Source: Chondrosia reniformis (Eukaryota > Porifera > Demospongiae > Chondrillida > Chondrillidae). Taken from it: a stretch of 64,000 nt of DNA. The stretch lies in contig OX359192.1 of assembly GCA_947172415.1 (NCBI GenBank), positions 8,677,401 through 8,741,400 on the forward strand, read 5' to 3'. Each line of letters starts with the position of its first letter. The first letter of the stretch is position 1. The notes beneath the pieces are model-generated. The model was not told where the DNA came from. It did not search any database and was given only the letters and a program-made list of their open reading frames with translations. The position numbers were made by a program, and so were the translations under genes. Of this stretch, positions 1 to 64,000 are shown in pieces.

Positions 1-329
1 AACCAGTTCTTCTCGATATGGCCGACTCATATGAATCCTAAGATATCAGATGCCAATCCCACATTACGTGGAACCCCCCCGAAATCCGGATTATTGGTGA
101 GCACGTCTCTATGGCACCAACCGATTAGGAGACAGCTTCAGAGTCTAAGCGCTACCAACCTCTATGGGAACCGCTACCACCATAGAGATGTGTCCAGGTA
201 GGCCTACTATTATAAGGTTTTATCTTCTATTTAAATAAAGTAATTACCTATGAAAACGCTTGTGGTTGGCGAATCTTCAATACTTTAGAATAGGGTATTT
301 TTCGATCTGCAGTAACTCGGGTATCCTTT
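1..329. other. Unassigned intergenic start of window
   Basis: No reading frame or exon is recognisable here. A short imperfect inverted pair around 103-116 and 180-192 (tctctatgg against ccatagaga) could form a hairpin. This may be the end of an element lying outside the window. The satellite array begins just downstream. Confidence 0.3.
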
Positions 330-2400
330 TTTGAAATTTTACAAAACTAGCAGGATATACTGTATAGCTATATGTGCATACAGCCAAGAGGTTTTAGCTT
401 CATATCATTCCAATTGACAGAGTTACGGCACTAAATGTAGATTAGATTCTTGTATACAAATTTAAAGTATGATGAGAGATAGGGCAAATATGAGTGAACA
501 TCAAAATTTGCAAAACTCTTTGGATATGCTTTAAGGATAGCTGTGAATGCTGACAACAAGTTTCAGCTTCACATCTTTCAAATTAACAGAGTTACAGCAC
601 TAAATGTACATTAGATTCTGCTATACAAATTTAATGTACATACGTATAGTGAGAGATAAGGCAAATATGAGTTAACATCAAAATTTGTAAAACTCTTTGG
701 ATATGCTTTATGTATTTCTGTGAATGTTAACACCAAGTTTCAGCTTCACATCTTTCTAATTGACAGAGTTACAGCACTAAATGTACATTAGATTCTTGTA
801 TACAAATTTAATGTATGATGAGAGATAGGGCAAATATGAGTGAACATCAAAATTTGTAAAACTCTTTGGATATGCTTTAAGGAAGTCTGTGAATGCTGAC
901 AACAAGTTTTAGCTCCACATCTTTCCAATTGACAGAGTTACAGCACTAAATGTACATTAGATTCTTGTATACAAATTTAATGTACGTATGGTGAGAGATA
1001 GGGCAAATATGAGTGAACATCAAAATTTGTAAAACTCTTTGGATATGCTTTAGGGATGTCTGTGAATGCTGACAACAAGTTTCAGCTCCACATCTTTCCA
1101 ATTGACAGAGTTACAGCACTAAATGTACATTAGATTCTTGCATACAAATTTAATGTATGGTGAGATATAGGGCAAATATGAGTGAACATCAAAATTTGTA
1201 AAACTCTTTGGATATGTTTTATGGATGTCTGTGAATGCTGACAGCAAGTTTCAGCTTCACATCTTTCCAATTGACAGAGTTACAGCACTAAATGTACATT
1301 AGATTCTGCTATACAAATTTAATGTATGGTGAGAGATAGGGCAAATATGAGTGAACATCAAAATTTGTAAAACTCTTTGGATATGCTTTATGTATGTCTG
1401 TGAATGCTGACAACAAGTTTCAGCTTCACATCTTTCCAATTGACAGAGTTATTGAACTAAATGTACAATAGATTCTTGCATAAAAATTTAATGTACGTAC
1501 GTATAGTGAGAGATAGGGCAAATATGAGTGAACATCAAAATTTGTAAAACTCTTTGGATATGCTTTATGTATGTCTGTGAATGCTAACACCAAGTTTCAG
1601 CTTCACATCTTTCCAATTGATAGAGTTATTGCACTAAATGTACATTAGATTCTTGCATACAAATTTAATGTATGGTGAGAGATAGGGCAAATATGAGTGA
1701 ACATCAAAATTTGTAAAACTCTTTGGATATGCTTTAAGGATGTCTGTGAATGCTGACAACAAGTTTCAGCTCCACATCTTTCCAATTGACAGAGTTACAG
1801 CACTAAATGTACATTAGATTCTGCTATTCAAATTTAATGTACGTATGGTGAGAGATAGGGTAAATATGAGTGAACATCAAAATTTGTAAAACTCTTTGGA
1901 TATGCTTTATGTATGTCTGTGAATGCTGACAGCAAGGTTCAGCTTCACATCTCTCCAATTGACAGAGTTACAGCACTAAATGTACATTTGTTAAGTTAAT
2001 GTACGTATGGGGAGAGATAGGGCAAATTTAGGTAGAAATCAAAATCTGCAAAACTCATTGGAAACCTTTCATACATCTCTGTGAATACTGACATAGAGTT
2101 TCAGATCCATGTCTCTTCATTTGGCAGAGTTAGAGCCATAAATGTACTTTCAATTACTGCTATACAAAGTTAATGTATGGTGAGAGATAAGGCAAATTTT
2201 AAGTTCCAGCAAAATTTTAAAAACTCATTGGACATGCATGCTGTATAGATGTTATGAATGCTGACACAGAGTTTTAGCTTCATATCTCTCCATTTGATAG
2301 AGTTACAGCCCTTAAAATCTGATATACAAAGTTAATGTATGGTGACAGATAAGGCATATTTTAAGTTCCAGCAAAATTTCAAAAACTCATTGTATATTTA
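330..2400. repeat. Tandem satellite array, ~168-177 bp unit, about 11-12 copies
   Basis: The landmark TGAGTGAACATCAAAATTTG recurs at about 491, 667, 837, 1010, 1180, 1348, 1525, 1693 and 1867, giving steps of 168-177 bp. Each unit also carries GACAGAGTTACAGCACTAAA and GTTTCAGCTTCACATCTTTC. Units are most alike in the middle and decay at both ends (before ~490 and after ~2000), as expected if unequal exchange homogenises the centre. The array is AT-rich with no coding potential. The monomer is close to nucleosomal length. It is not a known satellite family that I can name. Confidence 0.93.
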
Positions 2401-2860
2401 GTTCTATAACTCTACCAAATGGAAAGATGTGAAGCTGTGACTTTGTGTCAGCATTCATAGACATCTATTAAGCCTTATCAATGAGTTTTGGAAATTTTGA
2501 TTTCTAATCATATTTGCCCTATCTCTCCCCATATGTACATTATATTAAATTTGTATTGAATTGAATTGAATTGAAACTAAGTACACTAAGTGTACACTAA
2601 GTACATTTACTTCAGTAACTATATATATCAAATGGAAAGATATGAAGCTGTGACCTGGTGTCAGCACTCACAGACATCTAATAATAATGATCAATTGCAA
2701 AGAGTCTTGGAAATTTTTATATCTATATATAGCTATATACTCATATTTACCCTATCTTTCCCATACATTAGCTTTTATACTAAGTACATTTACTTCTGTA
2801 AATCTATCAAATGGAAATATGTCAGCATATTAAGCATTTTAATATTCTCTTAGAGTTCAC
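2400..2860. repeat. Inverted satellite fragments at the edge of the array
   Basis: Two stretches (about 2405-2530 and 2625-2840) carry the satellite motifs as reverse complements: AAATGGAAAGATGTGAAGCT and TGTCAGCATTCATAGACATC are the antisense of the main array's CACATCTTTCCA and GAATGCTGACA blocks. They are separated by a short GAATT-repeat stretch near 2560 and AAGTGTACACTAAGTAC near 2585. An 87-codon open frame at 2590-2853 lies entirely inside this repeat and is not credited as a gene. Confidence 0.8.
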
Positions 2861-3107
2861 TCTTAGAGATAGGACAAAACTGTTGATATTTATATAGACA
2901 AAATTTAGTTAAAACATGGTGCATGAGAAATAGAGCAAATATTAATTTTCATCTAAACCATGCATAAATATATATAAAAACACAACTCTTGAAAAGGATA
3001 TAAAAACAAAAGTACAAACTATACAAACTGCAGCATAAATATAAAAGTACATATATACATACATATACTAGTAAATACACAAATATAAATACACATATAA
3101 TTACATA
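2861..3107. other. AT-rich gap, 3' flank of the zinc-finger gene
   Basis: This is A/T-rich simple sequence (ATACATATATAC type) between the satellite fragments and the stop codon of the minus-strand zinc-finger gene. It probably contains that gene's 3' UTR. No ORF or RNA gene was seen. Confidence 0.4.
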
Positions 3108-6100
3108 CTAGGAATTGTGACCATGGTGTTTGTGCTTGAAATCATTTGGCATTGTTCTTCTTGTGAGGTTTAACAGTCGAAGAGTGAGTGGACTTAGGCT
3201 TCTCTCTTCCTCCTTGCGCTGATCTTGCTGTCGGCTAGGAGGCAGGGAACTTGACCGAGAAGGTGGATTTTGAGTGGCAGGCAGTTGGGAGGCATGAGAG
3301 GAAGTGGTCGGTTGGTTACTGCTATAATGACTCCTAGTTTGAGGGGGATGGTCACTAGGTTCGCGATCAGTATTGTGAGAAATGTTTCTGTTGGTTGAAG
3401 TCCATGGAGACTGTTCATTCTCACGGCTTATTGTCCTTACAACTCGATGCTGTTCATTGTAAGTATCTTTCCCAGAGTCAACATTTATTCCACGACTCCG
3501 ATCCAAATGTTCAGTTCCAAAGGAAGAATCAGTATTTCTACGATGTCTTGGAGGTATGGATCTTTGTTCAGGAGAACGATAATGTGGATGCATTTCTGAG
3601 TCAATGGGCCGGCTAGAGGACGATGAAGCAGATTGCCAATGGTTACGCTTTGCATCAGAATGTGATAACTGACTTGAAGTGCCCGTCCTCCATCTCATGC
3701 TCTCCATTGGGGGATATCCCTGATAGCTAGGGGACCTGGGTCTATTATTAGTATGTGGAGCAATATATTCTGGTTCATAGTTGCCATAGTAACCAGAATT
3801 ATGGTGCCCTGTCATGGAATGCCCCCTCACTATAGGTCTACCGCAAGTGCAAGTGTCAGAGTGGTACGAATCCTCTTCTGTGTCACAGTAATCAGGACTT
3901 CTGTCATAATAAAGTGTGTCATAATGGGAGAATGAGTCATTCCAAGAGTATGAAGGAGAGTTTGGTACATTTGGGAGGGAGCTGGTCACTTTTGGTTGCA
4001 TGTAGATGTGGCTATCTTGACCATACCATCTCTGTGGGCCTTGGCCCATTGGGGAGGCCAGACCTTGTGAGCTAGTGCTGCTCCTACCATAAGCAGAGCT
4101 TGGGCCTGGCTCCATGTATGGTGACATTGTAGGATAATACACTTCACTTGTCTGAACAGATGCATCACAAAACTTTGGTCTTTTAGAGGATTGCACACTA
4201 GACTGCATACTTGTATCTGTTGATTGCTCTTGTGATCTCACGTCCATCCGAAGCAGAGCAGAGGGAGAGGCTATCCCATAGTCCATCGGACTGCTCTGGG
4301 TTGTAGAGGATTGATGTCTTGATGAATGAAAGCTGTTCCCAATTTGTGTTCCAGTATCAGATTTGGAGCTCACATTTCTGTGATGTGGACTCGTTTGCTG
4401 GGGGACTCGAAAAGCACTAGTGCTTTCTCTCTGAATTCTGAGACTGCCTTGAGGTGTGCTCCTCTTTTGTAGATCACTGGGGGACTGATTGGCAGGCTTT
4501 ATAACAGAGGGTCTCATTCCAGTTAGGGATCTCGGAGATTCCAGCATTTGATGGCGATGTACTTCTGTTGATCTTGAGGAGGGTGATATTGACATTTTCT
4601 CACCTGGAGACTGTTTATTGTGCTGTATCCTGGGGCTTGGATCCGGGTCAACAAACTCTTGTAGAAATGAGCTCCATGGACTCAACACAGGTTGTCCACT
4701 TACTACCGTGGAGGGAGAGCTAATGGCATTCTCTACAATGTCTGCAAGTGTTAAATCAGCTGATATCTCTTTTGACTGGTCATTGCCCTTCTGGTTTGTA
4801 TACTCCATCTCCAGATCGTGAGTGGACACGCCTATCCCAACTGACTGGGTCTTCCTAGAGACCTGAGGTGAGTGGACATGTGTGTGGATTGAACAACCTG
4901 GGTGATGGTGGTGGTGATGGTGTTGATGAAGGTGTTCCTGAACAATGTTGTCATCTACACTATCATTTTTATCATTGTGCAGTGTTCTTGTATCGCTATG
5001 CTGCGAGTCATCCTCTTCCAAATTAACTACACCACAATATGATTCTTCACAGGAATCCTCATCATCAACAATAACTGGTTCAGGAATGGAAGGTTGGGGA
5101 GTGGTATCATTATGAAACAGTCGCTTGTGACGTATTAGATCCTTCTTGTGAATATAAGACTTGTTGCACTGCTGATAGTCACAGGGATATCTCTTTTGTA
5201 TTTCATTCATGTTTGATGATGCAAAATGAACCTGACGTTGGTGCCTCACCAGATCTTTGTGGTGAATGTATGATTTGATACAGCCACTGATGCCACATAC
5301 ATTAGGCCTTGGTGGTATCACAACCATTGTGGCCTCCAAGCGCTCAGGCACACTATTATGGACCATCCTCATGTGTCTGATGAGGTCCTTCTTGTGCAGG
5401 TAGGCTCTTGTACATCCACTTGCCTCGCAAGGGTACTTGAGACATATCTCACTGTTTGAGGCCATATGGGTGTTATGGCTAGATCTAGGAGAATTGAATT
5501 TGGCTGTTGATCTCTCGGTATAATTTAGTGACTGAGACATATGAGAGGCTGACGACGATGACTCAGTTTCCTTTGGTTGCATCGGAGAGGACTCATCAGC
5601 ACTCTCAATTGTCTGTATAGTTCTAAAGCTATCTAACAAAGTATTTGTTCCGTTCTTATTAGCAGATAGTTCTTGGTTAATGGTGATACTGTATATAGGA
5701 GTTGAAGGACTTTGAGGTTCATTAGCTTGATCAGCTTGCTGCTGAGTAATCATGATTGCTTCAGTCCCTGCTCCACCTTTACCTAGAGGAGACACTGTTG
5801 AGCTAGATGTGCTAACTAATTGGTCCACATTTCTTGTTCTGCTACTGACACACACAGTCTGTGTACTACTGGAAGCAGAGCTACTTCTCTCCAAGGTTTG
5901 AGATTGTAATGGTGATGCCAACATTCCTATTAGGGAAGGCGAAGGATTAAGATATAAGATATCTGGAGTTTCTGGTGCAAAATTCACTAGAAATTCTTGA
6001 AAGCTAATTGGACTTCTTAATTGTGGTGAACTGGTCATCATGGCAACAGAACTATTGAGTGAGGGAGAGTTTGTACTCAGATTGGGTGGGTACTCTGAGA

Positions 6101-7583
6101 CCAAGGTGTTATCAGTCTCCAGAGAGGCAGAACCCTTAGGATCAGCTGTGGGTAGAAGGGACTGTTGACTGCTCCGGCTGCTGCTGGGTGCTGCATTCAG
6201 GAAGAGGGAGACGGGATCCTCTGATAGAGTGGTCACTGGGGTTGAAGCACCGCTCATGGGTGATAATGTAAGGGGTCCCACAGATGTGCTAACAGCAACA
6301 GAAGATGGAGTGTGGGTCATCTCTTGTGAATAAGGATACAGTGAAGCAGCTCTGTTGTTGAGTTGGGCAGTATCTCTTGGGCTCTTACTGACAAGGGCCA
6401 GAAGTGCAGTAGTTGTAGGAGAAAGTTCTTCTTCAGAAGTTTCATATTCTCCTTTTTCGTTAGTGTGATGCATCTGAAAGCGTGACTGCAATGGTTGTTC
6501 TTGAGTTAATTGATCTGAAGAGTAGAGTATATACATACATGTTATATATATGTATAATCCATTCACTTACACGTATACGTATACATATATTGTGTAAACA
6601 AGATACACACAAACATTGAATTGAATTGAATGAATGAATGAATTGAATGCTATATTTACGGTCAAGCCGTCATTGATTCGTTTAGTGACCTGCATTCTTA
6701 TATAATGTAATTAAAACTACGACGATGCATGACCACCTTACCAGAGTCTTCGATCGCTAGCGAACACAATAAGTATTGAAGATTAATTAACGGGGAGATC
6801 GTAGCCGTTCTAGAGCGTCTTCCTGTGATATATAAGCAACATCGCGACGATTATGTAATAGATAAAATTGTGTTCAATTAATGCAAAAAACGTTCCTTTT
6901 TAAAAATCCGATACGTACCTACGTTTAACCTGAAATTAATTTATTTTATTTATTTTATTAGGAAGCCATTTTGAATTCATAATCTTGAAATGATTATGTA
7001 TAATCTAAAATAAATATTGAAAACTGCCTAATAAGTCTTGTAATTTATTGTAACCCTTTCCATTTTATTAATCATTTCATCTTATTATTAATAATTTCTT
7101 TTGTGTAAATATAATTAGTAAAATGCATATTAAATAAATTTACACCCGAGGCGTCTCAAGTAAATTTCTGCTCACATGTTACGCCGGGAGGTGGAGGTAC
7201 TTACTGGACTGTGCACTTTGATGATGAGCTTTAATGTGTTTTGTTAAGTATTCTATCCACTTAAATGTTCGTCCACAATGATTGCAAGTGTACGGACGTG
7301 CGTCAGTGTGAGTAGATAGGTGGCGCTTAAGTTTGTGATTTGTGGCACACTCTTTTCCGCAGAGATGACATATGGGTTTCGTGCTGCGGCCGATGCTAAA
7401 GTGCAGCGGACTTTCCGGATTTTCCTGCAACGATGACGAATCGGACGGCTTTGACGGCCCCTGACGATCCTCCGCTGTTTTACTATGCTCTCCTGAACGT
7501 TGTACAGGACGCTGCGGTGTCCTTGCCTTCAATAGATTGTGTTCCTCTTCATTATTGTCTTGCTGCATGTGAGTCGGTTGCAA
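3108..7583 (-). CDS. C2H2 zinc-finger protein, 5 fingers, ~1261 aa, two exons
   Basis: Exon 1 is 7583-7205 and exon 2 is 6514-3108. The donor is CCA|GTAAGT and the acceptor CTTCAG|AT, leaving a 690 bp intron, and the frame is preserved across the join. Exon 1 encodes two classical fingers (C72-C75-H88-H92 and C100-C103-H116-H120). Exon 2 encodes three more of the longer form C-x4-C-x12-H-x4-H at about residues 485-595, each with the pattern HKKDLIRH or HHKDLVRH. A histidine run lies near residue 655. The rest is Ser/Pro/Gln-rich low-complexity sequence, typical of a nuclear regulator. Nucleic-acid binding in the nucleus is inferred from the family; I cannot name an orthologue. The Met at 7583 is the first in frame, and it faces NUBP1 across an 89 bp divergent promoter. 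An alternative is that the two ORFs are separate genes, but the matched splice phases argue against that. Confidence 0.82.
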
Positions 7584-7672
7584 GCCTCAATTTAAGACAA
7601 AGACGACCATTGTGTAAAACAGTAGCCTATTGTGTCATCCTGATTTCGAAACTAAATTTAAATCTATTAAAA
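7584..7672. promoter_or_regulatory. Shared divergent promoter, zinc-finger gene / NUBP1
   Basis: Only 89 bp separate the start codon of the minus-strand zinc-finger gene from that of plus-strand NUBP1, so both 5' UTRs and core promoters must lie here or overlap the coding ends. No clear TATA box is seen. This is inferred from geometry. Confidence 0.55.
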
Positions 7673-10600
7673 ATGGCTGAACTCCAGGTAACTCCACCTG
7701 AAAGTAAGGTCAAGCTGATGCTGTTCATCTGAATAGCATTAATAGGAATTTATGTTGGTACGTAGATTGTCCTGGAACGGAGAGCGATCAAGCGGGAAAG
7801 GCTGGCGCTTGTCAAGGATGCCCCAACCAATCAATATGCTCGTCCGGGCTACCGAAAGCACCGGATCCTGGTACGCGGACATCATATATCATCGACTACC
7901 AATATATGAATATATCGTCCATTCTGGCCCACTACATCTACTGTATATTAGGTAGCAGTAACTATATCATTAAGCAACTAGGTCGAAAATTTATTACTGA
8001 TTCACTCCCTATAGCCTTTACTTAGTAACCATCTGATGTTTTTGTCCGATTGGTGTTATAGCTATCGAGGAAGTGCGGAAGCGAATGTTATCAGTGAAAC
8101 ACAAGATACTGGTTCTGTCTGGCAAGGGCGGTGTTGGAAAGAGCACTATCGCGGCTCATTTAGCTCACGGATTGGCGGAAGACGACACCAAGCAGGTCTG
8201 ATTTCCTGTTTCCATGCAAACTAAATGAATAATTATGCGCTTAAAATTGTTAAATTACAGAACTGTGAGAATAGTGAGTGTAGATTGGGGTATACGCAAA
8301 TGTAATTTAATTAGTCTGTGAGTATACTATCATAGATATACAACTCCTAAATATACTGTATATCTATGTGTACTGTACACTTCAGTAAATTGAAAAAAAA
8401 CTTAGAAATGATAAGTAAAAAATAATCACTGGAAGATATTACGCCAAACCAGCCATGTGACCGAAGTCTAATCTTGGCTGGGGGACCGAAGTCCTATTAT
8501 AAATGGCAACCAGTGATCACCTCCCAGTCATCCAAGATGGAAAAAATTCATCAAAGAACCACAGACAGCTGTTTCGCCCTCATTTGGGCTCATCAGTGTG
8601 GTACACTTCAATGATGGTGAGTTGGATGACTGTCTTCACTTATTAACCAACCACAAGTGAAACACTTGTGGTTTCATAATAAGCGAAGATGGAGGCTGTA
8701 GTCTAAGCGAGACTGAGCGCTCACAATGGAAAAGGGAGTTAATTGCAATGAGCCGTGCAAAGGCTAGGATGATAAACAAAACTTAGAAATGTTGACTTTT
8801 AAAGTTTTCAGACTTGATCCTTTTTAGAGCTTAGATTTATCAATATTCATTGTTTATCCTTCCACGTATTGGTGTGTCTACACCTATGCAGGACCCCTGG
8901 TAGACTAACATTGCTGAAGGGATGCTGTTAAAAATTGTAATTTATCCATCTACCAACCTGCCTACCTGCCTGCCTGCCTGCCTATCTATCTATCTACTCT
9001 GTCATGTTTGCACTTGTAGGTAGCCCTTTTGGATATTGACATTTGTGGTCCATCTGTTCCCAAGATTATGGGATGTGAAGGGGAGCAGGTCCATCAGAGT
9101 GCTTCTGGATGGTCTCCAGTGGTAAGCTAGCAGTGTACTTGGCAGTGTGTTGAATAGTGCTTGGCAGTGTGTTGAGTAGTACTTGGCAGTGTGTTGAGTA
9201 GTGCATGGCAGTGTGTTGAGTAGTGCTTGGCAGTGTGTTGAGTAGTGCTTGGCGGTGTGTTGAGTAGTGCTTGGCAGTGTGTTGAGTAGTGCTTGGCGGT
9301 GTGTTGAGTAGTGCTTGGCAGTGTGTTGAGTAGTGCTTGGCGGTGTGTTGAGTAGTGCTTGGCGGTGTGTTGAGTAGTGCTTGGCGGTGTGTTGAGTAGT
9401 GCTTGGCAGTGTGTTGAGTAGTACTTGGCAGTGTGTTGAGTAGTGCTTGGCAGTGTGTTGAGTAGTACTTGGCAGTGTGTTGAGTAGTACTTGGCAGTGT
9501 GTATATTCTGAAGGAAAGACTTAATTGTAGATCACTCTCTCGTAATGATGTAGTATGTAGAGGACAACGTGGCAGTGATGTCTGTTGGTTTCCTATTGGC
9601 CAGTCCAAGTGATGCAGTCATATGGAGGGGACCAAAGAAGAATGGTCAGTCTACTATACAAGCAGTACTCTCTCAGTGTCCATTCTTGTAGTAATGTCAC
9701 ACATTGTATGATGTGTACATTCATTTCTTCACTCTTTAAGAACTTTAGATTGTTCATCTTTTGACTTGTGCAATGACACCTACCATGTTTCTAGGTGTTC
9801 AAAAGTCAAGTTATTAGCTGTCTAAAAATATTTAAAGTTTAACTATATTACCCTAATATGATGTTTTTATTGGTCAGTTCCCCAAATGAAAACTCTAATA
9901 TGCCATTTTCCTACATGCTATGCCTACTCTGTAAAAAAGCCTATAGGGAACTGAACCCAGAGAGAGCTTTAGATAAAGATACAGCAGTCTTTTCTTTTCT
10001 TTCTTCTTCTGCTCCACTGACTGCTGTTTCTGGGAATTCCACCCTTCATCAGTGAAGCTTTTTCTTTTTCTTTGATCCTGATCTTCTGTGAATCCTGTGA
10101 AAATGCATGACTGCCTATAGATAGTCTACTTTGGTCATGTTGAGTGGACCAGATTTGCAAGCTGTGATGGTGCAATAAGAGATTGTTGTTAATTACATAC
10201 GTACATGTCCATATGTAAACAGATGACTATGAATATGATTAACTTTCTAACCACATGTATGAGCATACGTAGTAACAAAATGTATGTCTGTCTGTTAATT
10301 GAAGGAAAATTAGATTTACGTCTTCCAATGGAATTTATGTAGGTCTTATTAAGCAGTTTCTAAAGGATGTTGATTGGGGTGACGTGGACTATCTCATCAT
10401 TGACACTCCTCCCGGCACTTCAGATGAACACTTGTCCATAGTGCAGTATCTAGGTAGCAGTCGTGTGGAAGGAGCTGTCATAGTGACCACACCTCAAGTA
10501 TGTAGGTCATGACCACGCCCCCAGCACCTCCCATGCTACCTAGCAACATTGTCTTATTATCCTTGTGTATGTACATATCTGCTGTAGTAGGATACCACTT

Positions 10601-11515
10601 TAGAAGGTATCCTAGCAACCTCTCCCCTCCATAGGAAGTTGCCTTGCTGGATGTACGCAAAGAAATTAATTTCTGTCGCAAAGTCAATCTTCCTATTATT
10701 GGAATAATTGAGAACATGAGTGTCTTTGTCTGTCCAAAGTGCAAGGTATGTGATATGACAGTACACCTTCCTCAACATGTAGCACATGCGACATGCAGTA
10801 CTGTGACTGACATTGTCTGTTGATTTATAGAGAGAATCTAAGATATTTCCTCCGACTACTGGAGGAGGCTCAAAACTGGCTGTCGATAGTGGAGTACCAT
10901 TCTTAGGGAGCGTACCCCTTGACCCACGCATTGGGAGATGCTGTGATCGTGGACAGTCCTTCCTCAGAGAAGTTCCAGACTCGCCAGCAGCTGTAGCCTA
11001 TAAGGAAATTGTATCCAGTAAGTTGATATCTTTGATGATAAGCTTCTCACTGGATCACATGACTTGGAGGACCATCCAAGTACCAATATGGTTTGCTCTG
11101 TTGAAAGGTCAGGCTAACGTTTATGGTCAACATGAAGCCACTTTGATGTGTGATTGCAGCGATGCACTGCTTGACTATAAAAGGAAGTCTTCCTTGGAAT
11201 GTAGCAATGAGACACATGAATTATGACTAGTGATAATAGTCAATGCGTTGGTGATGTTCCTTTCCCATGAATAATACTGCATTGAACAGAATAGTACATG
11301 AATCATAGCTATTTGGTGTAGTAATGGGAAGACATTTCAGTGCCATACATTGTGACTTTCGTATAAACCTTGTTAAACTTCTGAATGTGGATATCATGAT
11401 TTGGGAAGAAGGGTTAAACGGGTGTTTTGTGGCTTTTCTGCATGACTAGATACCTTGTTCTACTCTAGAGATCATACAAGTATGCAAGACCTCTGAGAAC
11501 ACAGATCCAGTGTGA
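7673..11515 (+). CDS. NUBP1: Cytosolic Fe-S cluster assembly factor NUBP1 (Nbp35)
   Basis: NUBP1 is a P-loop NTPase scaffold that assembles [4Fe-4S] clusters with NUBP2 in the cytosol (CIA pathway). Nine exons join in frame to 320 aa, the length of the human protein: 7673-7703, 7766-7870, 8062-8195, 9020-9121, 9554-9644, 10343-10497, 10635-10745, 10831-11017, 11469-11515. The N-terminal four-cysteine cluster motif is present (C12, C26, C29, C35, within [11 protein letters not shown] and [10 protein letters not shown]). This motif separates NUBP1 from NUBP2. The deviant Walker A GKGGVGKS lies at residues 66-73, the ICGPS and TPPGTSDEH motifs follow, and the C-terminal CPKC (C239, C242) binds the bridging cluster. 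The last exon is short and less conserved, so the C-terminal 15 residues are the least certain part. Intron 3 holds a retroposon and intron 4 a 22 bp minisatellite. Confidence 0.96.
8397..8791. mobile_element. SINE-like retroposon flanked by 14-bp target-site duplication
   Basis: The 14-mer AAAACTTAGAAATG occurs at 8397-8410 and again at 8778-8791, bracketing a 367 bp insert inside NUBP1 intron 3. The insert contains a palindromic block TTTCGCCCTCATTTGGGC followed by TCATCAG, two GACCGAAGTC boxes near 8460 and 8487, and a hairpin formed by CCACAAGTG and CACTTGTGG near 8650-8675. A long TSD with no coding capacity fits a SINE or other short retroposon. I could not identify convincing Pol III A and B boxes, so the family is left open. 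Confidence 0.72.
9128..9500 (+). repeat. Minisatellite, 22 bp unit, ~17 copies (NUBP1 intron 4)
   Basis: Tandem copies of GTGCTTGGCAGTGTGTTGAG plus TA, with GCA/GCG and GTG/GTA variants. The array starts within a few bases of the exon 4 donor. The long minus-strand open frame here (9066-9608) is an artefact of the repeat. Confidence 0.95.
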
Positions 11516-12061
11516 GAATATTTTAGTGTAACTTTTTATTCAGCAGCTGAATTGTAATATTTTCTGTACTCTTGAAATTGTCAGAAATCATTTTTTTAAA
11601 GCTTGGCTGAGTACAATGTAATGTACATATGTTATTAAAGGCACAACTCTTGAAGAAGGAGATATGGCCTGTACTCAGAGGCTTGGAGATAATTTTTTGT
11701 TTAGACTGCAATTATTAGCTTTTGATCAGTTACTTATTTCATTTTGAGCTGGCATGCTTAGCAGTGATATGAAGATGAAACCATTGGCATGAAGGGACTT
11801 CTGGCTGGAATGTGTTTATATGAAATCAATGGAATGCAATACATAGTTGCTAGCTATACAAAGTGATGTTACATTAAATAGGTTGTCAAGACTACCATAC
11901 TCCTTGATTTAGATTGCTATCAAGACATAAACCAATGAAGAGATTGCACACACACTGCAATGTGTTCTTAGTCATGTGGTAGTATAGACCAATAACTTGT
12001 TACTCAACCTGTGCTTTAGGGAGATAAGGAAGGAAGGATTGGTACGCAAGAGAGAATATAG
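11516..12061. other. Gap between NUBP1 and the recognisable NAT9 exons
   Basis: This interval holds the NUBP1 3' UTR and should hold the NAT9 promoter and first coding exon. I could not identify an ATG exon with a matching phase (the family begins with a short Met-Arg-Leu-Asn type leader). No repeats or RNA genes were seen. Confidence 0.4.
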
Positions 12062-13425
12062 TACGAGTGGAGAGAAAGTAATCCTGGTACCTTATCAAAG
12101 GAAATTTGTGGAAAGGTGAGGGATTATTTGTGTGCAAGTAAACAAACTTAATTAAACACTTTATCTGATTATGAAGACCAGCTTCTTTCAATTTCTTTTT
12201 AATAACTATTCATTTCTTCCATTTTCATTAATTCATCAAGCTCAAACAGAGTGAATGGCTTGACCATCTCATTGAGTCATATCACTCACATCTTATAAGG
12301 AAGCTGATTTGTCCTATCACCAAAATACCTTTACCCACAGAACCATTGTCCAAGCTTCGATTATGTGTAGGTACCACAACTGGATGCAGAGTGCAGAAAT
12401 CTTGCAACTGACAGCATCCGAGCCTCTCAGTTTGGAACAGGAGTACAAGATGCAGGCAGATTGGATGAATGACACAGAGAGTAAGCGAGAGGTGATAATA
12501 GTGTATCCACATCAGAGTGGCATCTGATAAAATTCCACTCATCCCATTCATTGCGTAATAGGGAAGGCACAGCAGTCCCTATTACTTCAATAAAAGTCCC
12601 TAGTGCTAATGGTTAACCCCTTCACCCTAAGAAATGTGTGGGATAGACATGTTTCTCATTCCTTGAATACAACTGACTTGCACGCCATCTTCTCATTCCT
12701 TGAATACAACCGACTTGCACGCAATCTTTTTCTTTGTAGAGGTAACTTTCATTATATTGAGTAAGGATCTCTACCAACAAACAGGAGATGAACTTGGTTA
12801 GTCAGTCAAAGGAACAGTGCTCTATAGTGCTCTCTGGTACCGCATTGTTGTTGACAGTGTATATTTATATGTATATAGTGTGTGCTGAGTTATAGTGTAA
12901 CTTCTGTCTTTGATGCCATTTTCGACAGAATCTATGGTGGGCGATGTCAATTTATTTTTTAATGATTTCAAGGATCCATTTAATGCAGAACTGGATGTTA
13001 TGATACCAGATGTAGTTCAGCGTGGTAAAGGATTTGCATCAGAGGCCGTGCAACTAATGATGTGCTATGGTTAGGATATTATTTAATGTTTGGTTCCACT
13101 AATGAGGTTAATGAGTACCCAAAATACTGTAAATGTTTTAATTTTACTCAGCCACAACTGAACTAGAAGTTAGAAGATTTACAGTTAAAATTGGAAAGCA
13201 AAATGTATCCAGTCTGACACTGTTTCAAAAGAAATTTGGATTTTCAGAGGTGAAATATGTCTCTTGCATATAACTTGTGGTTAAAGTGTACTCTACGCTT
13301 GGTAGATTTCTAGAAGTGATGTATTCAATGAAATAACTCTTCAGTTGACCGCTACATCCGACCAACCGAAGAGGAAGGTTAGGTGGATCAAAGTGCAAGA
13401 CGCTAAAAATAGTAACAAAGTGTGA
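12062..13425 (+). CDS. NAT9: N-acetyltransferase 9 (NAT9), 5' exon unresolved
   Basis: NAT9 is a GNAT-fold acetyltransferase reported to act on microtubules/tubulin in animals. Recognised exons are 12062-12115, 12371-12480, 12740-12796, 12929-13069, 13152-13249 and 13306-13425, all with matching phases. Family signatures are SGEKVILVPY, RYHNWMQS followed by LTASEPLSLEQEY, VGDVNLF, the acetyl-CoA binding loop QRGKGFASEAV, and the C-terminal motif SDVFNEITLQL. The start codon is missing: upstream of SGEKV the frame has no Met before a stop, so a short first exon must lie between 11516 and 12050. The stop lies 88 bp before the next gene's ATG, on the same strand. Confidence 0.9.
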
Positions 13426-13513
13426 CTCATCAATACCATATTTCAATGAAACACCTTCACGTTAAGCAACTTGTATCCGGTAAACCTCCAGTCCCGAAGG
13501 AGAAGATATAAGG

Positions 13514-17187
<3,674 letters not shown>

Positions 17188-17536
17188 ATTATTCACTGCA
17201 CATGCACTTGCAGCATCTTCCATTATGATCTGTGTCACCAATTACATGACATTCTATATACATATGCTGTCCTATTAAGTAAGTGTGCATGTACATAATC
17301 CATTTTCATAAAGTGTCAATGCTATGTAACTGTTTTTTAGTTGTTTTTGAATGTAAATTCCCCTAGTGCTATTCTTAAAGAGATTTTTTGCCCCTTATTT
17401 TATAAATACAAAACTACATTAATGTTCAGATAAAACATTTACCAGATCAATATATAAAATGTGTGTATATATGTACTGAAAATGGGCCAAGTTGATCCAA
17501 AGAAAAGTTGCTCAATTCTTGTTTACTACCACTTCT
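17188..17536. other. Convergent 3' intergenic spacer (ADAP / cytohesin)
   Basis: 349 bp hold the 3' UTRs of both converging genes. It is AT-rich and no other feature was seen. Confidence 0.5.
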
Positions 17537-20500
17537 CTAAGCAAATCCTCTAGTGTACACTCCTGGAATCTCATTGGCCACTCTTCTCCTTCGTTGTCTG
17601 AAACCGTTATACACAGCATCATCTATGCTCTTCACTATACACTTGATCCACTCCTCCCTCTCCTCCTTGCTGCTAGCCATCAGCAGGTACCGGCTGTGAT
17701 TGCCTGTCAGATAGCACAAACCAAATGTCATGTGACCAGACCATGTGACCAGACCATCAACCAACCTTTGACAACCTTGTTCTCAGAATCCTTCTTCCAG
17801 GCTTTTATAATACCGGTCTCAGAATATACTTCAAATGCATGCTAAAGAATGGAAACAACAGAACAATCACTGAACATTTATATTATACATATTACTATAT
17901 GACTGTACAAACAGTTACAGATTATAGTACATACATATACGTAACAAGTTAAATTTAATAAATGTACTATATTTGCAAACTCACTAGTTTGTCAGACGAT
18001 TTCTCAGGTATTTCTCGAACTTTCAGATTCTCAAGTGGTATATTACCAATCAAGTCCTCATCCTTAAAAATGAAACACATTGAGTCGTAGTCGTGGCAAC
18101 AGAGAAATCAAATCTCACTATTTCCAATACTCACTTGTGCAGTGTCATTCTTAAAGTAGTAAAGTACACAGTCCTTCAGAATGAACCATCGATGTCTCTT
18201 GTTCTTAACTTTACCTCCTTCCTTGGTCAGCCAGCCTTCTCTCTCGGGATTGAAGAAGGTCTCGTCTAGCTGATCCTTATCTGGAACTTTGAAAGCTTCC
18301 TTTTTAATGCTTTCATACAATTCCTACAAATGTATATATAAGTGGGTGTGTCTGTACAAGTAAGTGGGTGTGTCTGTAACAAGTAAGTGGACGTGTCTGT
18401 AACAAGTAAGTGGGTGTGTCTGTAACAAGTAAGTGGACGTGTCTGTAACAAGTAAGTGGGTGTGTCTGTACAAGTAAGTGGGTGTGTCTGTAACAAGTAA
18501 GTGGACGTGTCTGTAACAAGTAAGTGGGTGTGTCTGTAACAAGTAAGTGGGTGTGTCTGTAACAAGTAAGTGGGTGTGTCTGTAACAAAGAATGAATGAA
18601 CAGCCTGGGCGGTGGGTATGGAAGTGAACACACCTCCAATATCTCCCTCGGTAGGTTTTCTCCATCGTTGATGCCTCTGTTCATCAAAATGAACCGATCT
18701 AGAGTTGGTTTATCCTTGACACTCGGGTTGTGCAGGCTCGTGTTTAACATAATGACAGAGTAAGCCAACACATAACAGGTGTCTACATGGTCAGAATGGG
18801 AGGGAGGAGATTGAAAGATCATGTCAATGTACGCACATGATCAGAATGGGAGGGAGGAGATTGAAAGATCATGTCAATGTACGCACATGATCAGAATGGG
18901 AGGGAGGAGATTGAAAGATCATGTCAATGTATCTACATGGTCAGAATGGGAGGGAGGGGAGATTGAAAGATCATGTCAATGTACGCACATGATCAGAATG
19001 GGAGGGAGGAGATTGAAAGATCATGTCAATGTACGCACATGATCAGAATGGGAGGGAGGAGATTGAAAGATCATGTCAATGTACGCACATGATCAGAATG
19101 GGAGGGAGGAGATTGAAAGATCATGTCAATGTATCTACATGGTCAGAATGGGAGGGAGGAGATTGAAAGATCATGTCAATGTACGCACATGATCAGAATG
19201 GGAGGGAGGAGATTGAAAGATCATGTCAATGTATCTACATGGTCAGAATGGGAGGGAGGAGATTGAAAGATCATGTCAATGTACGCACATGATCAGAATG
19301 GGAGGGAGGAGATTGAAAGATCATGTCAATGTACGCACATGATCAGAATGGGAGGGAGGAGATTGAAAGATCATGTCAATGTATCTACATGATCAGAATG
19401 TATATTGTGCAAAAGCTATTAGTCCAAACAAACCTGAGTTCTTAAACATTTCCGGATTACATTCACAAAAGTAGCTGGCAAAGAGCTCCATTATGCGGTC
19501 AATCTTCTGAGCTTCTCCGGGCAAGTGGAAACTCCATAGGAAGACCCTGTACAAGAGCAGAAAGGTATAAGGAGAAAGTTAAAAAGGTTGCCATGGAGAC
19601 TTAGAGAGGGTTACCATAGAGACTGACCTAAGTGCATCAACTAGTGATTTTCCTGTGAATTCATGAAGCCTTATAAATGCTTTTAAAGTGGCTATGTTTG
19701 CTTCCTTCCTATAGAGAAATAAAGAGAATGATGAATGGGTGGATGGAGTGGATGGGTGGGTGGATGGATGGATGGAGTGGAGTGGAGTGGAGTGGAGTGG
19801 AGTGGAGTGGAGTGGAGTGGAGTGGAGTGGTGGGTGGGTGGAGTGGAGTGGAGTGGAGTGGAGTGGAGTGGAGTGGAGTGGAGTGGGTGGGTGGATGGTT
19901 GGAGTGGAGTGGAGTGGAGTGGGTGGGTGGATGGATGGAGTGGAGTGGAGTGGAGTGGAGTGGAGTGGAGTGGAGTGGAGTGGAGTGGAGTGGAGTGGAG
20001 TGGAGTGGAGTGGAGTGGAGTGGAGTGGAGTGGAGTGGAGTGGAGTGGAGTGGTGGGTGGGGGGGTGGATGGATGGAGTGGAGTGGAGTGGAGTGGAGTG
20101 GAGTGGAGTGGTGGGTGGGGGGGTGGATGGATGGATGGATGGATGGATGGATGGATGGATGGATGGATGGATGGATGGATGGATGGATGGATGGATGGAT
20201 GGATGGATGGATGGATGGATGGATGGATTTACCCTTCTCCAAGATAATCACCAATAGATCGTTTGTGTAACTTTTCAGTAAACAGTAATTTGGCAATGTC
20301 TTCAGGAGTGTCACTGATGTATCCCTCAGCAACCCACTGCTTAATTCCCTGAGTAACCAAACATTAAAGATTGAGAGATGGTCTATTAGGGGCTGTATGA
20401 AGATTGAGAGTTGGTCTATTAGGGGCTGTATGAAGATTGAGAGTTGGTCTATTAGGGCTGTATGAAGATTGAGAGTTGGTCTATTAGGGGCTGTATGAAG

Positions 20501-21387
20501 ATTGAGAGATGGTCTATTAGGGGCTGTATGAAGATTGAGAGATGGTCTATTAGGGGCTGTATGAAGATTGAGAGATGGTCTATTAGGGGCTGTATGAAGA
20601 TTAAGAGATGGTCTATTGGGGGCTGTATGAAGATTAAGAGATGGTCTATTAGGGGCTGTATGAAGATTAAGAGATGGTCTATTAGGGGCTGTATGAAGAT
20701 TGAGAGATGGTCTATTAGGGGCTGTATGAAGATTGAGAGATGGTCTATTAGGGGCTGTATGAAGATTGAGAGATGGTCTATTGGGGGCTGTATGAAGATA
20801 TTATGAACAAGCAGTGCCGTACTTACATCTGAGGGCTTGTCATTGAAGGCCTTTATTAAAGCTTTCTTCCTTTTCTCGATCTCTTTGTCGCGTCTGTCCT
20901 CCCTAAGAAACAGGCAATCAAAAGATGTTAATGGCCCACCTTCATAAGTGCAAAGATAAAATAATACACTCCAATACACGTATACAGTACTATCATTATT
21001 TAAGTGCTGGTAATGCCTATGGTGGTACATTCTTGAGAGTTAACCTTATATGATACTATTATTGGTTAATTGGTACGAAAAGTTTTCCTAATGGATGAGA
21101 CAATAACTAACTTTTCGTTGACTTCATTCAGAAATTCTAGTTCACTGTCAATGTCCGCGATCTGTCTCTGAAGTTCCTGAACACGAACACATAAAACAGT
21201 ATAAAATATATAATAGAGAAACAACGGTAATACGAACTTTTATTTTGTCGAGTACGCTTTCCTTCTGTGCCCTAATCTCTGAAAGAAGACGCCTCTCCTC
21301 TTCCGACAATCTCGACTCTACTTCGGCCATATGATTCATTGAGGTTACCGGTTCAATAGCGATAACCGGGAGTGACATACTGGACAA
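17537..21387 (-). CDS. CYTH1: Cytohesin-type Arf guanine exchange factor
   Basis: Brefeldin-resistant ArfGEF acting at the plasma membrane. Eleven exons join to 419 aa: 21387-21238, 21176-21112, 20902-20827, 20348-20233, 19708-19628, 19546-19434, 18782-18634, 18323-18135, 18062-17985, 17841-17766, 17703-17537. Domain order is the cytohesin one: an N-terminal coiled coil (about residues 20-75), a Sec7 domain (about 80-255) with the catalytic glutamate finger E174 in [10 protein letters not shown] and the helix [12 protein letters not shown], then a PH domain from about residue 275 ([21 protein letters not shown]). The C-terminal polybasic end is RQRRRRVAN. It predates the vertebrate CYTH1-4 split. 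Four separate minisatellites occupy its introns. The donor after exon 1 (AAA|GTTCGT) is non-consensus. The N-terminal Met choice (21387) is the first of several in frame. Confidence 0.95.
18342..18590. repeat. Minisatellite, 22-23 bp unit, ~10 copies (cytohesin intron 7)
   Basis: Unit GTAACAAGTAAGTGGGTGTG plus TCT on the plus strand, with GTAC/GTAAC and GGGTG/GGACG variants. In the sense (minus) direction each unit reads TTGTTACAG, which resembles a 3' splice site. Confidence 0.95.
18784..19400. repeat. Minisatellite, 50 bp unit, ~12 copies (cytohesin intron 6)
   Basis: Unit CATGGTCAGAATGGGAGGGA then GGAGATTGAAAGATCATGTC then AATGTACGCA. It abuts exon 7. Read in the gene's sense, the unit contains the polypyrimidine tract CTCCTCCCTCCCATTCTGAC and, in a minority of copies, CATGTAG, exactly like the true acceptor at 18783. 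See the matching finding. Confidence 0.95.
19733..20229. repeat. GGAGT pentamer and GGAT tetramer microsatellites (cytohesin intron 4)
   Basis: Long runs of GGAGT interrupted by GGGTGGGTGGATGGATGG blocks, ending in a pure GGAT run (20125-20228). All six frames are open in stretches, giving four spurious ORFs of 170-207 codons. Strand composition is extremely purine/G biased. Confidence 0.97.
20367..20803. repeat. Minisatellite, 33 bp unit, ~13 copies (cytohesin intron 3)
   Basis: Unit ATTGAGAGATGGTCTATTAG plus GGGCTGTATGAAG. In the sense direction each unit carries TCTTCATACAG, which looks like a splice acceptor. The 11-codon period keeps frames open on both strands. Confidence 0.95.
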
Positions 21388-21676
21388 CCGAAACGCCTAC
21401 ACGGGCTATCGGTAGTTATCGGTAATCGAATAAATATTGACTCTGTCCTCTATGTACAAATTAAAACGCGAAAGGCGATTAGATTTAAACGCATATTATG
21501 TCACAGGGCGTGGGCTTGTGGGGCTTCTGTTGTCACTATACAACACATTTAAACAGAGGTCCACTTGCAATGCTACAATTACTAAAAGTGAAAGGACCTT
21601 AATTATAGAGCTATTGTATCAACTAACTTGGCTTGTTATTTGTGGCAGCTGTCGCAGAAGGTCCTAACACATCTTA
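21388..21676. promoter_or_regulatory. Divergent promoter, cytohesin / receptor tyrosine kinase 1
   Basis: 289 bp lie between the opposing start codons. A 76-codon ORF at 21437-21667 has no family resemblance and is treated as chance. Promoter function is inferred only from position. Confidence 0.45.
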
Positions 21677-24600
21677 ATGAGCAGTATGGGAGCTGCAGCC
21701 ACTGGCCTATTTTACTTCCTCTTCATAGTCAACCTGGCAGATAGGATGGCAGGTAAGCCGGTCACTCTGTGAGTGTATCTTACCAGGGAGGGATCTGATC
21801 GAGCTAATAAAGTTGTACACTAAATAGAACTACTGTGTATAGTATTATTAAGTACTCATTTATTAGACTAATAATAATAGTCCTTCAACTGCAAATAGCT
21901 ATAAACATATGTTTCAACTGCACCAGTGGTACTGCATGGTTATGCATGTTTAGCTGTACACACACACATTTTACATTTCAATTTCAGCTCTTGTAAACAT
22001 ACCAAACCATATACATATATGCACTAATGTAGTCCATTGCTATACTTGAATGATAATTAGCCCAATATACAGTACTAGTGCAATGGTGTATGTACACAGG
22101 GTATTGTTGTACGAGGTGTCTGGTATATATTAGTTAACTTGTTGACATGAAACTGTTACCTTAACTGTCACAAATGTGTCTTGTCAGGTGGGCTTCTATT
22201 TAACAATGTTAGCTAACATTTTGCTTTATAACCCAAAGGCTATTGTACACTATTTGTACATTCAATGATTCTCTGTAGCATCATACACTGTGCATAATGT
22301 ATATAATGTATGTAAACTTCTGACACTGACCTAAGGCCTAAGCCATCTGTGTATAAGTAATTCAGGTCACATGATCCCTGTATGCACAAGGATGGATGAA
22401 ATGCTTTCCAATTCCTTTCTTCATCACACTTATGTAGATGGCCAGTCAGTCAATCTCTGCCGAGTTGGCAGTCTTGGGGGGCAGAGTGAAGGGGGTGCTA
22501 CCTACCCATTATCACAGCATATATTTATTCTTCACAAGTCACACTTTAATTTCTGTCATGGTAGACTTAGAAATGTGCGATTCCAGCTTTATGGAATATC
22601 AAGTGTAGCCAGCACTCATGCCAACATGACAATCTATCTATCCTTCTGGAGACCCACTTCAAATTCTTTGAAATTGAAGTCAATAGGGAACATAGTTGTT
22701 CCCTTGAATGCTACACGCATACATGATACAATATGTGAATATGATGCATCTAGTGATGACATCATCCTGCAACAAGGGGATCAAATGGGAGTGTGGATGG
22801 AGGGGCCAGTACTGAAATTAAAGTTTTTAATTTTTTCAAGAGCAACTAGCTTGGTTGAGCCAGTGAGACTTGCAGTACAAGCAGCTGAGGTTGGGACAGT
22901 AGTGTCCTTTCCAGGATATAGTAGTCGACATGTTGCAGCAATCGAGCTGTCAATCATAAGACGTCCAACATCTGTAACACCATCCACCGACACTATACCA
23001 TCTAACACCACCAATAGTGCAACTACTTCTGTCACCACACACACTGACTCTACCACCACACCAACTGATTCTTTCACCACACCAACTGACTCTTTCACCA
23101 CACCCACTGACTCTTCCACCACACCCACTGACTCTTCCACCACACCCACTGACTCTTCCACCACACCCACTGACTCTTCCACCACACCCACTGATTCTTT
23201 CACCACACCAACTGATTCTTTCACCTCACCCACTGACTCTTCCACCACACCCACTGATTCTACTGAGGATAGCAGTAGCACTACCCTTACAACTGACATT
23301 CCAGCTACTAGTGGTCCAACTACCACTGGACCTCCTGAAGTATCCAGGACACCAGAAAATACCACCTCACTCAATGATACTCGCTTGGAGGATCATGCTA
23401 AAATGACTTCTAGTGCATTGGATGTTAGAACTCTGGCAATAAGCATGGGAGTGGGGTTAGGAATTCTATTAGCTGTTGCCATAGCAATAATATTGGTGCT
23501 AATAAGGCAGTGGAAAGTTCGAGGCCGACCATTTGCTTTAGCTACTCATCTGGTTCAGTCTTCCTCATTTGCCTCTACACAAGGTACAGTGTACAAATGT
23601 AACTTCACATTGCCAGACTATTGCATTGTTGGTTGCCCTAATTCAAATAGGCATTTCATCTCCTGACAATGGAAGTGCAGTTGGACCAGGCAGACACATC
23701 TATCATACTGTGGACAGAAATTCAAAGGTTGTGAACCTAAATATATAGTAATTCTGCTAGGGAATTTACTAAGTGTGTTTGACCTATATCCCTACAGTTT
23801 TACAGCAGCGATTCCTCAGACAGTAGATCCAGCTCTGCCACATATGTGTCAAGGTCATCCTCGGTAGCAGCTAATCCACTGGTAAGTGGAGGAGGGCAAT
23901 AAATAGAATTCCATTAAAAGTTTAAATAGAAAAGTACTGCTATCAAAGTTTAGTCTCAGACATCACACTTTAGGATCTATTCACACATGTCTTTAGGATG
24001 AGGTAGTATAAAAATAATATATAATTTACGTATATATATATGGCTTATCCATCACGTACTGGTGTATAGTATGTACGTGTGAACCAGCTGAGTACAGTGG
24101 ATGAAGACAGTGAGTCTGTTACTACACAGAAGGTACGTCAGGTTGTTTGTATGTAGCCACTTACTACATAGAGACTCAACATATCAGATTGATTTGCTAT
24201 ATGTGATCTTAATTTTGCTTACTCAGCAATTGACAGAGCCTGGAAAACAAGTTAAAGGTGTAAATTCACCCTACACTTATACAGTGGCTCCAGTGGAAAA
24301 GAGACAACCTGTGAGTTTTGTGAAAGGCAGAAATCTTAACTGTCAACCTCCTAACATTGTACCACTCTACACTACAACAGGGCAAGGGAAGAAAGAGGAG
24401 TGAAGATGACTACTGGTCACCTCCCAGATCAGAGGTTGAACTGTATGGAATATTTCAAAACAAAAAGTACAGAATGATTCCAAGGAAAGATATCAGGTTA
24501 GACTAATGTGTAATCTCTAGCATCTAGCAAATAAGTCTGAAAAATCAGAATTTGCTTAATTTAAATTGTAGTGTCCTTGATGATCTGGGTGAGGGCCAAT

Positions 24601-25871
24601 TTGGTACTGTTGCCAAGGGAACATGGATACAGAAAAATGGCACCAGTATCCAGGTAGCAGTAAAGACACTGAGGAAAACAGCTTCTGTTATTAGCCGACT
24701 CAAGTTCCTTCAGGAGGCAGCCATAATGGGTCAGTTCAACCATCCTAGCATTGTGAAGCTCTACGGTGTGGTACTAAAGGAAGAACCGGTTAGTTACAGT
24801 TGCCATGTTAGCGACCATGGAACTGAAAATTGTTTCCTATTTTGTAGATTATGATTGTTTTGGAGATTTTACTTAAAGGCGATTTAAAGCATTACCTACA
24901 AGAACTTGAGCACCAGTAAGAATTATTATAATTGAAATCTCTCTATAAGGACATGCTTATTAATAATATTATGGTTTTCTCATAATATGTAAAGAAAGGC
25001 AAAATTTTCAATGAGCTTCTTCCAAAAGAAATTTTTAGCATTTGCACAACAAATTGCAGCCGGAATGAACTACCTTTCCAACAAAGGATTTATCCACAGA
25101 GATTTAGCAGCAAGGAATATCTTGATGGCTGATGAAGAGACTTGCAAGGTAAGCCAGCTCATGAGATGATAAGGAGCGGTTCAGCAAATAAGCTTGTGTA
25201 CTATATAGATTGGAGATTTTGGGTTAGCTAGAGACCTGGCCAATGGTAGTCACTACTCTGGTCGAGGAGGACGCATTCCAGTCAAGTGGACAGCTCTTGA
25301 AGTAAACTGTTCAATGGTTCAGACACATGGAAGGAAATCCACTTGTTTATTCTCCTCTTAGGCTATTCTATATAATAAGTATGCTACTGCCAGTGATGTA
25401 TGGAGCTATGGTATTGTACTCTATGAGATGTGGTCACTAGGGAGTTCTCCTTATGAAGGCATGACAACCACCAGTATCATCACCTTTTTGAAGAAAGGAT
25501 CTAGGTTATCTCCTCCACCAGGTACTCCTCGGGCTATCTACCAGTTGATGATGCAATGCTGGTAAGTATATGAGTAGTTGAAGAGTTGAGAGTAAATAGT
25601 TTTTAGAGCTTAACTCTTACGAAACAAAGACTGTGATATTCAGCATCATCAATTCCATGATCCTATATTTACTTCTCTACGTGCATATAGGCATCAGGAA
25701 CCAGAGAGGAGGCCTGACTTTTCTGCTTTGTTGGTGACTTTAAACAATCTTTATGATGAAGTTCTCTTTTGGGGTAAAGGAAAGAAGGAAGCAGAATATC
25801 AGATCGGAGAAGATTCTAGCTATGGAAAAGACCTTCACTATGACTTACAGTGTCTATATTTACAGAAATAA
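21677..25871 (+). CDS. Receptor tyrosine kinase 1, mucin-stalked, unrecognised ectodomain
   Basis: Thirteen exons join to 876 aa: 21677-21752, 22366-23583, 23651-23727, 23798-23881, 24070-24132, 24227-24310, 24381-24496, 24572-24788, 24848-24915, 24995-25148, 25209-25301, 25362-25561, 25691-25871. Exon 1 is a signal peptide ([13 protein letters not shown]). The ectodomain resembles that of the next gene (see finding) and leads into a Ser/Thr-rich stalk of TTPTDS repeats, then a TM helix at about residues 385-407. The kinase domain starts near 573: glycine loop [12 protein letters not shown] lysine K604, HRDLAARN with catalytic D704, DFG at 722-724, and IPVKWTALE, a receptor-type tyrosine kinase signature. 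It should phosphorylate tyrosines on binding an unknown ligand. The ectodomain has no family I can name. Large lineage-specific RTK sets are known in sponges. Confidence 0.9.
23035..23263 (+). repeat. Coding minisatellite, TTPTDS mucin stalk
   Basis: About ten 21-24 bp units encode (S/F)TTPTDS in the extracellular stalk of RTK1. The repeat is in frame, proline/threonine/serine-rich and probably heavily O-glycosylated. Copy number is likely to vary between alleles. Confidence 0.9.
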
Positions 25872-26652
25872 AACAGTTTTTGATTTATATAACTAACAAT
25901 GCAAGTTTTAATATACATATACAGCTAGGTACCACTCCAGCTGATTGGATTATGTCAAATATATAGTTATGATAGACGTACAAATCAATTCATTACAAAT
26001 ATAATAACTACAGTACATGTACAATGATTCAGTATACTTTGGGATAATTTGGAACATAAAATGAAAATTTATAGTTTTGACATTGATCTACACAAGCATA
26101 GACCTCCGAGTTGATAGCCCGTAGGCCGACAACTAATACTTGGTGATTTGTACATTAGATACTTATTGTTCTTATGGATAATATTCTGCTATATACAGTA
26201 CACTGTCTATTGGATGGACTAGATAGACAGATGTAACAGTGACTTCACCCTTCATTAGTGACTACTGTATGATCTTCCAAAAAGGGTCTGTCATAATTTG
26301 GTGATAGTCTGCACAATATCTAAATATATGAGACATTACCACGAGAGGCTTTATAGTATACTACTGAAGAACAAGATGCATGCTGACACTTCCTACTATA
26401 TACACAAATCTATTTGATAAACAAAGCTGAGGTTAATCCTTAACATGTCTTTACAGAGGTAGCATAAGGCATTGGTACTATTGATATTCAACACTCCTCA
26501 TTCATCTAGAGGTTTCTTCATGCTAAATTGATTGAATTACTATCATTGTCCTCATACAGGAGTTCATGGGAAACTCTACGACACTATAGTATTAAAGCTT
26601 CAAACACTTACATTAAGAGGAGTTACTCTGTTGACAGTATTGCAGCTAAACT
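25872..26652. other. Spacer between the tandem receptor kinase genes
   Basis: 781 bp hold the 3' UTR of RTK1 and the promoter and 5' UTR of RTK2. An ORF beginning at 26532 runs into RTK2 exon 1 in another frame and is not used, because the frame starting at 26653 gives a proper signal peptide. No repeats or RNA genes were seen. Confidence 0.45.
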
Positions 26653-29600
26653 ATGAGAAGTATAAATCTGTTCTTAAAATCCCTTGCCTCCCTTTGGACT
26701 GTGATTATAGTTCTTCCAGTGGCCACAGAAGGTACATATTTACTGATTTAGAAGGGAAGTTTACAGATGCTCACAATAAGTATGTTTATTTTCACTAGGT
26801 TTGGAGTGCGCCAGGAACTTCAGAACAACTGCTATTGATGTACAAAATGGTGATTACGAGTCTTTGAAGAAGGGCTATCAGTATATTGTGCCAGAACTTA
26901 ATTTCACCTGTGATGGTAGAATTTTAAACTGGACATTGCAAGCAAACATTAACAGGCGTCGTCGAGGATCGAAGAGAGAAAGCTTAAGCTTACAAATATG
27001 GAGGCCTGCCGATCAGAGCTCTCCATCTGGTCTGATTTTTGTTAAAGTAGCCGAAGAAAACTACAGAGTGACATTATCTGGTGTGTCAAATACTGTTGTT
27101 CCACTCACACTTACACCCACTCAGACACTTACTGTTAACTCTGGTGATATTCTTGGCATCTCAGTCCCTGAAGAAGATTATCTTCATGTAGTAGCAACCT
27201 CTGTGAGTGAAGGAAGCTTTCAAGGAATAGTTTATGCTGCAGAGCAAGATGACTGTCAATTCTCTGATGACAATGATGATGATGATGATAGTTACAATAA
27301 TCCAAATTCTTTTGGTTTAAACTGTGACAGAGTGACCACCAGTTCATCCCTTTCAATTGTAATATCGCCAATATTACAGATATCAATGACAATAGAAGTA
27401 TCAACAACAACAATAGAAACAGCAGCAACAATAACAACAACAACAATAGAAGCAGCAGCGACAACAACAACAACAACAAAAGAAGCAGCAGCGACAATAA
27501 CAACAACAACAATAGCAGCAGCAGCGACAATAACAACAGAAACAACAACAACAATAGAAGCAGCAGCAACAATAACAACAACAACAACAATAGAAGCAGC
27601 AGCGACAATAACAACAACAACAATAGAAGCAGCAGCGACAATAACAACAGAAGCAACAACAACAACATCACTGTTAACCAGAAGGTCAAGCTTAGAAGAG
27701 AGACACTCAACCTCTGACATTATCATCTTAACACACTCTACATCTAGAGGTACCACCCATCTGCCTATATACATATACATAATGTATACCCAACATATGT
27801 GCCTAGCATCTTTTTATCTGTACAATTGATTACAGATATTTACTCAACAGGCATCACCATAGCAACTGATAATGGCAGTAAACAATTATCTGATACTATT
27901 AAACTGGAGATTGGATGGATAGTGGGAATTGTAATGTTCATAGGACTCCTGCTGCTGTTGTTACTACTACTCTCAGTAGTGCTAGTTAAAACCAAGCTAC
28001 AGAGTCGTAATCAACCAGATACTAGTCTCCTCAAAGAAGGTGAGTGTTCTAGCTCTACATAGTGTTCCTCTATTGTACCATGGCAATGTACATGTACGTC
28101 TCATGAGTAGATGAAAAAGTGCACAAGTCAGGAGAGTATGAGAGTGAATATTGTTATTTCCTGATCAATGAAGATGACAAAACACAGAGTAACTATGAAA
28201 AGATTGTTGGTCATGAAGAAACATTACAAAGCACTCATCAAGTCACAAGTCCATTTGTCAATCAAAGGGGTACATCTGACTATTCTGAGGCATATGAAGA
28301 TTTGGATGAGGCTGAAGGAGAACTAAGTGACTCCTTGTACCACTTTGTTCCATCATCAGTACAGCAAACACTTGTGGTTAAGTACACATTGGTTGATTTA
28401 ACCTCTTCATTCTATTCCCTTTAGCAAGCAAGACAGTCAAGACACTGGAAGAGTGCAGTTCTCAAAGTGGCAGCCATTGAGGTAAATCACTTCCTTACAA
28501 CTAATCATAAAGTCTTTAACAGTCAAGTAGTAGTTTACAGAGTGTTCTGTTGTATTCCATAATCTGCCCACAGGAAGGCACTGAAACTGGTAGCTCAGCC
28601 TACGAGAATGCACCCTTTGACCCACCTCCAGATAGAATGGACAAACTGTATGACCAGCTGTATAATAGGAGATGCTTGGAAATACCACAGAGGGCATTAA
28701 AGTAAGCTGAGGACCATATACTGCAAGACAGCAACACAGTCATATATACTGCAAATGTCTTTACAATAATATCTTTAATGTGTACATAATAATATAACAA
28801 AATGTTTGCCTTTTTGTGTGCAATGTAAAATGTATGTGGACCCTCGCTTATCCGGACCCAAGGGCCTGGACTATGTCCAGATAACTGAAACGACCGGATA
28901 TGTGAAGCAATACTTGTATGTATAATGCATACACATATATAATGTATATTTATATAATTATAATGTATATGTATTTATGTATAATGCATACACATATATA
29001 ATGTATATAGAAGAGAGAGTGTGATTGGAATAGGACAATTTGGTGAAGTGTTCAAGGCAACTTGGGAGACTCCTGTGGGAGCACAAGAGGTGGCTATCAA
29101 AATGCTAAAGGTGGGGGCAGAGGAGAAAGAAAAGGTGAAGTTCCTTCAGGAGATTGCAATCATGGGGCAGTTCATGCATCCTCATATAGTGAAGCTCATC
29201 GGTGCTGTCACAATAAGAGATCCCGTGAGTTGTCAACCAACAATGTTCTCTGTATATATATGAAACACAGAATTCAATTCCTTTTTTGAGTAGTATATGA
29301 TTGTTCTGGAATTCTTACATGGCGGTGATCTACTGACATATTTACAAGATTTAGCACCAAACAAGTGAGTCCATTGAATGGCATATGACTTCTTATTGAG
29401 TAGCAATTGAACATCCCCTATGAGTATTAATGTGCCAAACTGGGGAGAGAATGCATTCAATGATATTTCATATTTTGAATAGTCACTTGAAGGATTTCCC
29501 AGAAACTTTCTCACACTTTTGTCATTTCATAGTGAAACAGACTGCGTGCCAGCTACCTTGCCACTACAGTGTTTGAATTTCTGTCGAGATATTTCCAATG

Positions 29601-31008
29601 GAATGAAATATTTAGCAAAGAAAGGATTTGTGCATCGTGACTTGGCTGCAAGGAACATATTATTGGACAAACATATGAAGTGTAAAGTTAGTACCTACAT
29701 CTACATATTTGAAATGACAAATTACCAGCTTCTTTCTTTTTAAGATTGCAGACTTTGGGTTATCAAAGGACTTATATGAGGGTGTCTACTATGCATCAAC
29801 TGGAGGGAAAATCCCTCTGAAATGGACAGCCCCTGAGGTACATGTATGTATAGTTATTATGCCACAAATCTAAACTCATCTGTTTGCCTGACATAATAAA
29901 TAAGTCTATTTTAGTTAGACAACACTATAACACAGACAGGCTATCTTTTAGATTAATATTATCAACTTAGAAAATTACCTACAAAATCATAGCCCAGGAT
30001 CAGTTATTCAGAGAATAACTTCAAGCTAGTTAAACTATAATAATGTACCCATTTTGTTTTATATTGGTAATGCAGGCTATATTTTACAAGAAGTACAGTC
30101 CAGCCAGTGATGTGTGGAGCTATGGAATGTTGATGTTTGAGATCTGGTCACTTGGTTATAAGCCATTTCCAAACTATACAAATGAAGAGGTAGCTTCAAA
30201 TGTTTTGTGACATCTGCAAAGAATATTTGTACACATGTTTACATACTGTTTACAGGGAGTACAGCCATACTTGCACTATGTATACGTATATATAGTTCAT
30301 TTGTGGATAAATAACTGGCTATATATACGTATAGACTTTCTCTATACCCCCACCAATCTACTTGATTCAGGTATTGGAAGTGTTGCAGATGGACAACAGT
30401 TATGTCCAGCCGCCACCTCCAGGTTGTCCAAGAGCAATCTATGAATTAATGGTCTCATGCTGGTAGGCTCCATTGAAAATATACGTCATATACTTACATA
30501 CAGCCATACATATTCTCATAAGCATACCTCTCAAAGGCATGCAACGGATGAGAAGATGATAATATTTAGGGATTCAGTAGTCATCCTTCTTCCCAAGTTA
30601 TCATGTACTTGCATGTCATTGTTTATCAGCTAATTACTGATATCTCTGTATACATACCCATATCTGTATACATACCCATATCTGTATACATACCCATATC
30701 TGTATACATACCCATATCTGTATACATACCCATATATGTATATATACCCATATCTGTATACATACCTATGTTGCCCATACTAGTGAATGTTTCTAGCTCT
30801 GTAACTACTTAGGCATTTTGATCATCACTGCCGACCAGACTTTGAGCACATATACACGTATTTACAAGTGTATGATGATCATCTGTTGACAATCACAGAA
30901 GAACACATTGAGGAGGTGGAGGATAAGGAAATGGCAAGGAAACTGGGAGCACCTCTTGAGTATGCATTTAAGATGTACACTGACTTGCAGTCATTTTACC
31001 AAAAGTAA
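26653..31008 (+). CDS. Receptor tyrosine kinase 2, paralogue of RTK1
   Basis: Thirteen exons join to 871 aa: 26653-26731, 26799-27749, 27836-28039, 28111-28373, 28425-28481, 28574-28701, 29011-29224, 29294-29364, 29533-29686, 29745-29837, 30076-30189, 30371-30462, 30813-31008. Residues 1-26 are a signal peptide (FLKSLASLWTVIIVLPVA). The ectodomain has LNFTCDGRI, LQIWRP and VNSGDILGIS, followed by an acidic DDDDD patch and a Thr/Ala-rich stalk. The TM helix is at about 370-396. The juxtamembrane region holds tyrosines in SAYENAPFDPPP (a possible phosphotyrosine docking site). The kinase starts near 562: GIGQFGEV, VAIK lysine K591, HRDLAARN D692, IADFGLS D710, IPLKWTAPE. All catalytic residues are intact. 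It probably arose by tandem duplication with RTK1, since intron positions in the kinase domain match. A piece of exons 5-6 and the following intron is copied at 35565-36060. Confidence 0.9.
27400..27668 (+). repeat. Coding trinucleotide-rich stalk (ACA/GCA), RTK2
   Basis: Blocks of ATAACAACAACAACAATAG and AAGCAGCAGCGACA encode IEAAATITTTT-type repeats in the extracellular stalk. The repeat is in frame with the receptor. The reverse strand gives two spurious Leu/Val-rich ORFs. Confidence 0.9.
30650..30770 (+). repeat. Minisatellite, 18 bp unit, ~6.5 copies (RTK2 intron 12)
   Basis: Unit ATCTGTATACATACCCAT in tandem within the last intron of RTK2. The 69-codon ORF here is a product of the repeat. 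Confidence 0.93.
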
Positions 31009-31271
31009 CAGTTTGTCAATATTTCATGCAATTGTTGCATAAATGATAGAATAAATGTACACACGTATACACACAATCTTGACATCTGTAAAAGGACGAA
31101 TTGTAGTTTAATTAATGATTGGTTTCATTGCATTGTACAAAAATATTGTAATTATCGTTTTAATTGAGAAAACATTCTTGATACGTAATCAACAAAAATA
31201 ATGTAAAATGACAAACATTGGACCAAATTAATGTTTAATGTAAAATGACAAACATTGGACCAAATTTATGT
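31009..31271. other. Convergent 3' spacer, RTK2 / Frizzled-like A, with 37 bp repeats
   Basis: This is the 3' UTR zone of two converging genes. Two copies of a 37 bp unit (GTAAAATGACAAACATTGGA, CCAAATTTATGTTTAAT) lie at about 31195-31278. The same unit is expanded to about seven copies at 36147-36416 beside the duplicate gene. Confidence 0.7.
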
Positions 31272-34200
31272 TTAATGTAAAATGCTTCTTTCAGTATTGG
31301 ATCCACTGCTCTCCTTAAGAGCCTGTTCATTCCCTCTAGAGTCTTCAAGTATATCAACCCCTGCCTGAGCATTGCAGATGCAGGTGGTTAGTTCATACCC
31401 TCTAGAGTCTTCAAGTATATCAGCCCCTGCCTGAGCATTGCAGATGCACGTGGTTAGTTCAGCCTCTTCCTTCGGACTCCTGTCATCCATTTCATTAAGA
31501 CAGTGATTTGGGGTGCCTGGTTCCTTGGAGAAAACGTAGGAAGCAGAATTCTCTGCTACTTCTGAGGATTTTAATGTGTTACTTTTTTTAAATTCAATGG
31601 AATCTCCAGTAGATTGTGTCTTTGAAAAGGTTGTAATTTTCATACACTTGCATACTCCTGCTGAAGAGAAGAATTTCGTTACTCTACTGATATCTTCACT
31701 GGTGAAAGCAAACACAAGATTGGACAACGGAAGTCCAGCAAGCAGGAGGAACACAATTCCATTAATGATAATTCCACTTTCAGCCCCTAGAGTAGGGCAC
31801 GAAGGATTATTCCCACTCAATTGGCAGAGGGCATATTGGATTGCAAGGCTGATATATACATCAAAAGTTGCAAATGATTCTGAAAAGCGCACTAGAGATA
31901 AGACTCCGGCTAAAAAGTATGTAATTGAGACCAACAACAGCTTTGCCTCTGGCGTACTTAGCAGCTTTCCTTTTCTGTACAGACCCTGAGTCTAAATGAA
32001 ACGTAGAGATGAGAAGAATCTTATGGAAGTCAAACAATTAATAATGATACCAGACACCTGTAGCTTTAGGTAGGCATTGAACAAAGCTCAGCAATTAATG
32101 TGTACATAAAAGTGTAAAGCTAGAAGTTCCAGTTAGTATATCTACTGAGTATAATCTTTGCATGTATGATAAATGTGGAATTGTAAAAAGAATCTTTTTA
32201 ATTGTCTGTGGCAGTTACATATAAATCACAAATTGCTTCTGAATCAACACATGCAGACACATGTCTCCTAATGTACGTACCTTGTGTGTCATCCAGAAGA
32301 GCATGAGAAGCAAGCTCACTCCAATGGTCATAATGATTTGAAGGGGGAAAACAAAAGTGTAAAATAAAACATCAAAATTATTAGCCATGCAGTCAACAGG
32401 AGGTAATCTTAATGGAATATAATCAAATCCTGCCAGTGTGATGATGGGTCCCAAAGCACTGATAAAAATCCCAACCACAATTATTGATATGTGGATTATA
32501 GTCTGTTTCTTCCTTTTCATAATTGATTTTGCTCTTGGTGATACCAACATGATACTAAGGTAGGTTATGTGAGCCAGCCAGAATATGAAGTTTAGGAGCA
32601 GCAAAAACTGGAACGTAACGCCTGTATATATATTGATAACAAGAATACTTGGTAAACATTAATATGTCTATATATATGTAAATCTCATATTATATGTAGC
32701 TATCTACACTGTAGTCATTTATAAAGTCTATTGTATGAATGTAATAGAGATGCAAGATAATTAATACATTTCAGTGAATTTGCCATCGATTGATACACTT
32801 TAAGAGCTAATGAGCCAACTGACCAGAAATGACACAGTAAGGCGATCCTTTCTGTAAAAGTGTTTCAATGAGATTGTCTGAAGAGCAAAGAATATTAATC
32901 CCTCCAATTGGTGGTATCAAAATAGATAGAACTATTGACATACAGAAATAAAATGAACTCCACAGAGTATGAAATGAGAACATGATAGATGATTGCATAT
33001 AAAACTCTGAAATTGCACTTTTCCAAGTAACTATATAGGGTTGTAATTAAATCATGTCATTGTTTAGTTAGGCAGTTTTTGTGGACCATTGATTTCCATA
33101 CATAACAGTATTGTATTCATAGAAAATTCCAGTGCATAGGTATACGTACGTACATGTATATGACTAATGGAATCTTTGTTTCGTGAAGATTTTCATGACC
33201 TACTAGAATTCTGGCAGATAGATACTAAGATGCTGTTGGTTAAATGACTGCTTGCTTACCATATAATACTTGCAGTACAGTTTCATATAACACCAAAATA
33301 GTTGGAAATCTCAATCTATTTCAATAATAATAATAATAATAATAATAAATAATGATTGTTTTTTATTGTGACATGCTATACAAAACTGAAATCAGTAAAA
33401 ACAGCCCAACCATAAGGGTTTATAAGTCACACTAGAAAGAGTTTACCATAAATTAGAGTGGAATAAGGATTTCTTCTAACTGCGTCGAACTTATCTTTGT
33501 AAAGTTCATCTTTCGACTTTGGGAGCGTCTAGGCGGTCACTGAAGAAGACCCCCAGGGTCGAAATGTTTGGCAGAAAGAAGAATTGAAAAAACTGCGTCT
33601 CTAGACGCTCCCAAAGTCGAAAGATGAACCTTTACAAAGATAAATTAGAATATCTTGCAATTGGATCGTATATAATATACATATAATATAATAAACTAAT
33701 AAATTTAACTTTAATAAACAAGGTTCATACATATTGGTATGCAACTCACAGTGCCTTGTGATGTATGACTGCCTTAACAATAAATATAGTCCCAGCAATC
33801 AGAGCAACTGCCACAGCAATGTACCTGCACACCTCTTCATAGAGGTATATAGATTGCTCTCTAAAGTTGAATGAGTCGCACTTCGGAAGGCAAAAGGAAC
33901 ATTCCTTATAAAAGCCAGGATGACAAGTAATGTTGGTAGATACTTCAACTGAGGAGTTGTTGGGTGATGTGCGGGTACTGCTTGCATTACAATGGGATAA
34001 CAAACTACTGTTGGACCATTCCTGGCAATGTATGGAAATATTTCTCTCCTCCAGAAAGGACCAAAGATTGTTGCCACACGGGGTTTCTCTCAGTTGAACA
34101 CAATCCTCCCATGTTGCACTAATGACTCCATCAATGGTGCAGGTTGGGTAAAGTAGAGCACACAATGCTGGCAGTTCTGATACACAGTTACTCATGTTGT

Positions 34201-35220
34201 CCATTAAAGTGAATGAGGTATTACCCTCCAGCGATATATTCAGAATCAAGCCATCAATAAAGTCAATATATTGCAGCTCAATTCCACTCAATAGAGGTGC
34301 CACACTGCTGCTGGACAAGAAGGTACTACAGATACCTCCTTTAGTCTCACAGCAAGAAGATGGAACACAGAGAGTTTCATCTACTCCAGGTCCTTCGGAA
34401 CAGATTGGTGCCTGCAGTGATGACATACAGGACACTTGGTCGTGCTATTGGTAATACTGTTACAGTAGTATTAATTTCACAACACAACCTACAATTTCTG
34501 GTAGTTCTTCACACTTGGGAAATTCAAAGTCTCTGGTCTGAGGATGGTTTTTAAGCAGGGACAACTCTCTCTCACAAAACTTGTTTGTGACATCTAAACA
34601 AGCACTTTTGCTAAGTTCGACAGTATGTCCGCCAGGCGCGCAGGGCCGATAGTAATACTGACAGAGCAGAGGGATTCCCATCTCCCTGCAAGCTGGTGAT
34701 ATGAAGGTGAAATAATCCTCAATGGCCTCAAAGATGCTTTGCACTTCTGATTCATCTCCTCTGATGCTAATAGACAAAGGAACTGAGCAACCTATATCCT
34801 CCAAATAACTTTTACAGAAGGAATCCTCTGGAAGCGGGACACAAACTGCGCTTTCAGTACTCTTCGTAATGCAGTGTTCTTTGGACTAAACAAGCAGTAG
34901 TAACACAACGATAACCTCTTGCTACATATTGTAACAGACGACATGCACATAGTTAAAGGTTTAGACTAAGCCTTATAATATCTGTGCCAATTTTATTAAC
35001 TCACTTGTCCTAGAGTTGTGTTTTCTATTTTAAGAGTACTAGAGCAGGAAGATTCGAGCACGTTTAACAGACCTTTCAGCTCATTTTTCCAGTCCTCAGC
35101 TGGCGGTCGGTAGACATGATAGATTATTAGTGGAAGCGTAAAAAGGGTGGCAATAGTTATTGTAGCGATCAGCAAAACGAGCTTTTCTTTCCTGTTAAAC
35201 AGACTATTTGCAGATTTCAT
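31272..35220 (-). CDS. Frizzled-like 7TM receptor A, with two CRD-like modules
   Basis: Seven exons join to 865 aa: 35220-35005, 34885-34493, 34444-33750, 33309-33260, 33006-32824, 32621-32281, 31991-31272. The N-terminus has a hydrophobic signal/anchor. Exon 2 resembles a Frizzled cysteine-rich domain (FISPACREM, LLCQYYYRPC, FEFPKCEELPE). Exon 3 has a second cysteine-rich block with the same spacing flavour (SELPALCALLYPTC, ETPCGNNLW), many NxS/T sites, a short CLPKC linker and TM1. The small 50-nt exon 4 bridges TM1-TM2, and TM6-TM7 lie in exon 7 (LLLVSITYFLAGVLSLVRF; INGIVFLLLAGLPLSNLVF). The Dishevelled-binding KTxxxW motif after TM7 is not visible. The cytoplasmic tail holds a 22-residue unit (ELTTCICNAQAG...) twice. 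Class F GPCR affiliation is by architecture; the ligand is unknown. Confidence 0.8.
33448..33649. mobile_element. Fold-back insertion with 10-bp TSD, present only in duplicate A
   Basis: ATAAATTAGA occurs at 33448-33457 and 33640-33649. The 182 bp between them is absent from the otherwise identical intron of copy B (near 38480), which keeps a single site. The insert contains a ~41 bp inverted repeat (33492-33532 against 33601-33642; core CGACTTTGGGAGCGTCTAG) and an antisense ATTTCGACCC...GGGTCTTCTTCAG block. It is non-coding. It inserted after the gene duplication, or was lost precisely from B (less likely). Confidence 0.85.
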
Positions 35221-35393
35221 CTCGGTTAGTGCAGCCGATCTAAGTTAGCTAGACAGACAGACTTAGCCAAACATCCTAAACCTGACACGGTTATGAATAT
35301 AAATTTGTTCACTAAAATGGGCATTGCTCGGTATGGGATAGGAATGTTTTATGTAAAGAGACTTAACCTACGGGGACTTGGGATCGTTAAACA

Positions 35394-35540
35394 TAGAATG
35401 CGCAACGCAATTTAGGAATTCCTACAATGCGTAGATTGTTGCGCATTCTATAGAAAGTGCACGTTCGATTCTATAGAAAGTGCACGTTCGATTCTATAGA
35501 AAGTGCACGTTCGATTCTATAGAAAGTGCACGTTCGATTA
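35394..35540. repeat. Hairpin plus four 23-bp repeats at the duplication junction
   Basis: TAGAATGCGCAAC (35394-35406) pairs with GTTGCGCATTCTA (35438-35450). This is followed by four tandem copies of ATTCTATAGAAAGTGCACGT plus TCG. The block sits exactly where homology between units A and B ends. Confidence 0.85.
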
Positions 35541-35564
35541 ATGCAACACAAGAAACTAAACACA

Positions 35565-36060
35565 AGACACTGGAAGAGTGCAGCTCTCAAAGTGGCAGCC
35601 ATTGAGGTACATAACTTCCTTACAACTAATCATAAAGTCTTTAACAGTCAAGTAGTAGTTTACAGAGTGTTCTGTTGTATTCCATAATCTGCCCACAGGA
35701 AGGCACTGAAACTGGTAGCTCAGCCTACGAGAATGCACCCTTTGACCCACCTCCAGATAGAATGGACAAACTGTATGACCAGCTGTATAATAGGAGATGC
35801 TTGGAAATACCACAGAGGGCATTAAAGTAAGCTGAGGACCATATACTGTAGGACAGCAACACAGTCATATATACTGCAAATGTCTTTACAATAATATCTT
35901 TAATGTGTACATAATAATATAACAAAATGTATGTGGACCCTCGCTTATCCGGACCCAAGGGCCTGAAATATGTCCAGATAACTGAAACGACCGGATATGT
36001 GAAGCAATACTTGTATGTATAATGCATACACATATATAATGTATATTTATATAATTATAA
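35565..36060 (+). pseudogene. Orphan fragment of RTK2 (exons 5-6 and flanking introns)
   Basis: This is a near-identical copy of 28434-28970: the end of RTK2 juxtamembrane exon 5, intron 5, exon 6 (SAYENAPFDPPP region) and part of intron 6. Splice sites and frame are preserved, but there is no signal peptide, TM or kinase around it, so it cannot encode a receptor. Relative to the original it lacks a 27 bp stretch bounded by AAATGT direct repeats. It is best read as debris of a larger tandem duplication from which the RTK2 kinase exons were later deleted. It could still be spliced as a stray exon. Confidence 0.9.
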
Positions 36061-36146
36061 TGAATAATCAAAGTGATAATCAAACCACAAGTATAATCAG
36101 TCAAACATCAATAGGAGGGGAAAACACGAAAGAAGCAATTGCAACA

Positions 36147-36416
36147 AAAATAATGTAAAATGACAAACATTGGACCAAATTTATGTCTAATGTAAAATGA
36201 CAAACATTGGACCAAATTTATGTTTAATGTAAAATGACAAACATTGGACCAAATTATGTCTAATGTAAAATGACAAACATTGGACCAAATTATGTCTAAT
36301 GTAAAATGACAAACATTGGACCAAATTTATGTTTAATGTAAAATGACAAACATTGGACCAAATTTATGTTTAATGTAAAATGACAAACATTGGACCAAAT
36401 TTATGTTTAATGTAAA
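36147..36416. repeat. 37 bp tandem repeat, ~7 copies (expanded in unit B)
   Basis: Tandem GTAAAATGACAAACATTGGA + CCAAATT(TA)TGT(T/C)TAAT copies next to the stop codon of Frizzled-like B. Unit A has only about two copies. The repeat runs into the last codons of the gene, whose stop codon lies at its edge. Confidence 0.93.
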
Positions 36417-39400
36417 ATGCTTCTTTCAGTATTGGATCCACTGCTCTCCTTAAGAGCCTGTTCATTCCCTCTAGAGTCTTCAAGTATATCAGCCCCTGCC
36501 TGAGCATTGCAGATGCACGTGGTTAGTTCAGCCTCTTCCTTCGGACTCCTGTCATCCATTTCATTAAGACAGTGATTTGGGGTGCCTGGTTCCTTGGAGA
36601 AAACGTAGGAAGCAGAATTCTCTGCTACTTCTGAGGATTTTAATGTGTTACTTTTTTTAAATTCAATGGAATCTCCAGTAGATTGTGTCTTTAAAAAGGT
36701 TGTAATTTTCATACACTTGCATACTCCTGCTGAAGAGAAGAATTTCGTTACTCTACTGATATCCTCACTGGTGAAAGCAAACACAAGATTGGACAACGGA
36801 AGTCCAGCAAGCAGGAGGAACACAATTCCATTAATGATATTTCCACTTTCAACCCCTAGAACAGGGCATGAAGGATTATTCCCATTCAATTGGCAGAGGG
36901 CATATTGGATTGCAAGGTTGATATATACATCATGAGTTGCAAATGATTCTGAAAAGCGCACTAGAGATAAGACTCCGGCTAAAAAGTATGCAATTGAGAC
37001 CAACAACAGCTTTGCCTCTGGCGTACTTAGCAGCTTTCCTTTTCTGTACAGACCCTGAGTCTAAAGGAATGTAGAGATGAGAAGAATCTTATGGAAGTCA
37101 AACAATTAATAATGATACCAGACACCTGTAGCTTTAGGTAGGCATTGAACAAAGCTCAGCAATTAATGTGTACATAAAAGTGTAAAGCTAGAAGTTCCAG
37201 TTAGTATAGCTACTGAGTATGTAATCTTTGCATGTATGATAAATGTGGAATTGTAAAAAGATACTTTTTAATTGTCTGTGGCAGTTACATATAAATCACA
37301 AATTGCTTCTGAATCAACACATGCAGACACTAATGTACGTACCTTGTGTGTCATCCAGAAGAGCATGATAAGCAAGCTCACTCCAATGGTCATAATGATT
37401 TGAAGGGGGAAAACAAAAGTGTAAAATAAAACATCAAAATTATTAGCACTGCAGTAAACAGGAGGTAATCTTGACGGAATATAATCAAATCCTGCCAGTG
37501 TGATGATGGGTCCCAAAGCACTGATAAAAATCCCAACCACAACTATTGATATGTGGATTATAGTCTGTTTCTTCCTTTTCATAATTGATTTTGCTCTTGG
37601 TGATACCAACATGACACTAAGGTAGGTTATGTGAGCCAGCCAGAATATGAAGTTTAGGAGCAGCAAAAACTGGAACATAACACCTGTATATATATTGATA
37701 ACAAGAATACTTGGTAAACATTAATATGTCTATATATATATAAATCTCATATTATAGCTATATGCACTGTAGTCATTTATATGAATGTAATAAAGATGCA
37801 AGATAATTAATACATTTCAGTGAATTTGCCATCGATTGATACACATTGGGAGCTAATGAGCCAACTGACCAGAAATGACACAGTAAGGCGATCCTTTCTG
37901 TAAAAGTGTTTCAATGAGACTGTCTGAAGAGCAAAGAATATTAATCCCTCCAATTGGTGGTATCAAAATAGATAGAACTATTGACATACAGAAATAAAAT
38001 GAACTCCAAAGAGTATGAAATGAGAACATTATAGATGATTGCATATAAAACTCTGAAATTGCACTTTTCCAAGTAACTATATGGGGTTGTAATTAATACA
38101 TGTCATTGTTTAGTTAGGCAGTTTTTGTGGACCATTGATTTCCATACATAACAGTATTGTATATTCATAGAAAATTCCAGTGCATAGGTATACGTATATT
38201 ACTAATGGAATCTTTGTTTCGTAAAGATTTTCATGACCTACTAGAAGGCAGCTTGTAAATAGATACTGAGATTCTATTGGTTAAATGACTGCTTGCTTAC
38301 CAAATAATACTTGCAGTACAGTTTCATATAACACCAAAATAGTTGGAAATCTCAATCTATTTCAATTAAAATAATAATAATAATAATATAAATAATGATT
38401 GTTTATTATTGTGACATGCTATACAAAACTGAAATCAGTAAAAACAGCCACAAGGGTTTACATTAGAAAGAATTCACCATAAATTAGAGTATCTTGCAAT
38501 TGGATAGTATATAATATACAAATAATATAATAAACAAGGTTCATAGGTTCAAGGATCAAGGTTCATTGGTATGCAACTCACAGTGCCTTGTGATGTATGA
38601 CTGCCTTAACAATAAATATAGTCCCAGCAATCAGAGCAACTGCCACAGCAATGTACTTGCAAACCTCTTCATAGAGGTATATAGATTGCTCTTTAAAGTT
38701 GAATGAGTCGCACTTCGGAAGGCAAAAGGAACATTTCTTATAAAAGCCAGGATGACAAGTAATGTTGGTAGATACTTCAACTGAGGAGTTGTTGGGTGAT
38801 GTGTGGGTACTGCTTGCATTACAATGGGACAACAAACTACTGTTGGACCATTCCTGGCAATGTATGGAAATATTTCTCTCCTCCAGAAAGGACCAAAGAT
38901 TGTTGCCACACGGGGTTTCTCTCAGTTGAACACAATCCTCCCATGTTGCACTAATGACTCCATCAATGGTGCAGGTTGGGTAAAGTAGAGCACACAATGC
39001 TGGCAGTTCTGATACACAGTTACTCATGTTGTCCATTAAAGTGAATGAGGTATTACCCTCCAGTGATATATTCAGAATCAAGCCATCAATAAAGTCAATA
39101 TATTGCAGCTCAATTCCACTCAATAGAGGTGCCACACTGCTGCTGGACAAGAAGGTACTACAGATACCTCCTTTAGTCTCACAGCAAGAAGATGGAACAC
39201 AGAGAGTTTCATCTACTCCAGGTCCTTCGGAACAGATTGGTGCCTGCAGTGATGACATACAGGACACTTGGTCGTGCTATTGGTAATACTGTTACAGTAG
39301 TATTAATTTCACAACACAACCTACAATTTCTGGTAGTTCTTCACACTTGGGAAATTCAAAGTCTCTGGTCTGAGGATGGTTTTTAAGTAGGGACACCTCT

Positions 39401-40049
39401 CCCTCACAAAACTTGTTTGTGACATCTAAACAAGCACTTTTGCTAGGTTCGACAGTATGTCCGCCAGGCGCGCAGGGCCGATAGTAATACTGACAGAGCA
39501 GAGGGATTCCCATCTCCCTGCAAGCTGGTGATATGAAGGTGAAATAATCCTCAATGGCCTCAAAGATGCTTTGCACTTCTGATTCATCTCCTCTGATGCT
39601 AATAGACAAAGGAACTGAGCAACCTATATCCTCCAAATAACTTTTACAGAAGGAATCCTCTGGAAGCGGGACACAAACTGCGCTTTCAGTACTCTTCGTA
39701 ATGCAGTGTTCTTTGGACTAAACAAGCAGTAGTAACACAACGATAACCTCTTGCTACATATTGTAACAGACGGCATACACATAGTTAAAGGTTTATAAGC
39801 CTTTTAATATCTGTGCCAATTTTATTAACTCACTTGTCCTAGAGTTGTGTTTTCTATTTTAGGAGTACTAGAGCAGGAAGATTCGAGCACGTTTAGCAGA
39901 CCTTTCAGCTCATTTTTCCAGTCCTCAGCTGGCGGTCGGTAGACATGATAGATTATTAGTGGAAGCGTAAAAAGGGTGGCAATAGTTATTGTAGCGATCA
40001 GCAAAACGAGCTTTTCTTTCCTGTTAAACAGACTATTTGCAGATTTCAT
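36407..40049 (-). CDS. Frizzled-like 7TM receptor B, recent duplicate of A
   Basis: Seven exons at the positions equivalent to copy A join to 843 aa: 40049-39834, 39717-39325, 39276-38582, 38350-38301, 38052-37870, 37683-37343, 37060-36407. All splice sites and frames are intact, so both copies are probably functional. Protein differences from A are few: R/G and L/V changes in the CRD (NKFCEGEVSLL here), T/V and Y/S changes near the TMs, and loss of one 22-residue tail unit (a single ELTTCICNAQAG copy). As in A, no KTxxxW motif follows TM7. The conservation of the tiny 50-nt exon 4 and of the 48-bp intron 2 in both copies supports the model. Confidence 0.8.
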
Positions 40050-40234
40050 CTCGGTTAGTGCAGCCGATCAAAGTTAGCTAGACAGACAGACTTAGCCAAA
40101 CATCCTAAACCTGACACGGCTATGAATATAAATTTGTTCACTAAAATGGGCATTGCTCGGTATGGGAATTTTAGGATCGGAATGTTTTATGTAAACAGAT
40201 TTCTTAAACTACGGGGACTTGGGATCGTTAAACA

Positions 40235-40703
40235 TTCTGCATATACGTATATATAGAACTTTTTCTGCGTGTATATGTATAGACTATATAGAACTGGTGT
40301 CAATGTTTATTGTATATCTAGTGCTGCATTGGGCAAAATTTAGCCCTAGTGTGCAACTACACATGATGCACTTAAATCAATTATAATAATGTATATTTTA
40401 TTAGAGTGGAAGGCTTACTTAGTTTTAACCGCATGGCAAATGATTTTTACAAGCACACCTACCCGTATGCATAGCTCAGCAGGAGTAGCACCAAATGGTA
40501 CGAAGTATCAATTAATTGACACCAAGCTGTAGCTCACTTGTTAGAGAGTTTAAAGATCAGACTTTGGTCACTTGGTTGGTCACTCCCAGTGATTCTAGCT
40601 ATCACATTCATCTTATTTATACTGTGATTCGAAGTTACCAAAGTTATTAGGACAAAGGATGGATTTCAGATTCATAATGCAAAAAAACTAGCTAGCTTGC
40701 AAA
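40235..40703. other. Intergenic, upstream of Frizzled-like B
   Basis: This is AT-rich sequence beyond the duplication edge. No ORF of interest, repeat array or RNA gene was seen. It probably contains the promoter of Frizzled-like B near its left end. Confidence 0.4.
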
Positions 40704-40981
40704 CTGCCAGGTTTCAAAGGTATGAAGGCATGTGTTGACTCAAAAGGGGGGAGATATATATTATATGATCGAATCTGTTGACTCAAAAGTGGGGAGATAT
40801 ATGTATTAGTTATACCACGGCGCTTCGGTGTATATGGGTTTATATACGTACTCGCCCTCGTGACTCGTACGTATAACACCCATATACACCTCAGCGCCGT
40901 GGTATAACTAATACATATAATACTTGTAACTATGAAACTATTCTATCAATGCATACTTGAGCACCCTTTGAAACCTGGCAG
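40704..40981. mobile_element. Nested hairpin element (MITE-like)
   Basis: An outer perfect 17-bp inverted repeat, CTGCCAGGTTTCAAAGG (40704-40720) against its complement (40965-40981), encloses a second hairpin. The inner 40-bp arms are 40800-40839 and 40878-40917 (core TTAGTTATACCACGGCG), with a two-base mismatch and a 38 bp loop. A ~30 bp direct repeat (TTGACTCAAAA...GGGGAGATATAT) precedes the inner hairpin. It is non-coding and looks like one terminal-inverted-repeat element inside another. Confidence 0.7.
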
Positions 40982-41211
40982 CTTAAATAGGTATCATGTT
41001 AAACCTGAGATATGATCCTGTGTTTGTATACTTAAGAATAGAATACTAGTGTTTGCAATTTAAAGTCAACTACATTGTGATGGTATTGTATTACTAATGA
41101 TATTTTGCTGTATAAACATGCAAAATTGATTTACAATCACAACTATTTCTTATTAAAATTATTTTAATTATCTAATCCAATAAAACAATTGGCCAATGAA
41201 CTTAAAATAAA
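40982..41211. other. 3' flank of the PIPOX gene
   Basis: AT-rich, presumed 3' UTR of the minus-strand oxidase. Nothing else was seen. Confidence 0.4.
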
Positions 41212-43857
41212 TCATAATTTGCTAGTTTGTACGAAGCGCCCAACAGTAAAATGTTCCAGGCTGTAGGAAGGAGGTGTGTCCAAGGTCAATTCAGCAAGGA
41301 GCTTACCCACTAATGGAGACAATTTGAAACCATGTCCTGAAGTAGGGAAAGTGAGAGTGAAAAGGGAGAAAGAGACATATAAAGCAAGACTGAGGATATG
41401 TACGCTTAGAATGTAACTTTGGATATACCAAAAAGACCTGAACATAAAGCAAGTTAATGTGACTGACCATATTTGGAACAAGGAGATGGGAAGTCCCTTG
41501 TCCAAGCCTGCATATTTGTAATATTAAGTATAAGATTTTAAGTTCTAAAACTTCATACCGGAGAAACCTGCTCCAATGACAATGTTAGAGTAGCTGGGGT
41601 GCTTGTCAATAATAAAGTCTTCATCAGGTGTTTGAGTATATATGCAGTATTCCACAATGTAAGGACTGGTAGCATCAACTCCTCTAAAGTGGCTGGCAAT
41701 AAAGTTCTTCACTGAAGGAGTGCTAGGAGCACCTTGAGTTTCATCTCTCTTGTCAGGATCAATTGGAATACCTCCATGAGCACAGACCTTTGTGTGCCGT
41801 GACATTGAGAGAGAGATAGTGTTCATCACATGAATCACGTACACTGGGCATACAGTACTAGTTAGTAATACTATGGCTCAGTTACTATGTCATTACATCA
41901 CAATTAAGCTATTACTGAGCAAATCACAACAACGGTCCTCATAGAGAATACAGAATTCAAACTGTATGTTGAACATTCAAGCAAGATAATTACCTTGACA
42001 AGGCCAGGATATTCCAGTATAGGTGTTCCATACATATCAGGAGAGCCCACCTTTATGAAGATTGGCATTCCACAAGGCTTACAGTGAGCAGACATAGACT
42101 GAGGATTGTCTACTGACCAGTACATGTTATCTATCCTGTAGGGCTGGTGTGGACAAAATGCACCAATTAATGGCTACTTGTGTGTCTATATTTACGTTGT
42201 TTTAATTGTGCTGTGTTCCTATGTTTGTGTTGTTATATAAGATGCTTGTATACGGTATACACAGTGTGTCTACCCCAGGTCATATATGGATCCACCAATA
42301 TTTAGTTAATTCATATAGAATGTGACACTATATAAGTGCACATCCATTTAAGCAGTTTTATACATACATACATACATACATATCCATACATACACAGGAT
42401 CAAAACAGACATGAGGCTCTAGTCAAGCAAGTCCTGCATACCTGCAGTGGTAGTTTGAGGTGGAGTGGCTCAATTAACTTGGAGGTCCATGGACCTACAG
42501 CATCAGAATGATGTGGCAACTGATTACCTCTTTACAGCCGCAGCTCTACATCTGACTACATATGTGTATACATGCGGGGAACACTTGCATTACCTGCAGC
42601 TATGACAACCTGCTTTGCTGTGAGAGTGCCTCTGGTGGTATGGATCCTGACCAAAGGTCCGGGGCTGATGCTCTCCACTTTACAGTGGTCCAGTATGGTA
42701 CCCCCATTGGCCACAAACACTTGCTACATAATCAATTTAATGGGACAATAACATCAACATCCTCTTTCTGGGTATGCCACACACCTCATTAGGACACGCC
42801 CACTACACATACCTCCATCAAGACACACCCACTACACATACCTCCACCAAGACAGGCCCACTACACATACCTCCATCAAGACACACCCACTACACACACC
42901 TCAATAGGACACACCCACTACACATGCCCACCAGGATATCCCATAGGTTCATAGTATATATGATAGTTTATTGAGCAACAGCAACGTTAAATCTTTGGAA
43001 TAGAACGTTTCAACCCGTAGGTCTTCATCAGCAATATGCTATTCATAGTATTATACGTATGTATATATGCTATAGGGTATTCCATAGTCCTAGCTACGAA
43101 TGTTGGCTACTTTGAGTGGGAAGACATTGCTCTACCAACCTGGTAGCTCTGCACAGCCATTGAAGCTCTGATGATGCCTGCTTTTGGCTCAAGAATACAA
43201 TAGTAGCCTCTTGGAAGGTTCAAAATGGAAATCCTTTTGTTCGCTTCTTCACTGGTTAAGACTTCATGAACTATCTTCTGTTGTAACATGGTTTCAGCTA
43301 GCTGTTTCATTTTGCCCTCTTCCTGCGGTCCAAAGTACATTCCTCCAGTTTCACTAGAGAAGCATATAGAGACTACTTGTGACCTGTTATGCAACTCCCT
43401 GGTCACCAATCTCATTACTAACAGTACATATTGCACACACACACACCCTCAAACTTTTAGTTTATACATAACTACGTATACCTGTTGGTATCAGTATAAA
43501 GAGGCAATGCAAGAAGACGACATACATGTAAAGAAGATTTCCAGACTCCTTTTCCAAAGTACTCCACATGTTAAAGCACTCTGGCATCATTTCTGCATAG
43601 TAAGATTCAGTATAGGCATTTCTGGTGATCCGAGATCCTCCGTGGGAACTGCCGCGAGTGTGGTGAGCATCAAACTATATAAATGAAAACATTGCCTATT
43701 TTACTGCCTTTAGCAAGATCAATTGAACAGTTACTTGTTCCAACAGAGCAATCTGCTTCCCAGTTGTCATTTTACTTAAATTGTAAGCAGTAGAACTACC
43801 TTCTACGCCTGCTCCTATCACAGCTACATCGAAATGATTTGGTCTACCAGACGCCAT
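41212..43857 (-). CDS. PIPOX: Peroxisomal sarcosine / L-pipecolate oxidase
   Basis: FAD enzyme that oxidises sarcosine or L-pipecolate in peroxisomes, releasing H2O2. Eight exons join to 390 aa, equal to human PIPOX: 43857-43735, 43674-43526, 43353-43140, 42723-42594, 42494-42442, 42143-41994, 41787-41559, 41336-41212. The N-terminal dinucleotide-binding motif is VIGAGVEG (G15, G17, G20). RGSSHGGSR follows, as in the monomeric sarcosine oxidase family, and the motif [13 protein letters not shown] contains the cysteine that carries covalent FAD in relatives. The C-terminus has [14 protein letters not shown] and ends in SKL, a canonical peroxisomal targeting signal. The start Met was chosen by homology; an upstream in-frame Met exists. 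The start codon faces, at 64 bp, the 3' end of the kinesin gene on the same strand. Confidence 0.95.
42785..42935. repeat. Minisatellite, ~30-33 bp unit, ~5 copies (PIPOX intron 3)
   Basis: Imperfect tandem copies of CACTACACATACCTCCATCA plus AGACACACC. It is intronic. Confidence 0.88.
42948..43051. mobile_element. Short retroposon fragment with possible 10-bp TSD
   Basis: TTCATAGTAT at 42948-42957 and 43042-43051 flanks 84 bp that end in GTTTCAACCCGTAGGTCTTC ATCAG, the same palindromic block as in the elements at 8397-8791 and 33448-33649. The short length suggests a 5'-truncated copy. It lies in PIPOX intron 3. Confidence 0.5.
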
Positions 43858-43921
43858 TTTACTTGTGGGTGGGGTCATAGCGTTTAAATTACAAAACAAG
43901 AAAGAAAATTGTTATAAAAAA

Positions 43922-46900
43922 TCATTTGAATCCTCTGCCAGTCAGATTGAGGGTAACATCGGGTTTCTTGTTATTCCTAGCATTAGATCGAGGGTTGTCT
44001 CGCTTGGTAGCCCTTGGCAGGGCTGGAGGAAGAGACTTGGAGAGGTAGGGTGAGGGGGCAGGACCTCTCTTTGAGGTTGAGTCCTTCTGCAGAGAAATAG
44101 AGTATGTATGTATTATAATGCAAGTAGAGGCCATTGGGATCATGGTATCAGTTTAAAGCCAACCTTTTGACTATTTGTGGTAATGGAGCTCATGAGGCCC
44201 AGCGTTAGTAGTCTTTTGTTAGCATTAGCTCTCTCCCTCCTCTTCAGCTGTGCCTTGACATCGGGAGGGGGAAGGGGGGAGGCTACTGAGGGGTCTTTGT
44301 TGGTTGGTGAACTTTGCAATACATCTTTAGCTGTAACCACGTGATGCTTTGACTTGCCTCTGTGTGGGGCCTGGTCCAGAGTGTGCTTCTTCTTCTTTGA
44401 TCGTGTTTTTCTTCCCTTCCCAGCGCCAACTGATGTGGTTGACAAGGAGTGACTGGTGTCTGTCTGGAGCATAAGCTGTCTGGTTCCAGCACAGCCTGAG
44501 GCCTTGAGACTTGAGCAACGGGACACAGAAATAGTGGGAGGAGAAGTGGCAGAAGGAAAAGAAGTTGGTTTGTGTGAAATATTCTTGAGTTTAGTTGATC
44601 CCTTTACTTTTGAGGACAATTTGATGGAAGGCAGACTGTCATCCTCGCTAACATCACTATGGCGACGTGAGGGTGCCTTATCCAGGAAGATCCTTGTGGA
44701 CCTCCCAGAGGTACCACTTCTCTTTGTGGCCTTATGAGACTGGAGCTTGGTGGGTGGGCCAGTGGGCAGCTCTTCATTTGAAAGGTAGCCATCTTGTTCA
44801 ATTAGTGTGATACTGTCTCTGACACTTGTAAGTGATGCTAGAGAGGAGAGCATTCTGTCTGGTTCCCCCAGCGTCATTCTCTCCTGCATGAGTGGGGAGA
44901 GGACGATGGTGGAGGCCTCGTCATCCCCGTCACCTGCATCAGTCAGGTGTGCCTCAGAAGGTGCATTGCTGAGAGTAGCAGACATTGAGAACCAATCGCT
45001 AAGGTAACGGTGATGCTGCACCAAGGTTAGAAAGGTTGAATCCATCTCCTTGGGATATTCAATGTTCTGATCTGCAGGACAAGTGAAATGCACCAATCAT
45101 ACGTAGTATACAATATACGTATGGTGTTGATTCCCTTCATTGGTGTTGGTACAGTCGCTATACACTAGTTTATATACACTGTCATGTGTACCTTTAATCT
45201 CAAGTCTCTGTCTCTTAACCAGCTCAAGACAATTCTGATTTTGTTCCATCAACTGTTCAATAAGCCTTTCTCTGTCCTGTAAATATAAACCAGTTCTAGC
45301 TGACAAATAATTTTGGTTGAGTGCTGTGGATAATTAAGGAAATACATCTGAACCATTTCCCATGTATGTACTTGTCTTAATGTAAGTCCCCCATTTATGT
45401 GCTGAAGGGGCTACCTTTGTGATAATGATAATGTACGTAATTCCATGCGGACAGTAAGTACATATTATGTAAGATACGTAGTCACCATTGGTAGTTTCAC
45501 CATATTACAGTTGCTACTAATTACTACACATGTTTGGAGAGGATACTTTGAATTTCGAGGTCATTTATCTTCATCATCTGTTCAATTATCCCCTTCTGCC
45601 TAGATTCCATCACAATGTCTGACAGCCTCTGTAGTGAAGCGATAATACATTGACATCAACCCGTTGAAGTGTGAGAAGTGGACACGTGTATGTATGTACC
45701 TCATAGGAGTCAAGTGCTCTCGTCTTCAAATGTTCAAATGCCCTTTGCAGTGTTCTCTGCTGGGACAGCAGTTTCTTCTGCTCTACCTTCAATCTGCTAA
45801 TGGGCAGGGTCTGCCTCATTTTGGTGGCAGCATGACCTCCTTCTGAAGTGTCAGAGTCGCGGCTGCCCAAGTTACTTACAGAAATAGTCAGATCATTTTC
45901 CCCCTCTGTTGCAGTCCCAGGGTCTTCCCCTTCGGCCTCACTTCCTAAGTGGTCTCTAGAGAGAGGGTCCATATGCAGGCAGGTAGGTGGGTGGGTGGGT
46001 AGAGGTTAATGAAAATGGAGCACAATTGGACTTACTCCTGCAGCCTAGATCTGTTTGTGTCCAGTGCATTCTGCACGATAGCACACTCTACAGTAAACAG
46101 CTCTCTTCTGCTACTTTGCTGCTCTTGAAGCAGATCTTTAAGCTCTCTAAACAAGTCTTCCCTTTCCTGAGTAATGGCTAAAGGAAACACAGACCTCTTT
46201 TATTCTCTAGTGGAGTCTGTATAAATGTTGTGACATACTTACCAATGCTCTGATTTGATTCCTTTCTTACAGTTCTTGAAGAAAGCTTTGCTTTCAATTT
46301 TTCAATTTCTCTTCTCAAATCAGCAATTATATTTGTATACTGAATTATGTGGTATGAGACATCGTGAATATTTGCATGGATCTACAAAGGATGGTAAGAG
46401 AGTATTTCATTGTAGAGGGTGGGAGGGGCCACCAGATAGTGATGTCATTGTAGAGGGTGGGAGGGATCATTAGAAAGTGATGTCATTGTAGAGGGTGGGA
46501 GGGATCATTAGAAAGTGATGTCATTGTAGAGGGTGGGAGGGATCATTAAATAGTGATGTCATTGTAGAGGGTGGGAGGGGTGATGTCATTGGACAAGCTG
46601 GAAACTTCTGAACTACATGACAGAGGTGGCATACTGGCTGTCTCCTGGAGTGCCTCTCACCTTGGTCTTGATGTGCTTGGCTCTCTCAGCATATCTCAGA
46701 GTGTTGTGCGACTCTTCAAAGCACTTGCTGGCTGGGCTGACGTGGGCTATCATTACAGTACGACAGTTCCCTCCTAGAGAGTCCTACCACAGATAGACAC
46801 ACAGATAGATACACAGAGGACCACACAGATAGACACACAGATAGACACACAGAGGACCACACAGATAGACACACAGATAGACACACAGATAGACACACAG

Positions 46901-49555
46901 AGGACCACACAGATAGACACACAGAGGACCACACAGATAGACACACAGAGGACCACACAGATAGATACACAGAGGACCACACAGATAGACACACAGAGGA
47001 CCACAAAGATAGACACACAGAGGACCACACAGATAGACACACAGAGGACCACACAGATAGACACATAGATGCACCAGTACGTATATCAATAGAGGTATCA
47101 ATAGAGGTATCGTATGCTATTCAAGTGCCTCTAGAGGCAGCAGAATAATACTAGAAATATTAAAAATTTTCTACAAAAATAGTGAAGATGTAGGGATGGC
47201 ATAAAAAGTAGAGAAACAAGAAAGGGATGTTACACAGTAAAGCATTAGCTGTGCATGAATCATACAACACCCTTGCTTGTAGGATTCATGTATAGCTAAT
47301 GCTTCACTGTGTAACATCCCTTTCTTGTTTCTCTACTTTTTATGCCATCCCTACATCTTCACTATTTTTGTAGAAAATTTTTAATATTTCTAGTTTCTGT
47401 ACTTTTTATGGAGCATGGGAGGAATTAGATTCATATAATTAAAATCATTTTGGTTTCGCAATCTTCGACTGATTATGACGTCATTAAAATGGCGACTTTA
47501 TTGAGGCCTTGACTCTAGGGTCATAAAAACCGTCATGCTCAATAATAGCGTTATCGCTCTCGCTTCTACAAAAGAATACAGCTCGGAAAATTTGCAGTAG
47601 TTTCGTGTAATAATTAGTCCAAAAGCTTATATAGTTTTTTAGTTATGGCTGACGAAGAAGAATAAGAAGAAGAAGAAGAATATGAAGAAGACGAAAATGG
47701 GAATTTTTAAAGTTTATTATTTCGCCAGCGGGACATATTCGCTTGCCTTTAAGGTCTATTTAGAGTATGTATATTGTATATTTAGCTATACATAGCCTTG
47801 TTTTGTCGATTTTCGGCCTATTTCGGGATTTCGCTCCTATACCAATGTATGGGGAAAACGAAAAAAACCGTGTCATCCCTACATAGGGAGTACTACCGTA
47901 CTCCCTGATATAAGTACCTTGAGGATCCTAGTCAACTTGCTGTCTCTGTAGTTGACATACTGGACCTTCCCACTGCCACCCAAAGCGTTGATACAGTTCC
48001 CAAGTGCGAGAAGAGATCTGTTAATATGAGCTCCTTCAATCATCCTTTTACCACGATTCTACACAAAGTAACAAATAGACTAGTAAGTATTACCACCATT
48101 CTATACAGATGTTGCCATACTATAGTACTATGCAATACATCTTCTTGATAGGTTATTACAGCTGTAGGCAGTCACAGGATGCAGCCGAACTTACTTTTGT
48201 TTGCGAGGCTCTCTCAGACCCAGCCAAGTCCACCATGTACAGCTTGCCGGTGCTGACTTCCTGTGACACATCTCCCACTCTGCCCTTCCCCTCCACTGTG
48301 ATCTGGAGCACTGCATGCGATCGAGAGGAGGTCTTGTTCACTGCAGTGGGCTCACAAGTTCTCCGGGAGTTCCCCAAAGACAGCAAACTCATTACCTAAC
48401 ACAAAACAGACACTGGATCCTTACCGTGCATCGGGAGAGATGTACACACTAGGTAGTGTACATACCTGACTGGCTGAAGTGACCTCCACATCAAGCAGGC
48501 CCACCACTACGACACCCTTGGAGTCCTCTCTCATATCAAGGATGCCACTATTGGGGTGGAGCAGGTCTCGAATCATCTCATTGTATATCTATAAGATTAG
48601 AACAGATAAACCTCTAAAGATCTGGCTATCACCAACTACACAAGTACTTTAGCTCAGATCATGTATCAAAATCCACCGACAACCCACTCACAAAGTATAC
48701 CTAACCCAAACTACCCTGCAGGACACACATGCTTTACTATCTTTACTATTCAACTTCTACGTGTACAACATCTGGCTAGATATGGCTATCAATCTGAGAG
48801 TGGGAGGAGTCACTAGTTTCTAGTATTTAAATTTAATAATCATATTATCATAAATATGCCTGCACCTGATCTGGTCATCAATAAATTATTAATGCACTTG
48901 TTCTGGCAGCTATACAGACTTCCTAATATGCCCAAGGTGCCTTATCTCCAACACATACGTATATAGCACTATCCTCACCTCCAAATAAGATATGGTCACT
49001 TTGTATGTCATATCCTCTGCTTTCCGATCAATCTGTCCGTAAAGCTCGTTCAAGGTTAGATACATGATACCCGGTTCCTCGCTTGTGCCCAGCATTGTGA
49101 AGGTCTTGCCTGTTCCTGTCGGTCCGTACGCGAACACGGTCGCATTGTACCCGTCCAACACGCCGCCTAGCAAGCCGCTCGCGGTCGACTCGTAGACATT
49201 GCGATGGGTGGCCTGCGGCCCGAACACAAGGTCAAACACGTACTGCTTCTCCCTTGACCTATTGGCTCGCAGAATATCGTCCGCATCCTCGTTGGGGTCG
49301 CGCAGTACAACCAGCTGTGGATAGGAAAATGGTTGCATGGTCTCTGCAGTGTAGCATTAACAAGTTCGCTTCCTACTTACCTTTCCATCCATGACATGTG
49401 CAATGTGTTGCGATCCGCAGTTAATCTCACTACTGTTCATGGGGCGGATGCGTAGAGCAACCTATAGAACGGAACTACATTACACATCGCATCGCGTGGC
49501 GTATCGAACAGCTTCCTACCGTTAAGGCCTGGGTTTGCTCAATGCTGTTCTTCAT
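43922..49555 (-). CDS. KIF19: Kinesin-8 family motor, KIF19-like
   Basis: Plus-end kinesin that controls ciliary length by depolymerising microtubules in motile cilia. Fourteen exons join to 946 aa: 49555-49520, 49461-49381, 49314-48979, 48588-48466, 48395-48195, 48058-47918, 46783-46661, 46381-46243, 46177-46036, 45955-45700, 45628-45547, 45299-45192, 45071-44164, 44086-43922. The motor domain has VALRIRPM, the [10 protein letters not shown] motif typical of KIF19 rather than KIF18, P-loop GPTGTGKT (103-110), switch I NKTSSRSH, switch II DLAGSE, and [13 protein letters not shown] coiled-coil neck and stalk follow ([25 protein letters not shown]), then a long basic, Ser-rich tail. Phases agree through all joins; the 45299-45192 exon start is the least certain. 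The large intron 6 (46784-47917) contains repeats and a MITE-like hairpin. Confidence 0.94.
46404..46600. repeat. Minisatellite, 38 bp unit, ~4-5 copies (KIF19 intron 7)
   Basis: Unit TAGAGGGTGGGAGGGATCAT plus TAGAAAGTGATGTCATTG, in tandem between two kinesin exons. Confidence 0.92.
46790..47068. repeat. Minisatellite, ACACAGATAG / AGGACC units (KIF19 intron 6)
   Basis: Alternating GACACACAGATA and GACACACAGAGGACCACACA units. All frames are open on the minus strand, giving three spurious ORFs of CLSVWSSV type. It begins about 6 bp from the exon 7 acceptor. Confidence 0.95.
47151..47393. mobile_element. Long-hairpin MITE, 111-bp arms (KIF19 intron 6)
   Basis: Arms 47151-47261 and 47283-47393 are inverted copies with about three mismatches and a 21 bp loop. 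They begin and end with CTAGAAATATT / AATATTTCTAG. It is non-coding. The near-perfect arms suggest a recent insertion. A third copy of the inner motif TGTAGGGATGGCA occurs reversed at about 47871-47883, so the hairpin may be nested in a larger related element. Confidence 0.85.
47394..47917. other. Rest of KIF19 intron 6, possible outer element
   Basis: AT-rich, with a GAAGAAGAAGAAGAATATGA stretch near 47660. It ends with TGTCATCCCTACA, the complement of a motif inside the hairpin. No exon was detected. Confidence 0.4.
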
Positions 49556-49804
49556 GTTTCCTAGTGCATTCTGCCGTGCTTTGCTCGCTCCTTCACAGCA
49601 TGTGGCATCGCGTCTGTCTATCTAACCATAGAACTGATTGTTGATCAACACTACCCCCAGATGGTTGCTAAGGCCTGTATCTCATTTGTATAGTTACTAT
49701 GGCTAACTATTGTACACTTTCAAATGTATTGATAACCACAACTATTCAAAATAAAGAAGCTTGGGGTAACACTAGAATTTCAGATATCATTACAATTAAA
49801 CAAA
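49556..49804. other. Spacer: KIF19 5' region / DJ-1 3' region
   Basis: 249 bp. Both neighbours are on the minus strand, so this must hold the KIF19 promoter and the DJ-1 3' UTR. No motif stands out. Confidence 0.4.
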
Positions 49805-50371
49805 TCACTTGACTAACATTGGTTCGGCAATGTTCTTTGCGAGTTCCTTGTCAAATAAGACCTCCACTACAGCCAGGGCAAACTCAAAACACGTCCCCGG
49901 TCCCCTACTTGTGATGAGGCTTCCATCAACGCACACTCTCTCCTCTACGTAGGTATATCGCCCACAGTCGACAAGCTGTTGTTTCACTGAAGGGTGGGAG
50001 GTGAGTCGCTTGTTCCTAGCTACATCATGTGACATCAAAGCAATGGGTGCTGCGCACACTGCAGCAATGAAGCCTCCTTGGGACTCTTGTCTCAACAAAA
50101 TTTCCTTTACCAGCGCACTCCCCGCCAGTCTCCTGGCTCCCTCTCCCCCACCGGGTAGAAGGACGACATCGTACGGACCATCTCTGACCGCATCGGCCAA
50201 GGACTTTTCCGGTATGAGGGTCACTTGTCTGCTGCAGAGGACGGGATCCGTACCATCCAGACCGGCTAATGTCACGTTGACTTTAGCTCTGCGGAGCACG
50301 TCCGTGGAAATGACAGTCTCCATCTCCTCCGCTCCGGCGGCTAGGATCACCAGTGCTTTTTTGGCCGCCAT
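49805..50371 (-). CDS. PARK7: DJ-1 / Parkinson disease protein 7, single exon
   Basis: DJ-1/PfpI superfamily oxidative-stress sensor and glyoxal-handling protein, cytosolic and mitochondrial. The 188 aa ORF is uninterrupted and collinear with human DJ-1 (189 aa). The key residues fall at the human positions: E18 in AGAEEMET, the redox cysteine C106 in AAVCAAP (nucleophile elbow), and H126 in TSHPS. The GPGTCFEFALAVVE helix closes the fold. No intron is present, unlike most neighbours. The start Met at 50371 is the only one compatible with homology. It is divergent from the membrane protein gene across 234 bp. Confidence 0.97.
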   Translation of the reverse strand: MAAKKALVILAAGAEEMETVISTDVLRRAKVNVTLAGLDGTDPVLCSRQVTLIPEKSLADAVRDGPYDVVLLPGGGEGARRLAGSALVKEILLRQESQGGFIAAVCAAPIALMSHDVARNKRLTSHPSVKQQLVDCGRYTYVEERVCVDGSLITSRGPGTCFEFALAVVEVLFDKELAKNIAEPMLVK

Positions 50372-50605
50372 TTTGTTTGTATTATAAAAATTTTACCCTC
50401 TATAAGTATATTGTACCCTCTCTAGCTCCTACAGCACAACACAGTAGATTTGGTAGTAGCAACAATGACTATTATGTATTCTAACATGCTGTTCCCATTA
50501 GCCGATTAGCTTAGCTTGGTCCAAAAGGTGCAGACCAAATTTAGTGGGCTGCGCGGTGATATGGGAATAGGGACACCCGGAAGTCGAACCGTACAGTGCT
50601 GCAAC
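50372..50605. promoter_or_regulatory. Divergent promoter, DJ-1 / membrane protein gene
   Basis: 234 bp between opposing start codons. An upstream in-frame ATG at 50516 could extend the plus-strand gene, but the signal peptide favours 50606. Inferred from position only. Confidence 0.45.
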
Positions 50606-53293
50606 ATGAGACGAGGTGTTAATATTGTGTTCGTGTCCCTTCTGTTAACGTATTCTCAAGTGCGCCCGGTGTTTGGTCAGGAGCATACAGCGGTTACTTC
50701 GGAAGTCGTTGGGAGTCTATTTTGTACCAGTCCCGATCTGGGGGAGAGGGTCGACAAGCTGATCAAAGTGATAGAAGATGGATATGCTCCGAGTAGTGGC
50801 CACAACACGTCTGTGGAAATCAACTGCTGTGCGAGGGGTAGGGAAGGCGTTCTCGTGTCTGCCGTTGTCAGCAGCTATAACTCTGCCAACGTCACCGGAC
50901 GAAGGTACAAGTTGGAGGTAGTGGATGGTTTGCTGATCGCGTATCCGATTGAAGGACAAGGCCCGATTTCTGAGAAATGGGAAAACAGTTCTAACTGTTA
51001 TAACTGCAACGAGACAGCGAATTTCGAAAACCTTTGTTTAGGTGTGCTGAACAGAATGCGTGTCTAGTATATGACCGATTATCTCTATAATATGCCTGTG
51101 TGTATCCTAAGAGCCATCATTGTATTAATATTCCTAGACTGTAGACAGTTTGTATCATGTGGTTTTCCTATTTCACAGCTTGTGATGAAAACTGTAAATA
51201 TTGTTCGGGTCCTCACAACACCAAAGAAGATTGTCTAAAGTGTATTTACTCCACTAATGATAGCTCTGATTCCATGTATTGCCTACCAGAGTGTCTGCAT
51301 GGATATACCAAAACAGAAGGTTGTAAAGGTATGCACCACATTTCAGTAACTAGTTTTTCTTACTGAGCAGACAATGTTTTCATATTTGGAATATGTACAT
51401 TCTGCCAGCACTGTGTCTGTGATTACTCAGTAATGACAGTTTGTGTTGAAACCCCAAAAGGTTGGCTGGGCATTTTCCTGTTTTCTCAATTGTACAGCAG
51501 TGGTCAATTTACATTTTCATTCTGAACCTTGTTTGAATTCAGTGTCTGGTCAGCTTCCTGTTGGCTAGATCTGCTTTGTCTCATGATCATCTGGGAGTGT
51601 CATTTCTTTTCATTCTAGACTGTACATCAGGTTATTATACAATTATTGGAATGGAGGAGTCAGGTAATTCAGAAGAAGGTTTGCATGTCGAGGAGGAAGA
51701 AGAGAACATTATTGAAAGATTTGAGCTAGAGTGTTTGAAAAATATGGAATGCGAAAGTGGTTATTTTAGAGATCCTATGACATTGGATGGAAAGGGTGTG
51801 ACTCTTTGCATTGGTGGGTCTTAATAAATAATTAGGCGCTGATGTATGACTGAATACTTAAATGTTTATTACGTTAGGTAGCTATCTGTATTATTATTTC
51901 TCACAATATAGCTGGTCAAGTGTCATTTTGTAATCAGTCTTCCAAAAACCTTTATTGTGACAAGTGTTTTGGCGATCTTATTGAGTTTGCTGGTTTGCAT
52001 TTGGAGGTAGAGGGTTTGCCTCACGATGAAAGGATAAAAGTGGAAGAGCTCTGCAATTTTGAAGGAATTAGATGTCTCTCAGAAGAACAAGTTAATGGTC
52101 AGTTGTCAACAGTTACGTACAGTACTCTAATTTAAGAAGAAGTTAACTGAATCTCTCATACAATAAATTAGTATAGTAAGACCTAGTTTAGTTAACTAAT
52201 TTTAACATATAAGCTGTGACTTGAGCAGTAATGTGAAAGGATATTGCACCCAGCAGGTAGAGTGTTCCTTAATGTTCCACTACGTAGTGTATAATATTCA
52301 TCCTATTTGACTAGCTGGACACTTTGACCAATCTTTCCAACCTTGTGTTTCTTTCAACTGCAACCTTGTGTTTCTTTCCAACTGCAACCTTGTGTTTCTT
52401 TCCAACTGCAACCTTGTGTTTCTTTCCAACTGCAACCTTGTGTTTCTTTCCAACTGCAACCTTGTGTTTCTTTCCAACTGCAACCTTGTGTTTCTTATGT
52501 GTACCAATGGCTGCATGTTGTGTTGTAGAATGTGTGGAGGTGGACATTAGAATACAGACAGAAGAACTCATCAAGGAAACGGAGGAGGAGAATAGGGTCA
52601 GAGCAGAGCATAATCTCTATTGTGAGTGGTAGAAGGCAGACATATCTGCTCTGCTTGTCACTTGATGTAGCTTTATACAGTGAATGGTCTATCACAGTGT
52701 ATCATGCTTGTACTCCCTTAAGTAGATATGATGTACATGATGCTTGTGTAACCATGCTCTGTGTTTACTTTCAATTTCAATCCATTTTGATCTCCTTGAA
52801 AGCATTGCCATTCATAATTTTCTTTTTTCAGTATTCAAGTGTTTTTACTTGAGAGTTTCATTTGACTATGTATTGTACATGTAGGAAGTCAACCTTATGT
52901 ATACTTTTTAACAATTCACAGTGGCCATTTTCCTTCCAATTGTGTGCACTGGAATCATTGTTATATTTGTGGCTTTGGTCATATTTGCTCATCGCCGATA
53001 TCCTCACGTGTCCATCCATGGAGACAAGAGACACAGGGAACCACCCAAGTTACCGTTAGTCTACATCCTTCTACTGCCACACACCCACACAGACACACCC
53101 ACACCCACCCATTGCCACACAGACACACCCACACCCACCCATTGCCACACAGACACACCCACACCCACCCATTGCCACACAGACACACCCACATTCCACA
53201 TGCCCCATTCAGAGGTTATTTATATGCTGATTTTACAGGTCAAGTCCAGTTAATGCAGTGTGGAAGGCAAAGCCAACTATTCGATATCGATAA
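50606..53293 (+). CDS. Unrecognised type I membrane protein with cysteine-rich ectodomain
   Basis: Seven exons join to 415 aa with all phases matching: 50606-51041, 51179-51328, 51619-51813, 51912-52097, 52529-52621, 52922-53054, 53239-53293. An N-terminal signal peptide (IVFVSLLLTYSQVRPVFGQ) precedes a glycosylated domain (NTS, NVT, NSS, NET sites). A furin/EGF-receptor-like cysteine-rich segment in exon 2 follows (ACDENCKYCSGPHNTKEDCL, then CIYSTNDSSDSMYCLPEC). Two acidic Cys-containing exons come next, then a single TM helix in exon 6 (LPIVCTGIIVIFVALVIFAH) and a ~30-residue basic tail. I cannot name a family. The Cys pattern suggests a receptor or adhesion protein. An alternative start at 50516 would add 30 residues ahead of the signal peptide. 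Confidence 0.75.
52330..52497 (+). repeat. Minisatellite, 24 bp unit, 7 copies (before exon 5)
   Basis: Unit CCTTGTGTTTCTTTCCAACT plus GCAA, pyrimidine-rich. It lies just upstream of the 3' splice site at 52528. Its eight-codon period gives six spurious ORFs. Confidence 0.95.
53080..53195 (+). repeat. Minisatellite, 30 bp unit, ~4 copies (last intron)
   Basis: Unit CACACAGACACACCCACACC plus CACCCATTGC, within the final intron of the membrane protein gene. Confidence 0.93.
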
Positions 53294-53496
53294 CAAATTC
53301 AAGTAACAAGTGTTTAAAAATCAATAAATGTGTATGTACAAAGCCCACATTGCATGTATTTAGGTGATAGAAACACATATGTTGTACGTAATAATAGTAT
53401 AAATGTAATTCAAAAATACCCTGTCAATATAAATTGTGTGTATATAGGCATAATTTATATTATTTAACATCAATATATAATTATGAATAGTGAAGA

Positions 53497-54726
53497 CTAT
53501 CCAGTGGTTGCGTTAAAGTGGACAGTCACTTTCTCTCCGGCACTGGACATGGCTACCATTGGGTAAAACCCTCCTTGAGGAATGACCATTTTGGACTCTC
53601 CAATTTCCTTTCCATTCTTGGTAAAGTAGATCACACACTCCTGACCTGATCCATTGGACTTGAAAGATGCAGTAGTTTTGGCTAATAGCTGTTTCTCATC
53701 TTCTTCACAATCGTCTTCATTGGTTTGATGTGATTCCCTCCATTCAGTGAACCTGACACCACATCCCATCACATCTCCCATCTGGCAGGTTGGACCAAAG
53801 GGCTTACCATAGCCATTCTCCTGATACAACATACCGTTGTCGGCATGGTAACCAATGGATCCATGCTTCCAGCCAGGATAGGAGTCAAGGATGTAAGTGT
53901 ACGGTCCCAGTCCAATTCCAACCTCTGATTGGCCCTTAGAATCATCTATACTGACCTCAAAGTAGCAATTCTGAGGATCCATTGGTGTGTTGCTGATTGC
54001 TATGGCAACATCCTTATTCGCTGCTTGAAAGATTAGGGAGTGAGGGTTTTCCCCAAATTGGATTCCATTGGACCTTGCCCATACCTCAAGAGGAGAACAA
54101 TTCACTATCATATCTGCTATGTGTGAGTCTCCTGACAGAGGAGGACGATAGCTGTGACCCAGGTACTTGACACACTCCATTTCACTATGAAGACCAATTA
54201 ACGGATAATGACCTTTCATTGGTCTTTGAAAATCTACTGCATGTCCAACCATTTCCCCATTCCTTGTGAACCAAACTCTATTCTTCCTCTCACCTCGGCC
54301 CACCTCGTAGTCTATACCTACTCCCATGCGATCACCCTTCTTACAGACAGGTCCAAATGCCGCCCCCCACCCAGCCTGATGGAACAGCTTTCCATCGTCA
54401 GCATGATAACCAATGCTCTCCCTGTTCCATCCGGGCATCCTCAGCAGCGGGTAGGAGATTACACCTACTCCGATACCTATAGCCTTAGACCGTCCCTCGT
54501 CAACTATCTCTATTTCAAAGTAATTATATAAATGAGACATCGGTTCTTTCATCCGTACAACTCCCACCTCTCCACCACCTTGCTTCCTGCAGAACTGAAA
54601 GAGGTGACATCCGTCCTCTTTCTTCTTTGTAATAGATGCACCTATATCAGCACCGAATAATTCTACGAAATCTATTGTATTCTTCTCCGCCATTATCTGA
54701 TTCTCATCTCCTATACCATGAATCAA
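53497..54726 (-). CDS. SPRYD3: SPRY domain-containing protein 3 (two SPRY domains), single exon
   Basis: Uninterrupted 409 aa ORF with two SPRY/B30.2-type domains, at about residues 40-205 and 225-405. Both repeat the family pattern (PGWNRESIGYHADDGKLF and PGWKHGSIGYHADNGMLY, then AAFGPVCKKGDRMG and KPFGPTCQMGDVMG, and FTRNGEMVG / FTKNGKEIG). An acidic loop (EDDCEEDEK) sits in the second domain at the place where human SPRYD3 also has a Glu-rich insert. SPRY domains bind short peptides; the partner is unknown. The first Met (54726) and Met12 (AEKNTIDF) are both possible starts. It has no introns, in contrast to most neighbours. It is divergent from SSNA1 with only 55 bp between ATGs. Confidence 0.93.
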   Translation of the reverse strand: MIHGIGDENQIMAEKNTIDFVELFGADIGASITKKKEDGCHLFQFCRKQGGGEVGVVRMKEPMSHLYNYFEIEIVDEGRSKAIGIGVGVISYPLLRMPGWNRESIGYHADDGKLFHQAGWGAAFGPVCKKGDRMGVGIDYEVGRGERKNRVWFTRNGEMVGHAVDFQRPMKGHYPLIGLHSEMECVKYLGHSYRPPLSGDSHIADMIVNCSPLEVWARSNGIQFGENPHSLIFQAANKDVAIAISNTPMDPQNCYFEVSIDDSKGQSEVGIGLGPYTYILDSYPGWKHGSIGYHADNGMLYQENGYGKPFGPTCQMGDVMGCGVRFTEWRESHQTNEDDCEEDEKQLLAKTTASFKSNGSGQECVIYFTKNGKEIGESKMVIPQGGFYPMVAMSSAGEKVTVHFNATTG

Positions 54727-54781
54727 GGAAGCGCCATTTTTAGAAGGCGTACCTCTTAGATGTGGGCGTGGTTAATTCAAA
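54727..54781. promoter_or_regulatory. Ultra-short divergent promoter, SPRYD3 / SSNA1
   Basis: 55 bp between opposing start codons, containing GTGGGCGTGG, a GC/KLF-like box. The core promoters must overlap coding or UTR sequence. Confidence 0.55.
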
Positions 54782-55300
54782 ATGGCACAGCAGCAGCAAC
54801 AGGCGGCTGCCTTGCAAGGATACAACAATGAACTGGTGAAGTGTAAGCGTAGGACGAGAATATCGTACTCCACAAGTCGACTCTTGTATACCATATTTAG
54901 GCATCGAGGACCTTTGTGCAAAGAGAGACGAGTTACATCGTCAGATTCTCTTGGAAGAGGAGGAGAAAGGAAAGTTGCAAAATGATATTAGAATACTGAC
55001 AGACCGGCTGACCAAAATCAATGAAAGCCTTGCTAAAAAAATTTCAACCCGAAACGACTTCGATAGGACTATTTCAGAGACTGAGAATGCCTACAATAAG
55101 GTGAGTCGTCTAATGTTTTGAGTCAGGTATGCTCCATTCATTGTCTATAAATCTATTGTCAGATCTTGGAGAGTTCTCAAGCTTTGGTGCACGTTTTAAA
55201 GAAAGAGGCGGGATCATTAAAGGACCGAATGGCATCTGACACTACCTCATCCAAAGATTATCGAAGTGGACAAGTTTTTAGTAAAAGTGACCATAGTTGA
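54782..55300 (+). CDS. SSNA1: SSNA1 (NA14), basal-body coiled-coil protein
   Basis: A microtubule-associated coiled-coil protein of centrioles and basal bodies that self-assembles into fibrils and binds spastin in animals. Three exons join to 132 aa (human 119): 54782-54842, 54901-55100, 55163-55300. The N-terminal [14 protein letters not shown] and the coiled coil with [19 protein letters not shown] and LKKEAGSL are close to the human protein. The Gln-rich start (AQQQQQ) and slightly longer tail are local features. Start codon and splice phases are unambiguous. It is convergent with CCDC137 (162 bp between stops). Confidence 0.96.
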
Positions 55301-55462
55301 CCCGATTGATCATATACATTAACAGAATGGTAGAATTGTATTTGCAGAGACCAATAGTTTCTTGTAAAATACTTGTTTAATGGACAAACATCAAAATGCA
55401 ATGATCTACAACTACATATTTCATAGGAAGTGCTGCTCCACCAGTTACCATAGAAACCCTGT

Positions 55463-56519
55463 TCACGCTGCAGCCTTCAGTTTTTTCCTTTTGCGATATG
55501 CTTCCACAATTCGTTGTCTTTCTAGTTCCAGCTCACGAGTACGAGAATGCTCTTGAGCAGACACCTGCTTCTTACCAGTGGAAGTTTTGACTTCGTCCTT
55601 CACTTTGGGGTTTTCCTGCACCAGTTTCAAGGAGAAGAGCTTCTGTGCCTTTGAGAGGAAAGTAAATTGAGAAGCACAAGTACACTCCTATAGCTACAAC
55701 AGTCAATTTACTGTGGTACTCTTCTTGGCTTTGCGAGGCTTGCTAGTAAGGTGGGGAGGAGAGCAAATAACTTCACCAAACTTGATCACATCTACAGAAA
55801 GACATACTTCATTCACATAATTGGTGCTAGAGCAATAATACAAAATACATACCTGTGTACTGTTGAAAGTCTTTGAAGCCTTCAACTGATTCACCCTTTC
55901 GTTTGACCTTTAGTTTCTGCTTCCTTGTGATCATATATCTAAGACAGAAGGGAGCGTGAGAGGAGGGGAGCGTGAGAGGAGGGCAGCGTGAGAGGAGGGG
56001 AGTACAAGAGGAGGGAATAACTAACTTTCTCTTTTTGTCTGATTTCTCGCGTCCCTTCTTATATTGCTCCATTAACCTAACATTGGTCTCCCTATCCACA
56101 CGATCCAAGTACTGCCTAGTACTTTCACCTACACTCTTCTTGAATTTTGGAATGTCAATTGATTTTGAGTTAGTCTCATCAAGTCCCACAGATTCTCCTC
56201 CGGAAGCTGCGTCTAGAGTAGCCAATGATATTAAAGATGTCTGACCATGGGCCTGTGAACATGCGAGGACTGGACAACTAGCCTCACCTTTCTTGGTCAC
56301 CTGCGGTGGACCTGCAAATAGCCTTTTCATCTTTTTAGGTACGGGCTGGTGGTCGGGATCTGAAGGTCTCAAGTCGAGCTCATTGCTGAAGTCACAGTAT
56401 TTACTTGTAAATGTAGAACGTGCGCAAAGGACTGAATCTTACTTCGTTTTCGTTTTGTCGGGTCCTTTGTAGTACGGATCAACAGACTTGAGTTTCCGTG
56501 ACCTTCGCAAGCGTCCCAT
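55463..56519 (-). CDS. CCDC137: CCDC137-like nucleolar protein
   Basis: Five exons join to 262 aa: 56519-56443, 56385-56026, 55938-55853, 55791-55712, 55648-55463. It is a very basic protein. Family marks are FKKSVGESTRQYLDRVDRET, the KFGEVICSPPHLTSKPRKAK block (the human protein has TVKFGEVVLQPPELTARP), and the C-terminal RQRIVEAYRKRKKLK helix. CCDC137 is a chromosome-associated and nucleolar protein of unclear biochemical role. Exon 1 is short and Lys/Arg-rich (GRLRRSRKLKSVDPYYKG). Sequence similarity outside these blocks is low, as usual for the family. The start at 56519 lies 61 bp from the RBM18 start. Confidence 0.85.
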
Positions 56520-56580
56520 TTCTGTTAGCTTTTCAAAACATGCAGGGATGATGTGACAGCCATTTTCTAATAAAAATAAA
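56520..56580. promoter_or_regulatory. Divergent promoter, CCDC137 / RBM18
   Basis: 61 bp between opposing start codons. No TATA box is seen. The sequence next to RBM18 is TAATAAAAATAAA. Shared control is inferred from spacing. Confidence 0.55.
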
Positions 56581-57526
56581 ATGGCTGCGGTGAAAGAGGG
56601 CGTACACGTATTATCGACATTAACTTCTACAGAATGTACGCAGCCGTTATCTGATGACCAACGGCATCCAAAACCGGCAGAAAAGGAAGTTGATGAAGCA
56701 ATTCCTCCGGAATACCCTAAATCTGGTGTTCCTATTCTAGCTCACAAGCTCTGGATCGGTAACATCGACAAGAGAATAACTCAGTTAGTGTTCCGTATAA
56801 CGAGCTCATTATATTGGTATCCATTAAAGTAGAGTACAATGTCTAATATTAATTGGCTTTCTGTGAATGCAAGTACTTCATTTGTTCCCTAGCAACAGGA
56901 AGAGTTTATGGCATTTGTATATATATTGGTTTGCTTTTTATTCATTCATTGTATGCATAGGCACTCTAATAATAATAATCATAATATACTTCTTAGGGAA
57001 CAGTTATTGAGAATACTGCGCAAGCATGGAAAGATAAGGTCATTTCGTTATTTGTTTCGAACCTCGGGTAGAAATGCAAGGGAACCAAGAGGGTATGCTT
57101 TTGTGGAGTATCACACTCGAAAAGTAGGTATTTCCCCACCCTCACACACCAGCCCAGCCTACTTGACTGTGTTGTGGTTGTGCAGGATTGTGAGAGTGCT
57201 CTGTCCAGCCTGTCGGGGAAGATGGCACTTGGACAGCGACTCACTGTGGACTGGGCAAAGGCGGATGTGGCAGCAGCTAAAACTGAAGGCAAGTCTCAGA
57301 CGTGGGACCCAAACGCAGCCTCCAAGACACTGAAGAGTGGTACCAGGTATGTCCAGTGTTTTGTGTTGGTGAGTGAATCTGCACAATTAACTGTCGTGTT
57401 GTGTGCAGTGTTGAGGACAAGATTAAAGCTCTTGAAATGAAACTAAACTCCATGAAACAGCAAAACACTGCCAAAAAGTCATTATCAAAATCTTTACGAT
57501 ATAAACCTTATTGTGTAAAACACTAA
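56581..57526 (+). CDS. RBM18: RNA-binding motif protein 18
   Basis: Four exons join to 202 aa: 56581-56783, 56997-57123, 57186-57346, 57409-57526. There is one RRM, with RNP2 LWIGNI at about residue 56 and RNP1 RGYAFVEY. A C-terminal helix (EDKIKALEMKLNSMKQQ) corresponds to the human VTAKIKAIEAKLKMM segment. The N-terminal ~50 residues are longer and unlike the human protein. RBM18 is a poorly studied nuclear RRM protein. The stop lies 45 bp from the TMEM104 stop on the other strand, so the mRNAs almost certainly overlap tail to tail. Confidence 0.93.
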
Positions 57527-57571
57527 CAATGAATCTTGAATCAGATTTTAATATTTCAACCTGTACAAATT

Positions 57572-60366
57572 TTAATAATAAGATGTAAAGTTGGTACAGT
57601 TGGAGACGGGTGTATTGTTAGTGTGGCCTGTGTGAATCCTGCTGAGTACTTGGTAGACAATGACAAGGACTATACACACCAGTGACCACACCATGATGAA
57701 CACGAGAAACACTATGTTATTGAAGAGGGATCTGTGCTTGTTTGCATAAGTGCCAATTTCCCTGACAACAATTCTTCTCCCAAAATAGGCAAGGAACACT
57801 GGAATAACGTACTGGACACCCACTCCCGGGATGGACCCAGTAATGGCAATCAGTAGCTCCTCATTCTGAGTTGCAAAGGCTATAGCAAATGGAGGAACTA
57901 CAACAGCCAGTGGGAAGACAATCCGTTCTATGATAAAGTGAAACTTTCTTCCTTTATTGAAGTAATGAAAGAGAGCCTTGACTGTTTCTCTGAGGGTGAT
58001 TGAGATGATTGGAAAGTTTGTGCTAAGAGTGAATACTGGGAAAAGGAGGAGATAGTAGCCAAGGTAAATAGGAGCAACCATTGGAGAGAAGAAGTTGAGA
58101 GTATAAATATCGTCCAGATCAACAGAGGAGAATCTGAAGACAGCTGTGTATGCCAGCAGTAAGTACACCAGAAGAATGAGAATGTAGTCACAGAACAGCA
58201 TCTTGTAAAGGTGTCTCTTGGTAGTCATTGGAGTGACCATTCCGGGAAGAGAATGGTGGCACATGAAAGAGTATATAGATATACCAAACAGAGCTGGCAG
58301 ACCAGAAATTTGAGCAATGTTTGGTGAAACATTTTTATTGGATCCTTGAACTATCCCAACTACTGCAATAACTACCATCATTATCAGAGCTACAAGGAGA
58401 GAAATTAAACAAAGGCTATATCTCATTCTGATAGCACTACTGAACTATCCATCTCACCACGGCACTACTGACCTATCCATCTCACCACGGCACTACTGAC
58501 CTATCCAACTCACCACGGCACTACTGACCTATCCATCTCACCACGGCACTACTGACCTATCCATCTCACCACGACACTACTGACCTATCCATCTCACCAC
58601 GGTACTACTGACCTATCCATCTCACCACGGCACTACTGACCTATCCATCTCACCACGGTACTACTGACCTATCCATCTCACCACGGCACTACTGACCTAT
58701 CCAACTCACCACGGTACTACTGACCTATCCATCTCACCACGGTACTACTGACCTATCCAACTCACCACGGCACTACTGACCTATCCATCTCACCACGGCA
58801 CTACTGACCTATCCATCTCACCACGACACTACTGACCTATCCAACTCACCACGGTACTACTGACCTATCCAACTCACCACGACACTACTGACCTATCCAT
58901 CTCACCACGGTACTACTGACCTATCCATCTCACCACGGCACTACTGACCTATCCATCTCACCACGGCACTACTGACCTATCCAACTCACCACGGTACTAC
59001 TGACCTATCCATCTCACCATGACACTACTGACCTATCCATCTCATGATTGAAGTAATAAGTTGCAGAATCTTCTGTTTTTGCATATTAAAGAAGGTGAAT
59101 GGACTGATTACGATGAAAAAGGCTGCCTGCAGAAGACAGAGAGAGAGATCACACAATCACATGCTAATAAGCTAATAATGCATTCCCGCTGTCAAAAGAA
59201 AGGACATTAATGATTGGAAAGTTGTGAAATGTAATCCTCACAAGTGCAACATAGTAGACTTCTCGGGAGCTGAGAGCAGTAATTGGGCAGTCACTGTGTG
59301 CTACACCAAGGCCCTGCTTGTAGTAGGACCTGCTGTTTGGGCCACTGTATACTGACATATTAGAGCTGCAGTGCAACGCTGTGTCTGTAATATTGGTTAT
59401 GTTCTCTTTAGATGATGGGCTATTAGAGGGTTGGCTAGGTCAGAATAAAAGTGAAGAGAGAGCTGACCTTTGAGCTTTATACAACACATTCAGAGACCTA
59501 CTTGCAAACTGCAAATGCAATGCTCTTTGGGACAGCTATAGCATATATTACAAGATCTCCATACAAATAGAGACCTTTTATTATGTAATATATGAGCATT
59601 CCAACTACAGAATGAGGACATTACATTAATTGATACTCTAATGTATAATATACACGTGCAATTAAACATACATTTATTGAAGAATAGTGTTGCCATGTCA
59701 GCCATTTCAAACTTTTCTGTAATTTCATAAATATCCCCGGGCTTCCCTGTACAGTAAGGAGACGACACTGATCGGCTCAAGTAGGCCACACAACTAAGGT
59801 ATACATGCAAGATCACTCTCACCCAGTAAGGCCACCTGCTCCTCGCTGCCACTGCTAATGCTCTGTAGATAGACAAAGTTGGTCAACACCACACAAACTA
59901 CATGTACACACACGGAGCAGAGGATATCATAACACAATAACATTCTTCATACCCTCCACATAAACTAACAGCCTACACAAATACACGCTCAAGGTCCTAC
60001 CACAGAGTCGACCTGAATAGCCGGTTTGGGAGAGCCTGCTCGCTTCCTGTGCTTGGTCAGCGCGTTAGCTGCCGCCATCGCCTCTATCACCAGAGTGGCC
60101 GTTCCGAAACTCAAAACACACAGTATTACCATGAGTGCCGTTCCCAGGGCGAGCCCCGCTTGGTCGAAGGCGATGGGAATGGACAGAGCTCCGATTCCAA
60201 CAATCAAGTTGAAGATGTAGATGAATGCAAACTAACATTGAATATAAAAATACAAGTTACGCTAATAATGCAGCAACTCATATAGCTTGCTTACACTCGG
60301 ATTATACGAGTCTTCTGGTCCATTGCTACCTTTCTTCTTTCTTTTGAAAAGGTTCAGAACCTTCAT
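57572..60366 (-). CDS. TMEM104: TMEM104, amino-acid-transporter-fold membrane protein
   Basis: Eight exons join to 541 aa (human 496): 60366-60295, 60231-60001, 59862-59823, 59746-59672, 59604-59502, 59434-59242, 59126-59033, 58389-57572. It is a member of the AAAP/SLC32-36-38-like fold with about 10-11 TM helices. TM1 is FNLIVGIGALSIPIAF and LVIEAMAAANA ends TM2. Other shared blocks are KFEMADMATLFFNK, YGDLVIYAIAVP, PFTFFNMQKQKILQLITS, YSFMCHHSLPGMVTPMTTKR, TLSTNFPIISITLR and GVGVQYVIPVFLAY. Substrate and membrane are unknown in animals. The exon 6 loop has NIT and NMS glycosylation sites. Exon 8 is large and encodes the second half without introns. Intron 7 is filled by a 28 bp minisatellite that copies the exon 7 donor. 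Confidence 0.95.
58440..59045 (-). repeat. Minisatellite, 28 bp unit, ~21 copies (TMEM104 intron 7)
   Basis: Plus-strand unit CTACTGACCTATCCATCTCA plus CCACGGCA, with ATC/AAC and GGC/GGT/GAC variants. On the gene's strand each unit reads GAGATGGATAG|GTCAGT, identical to the real exon 7 end and donor at 59033. The array fills the intron from the donor almost to the acceptor. Confidence 0.97.
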
Positions 60367-60404
60367 TTTCTACTTTCTGGTCACGTGCCTCTGTCTGCTT
60401 ACAA
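60367..60404. promoter_or_regulatory. Ultra-short divergent promoter, TMEM104 / IQCK-like
   Basis: 38 bp separate the two start codons (TGGTCACGTGCC, an E-box CACGTG, lies inside). It is the tightest divergent pair in the window. Confidence 0.55.
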
Positions 60405-63001
60405 ATGGCGTCGGACACTCAATGTATGCACAGTTAGTCTGCGGTTTCGCTAATAATTATTTTATTTTCTCTCTTAGTATGTACGGAGGAGCGTCCAGAG
60501 ACATACCTGGAACGAGCAGTGTTCCCCATTTTAATGCCAGCACTTGGAGCGATGCTTCACCGAGCTTTGGAAACGGAAGTAAACAACTTGTATGCGTACA
60601 TATGCATAGCAACGGTCAATATGACTGCCTGTTGTATATACATTAACTTAAAATGACAAATAATGCCTGTTTCTGTGCTGCAATGAATAACAGTTTAACT
60701 TTGTCTTTTCACAGAGAAGAAGACGTTTTAATTCCTTGGACTACCTTTGTGAATACCTGTACAAGTTAGTCATATGACAGTCACATGGCATGGATTCTCA
60801 AAGAGTATGTGTAGTGCACTGTGTGTTATGTGTTCTGGGTCACAATTAAATTCCTAACAGGCTCATGTTAAATTCTTTTTCCATCAATTTCAGTCACAAT
60901 CCAATGTGTAGCGACAGGAACCACGTGAACCTGTCAGACATACCATTTGTGAAGGACGAGTGGAGTATTAGGTACAAATTATAAAAAGCCACCAAATAGT
61001 CTCTACCAATCTATGGGGAATGCCCCATTCTACAATCTACATATCTACACTTACATTGTGTCCATATCTAGTGCTTTGTAAGTAGGTTGGTAAATTGAGC
61101 TGAATGAACACAAAATCCATTCATCCAGGTTATTGTGTTTCCATATACTGTCAGGCTCCAATTGGCTAACTGTAGAGATTCATGATCTGTGCACACATCA
61201 CTTTCTTGAGACAGAAATACTGATTGTTCTCTTCCCTCTTCTCAGACCTAGACCTCCTCCACCACTTTCAGCATTTTTGACAGAAGAAAAAGCTGCTCGC
61301 ATCATCCAATCTGCCTATAGAGGATACCTTGTATGTATACCCAGAACCTCCTGATACTCACACTAGCCACCTGATACTCACACTAGCCACCTGATACTCA
61401 CACTAACCACCTGATACTCACACTAGCCACCTGATACTCACACTAACCACCTGATACTCACACTAGCCACCTGATACTCACACTAACCACCTGATACTCA
61501 CACTAACCACCTGATACTCACACTAGCCACCTGATACTCACACTAGCCACCTGATACTCACACTAGCCACCTGATACTCACACTAACCACCTGATACTCA
61601 CACTAGCCACCTGATACTCACACTAGCCACCTGATACTCACACTAGCCACCTGATACTCACACTAGCCACCTGATACTCACACTAACCACCTGATACTCA
61701 CACTAGCCACCTGATACTCACACTAGCCACCTGATACTCACACTAGCCACCTGATACTCACACTAGCCACCTGATACTCACACTAGCCACCTGATACTCA
61801 CACTAACCACCTGATACTCACACTAGCCACCTGATACTCACACTAACCACCTGATACTCACACTAGCCACCTGATACTCACACTAGCCACCTGATACTCA
61901 CACTAGCCACCTGATACTCACACTAGCCACCTGATACTCACACTAGCCACCTGATACTCACACTAGCCACCTGATACTCACACTAGCCACCTGATACTCA
62001 CACTAACCACCTGATACTCACACTAGCCACCTGATACTCACACTAGCCACCTGATACTCACACTAGCCACCTGATACTCACACTAGCCACCTGATACTCA
62101 CACTAGCCACCTGATACTCACACTAGCCACCTGATACTCACACTAGCCACCTGATACTCACACTAGCCACCTGATACTCACACTAGCCACCTGATACTCA
62201 CACTAGCCACCTGATACTCACACTAACCACCTGATACTCACACTAGCCACCTGATACTCACACTAACCACCTGATACTCACACTAGCCACCTGATACTCA
62301 CACTAGCCACCTGATACTCACACTAGCCACCTGATACTCACACTAGCCACCTGATACTCACACTAGCCACCTGATACTCACACTAGCCACCTGATACTCA
62401 CACTAGCCACCTGATACTCACACTAGCCACCTGATACTCACACTAACCACCTGATACTCACACTAGCCACCTGATACTCACACTAACCACCTGATACTCA
62501 CACTAGCCACCTGATACTCACACTAGCCACCTGATACTCACACTAGCCACCTGATACTCACACTAGCCACCTGATACTCACACTAGCCACCTGATACTCA
62601 CACTAGCCACCTGATGCTCACACTAGCCACCTGATGCTCACACTAGCCACCTGATACTCACACTAGCCACCTGATACTCACACTAACCACCTGATACTCA
62701 CACTAGCCACCTGATACTCACACTAGCCACCTGATACTCACACTAGCCACCTGATACTCACACTAGCCACCTGATACTCACACTAACCACCTGATACTCA
62801 CATGTGACTAGTATAATTATATGATGTAGATCAGGAAGAAGGGAGATATGCAAGTTTTTCGAACGTGGTTGAAAGGATATAGAAAGGTACTTGTATAATT
62901 GTACTGGAATACCTAACTTAAATCTCTCCTTTGTACGACAGGAAGCAAAAGCTGCTAGATCCATACAGGGATGGTGGAGACAATTGAAGGGACTACTTTA
63001 A
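60405..63001 (+). CDS. IQCK: IQ-motif protein, IQCK-like
   Basis: Seven exons join to 149 aa: 60405-60423, 60478-60578, 60715-60764, 60894-60971, 61246-61330, 62830-62886, 62942-63001. Segments resemble human IQCK: PETYLERAVFPILMPALGAM (human has KEYLETFIFPVLLPGM), DYLCEYLYNHNP, DIPFVKDEW, and PPPPLSAFLTEEKAARIIQS followed by AYRGYL. The last exon adds a second IQ-like helix (EAKAARSIQGWWRQ). It has no long N-terminus like the human protein. IQ motifs bind calmodulin; IQCK is linked to sperm/ciliary tissues in animals. Intron 5 is expanded by a ~1.45 kb minisatellite. The first exon (19 nt) is supported by phase and by the position of the promoter. Confidence 0.82.
61349..62802 (+). repeat. 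Minisatellite, 20 bp unit, ~72 copies (IQCK intron 5)
   Basis: Very regular CACTAGCCACCTGATACTCA units, with a frequent G/A variant (AGCC/AACC) and two copies with GATGCTC. It starts about 18 bp after the exon 5 donor and ends about 28 bp before the exon 6 acceptor, so it makes up almost the whole intron. Confidence 0.98.
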
Positions 63002-63425
63002 TGCTCATTCCACACATTTTAAATGTATAACATGTCATGCAATGTATTAGTTTGTGAAGGCAATCTGTATTTTAAGAGTTGTTGGTTTGAATTCATATCC
63101 ATTTTACTGTGTGTAGACATACGTAAGTGAATATACCACACAAGAATTGAGTTTTTGATGTGATGTCATGCTATTCATTGTATGTATGCAATAGAATATA
63201 TTATACTATTCATGTGTTGAAATGTATAGATTATTGTAGCTATTGATGAGTGCACATCGTTTTCAGTTGTTTTTGATCAATAATATTACAATACAATGTT
63301 TTAAAGGACTCCAAATATAGTATAGGATTTAAATTGTGAATACAAGTACTACACCGTAAGTTATCCAAATACCCAAAGTAGTAGTATCAGTATAGAAATC
63401 ACCAAGTAGCTGCAGACAAGTTCAA
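63002..63425. other. Spacer between IQCK-like and the next receptor-like gene
   Basis: 424 bp hold the IQCK-like 3' UTR and the promoter of the downstream gene. It is AT-rich, and no repeat or RNA gene was seen. Confidence 0.4.
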
Positions 63426-64000
63426 ATGATGTGCAAGCTAGAGACTGTCTTCATGTTCCTTGTACTGGTCTTCCTCCCTCAGTTCAGAACCAGTGGATAC
63501 ATTAGCATATTAATAACTGATATTCACACTGGTCAAGTTGCGTCAGACGATGAGAATTGTCTCCTTGGTGAGCATGCCTGTCAAACACTCCAATATGCCC
63601 TTGAAATGAGTTCCAACAGCAAATTTGATACTGACATCACAGTCAATGGGACACTTCACAACATCTCTGGAATCTTTAACTTCACTCAAATAGACTCAGT
63701 CATCCTCTCCAGCCCCAAAAGTGCCAGTATTACCTGTTTCTCTAGCAAGGGGAGTGGAAATGGTACAGCTATTCTCTACTTTAGAGATCTCAAAAGGATC
63801 CAGATCAGTAACCTTACCTTTCACCAGTGTCACTACTCACTATACCCAGCTGTGGTGTTTGATAAACAGCTTAAAAACTACAGAGTGGGTCTACAAGTTG
63901 AATTTGTTAACAATGTATCAATAGATCAAGTACGCATTACCAAGAGCAGTGGTAGTGGATTGAGACTGTACAATATCAAACAGGCAATCATAACATCGTG
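63426..64000 (+). CDS. Secreted or membrane glycoprotein, N-terminal part (runs off window)
   Basis: A continuous frame of 191 codons starts at ATGATG (63426 or 63429) and is still open at the window edge. It begins with a signal peptide (ETVFMFLVLVFLPQFRTSG). Early cysteines (NCLLGEHACQTLQYAL) are followed by repeating hydrophobic strands with Asn sites (NGT, NIS, NFT, NLT, NVS), such as TVNGTLHNISGIFNF, IQISNLTFHQC and VSIDQVRITKSSGSGLRLYN. This strand-turn repetition resembles the right-handed beta-helix ectodomains common in sponge surface proteins. The full length, TM segment and function cannot be seen here. Confidence 0.7.
   Translation, partial: MMCKLETVFMFLVLVFLPQFRTSGYISILITDIHTGQVASDDENCLLGEHACQTLQYALEMSSNSKFDTDITVNGTLHNISGIFNFTQIDSVILSSPKSASITCFSSKGSGNGTAILYFRDLKRIQISNLTFHQCHYSLYPAVVFDKQLKNYRVGLQVEFVNNVSIDQVRITKSSGSGLRLYNIKQAIITS

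Follow-up and report, generated by a model that had tools for sequence, protein, structure and literature searches.

Chondrosia reniformis probably carries two tandem class F receptor genes belonging to a branch expanded in this demosponge, each combining an anchor-like N-terminal segment, an Fz cysteine-rich domain (CRD), a diverged second CRD and a seven-helix core free of the two motifs named for Dishevelled binding. Such receptors may signal independently of Dishevelled in response to a putative extracellular ligand. Both genes lie on the minus strand of the 64,000-nucleotide stretch of contig OX359192.1 analysed here (the window), in which positions 31272-40049 run from the stop codon of copy A through the ATG of copy B. 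Frizzleds are known chiefly as Wnt/Dishevelled receptors, and a single CRD is what characterises the Frizzleds and Smoothened known so far. A single sponge which possesses canonical class F, Wnt and DIX sequences together with a large multi-exon branch lacking the Dishevelled motifs, and bearing zero, one or two CRDs, offers a natural comparison bearing on the purpose of the CRD and of the Dishevelled interface. It also lets one ask whether such receptors operate outside the Wnt pathway.

Each gene is composed of seven exons forming an open spliced frame with GT-AG introns. Copy A (31272..35220, 831 amino acids) comprises exons at 35220-35005, 34885-34493, 34411-33750, 33315-33260, 32931-32824, 32621-32281 and 31991-31272. 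Copy B (36407..40049, 809 amino acids) comprises exons at 40049-39834, 39717-39325, 39243-38582, 38356-38301, 37977-37870, 37683-37343 and 37060-36407, and its protein was reproduced exactly by a spliced aligner with copy A as the query. The exon 5 acceptor was placed so that the exon begins at 32931 (A) or 37977 (B), because this leaves seven hydrophobic segments past the ectodomain and because the relatives also join there. A longer form of exon 5, which would introduce an extra hydrophobic segment between TM1 and TM3, was rejected. All four peptides on which the preliminary description relied can be located in both copies: in exon 2, LLCQYYYRPC (34669-34640 in A, 39501-39472 in B) and FPKCEELPE (34522-34496 and 39354-39328); in exon 3, PALCALLYPTC (34171-34139 and 39003-38971) and ETPCGNNLW (34087-34061 and 38919-38893).

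The first models of the two copies are identical at 809 of 834 positions, and the proteins are 97% identical. With dN at 0.015 and dS at 0.017, this near-identity indicates one recent duplication, so the copies do not represent two independent observations; the dN/dS ratio of about 0.9 gives no sign of constraint since the duplication. These same values are compatible with a second copy that is a haplotype left uncollapsed in the assembly, or a duplicate in decay, leaving one gene, perhaps weakly constrained, and four haplotypic duplications had to be removed by hand from this assembly (PMC12181767). However, the copies stand head to tail on a single scaffold, both frames are open, and the duplication reaches into the adjoining locus, part of which is repeated at 28438-28805 and 35563-35930 with 98.6% identity. 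The presence of only one gene is considered distinctly unlikely. The class F and CRD conclusions are in any case independent of the haplotype question.

The preliminary description proposed two successive CRD-like blocks ahead of the membrane helices. Exon 2 (39325..39717 in copy B, 131 codons, phase 0-0; 34493..34885 in copy A, 98% identical) encodes ten cysteines, and in copy B it matches the Pfam Fz model (PF01392) at 32.6 bits against a cut-off of 32.1, while the copy A exon, at 30 bits in the genome scan, falls just below. The Pfam match identifies exon 2 as an Fz CRD. The second block, formed by the first part of exon 3 (38809..39243, residues 204-348, in B; 33977..34411 in A), is recognised as a CRD by profile evidence only. 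A leave-one-out profile built from 19 other CRDs finds it with E values of 3e-5 (A) and 4.1e-5 (B), and none of 500 cysteine-keeping shuffles scores as high. In HHalign comparisons with four targets, the block outscores all 60 shuffles every time. Furthermore, a ten-row CRD alignment which includes it retains seven invariant cysteines, and the corresponding region matches Pfam Fz in all three C3b relatives, albeit short of the curated threshold of 32.1 bits (the one shown scores 24.5).

Exon 2 might instead be the sole true CRD, with the exon 3 block an enlarged, cysteine-rich linker which merely resembles one. In keeping with this, exon 3 has no Pfam match, and a PDB search with the exon-3/C3b profile retrieved no Fz chain, yielding four irrelevant matches at E 0.11 or weaker. 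A profile of eight canonical and SFRP-like CRDs (the latter being three C13 CRDs) performed at shuffle level, with exon 3 outside the six best frames of the window and two of 500 shuffles matching or exceeding its score. The block contains 12 cysteines rather than ten and sits on a very long branch (3.7) in the CRD tree. Other profiles (the C3a CRDs plus exon 2, the C3b CRDs, or the C3a CRDs plus exon 2 plus the canonical CRDs) gave exon 3 E values from 0.016 to 1.6. Set against the 19-CRD profile, the HHalign scores, the shared cysteines and the sub-threshold Fz matches in the C3b relatives, this one-CRD arrangement appears unlikely; the preferred reading of the exon 3 block is a second CRD that has diverged strongly. 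AlphaFold, given the window sequences only, returned a mean pLDDT of 38.0 for the exon 3 block and 42.7 for exon 2; as the Pfam-recognised exon 2, serving as the control, also failed, the low exon 3 score says nothing.

The nearest CRD to exon 2 is a C3a CRD (35% identity over 114 columns), while that nearest to exon 3 is a C3b CRD (27% over 97 columns). The idea that one CRD arose from the other by recent duplication within the gene was rejected, since exons 2 and 3 are closest to different CRDs and are not neighbours in the tree, of which only 3 of 17 inner branches are firm. Downstream lies a cysteine-containing linker (38671..38808, residues 349-394, in B; 33839-33976 in A), whose C-x2-C-x3-C arrangement is conserved in common with the C3b relatives.

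The membrane core spans residues 395 to about 706, encoded by exons 3-7 (36719..38670 in copy B; 31650..33838 in copy A, 94% identical over the aligned seven-helix region). Seven hydrophobic segments were counted after the ectodomain, as the preliminary description had anticipated, and the genes do not encode secreted Frizzled-related proteins, which have a CRD without transmembrane helices. The Pfam Frizzled model PF01534 does not match either window copy taken singly (for copy B, nothing at E up to 10), which raised the question of whether the core lies outside class F. That possibility was rejected on the strength of the family profile and of Pfam scans of the relatives. When a profile of nine family seven-helix sequences was searched against all PDB chains, all seven matches (E up to 10) were class F receptors, namely Frizzled-3, Smoothened (E 0.038) and Frizzled-6, with no adhesion receptors among them. 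PF01534 itself is matched by three of the nine members, the window copies not being among these, with scores of 36.8, 33.8 and 25.9 bits (cut-off 22.3). By contrast, the adhesion receptor model 7tm_2 (PF00002) reached two of the nine, at a best E of 0.074, the one shown scoring 11.1 bits against a cut-off of 20.6.

HHalign places Frizzled first among four classes for the family, although with low probability (29-57%), and the family scores 35.9 against Frizzled and 25.4 against adhesion receptors. In HHalign, the canonical Frizzleds of this genome score higher with adhesion receptors (47.7-54.8) than with the family of the two-CRD genes (35.9-41.1), which counts against a class F placement. 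A 28-row tree does not separate a joining of the family to Frizzled from a joining to adhesion receptors, having only three such groups and no outgroup. For the TM6 switch residue of class F receptors, the HHalign and HMMER placements lie three residues apart. At the level of the family, the core is class F as judged from the PDB and Pfam profiles, in agreement with the Frizzled-like identity first proposed.

The Dishevelled-binding KTxxxW motif, said in the preliminary description to be missing after TM7, is indeed absent from both copies and from all 18 family models, compared with its presence in three of the five canonical genes. In the copies, a K-[TS]-x-x-x-[WFY] string occurs only once, as KTQGLY between TM5 and TM6. 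At the place occupied by KTxxxW in Frizzled, the window genes have the segment NLVFAFTSEDISRV (36749..36790 in B; 31680-31721 in A), and a pattern of this type, written after viewing the alignment, is found in 18 of 18 family models. Likewise YPxRP, present in four of the five canonical genes, occurs in none of the 13 family models which cover the start of TM2; RFPTIL takes its place in the window genes (38335..38352 in B; 33294-33311 in A). Both motifs reportedly play an important part in the interaction between Frizzled and Dishevelled (PMC10387068).

By itself, the absence of KTxxxW provides weak evidence, since the exact motif is also missing from two of the five canonical genes of this genome and from most Dictyostelium Fsl proteins; in Dictyostelium discoideum it is kept by FslJ and FslK only (PMC10445921). 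In another demosponge, HduFzdA is likewise reported to have substitutions at KTxxxW (PMC8235796). The window genes might be fast-evolving Frizzleds which still use the exon 2 CRD to bind Wnt and contact Dishevelled by other means, and the genome does contain Wnt (25 exon-level matches) and DIX (four matches) sequences. However, KTxxxW and YPxRP are both gone throughout the family, a different post-TM7 segment is conserved in every model, and canonical class F genes are available for the Wnt role. Retention of a Wnt/Dishevelled function is held to be improbable, and putative signalling independent of Dishevelled is preferred.

The family to which the window genes belong numbers at least 18 genes in C. 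reniformis; these carry zero to two CRDs and a signal-anchor-like N-terminus and exist alongside five canonical class F genes. Of the relatives with an identified anchor exon, two carry a single CRD and two carry no CRD at all; no CRD was detected in the DNA examined for members C7 and C4_1151. Several Fz matches fall outside the family receptor models, at C3:1610634, C12:6819613 and C13, and the match at C12:7487732 was excluded because its spliced alignment enters a kinase-like stretch. C3b_8028 (L066) is apparently partial and contributed its CRD only, outside the 18 models. The exon-phase series of the window genes is that of the one-CRD relatives with the addition of one phase 0-0 exon. 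The extra CRD may have been gained when the first intron of a gene with a single CRD received a symmetric phase 0-0 exon.

In all five family branches inspected, the N-terminus has a methionine, a run of basic residues and a segment containing F-x-x-P. In the window genes, hydropathy marks this segment as signal-anchor-like (39939..40007, residues 15-37, in B; 35110-35178 in A). If it remains in the membrane, the ectodomain would be held at both ends. The CRDs could then capture an extracellular, perhaps lipid-bearing, ligand, with the distal CRD doing most of the binding and the diverged proximal one serving as a spacer or an additional site, and the core may signal via heterotrimeric G proteins rather than Dishevelled. 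If each of the two CRDs proves to fold and to bind, the gene pair would provide a test case for ligand recognition by tandem CRDs.

A number of parallels can be drawn with known systems. In common with canonical Frizzleds (PF01392 with PF01534), the window genes encode an Fz CRD, a cysteine linker and, by profile, a seven-helix class F core. In this genome, by contrast, the canonical class F genes are single open frames of 538-647 amino acids with one CRD, an apparently ordinary signal peptide and, in most cases, the Dishevelled motifs, whereas the window genes have seven exons, a signal-anchor-like N-terminus, two CRDs (the second diverged and recognised by profile) and neither motif. Smoothened shares the class F core, and its TM2 sequence R-Y-P-A-V-I-L-F-Y resembles the RFPTILVLYE of the window genes, although it has one CRD rather than two. 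Two Fz domains also occur in a single membrane protein in Corin; this is a single-pass serine protease with other modules separating its Fz domains, unlike the window genes, which encode a GPCR. Among the titles and abstracts listed in searches of open-licence PMC papers, none showed a class F receptor with two CRDs.

The dictyostelid Fsl/Fsc receptors present a likeness of pattern only: a lineage-specific class F-like expansion with repeated loss of the CRD, mostly without KTxxxW (PMC10445921). They belong to another eukaryotic lineage, and two CRDs do not feature in the available portion of their description (PMC10445921). The parallel suggests that an expansion of the Fsl type may also have occurred within animals. 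A wider proposal, tentative and rather doubtful, is that of an animal class F subfamily with an ectodomain anchored at both ends (eight helices), in which zero to two CRDs arise through exon gain and loss and which would function without Dishevelled, recognising non-Wnt ligands such as symbiont or environmental lipids.

The C-terminal tail had been described as long, with unique repeats. This is only partly borne out: the tail extends past residue 696 for 113 amino acids in copy B and 135 in copy A, and the repeats reduce to one 66-bp tandem duplication (31332..31463) in the tail of copy A, consisting of two units alike at 62 of 66 bases; copy B has one unit of this sequence.

Two tandem copies of a divergent receptor gene, A and B, lie on the minus strand of the window, and comparison of sequences and profiles places their membrane core in class F. 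Copy A (831 aa) has exons at 35220-35005, 34885-34493, 34411-33750, 33315-33260, 32931-32824, 32621-32281 and 31991-31272, and copy B (809 aa) at 40049-39834, 39717-39325, 39243-38582, 38356-38301, 37977-37870, 37683-37343 and 37060-36407. The frame is open across all seven exons of each copy and every border is GT-AG. As a control on the spliced aligner, copy A was used as the query against the DNA of copy B and returned the exact copy B protein. A longer exon 5, also open, was set aside, the short form giving one helix between TM1 and TM3. The short join is the same as in the relatives, and the hydrophobic segments following the ectodomain then number seven.

The first models of the two copies, aligned over 834 residues, disagree at 25 of them; dN is 0.015 and dS 0.017. 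The tail of copy A carries a 66-bp duplication which copy B lacks. Part of the adjoining tyrosine kinase locus, 28438-28805, recurs between the receptor copies at 35563-35930 with 98.6% identity, and the duplication therefore included part of that locus. The amino-acid differences are concentrated in the 7TM region, with 17 in 295 residues (dN 0.030, dS 0.019, from small counts) against 7 in the 395 residues preceding it. Intron 3 is 434 bases long in copy A and 225 in copy B; at 33480-33650, in copy A only, it holds a segment with two ends resembling an inverted repeat; a small mobile element probably inserted there after the duplication. Short tandem repeats lie immediately downstream of each copy, at 36151-36419 for copy B, with seven or so units of ~36 bases each, and at 31199-31270 for copy A, with fewer.

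The assembly searched, in which the window occupies C4:8677401-8741400, has 15 contigs and 117,379,552 bases; odChoReni1.1, from the demosponge Chondrosia reniformis, is described as 14 chromosomes and a mitochondrial sequence (PMC12181767). Copy B itself gave no match to the Frizzled 7TM model PF01534 at E up to 10. Searching the genome with its protein revealed relatives on contig C3, in clusters C3a (1.54-1.64 Mb) and C3b (8.02-8.04 Mb), and on contigs C4, C7 and C11. A 7TM profile of nine family sequences, both window copies included, was run against every chain sequence in the PDB with an E limit of 10. All seven of its hits are class F: Frizzled-3 three times (E 1.2e-4, 0.0018 and 0.0019), Smoothened once (0.038) and Frizzled-6 three times (0.071, 0.073 and 0.28). 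No other GPCR was among these hits. Scanned one by one, three of the nine members match PF01534, with 36.8 and 33.8 bits in C3b and 25.9 bits in C4_1151 (cut-off 22.3). In HHalign comparisons with four receptor classes from the same genome, the family scored 35.9 with Frizzled over 285 columns, 26.8 with rhodopsin receptors over 35, 25.4 with adhesion receptors over 183 and 15.3 with glutamate receptors. Taken alone this comparison is weak, because the family aligned to its own reverse, the top-scoring reversed control, reached 31.7, and because adhesion receptors gave the canonical Frizzleds higher scores (47.7-54.8) than the window-gene family did (35.9-41.1). A 28-row tree, which cannot place the family among GPCR classes, separates it from the other rows by a branch at 100/99 and groups the window copies with the C7 gene at 92/83.

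Exon 2 encodes the first cysteine-rich domain (CRD). Taken alone, exon 2 of copy B scores 32.6 bits with the Pfam Fz model, whose cut-off is 32.1. In the whole-genome Fz scan copy B reached 31 bits, rising to 32.8 when its frame neighbours were included; copy A stayed below the cut-off at 30 bits. Exon 2 has ten cysteines, the number stated for the Fz domain (PMC3251606).

Exon 3, which has no match in Pfam, most likely contains a second, strongly diverged CRD. Its identity to the corresponding region in three C3b relatives is 28-31%; these are a non-blind sample, since the relatives were found using the window protein itself. In all three that region matches Pfam Fz (best E 2.2e-4), one of them at 24.5 bits, below the curated cut-off. 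A ten-row CRD alignment including exon 3 has seven invariant cysteines. When 3,734 frames from the window and the loci analysed were scored with a profile of 19 CRDs built without exon 3, the two exon 3 frames had E-values of 3e-5 and 4.1e-5; within the window only the exon 2 frames outscored them, the next frame stood at E 0.9, and none of 500 cysteine-keeping shuffles reached the exon 3 score. Eleven family CRDs recovered exon 3 at 9e-4 and profiles from fewer CRDs at 4e-4 to 2e-3. In HHalign it outscored all 60 shuffles with each of the four targets tried. Counting against a CRD are the values obtained with profiles of C3a CRDs plus exon 2 (0.016 to 0.027), of C3b CRDs only (0.05 to 0.5) and of canonical CRDs combined with exon 2 and those of C3a (0.9 to 1.6), as well as the very long branch of exon 3 on the CRD tree. 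A profile of the eight canonical and SFRP-like CRDs did not place exon 3 in the top six frames of the window; of 500 shuffles, two scored as high or higher. A profile of exon 3 found no Fz chain in the PDB.

In all, 18 models of family genes include 7TM sequence; two are the window copies, eight lie in C3a, four in C3b, two on C4 and one each on C7 and C11. Several models are partial and the genome-search numbers are lower bounds. In models with the N-terminal exon recovered as well, there are two CRDs in the window copies, one in C3a_1567 and C3b_8037, and none in the C7 gene and C4_1151. Seven further models have at least one CRD (C3a 1537, 1542, 1554 and 1559; C3b 8018, 8022 and 8032); their N-terminal exon was not reliably located, and a further CRD may lie upstream. 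The counts leave out C3a 1547, 1593 and 1633, C4_1455 and the C11 gene, whose ectodomains were not recovered. Exon-start phases are 0,0,2,1,1,0 in C3a_1567 and C3b_8037 and 0,0,0,2,1,1,0 in the window genes, which have one extra phase 0-0 exon, exon 2, the form that an inserted symmetric exon would be expected to take. A methionine, a run of basic residues and a hydrophobic segment containing F-x-x-P occur in all five branches examined (window, C3a_1567, C3b_8037, C4_1151 and C7), a likeness partly selected because the segments were found by alignment to the window protein. This N-terminus may be a retained signal anchor; the five canonical class F genes of the same genome start with what read as ordinary signal peptides.

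Both KTxxxW and YPxRP are reported to be important in the Frizzled-Dishevelled interaction (PMC10387068). KTxxxW is present in none of the 18 family models, against three of five canonical genes, and YPxRP at TM2 in none of the 13 models covering its place, against four of five. All 18 carry instead a segment from [NS]-x-x-F up to D-[ILVF] after TM7, a pattern composed after the alignment had been seen. Loss of KTxxxW alone is not rare; substitutions at the motif are described in HduFzdA of another demosponge (PMC8235796), and FslJ and FslK are reported as the only ones to keep it in D. discoideum (PMC10445921). Wnt sequences are present in the genome (25 exon-level matches), as are DIX sequences (4). 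The sequence evidence shows the domain order, the class F core, the missing motifs and the gene family. In the mechanism proposed, the CRDs would capture ligand, the linker would transmit the signal from them, and the core would couple to G proteins instead of Dishevelled. The clustered expansion and varied ectodomain fit better with a putative sensory or recognition role than with a fixed developmental one.

By membrane core, the closest known receptors are canonical Frizzled and Smoothened; by evolutionary pattern, they are the dictyostelid Frizzled-like (Fsl) receptors. Three full-length Frizzled-family receptors are reported from Amphimedon queenslandica, six of nine initial Frizzled-like sequences having been put aside as fragmentary (PMC4302439). 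No class F receptor with two CRDs was found by title or abstract in the searches made of open-licence PMC papers.

The neighbouring tyrosine kinase exons lie at 28985-31000 on the plus strand, with PF07714 in frames 28985-29260 and 29483-29740; upstream of them, within 26780-28424, the frame 27748-28062 holds a hydrophobic stretch that is probably transmembrane. A possible CRD receptor tyrosine kinase lies elsewhere in the genome, at locus L041 (C12:7486500-7489500): its CRD frame is weakly Fz-like, and the spliced alignment continues into a stretch resembling a transmembrane segment and then a start resembling a kinase (IGKGNFGQVFKAE). The window also holds minus-strand pieces of DJ-1/PfpI (49808-50392), SPRY (53500-54771) and amino-acid transporter (57575-58444) genes. 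A long, near-perfect tandem array at 61345-62802 shifts by 20-base steps with 97-98% self-identity, and further arrays occur at 18779-19400, 19732-20228, 20367-20799 and 58434-59044.
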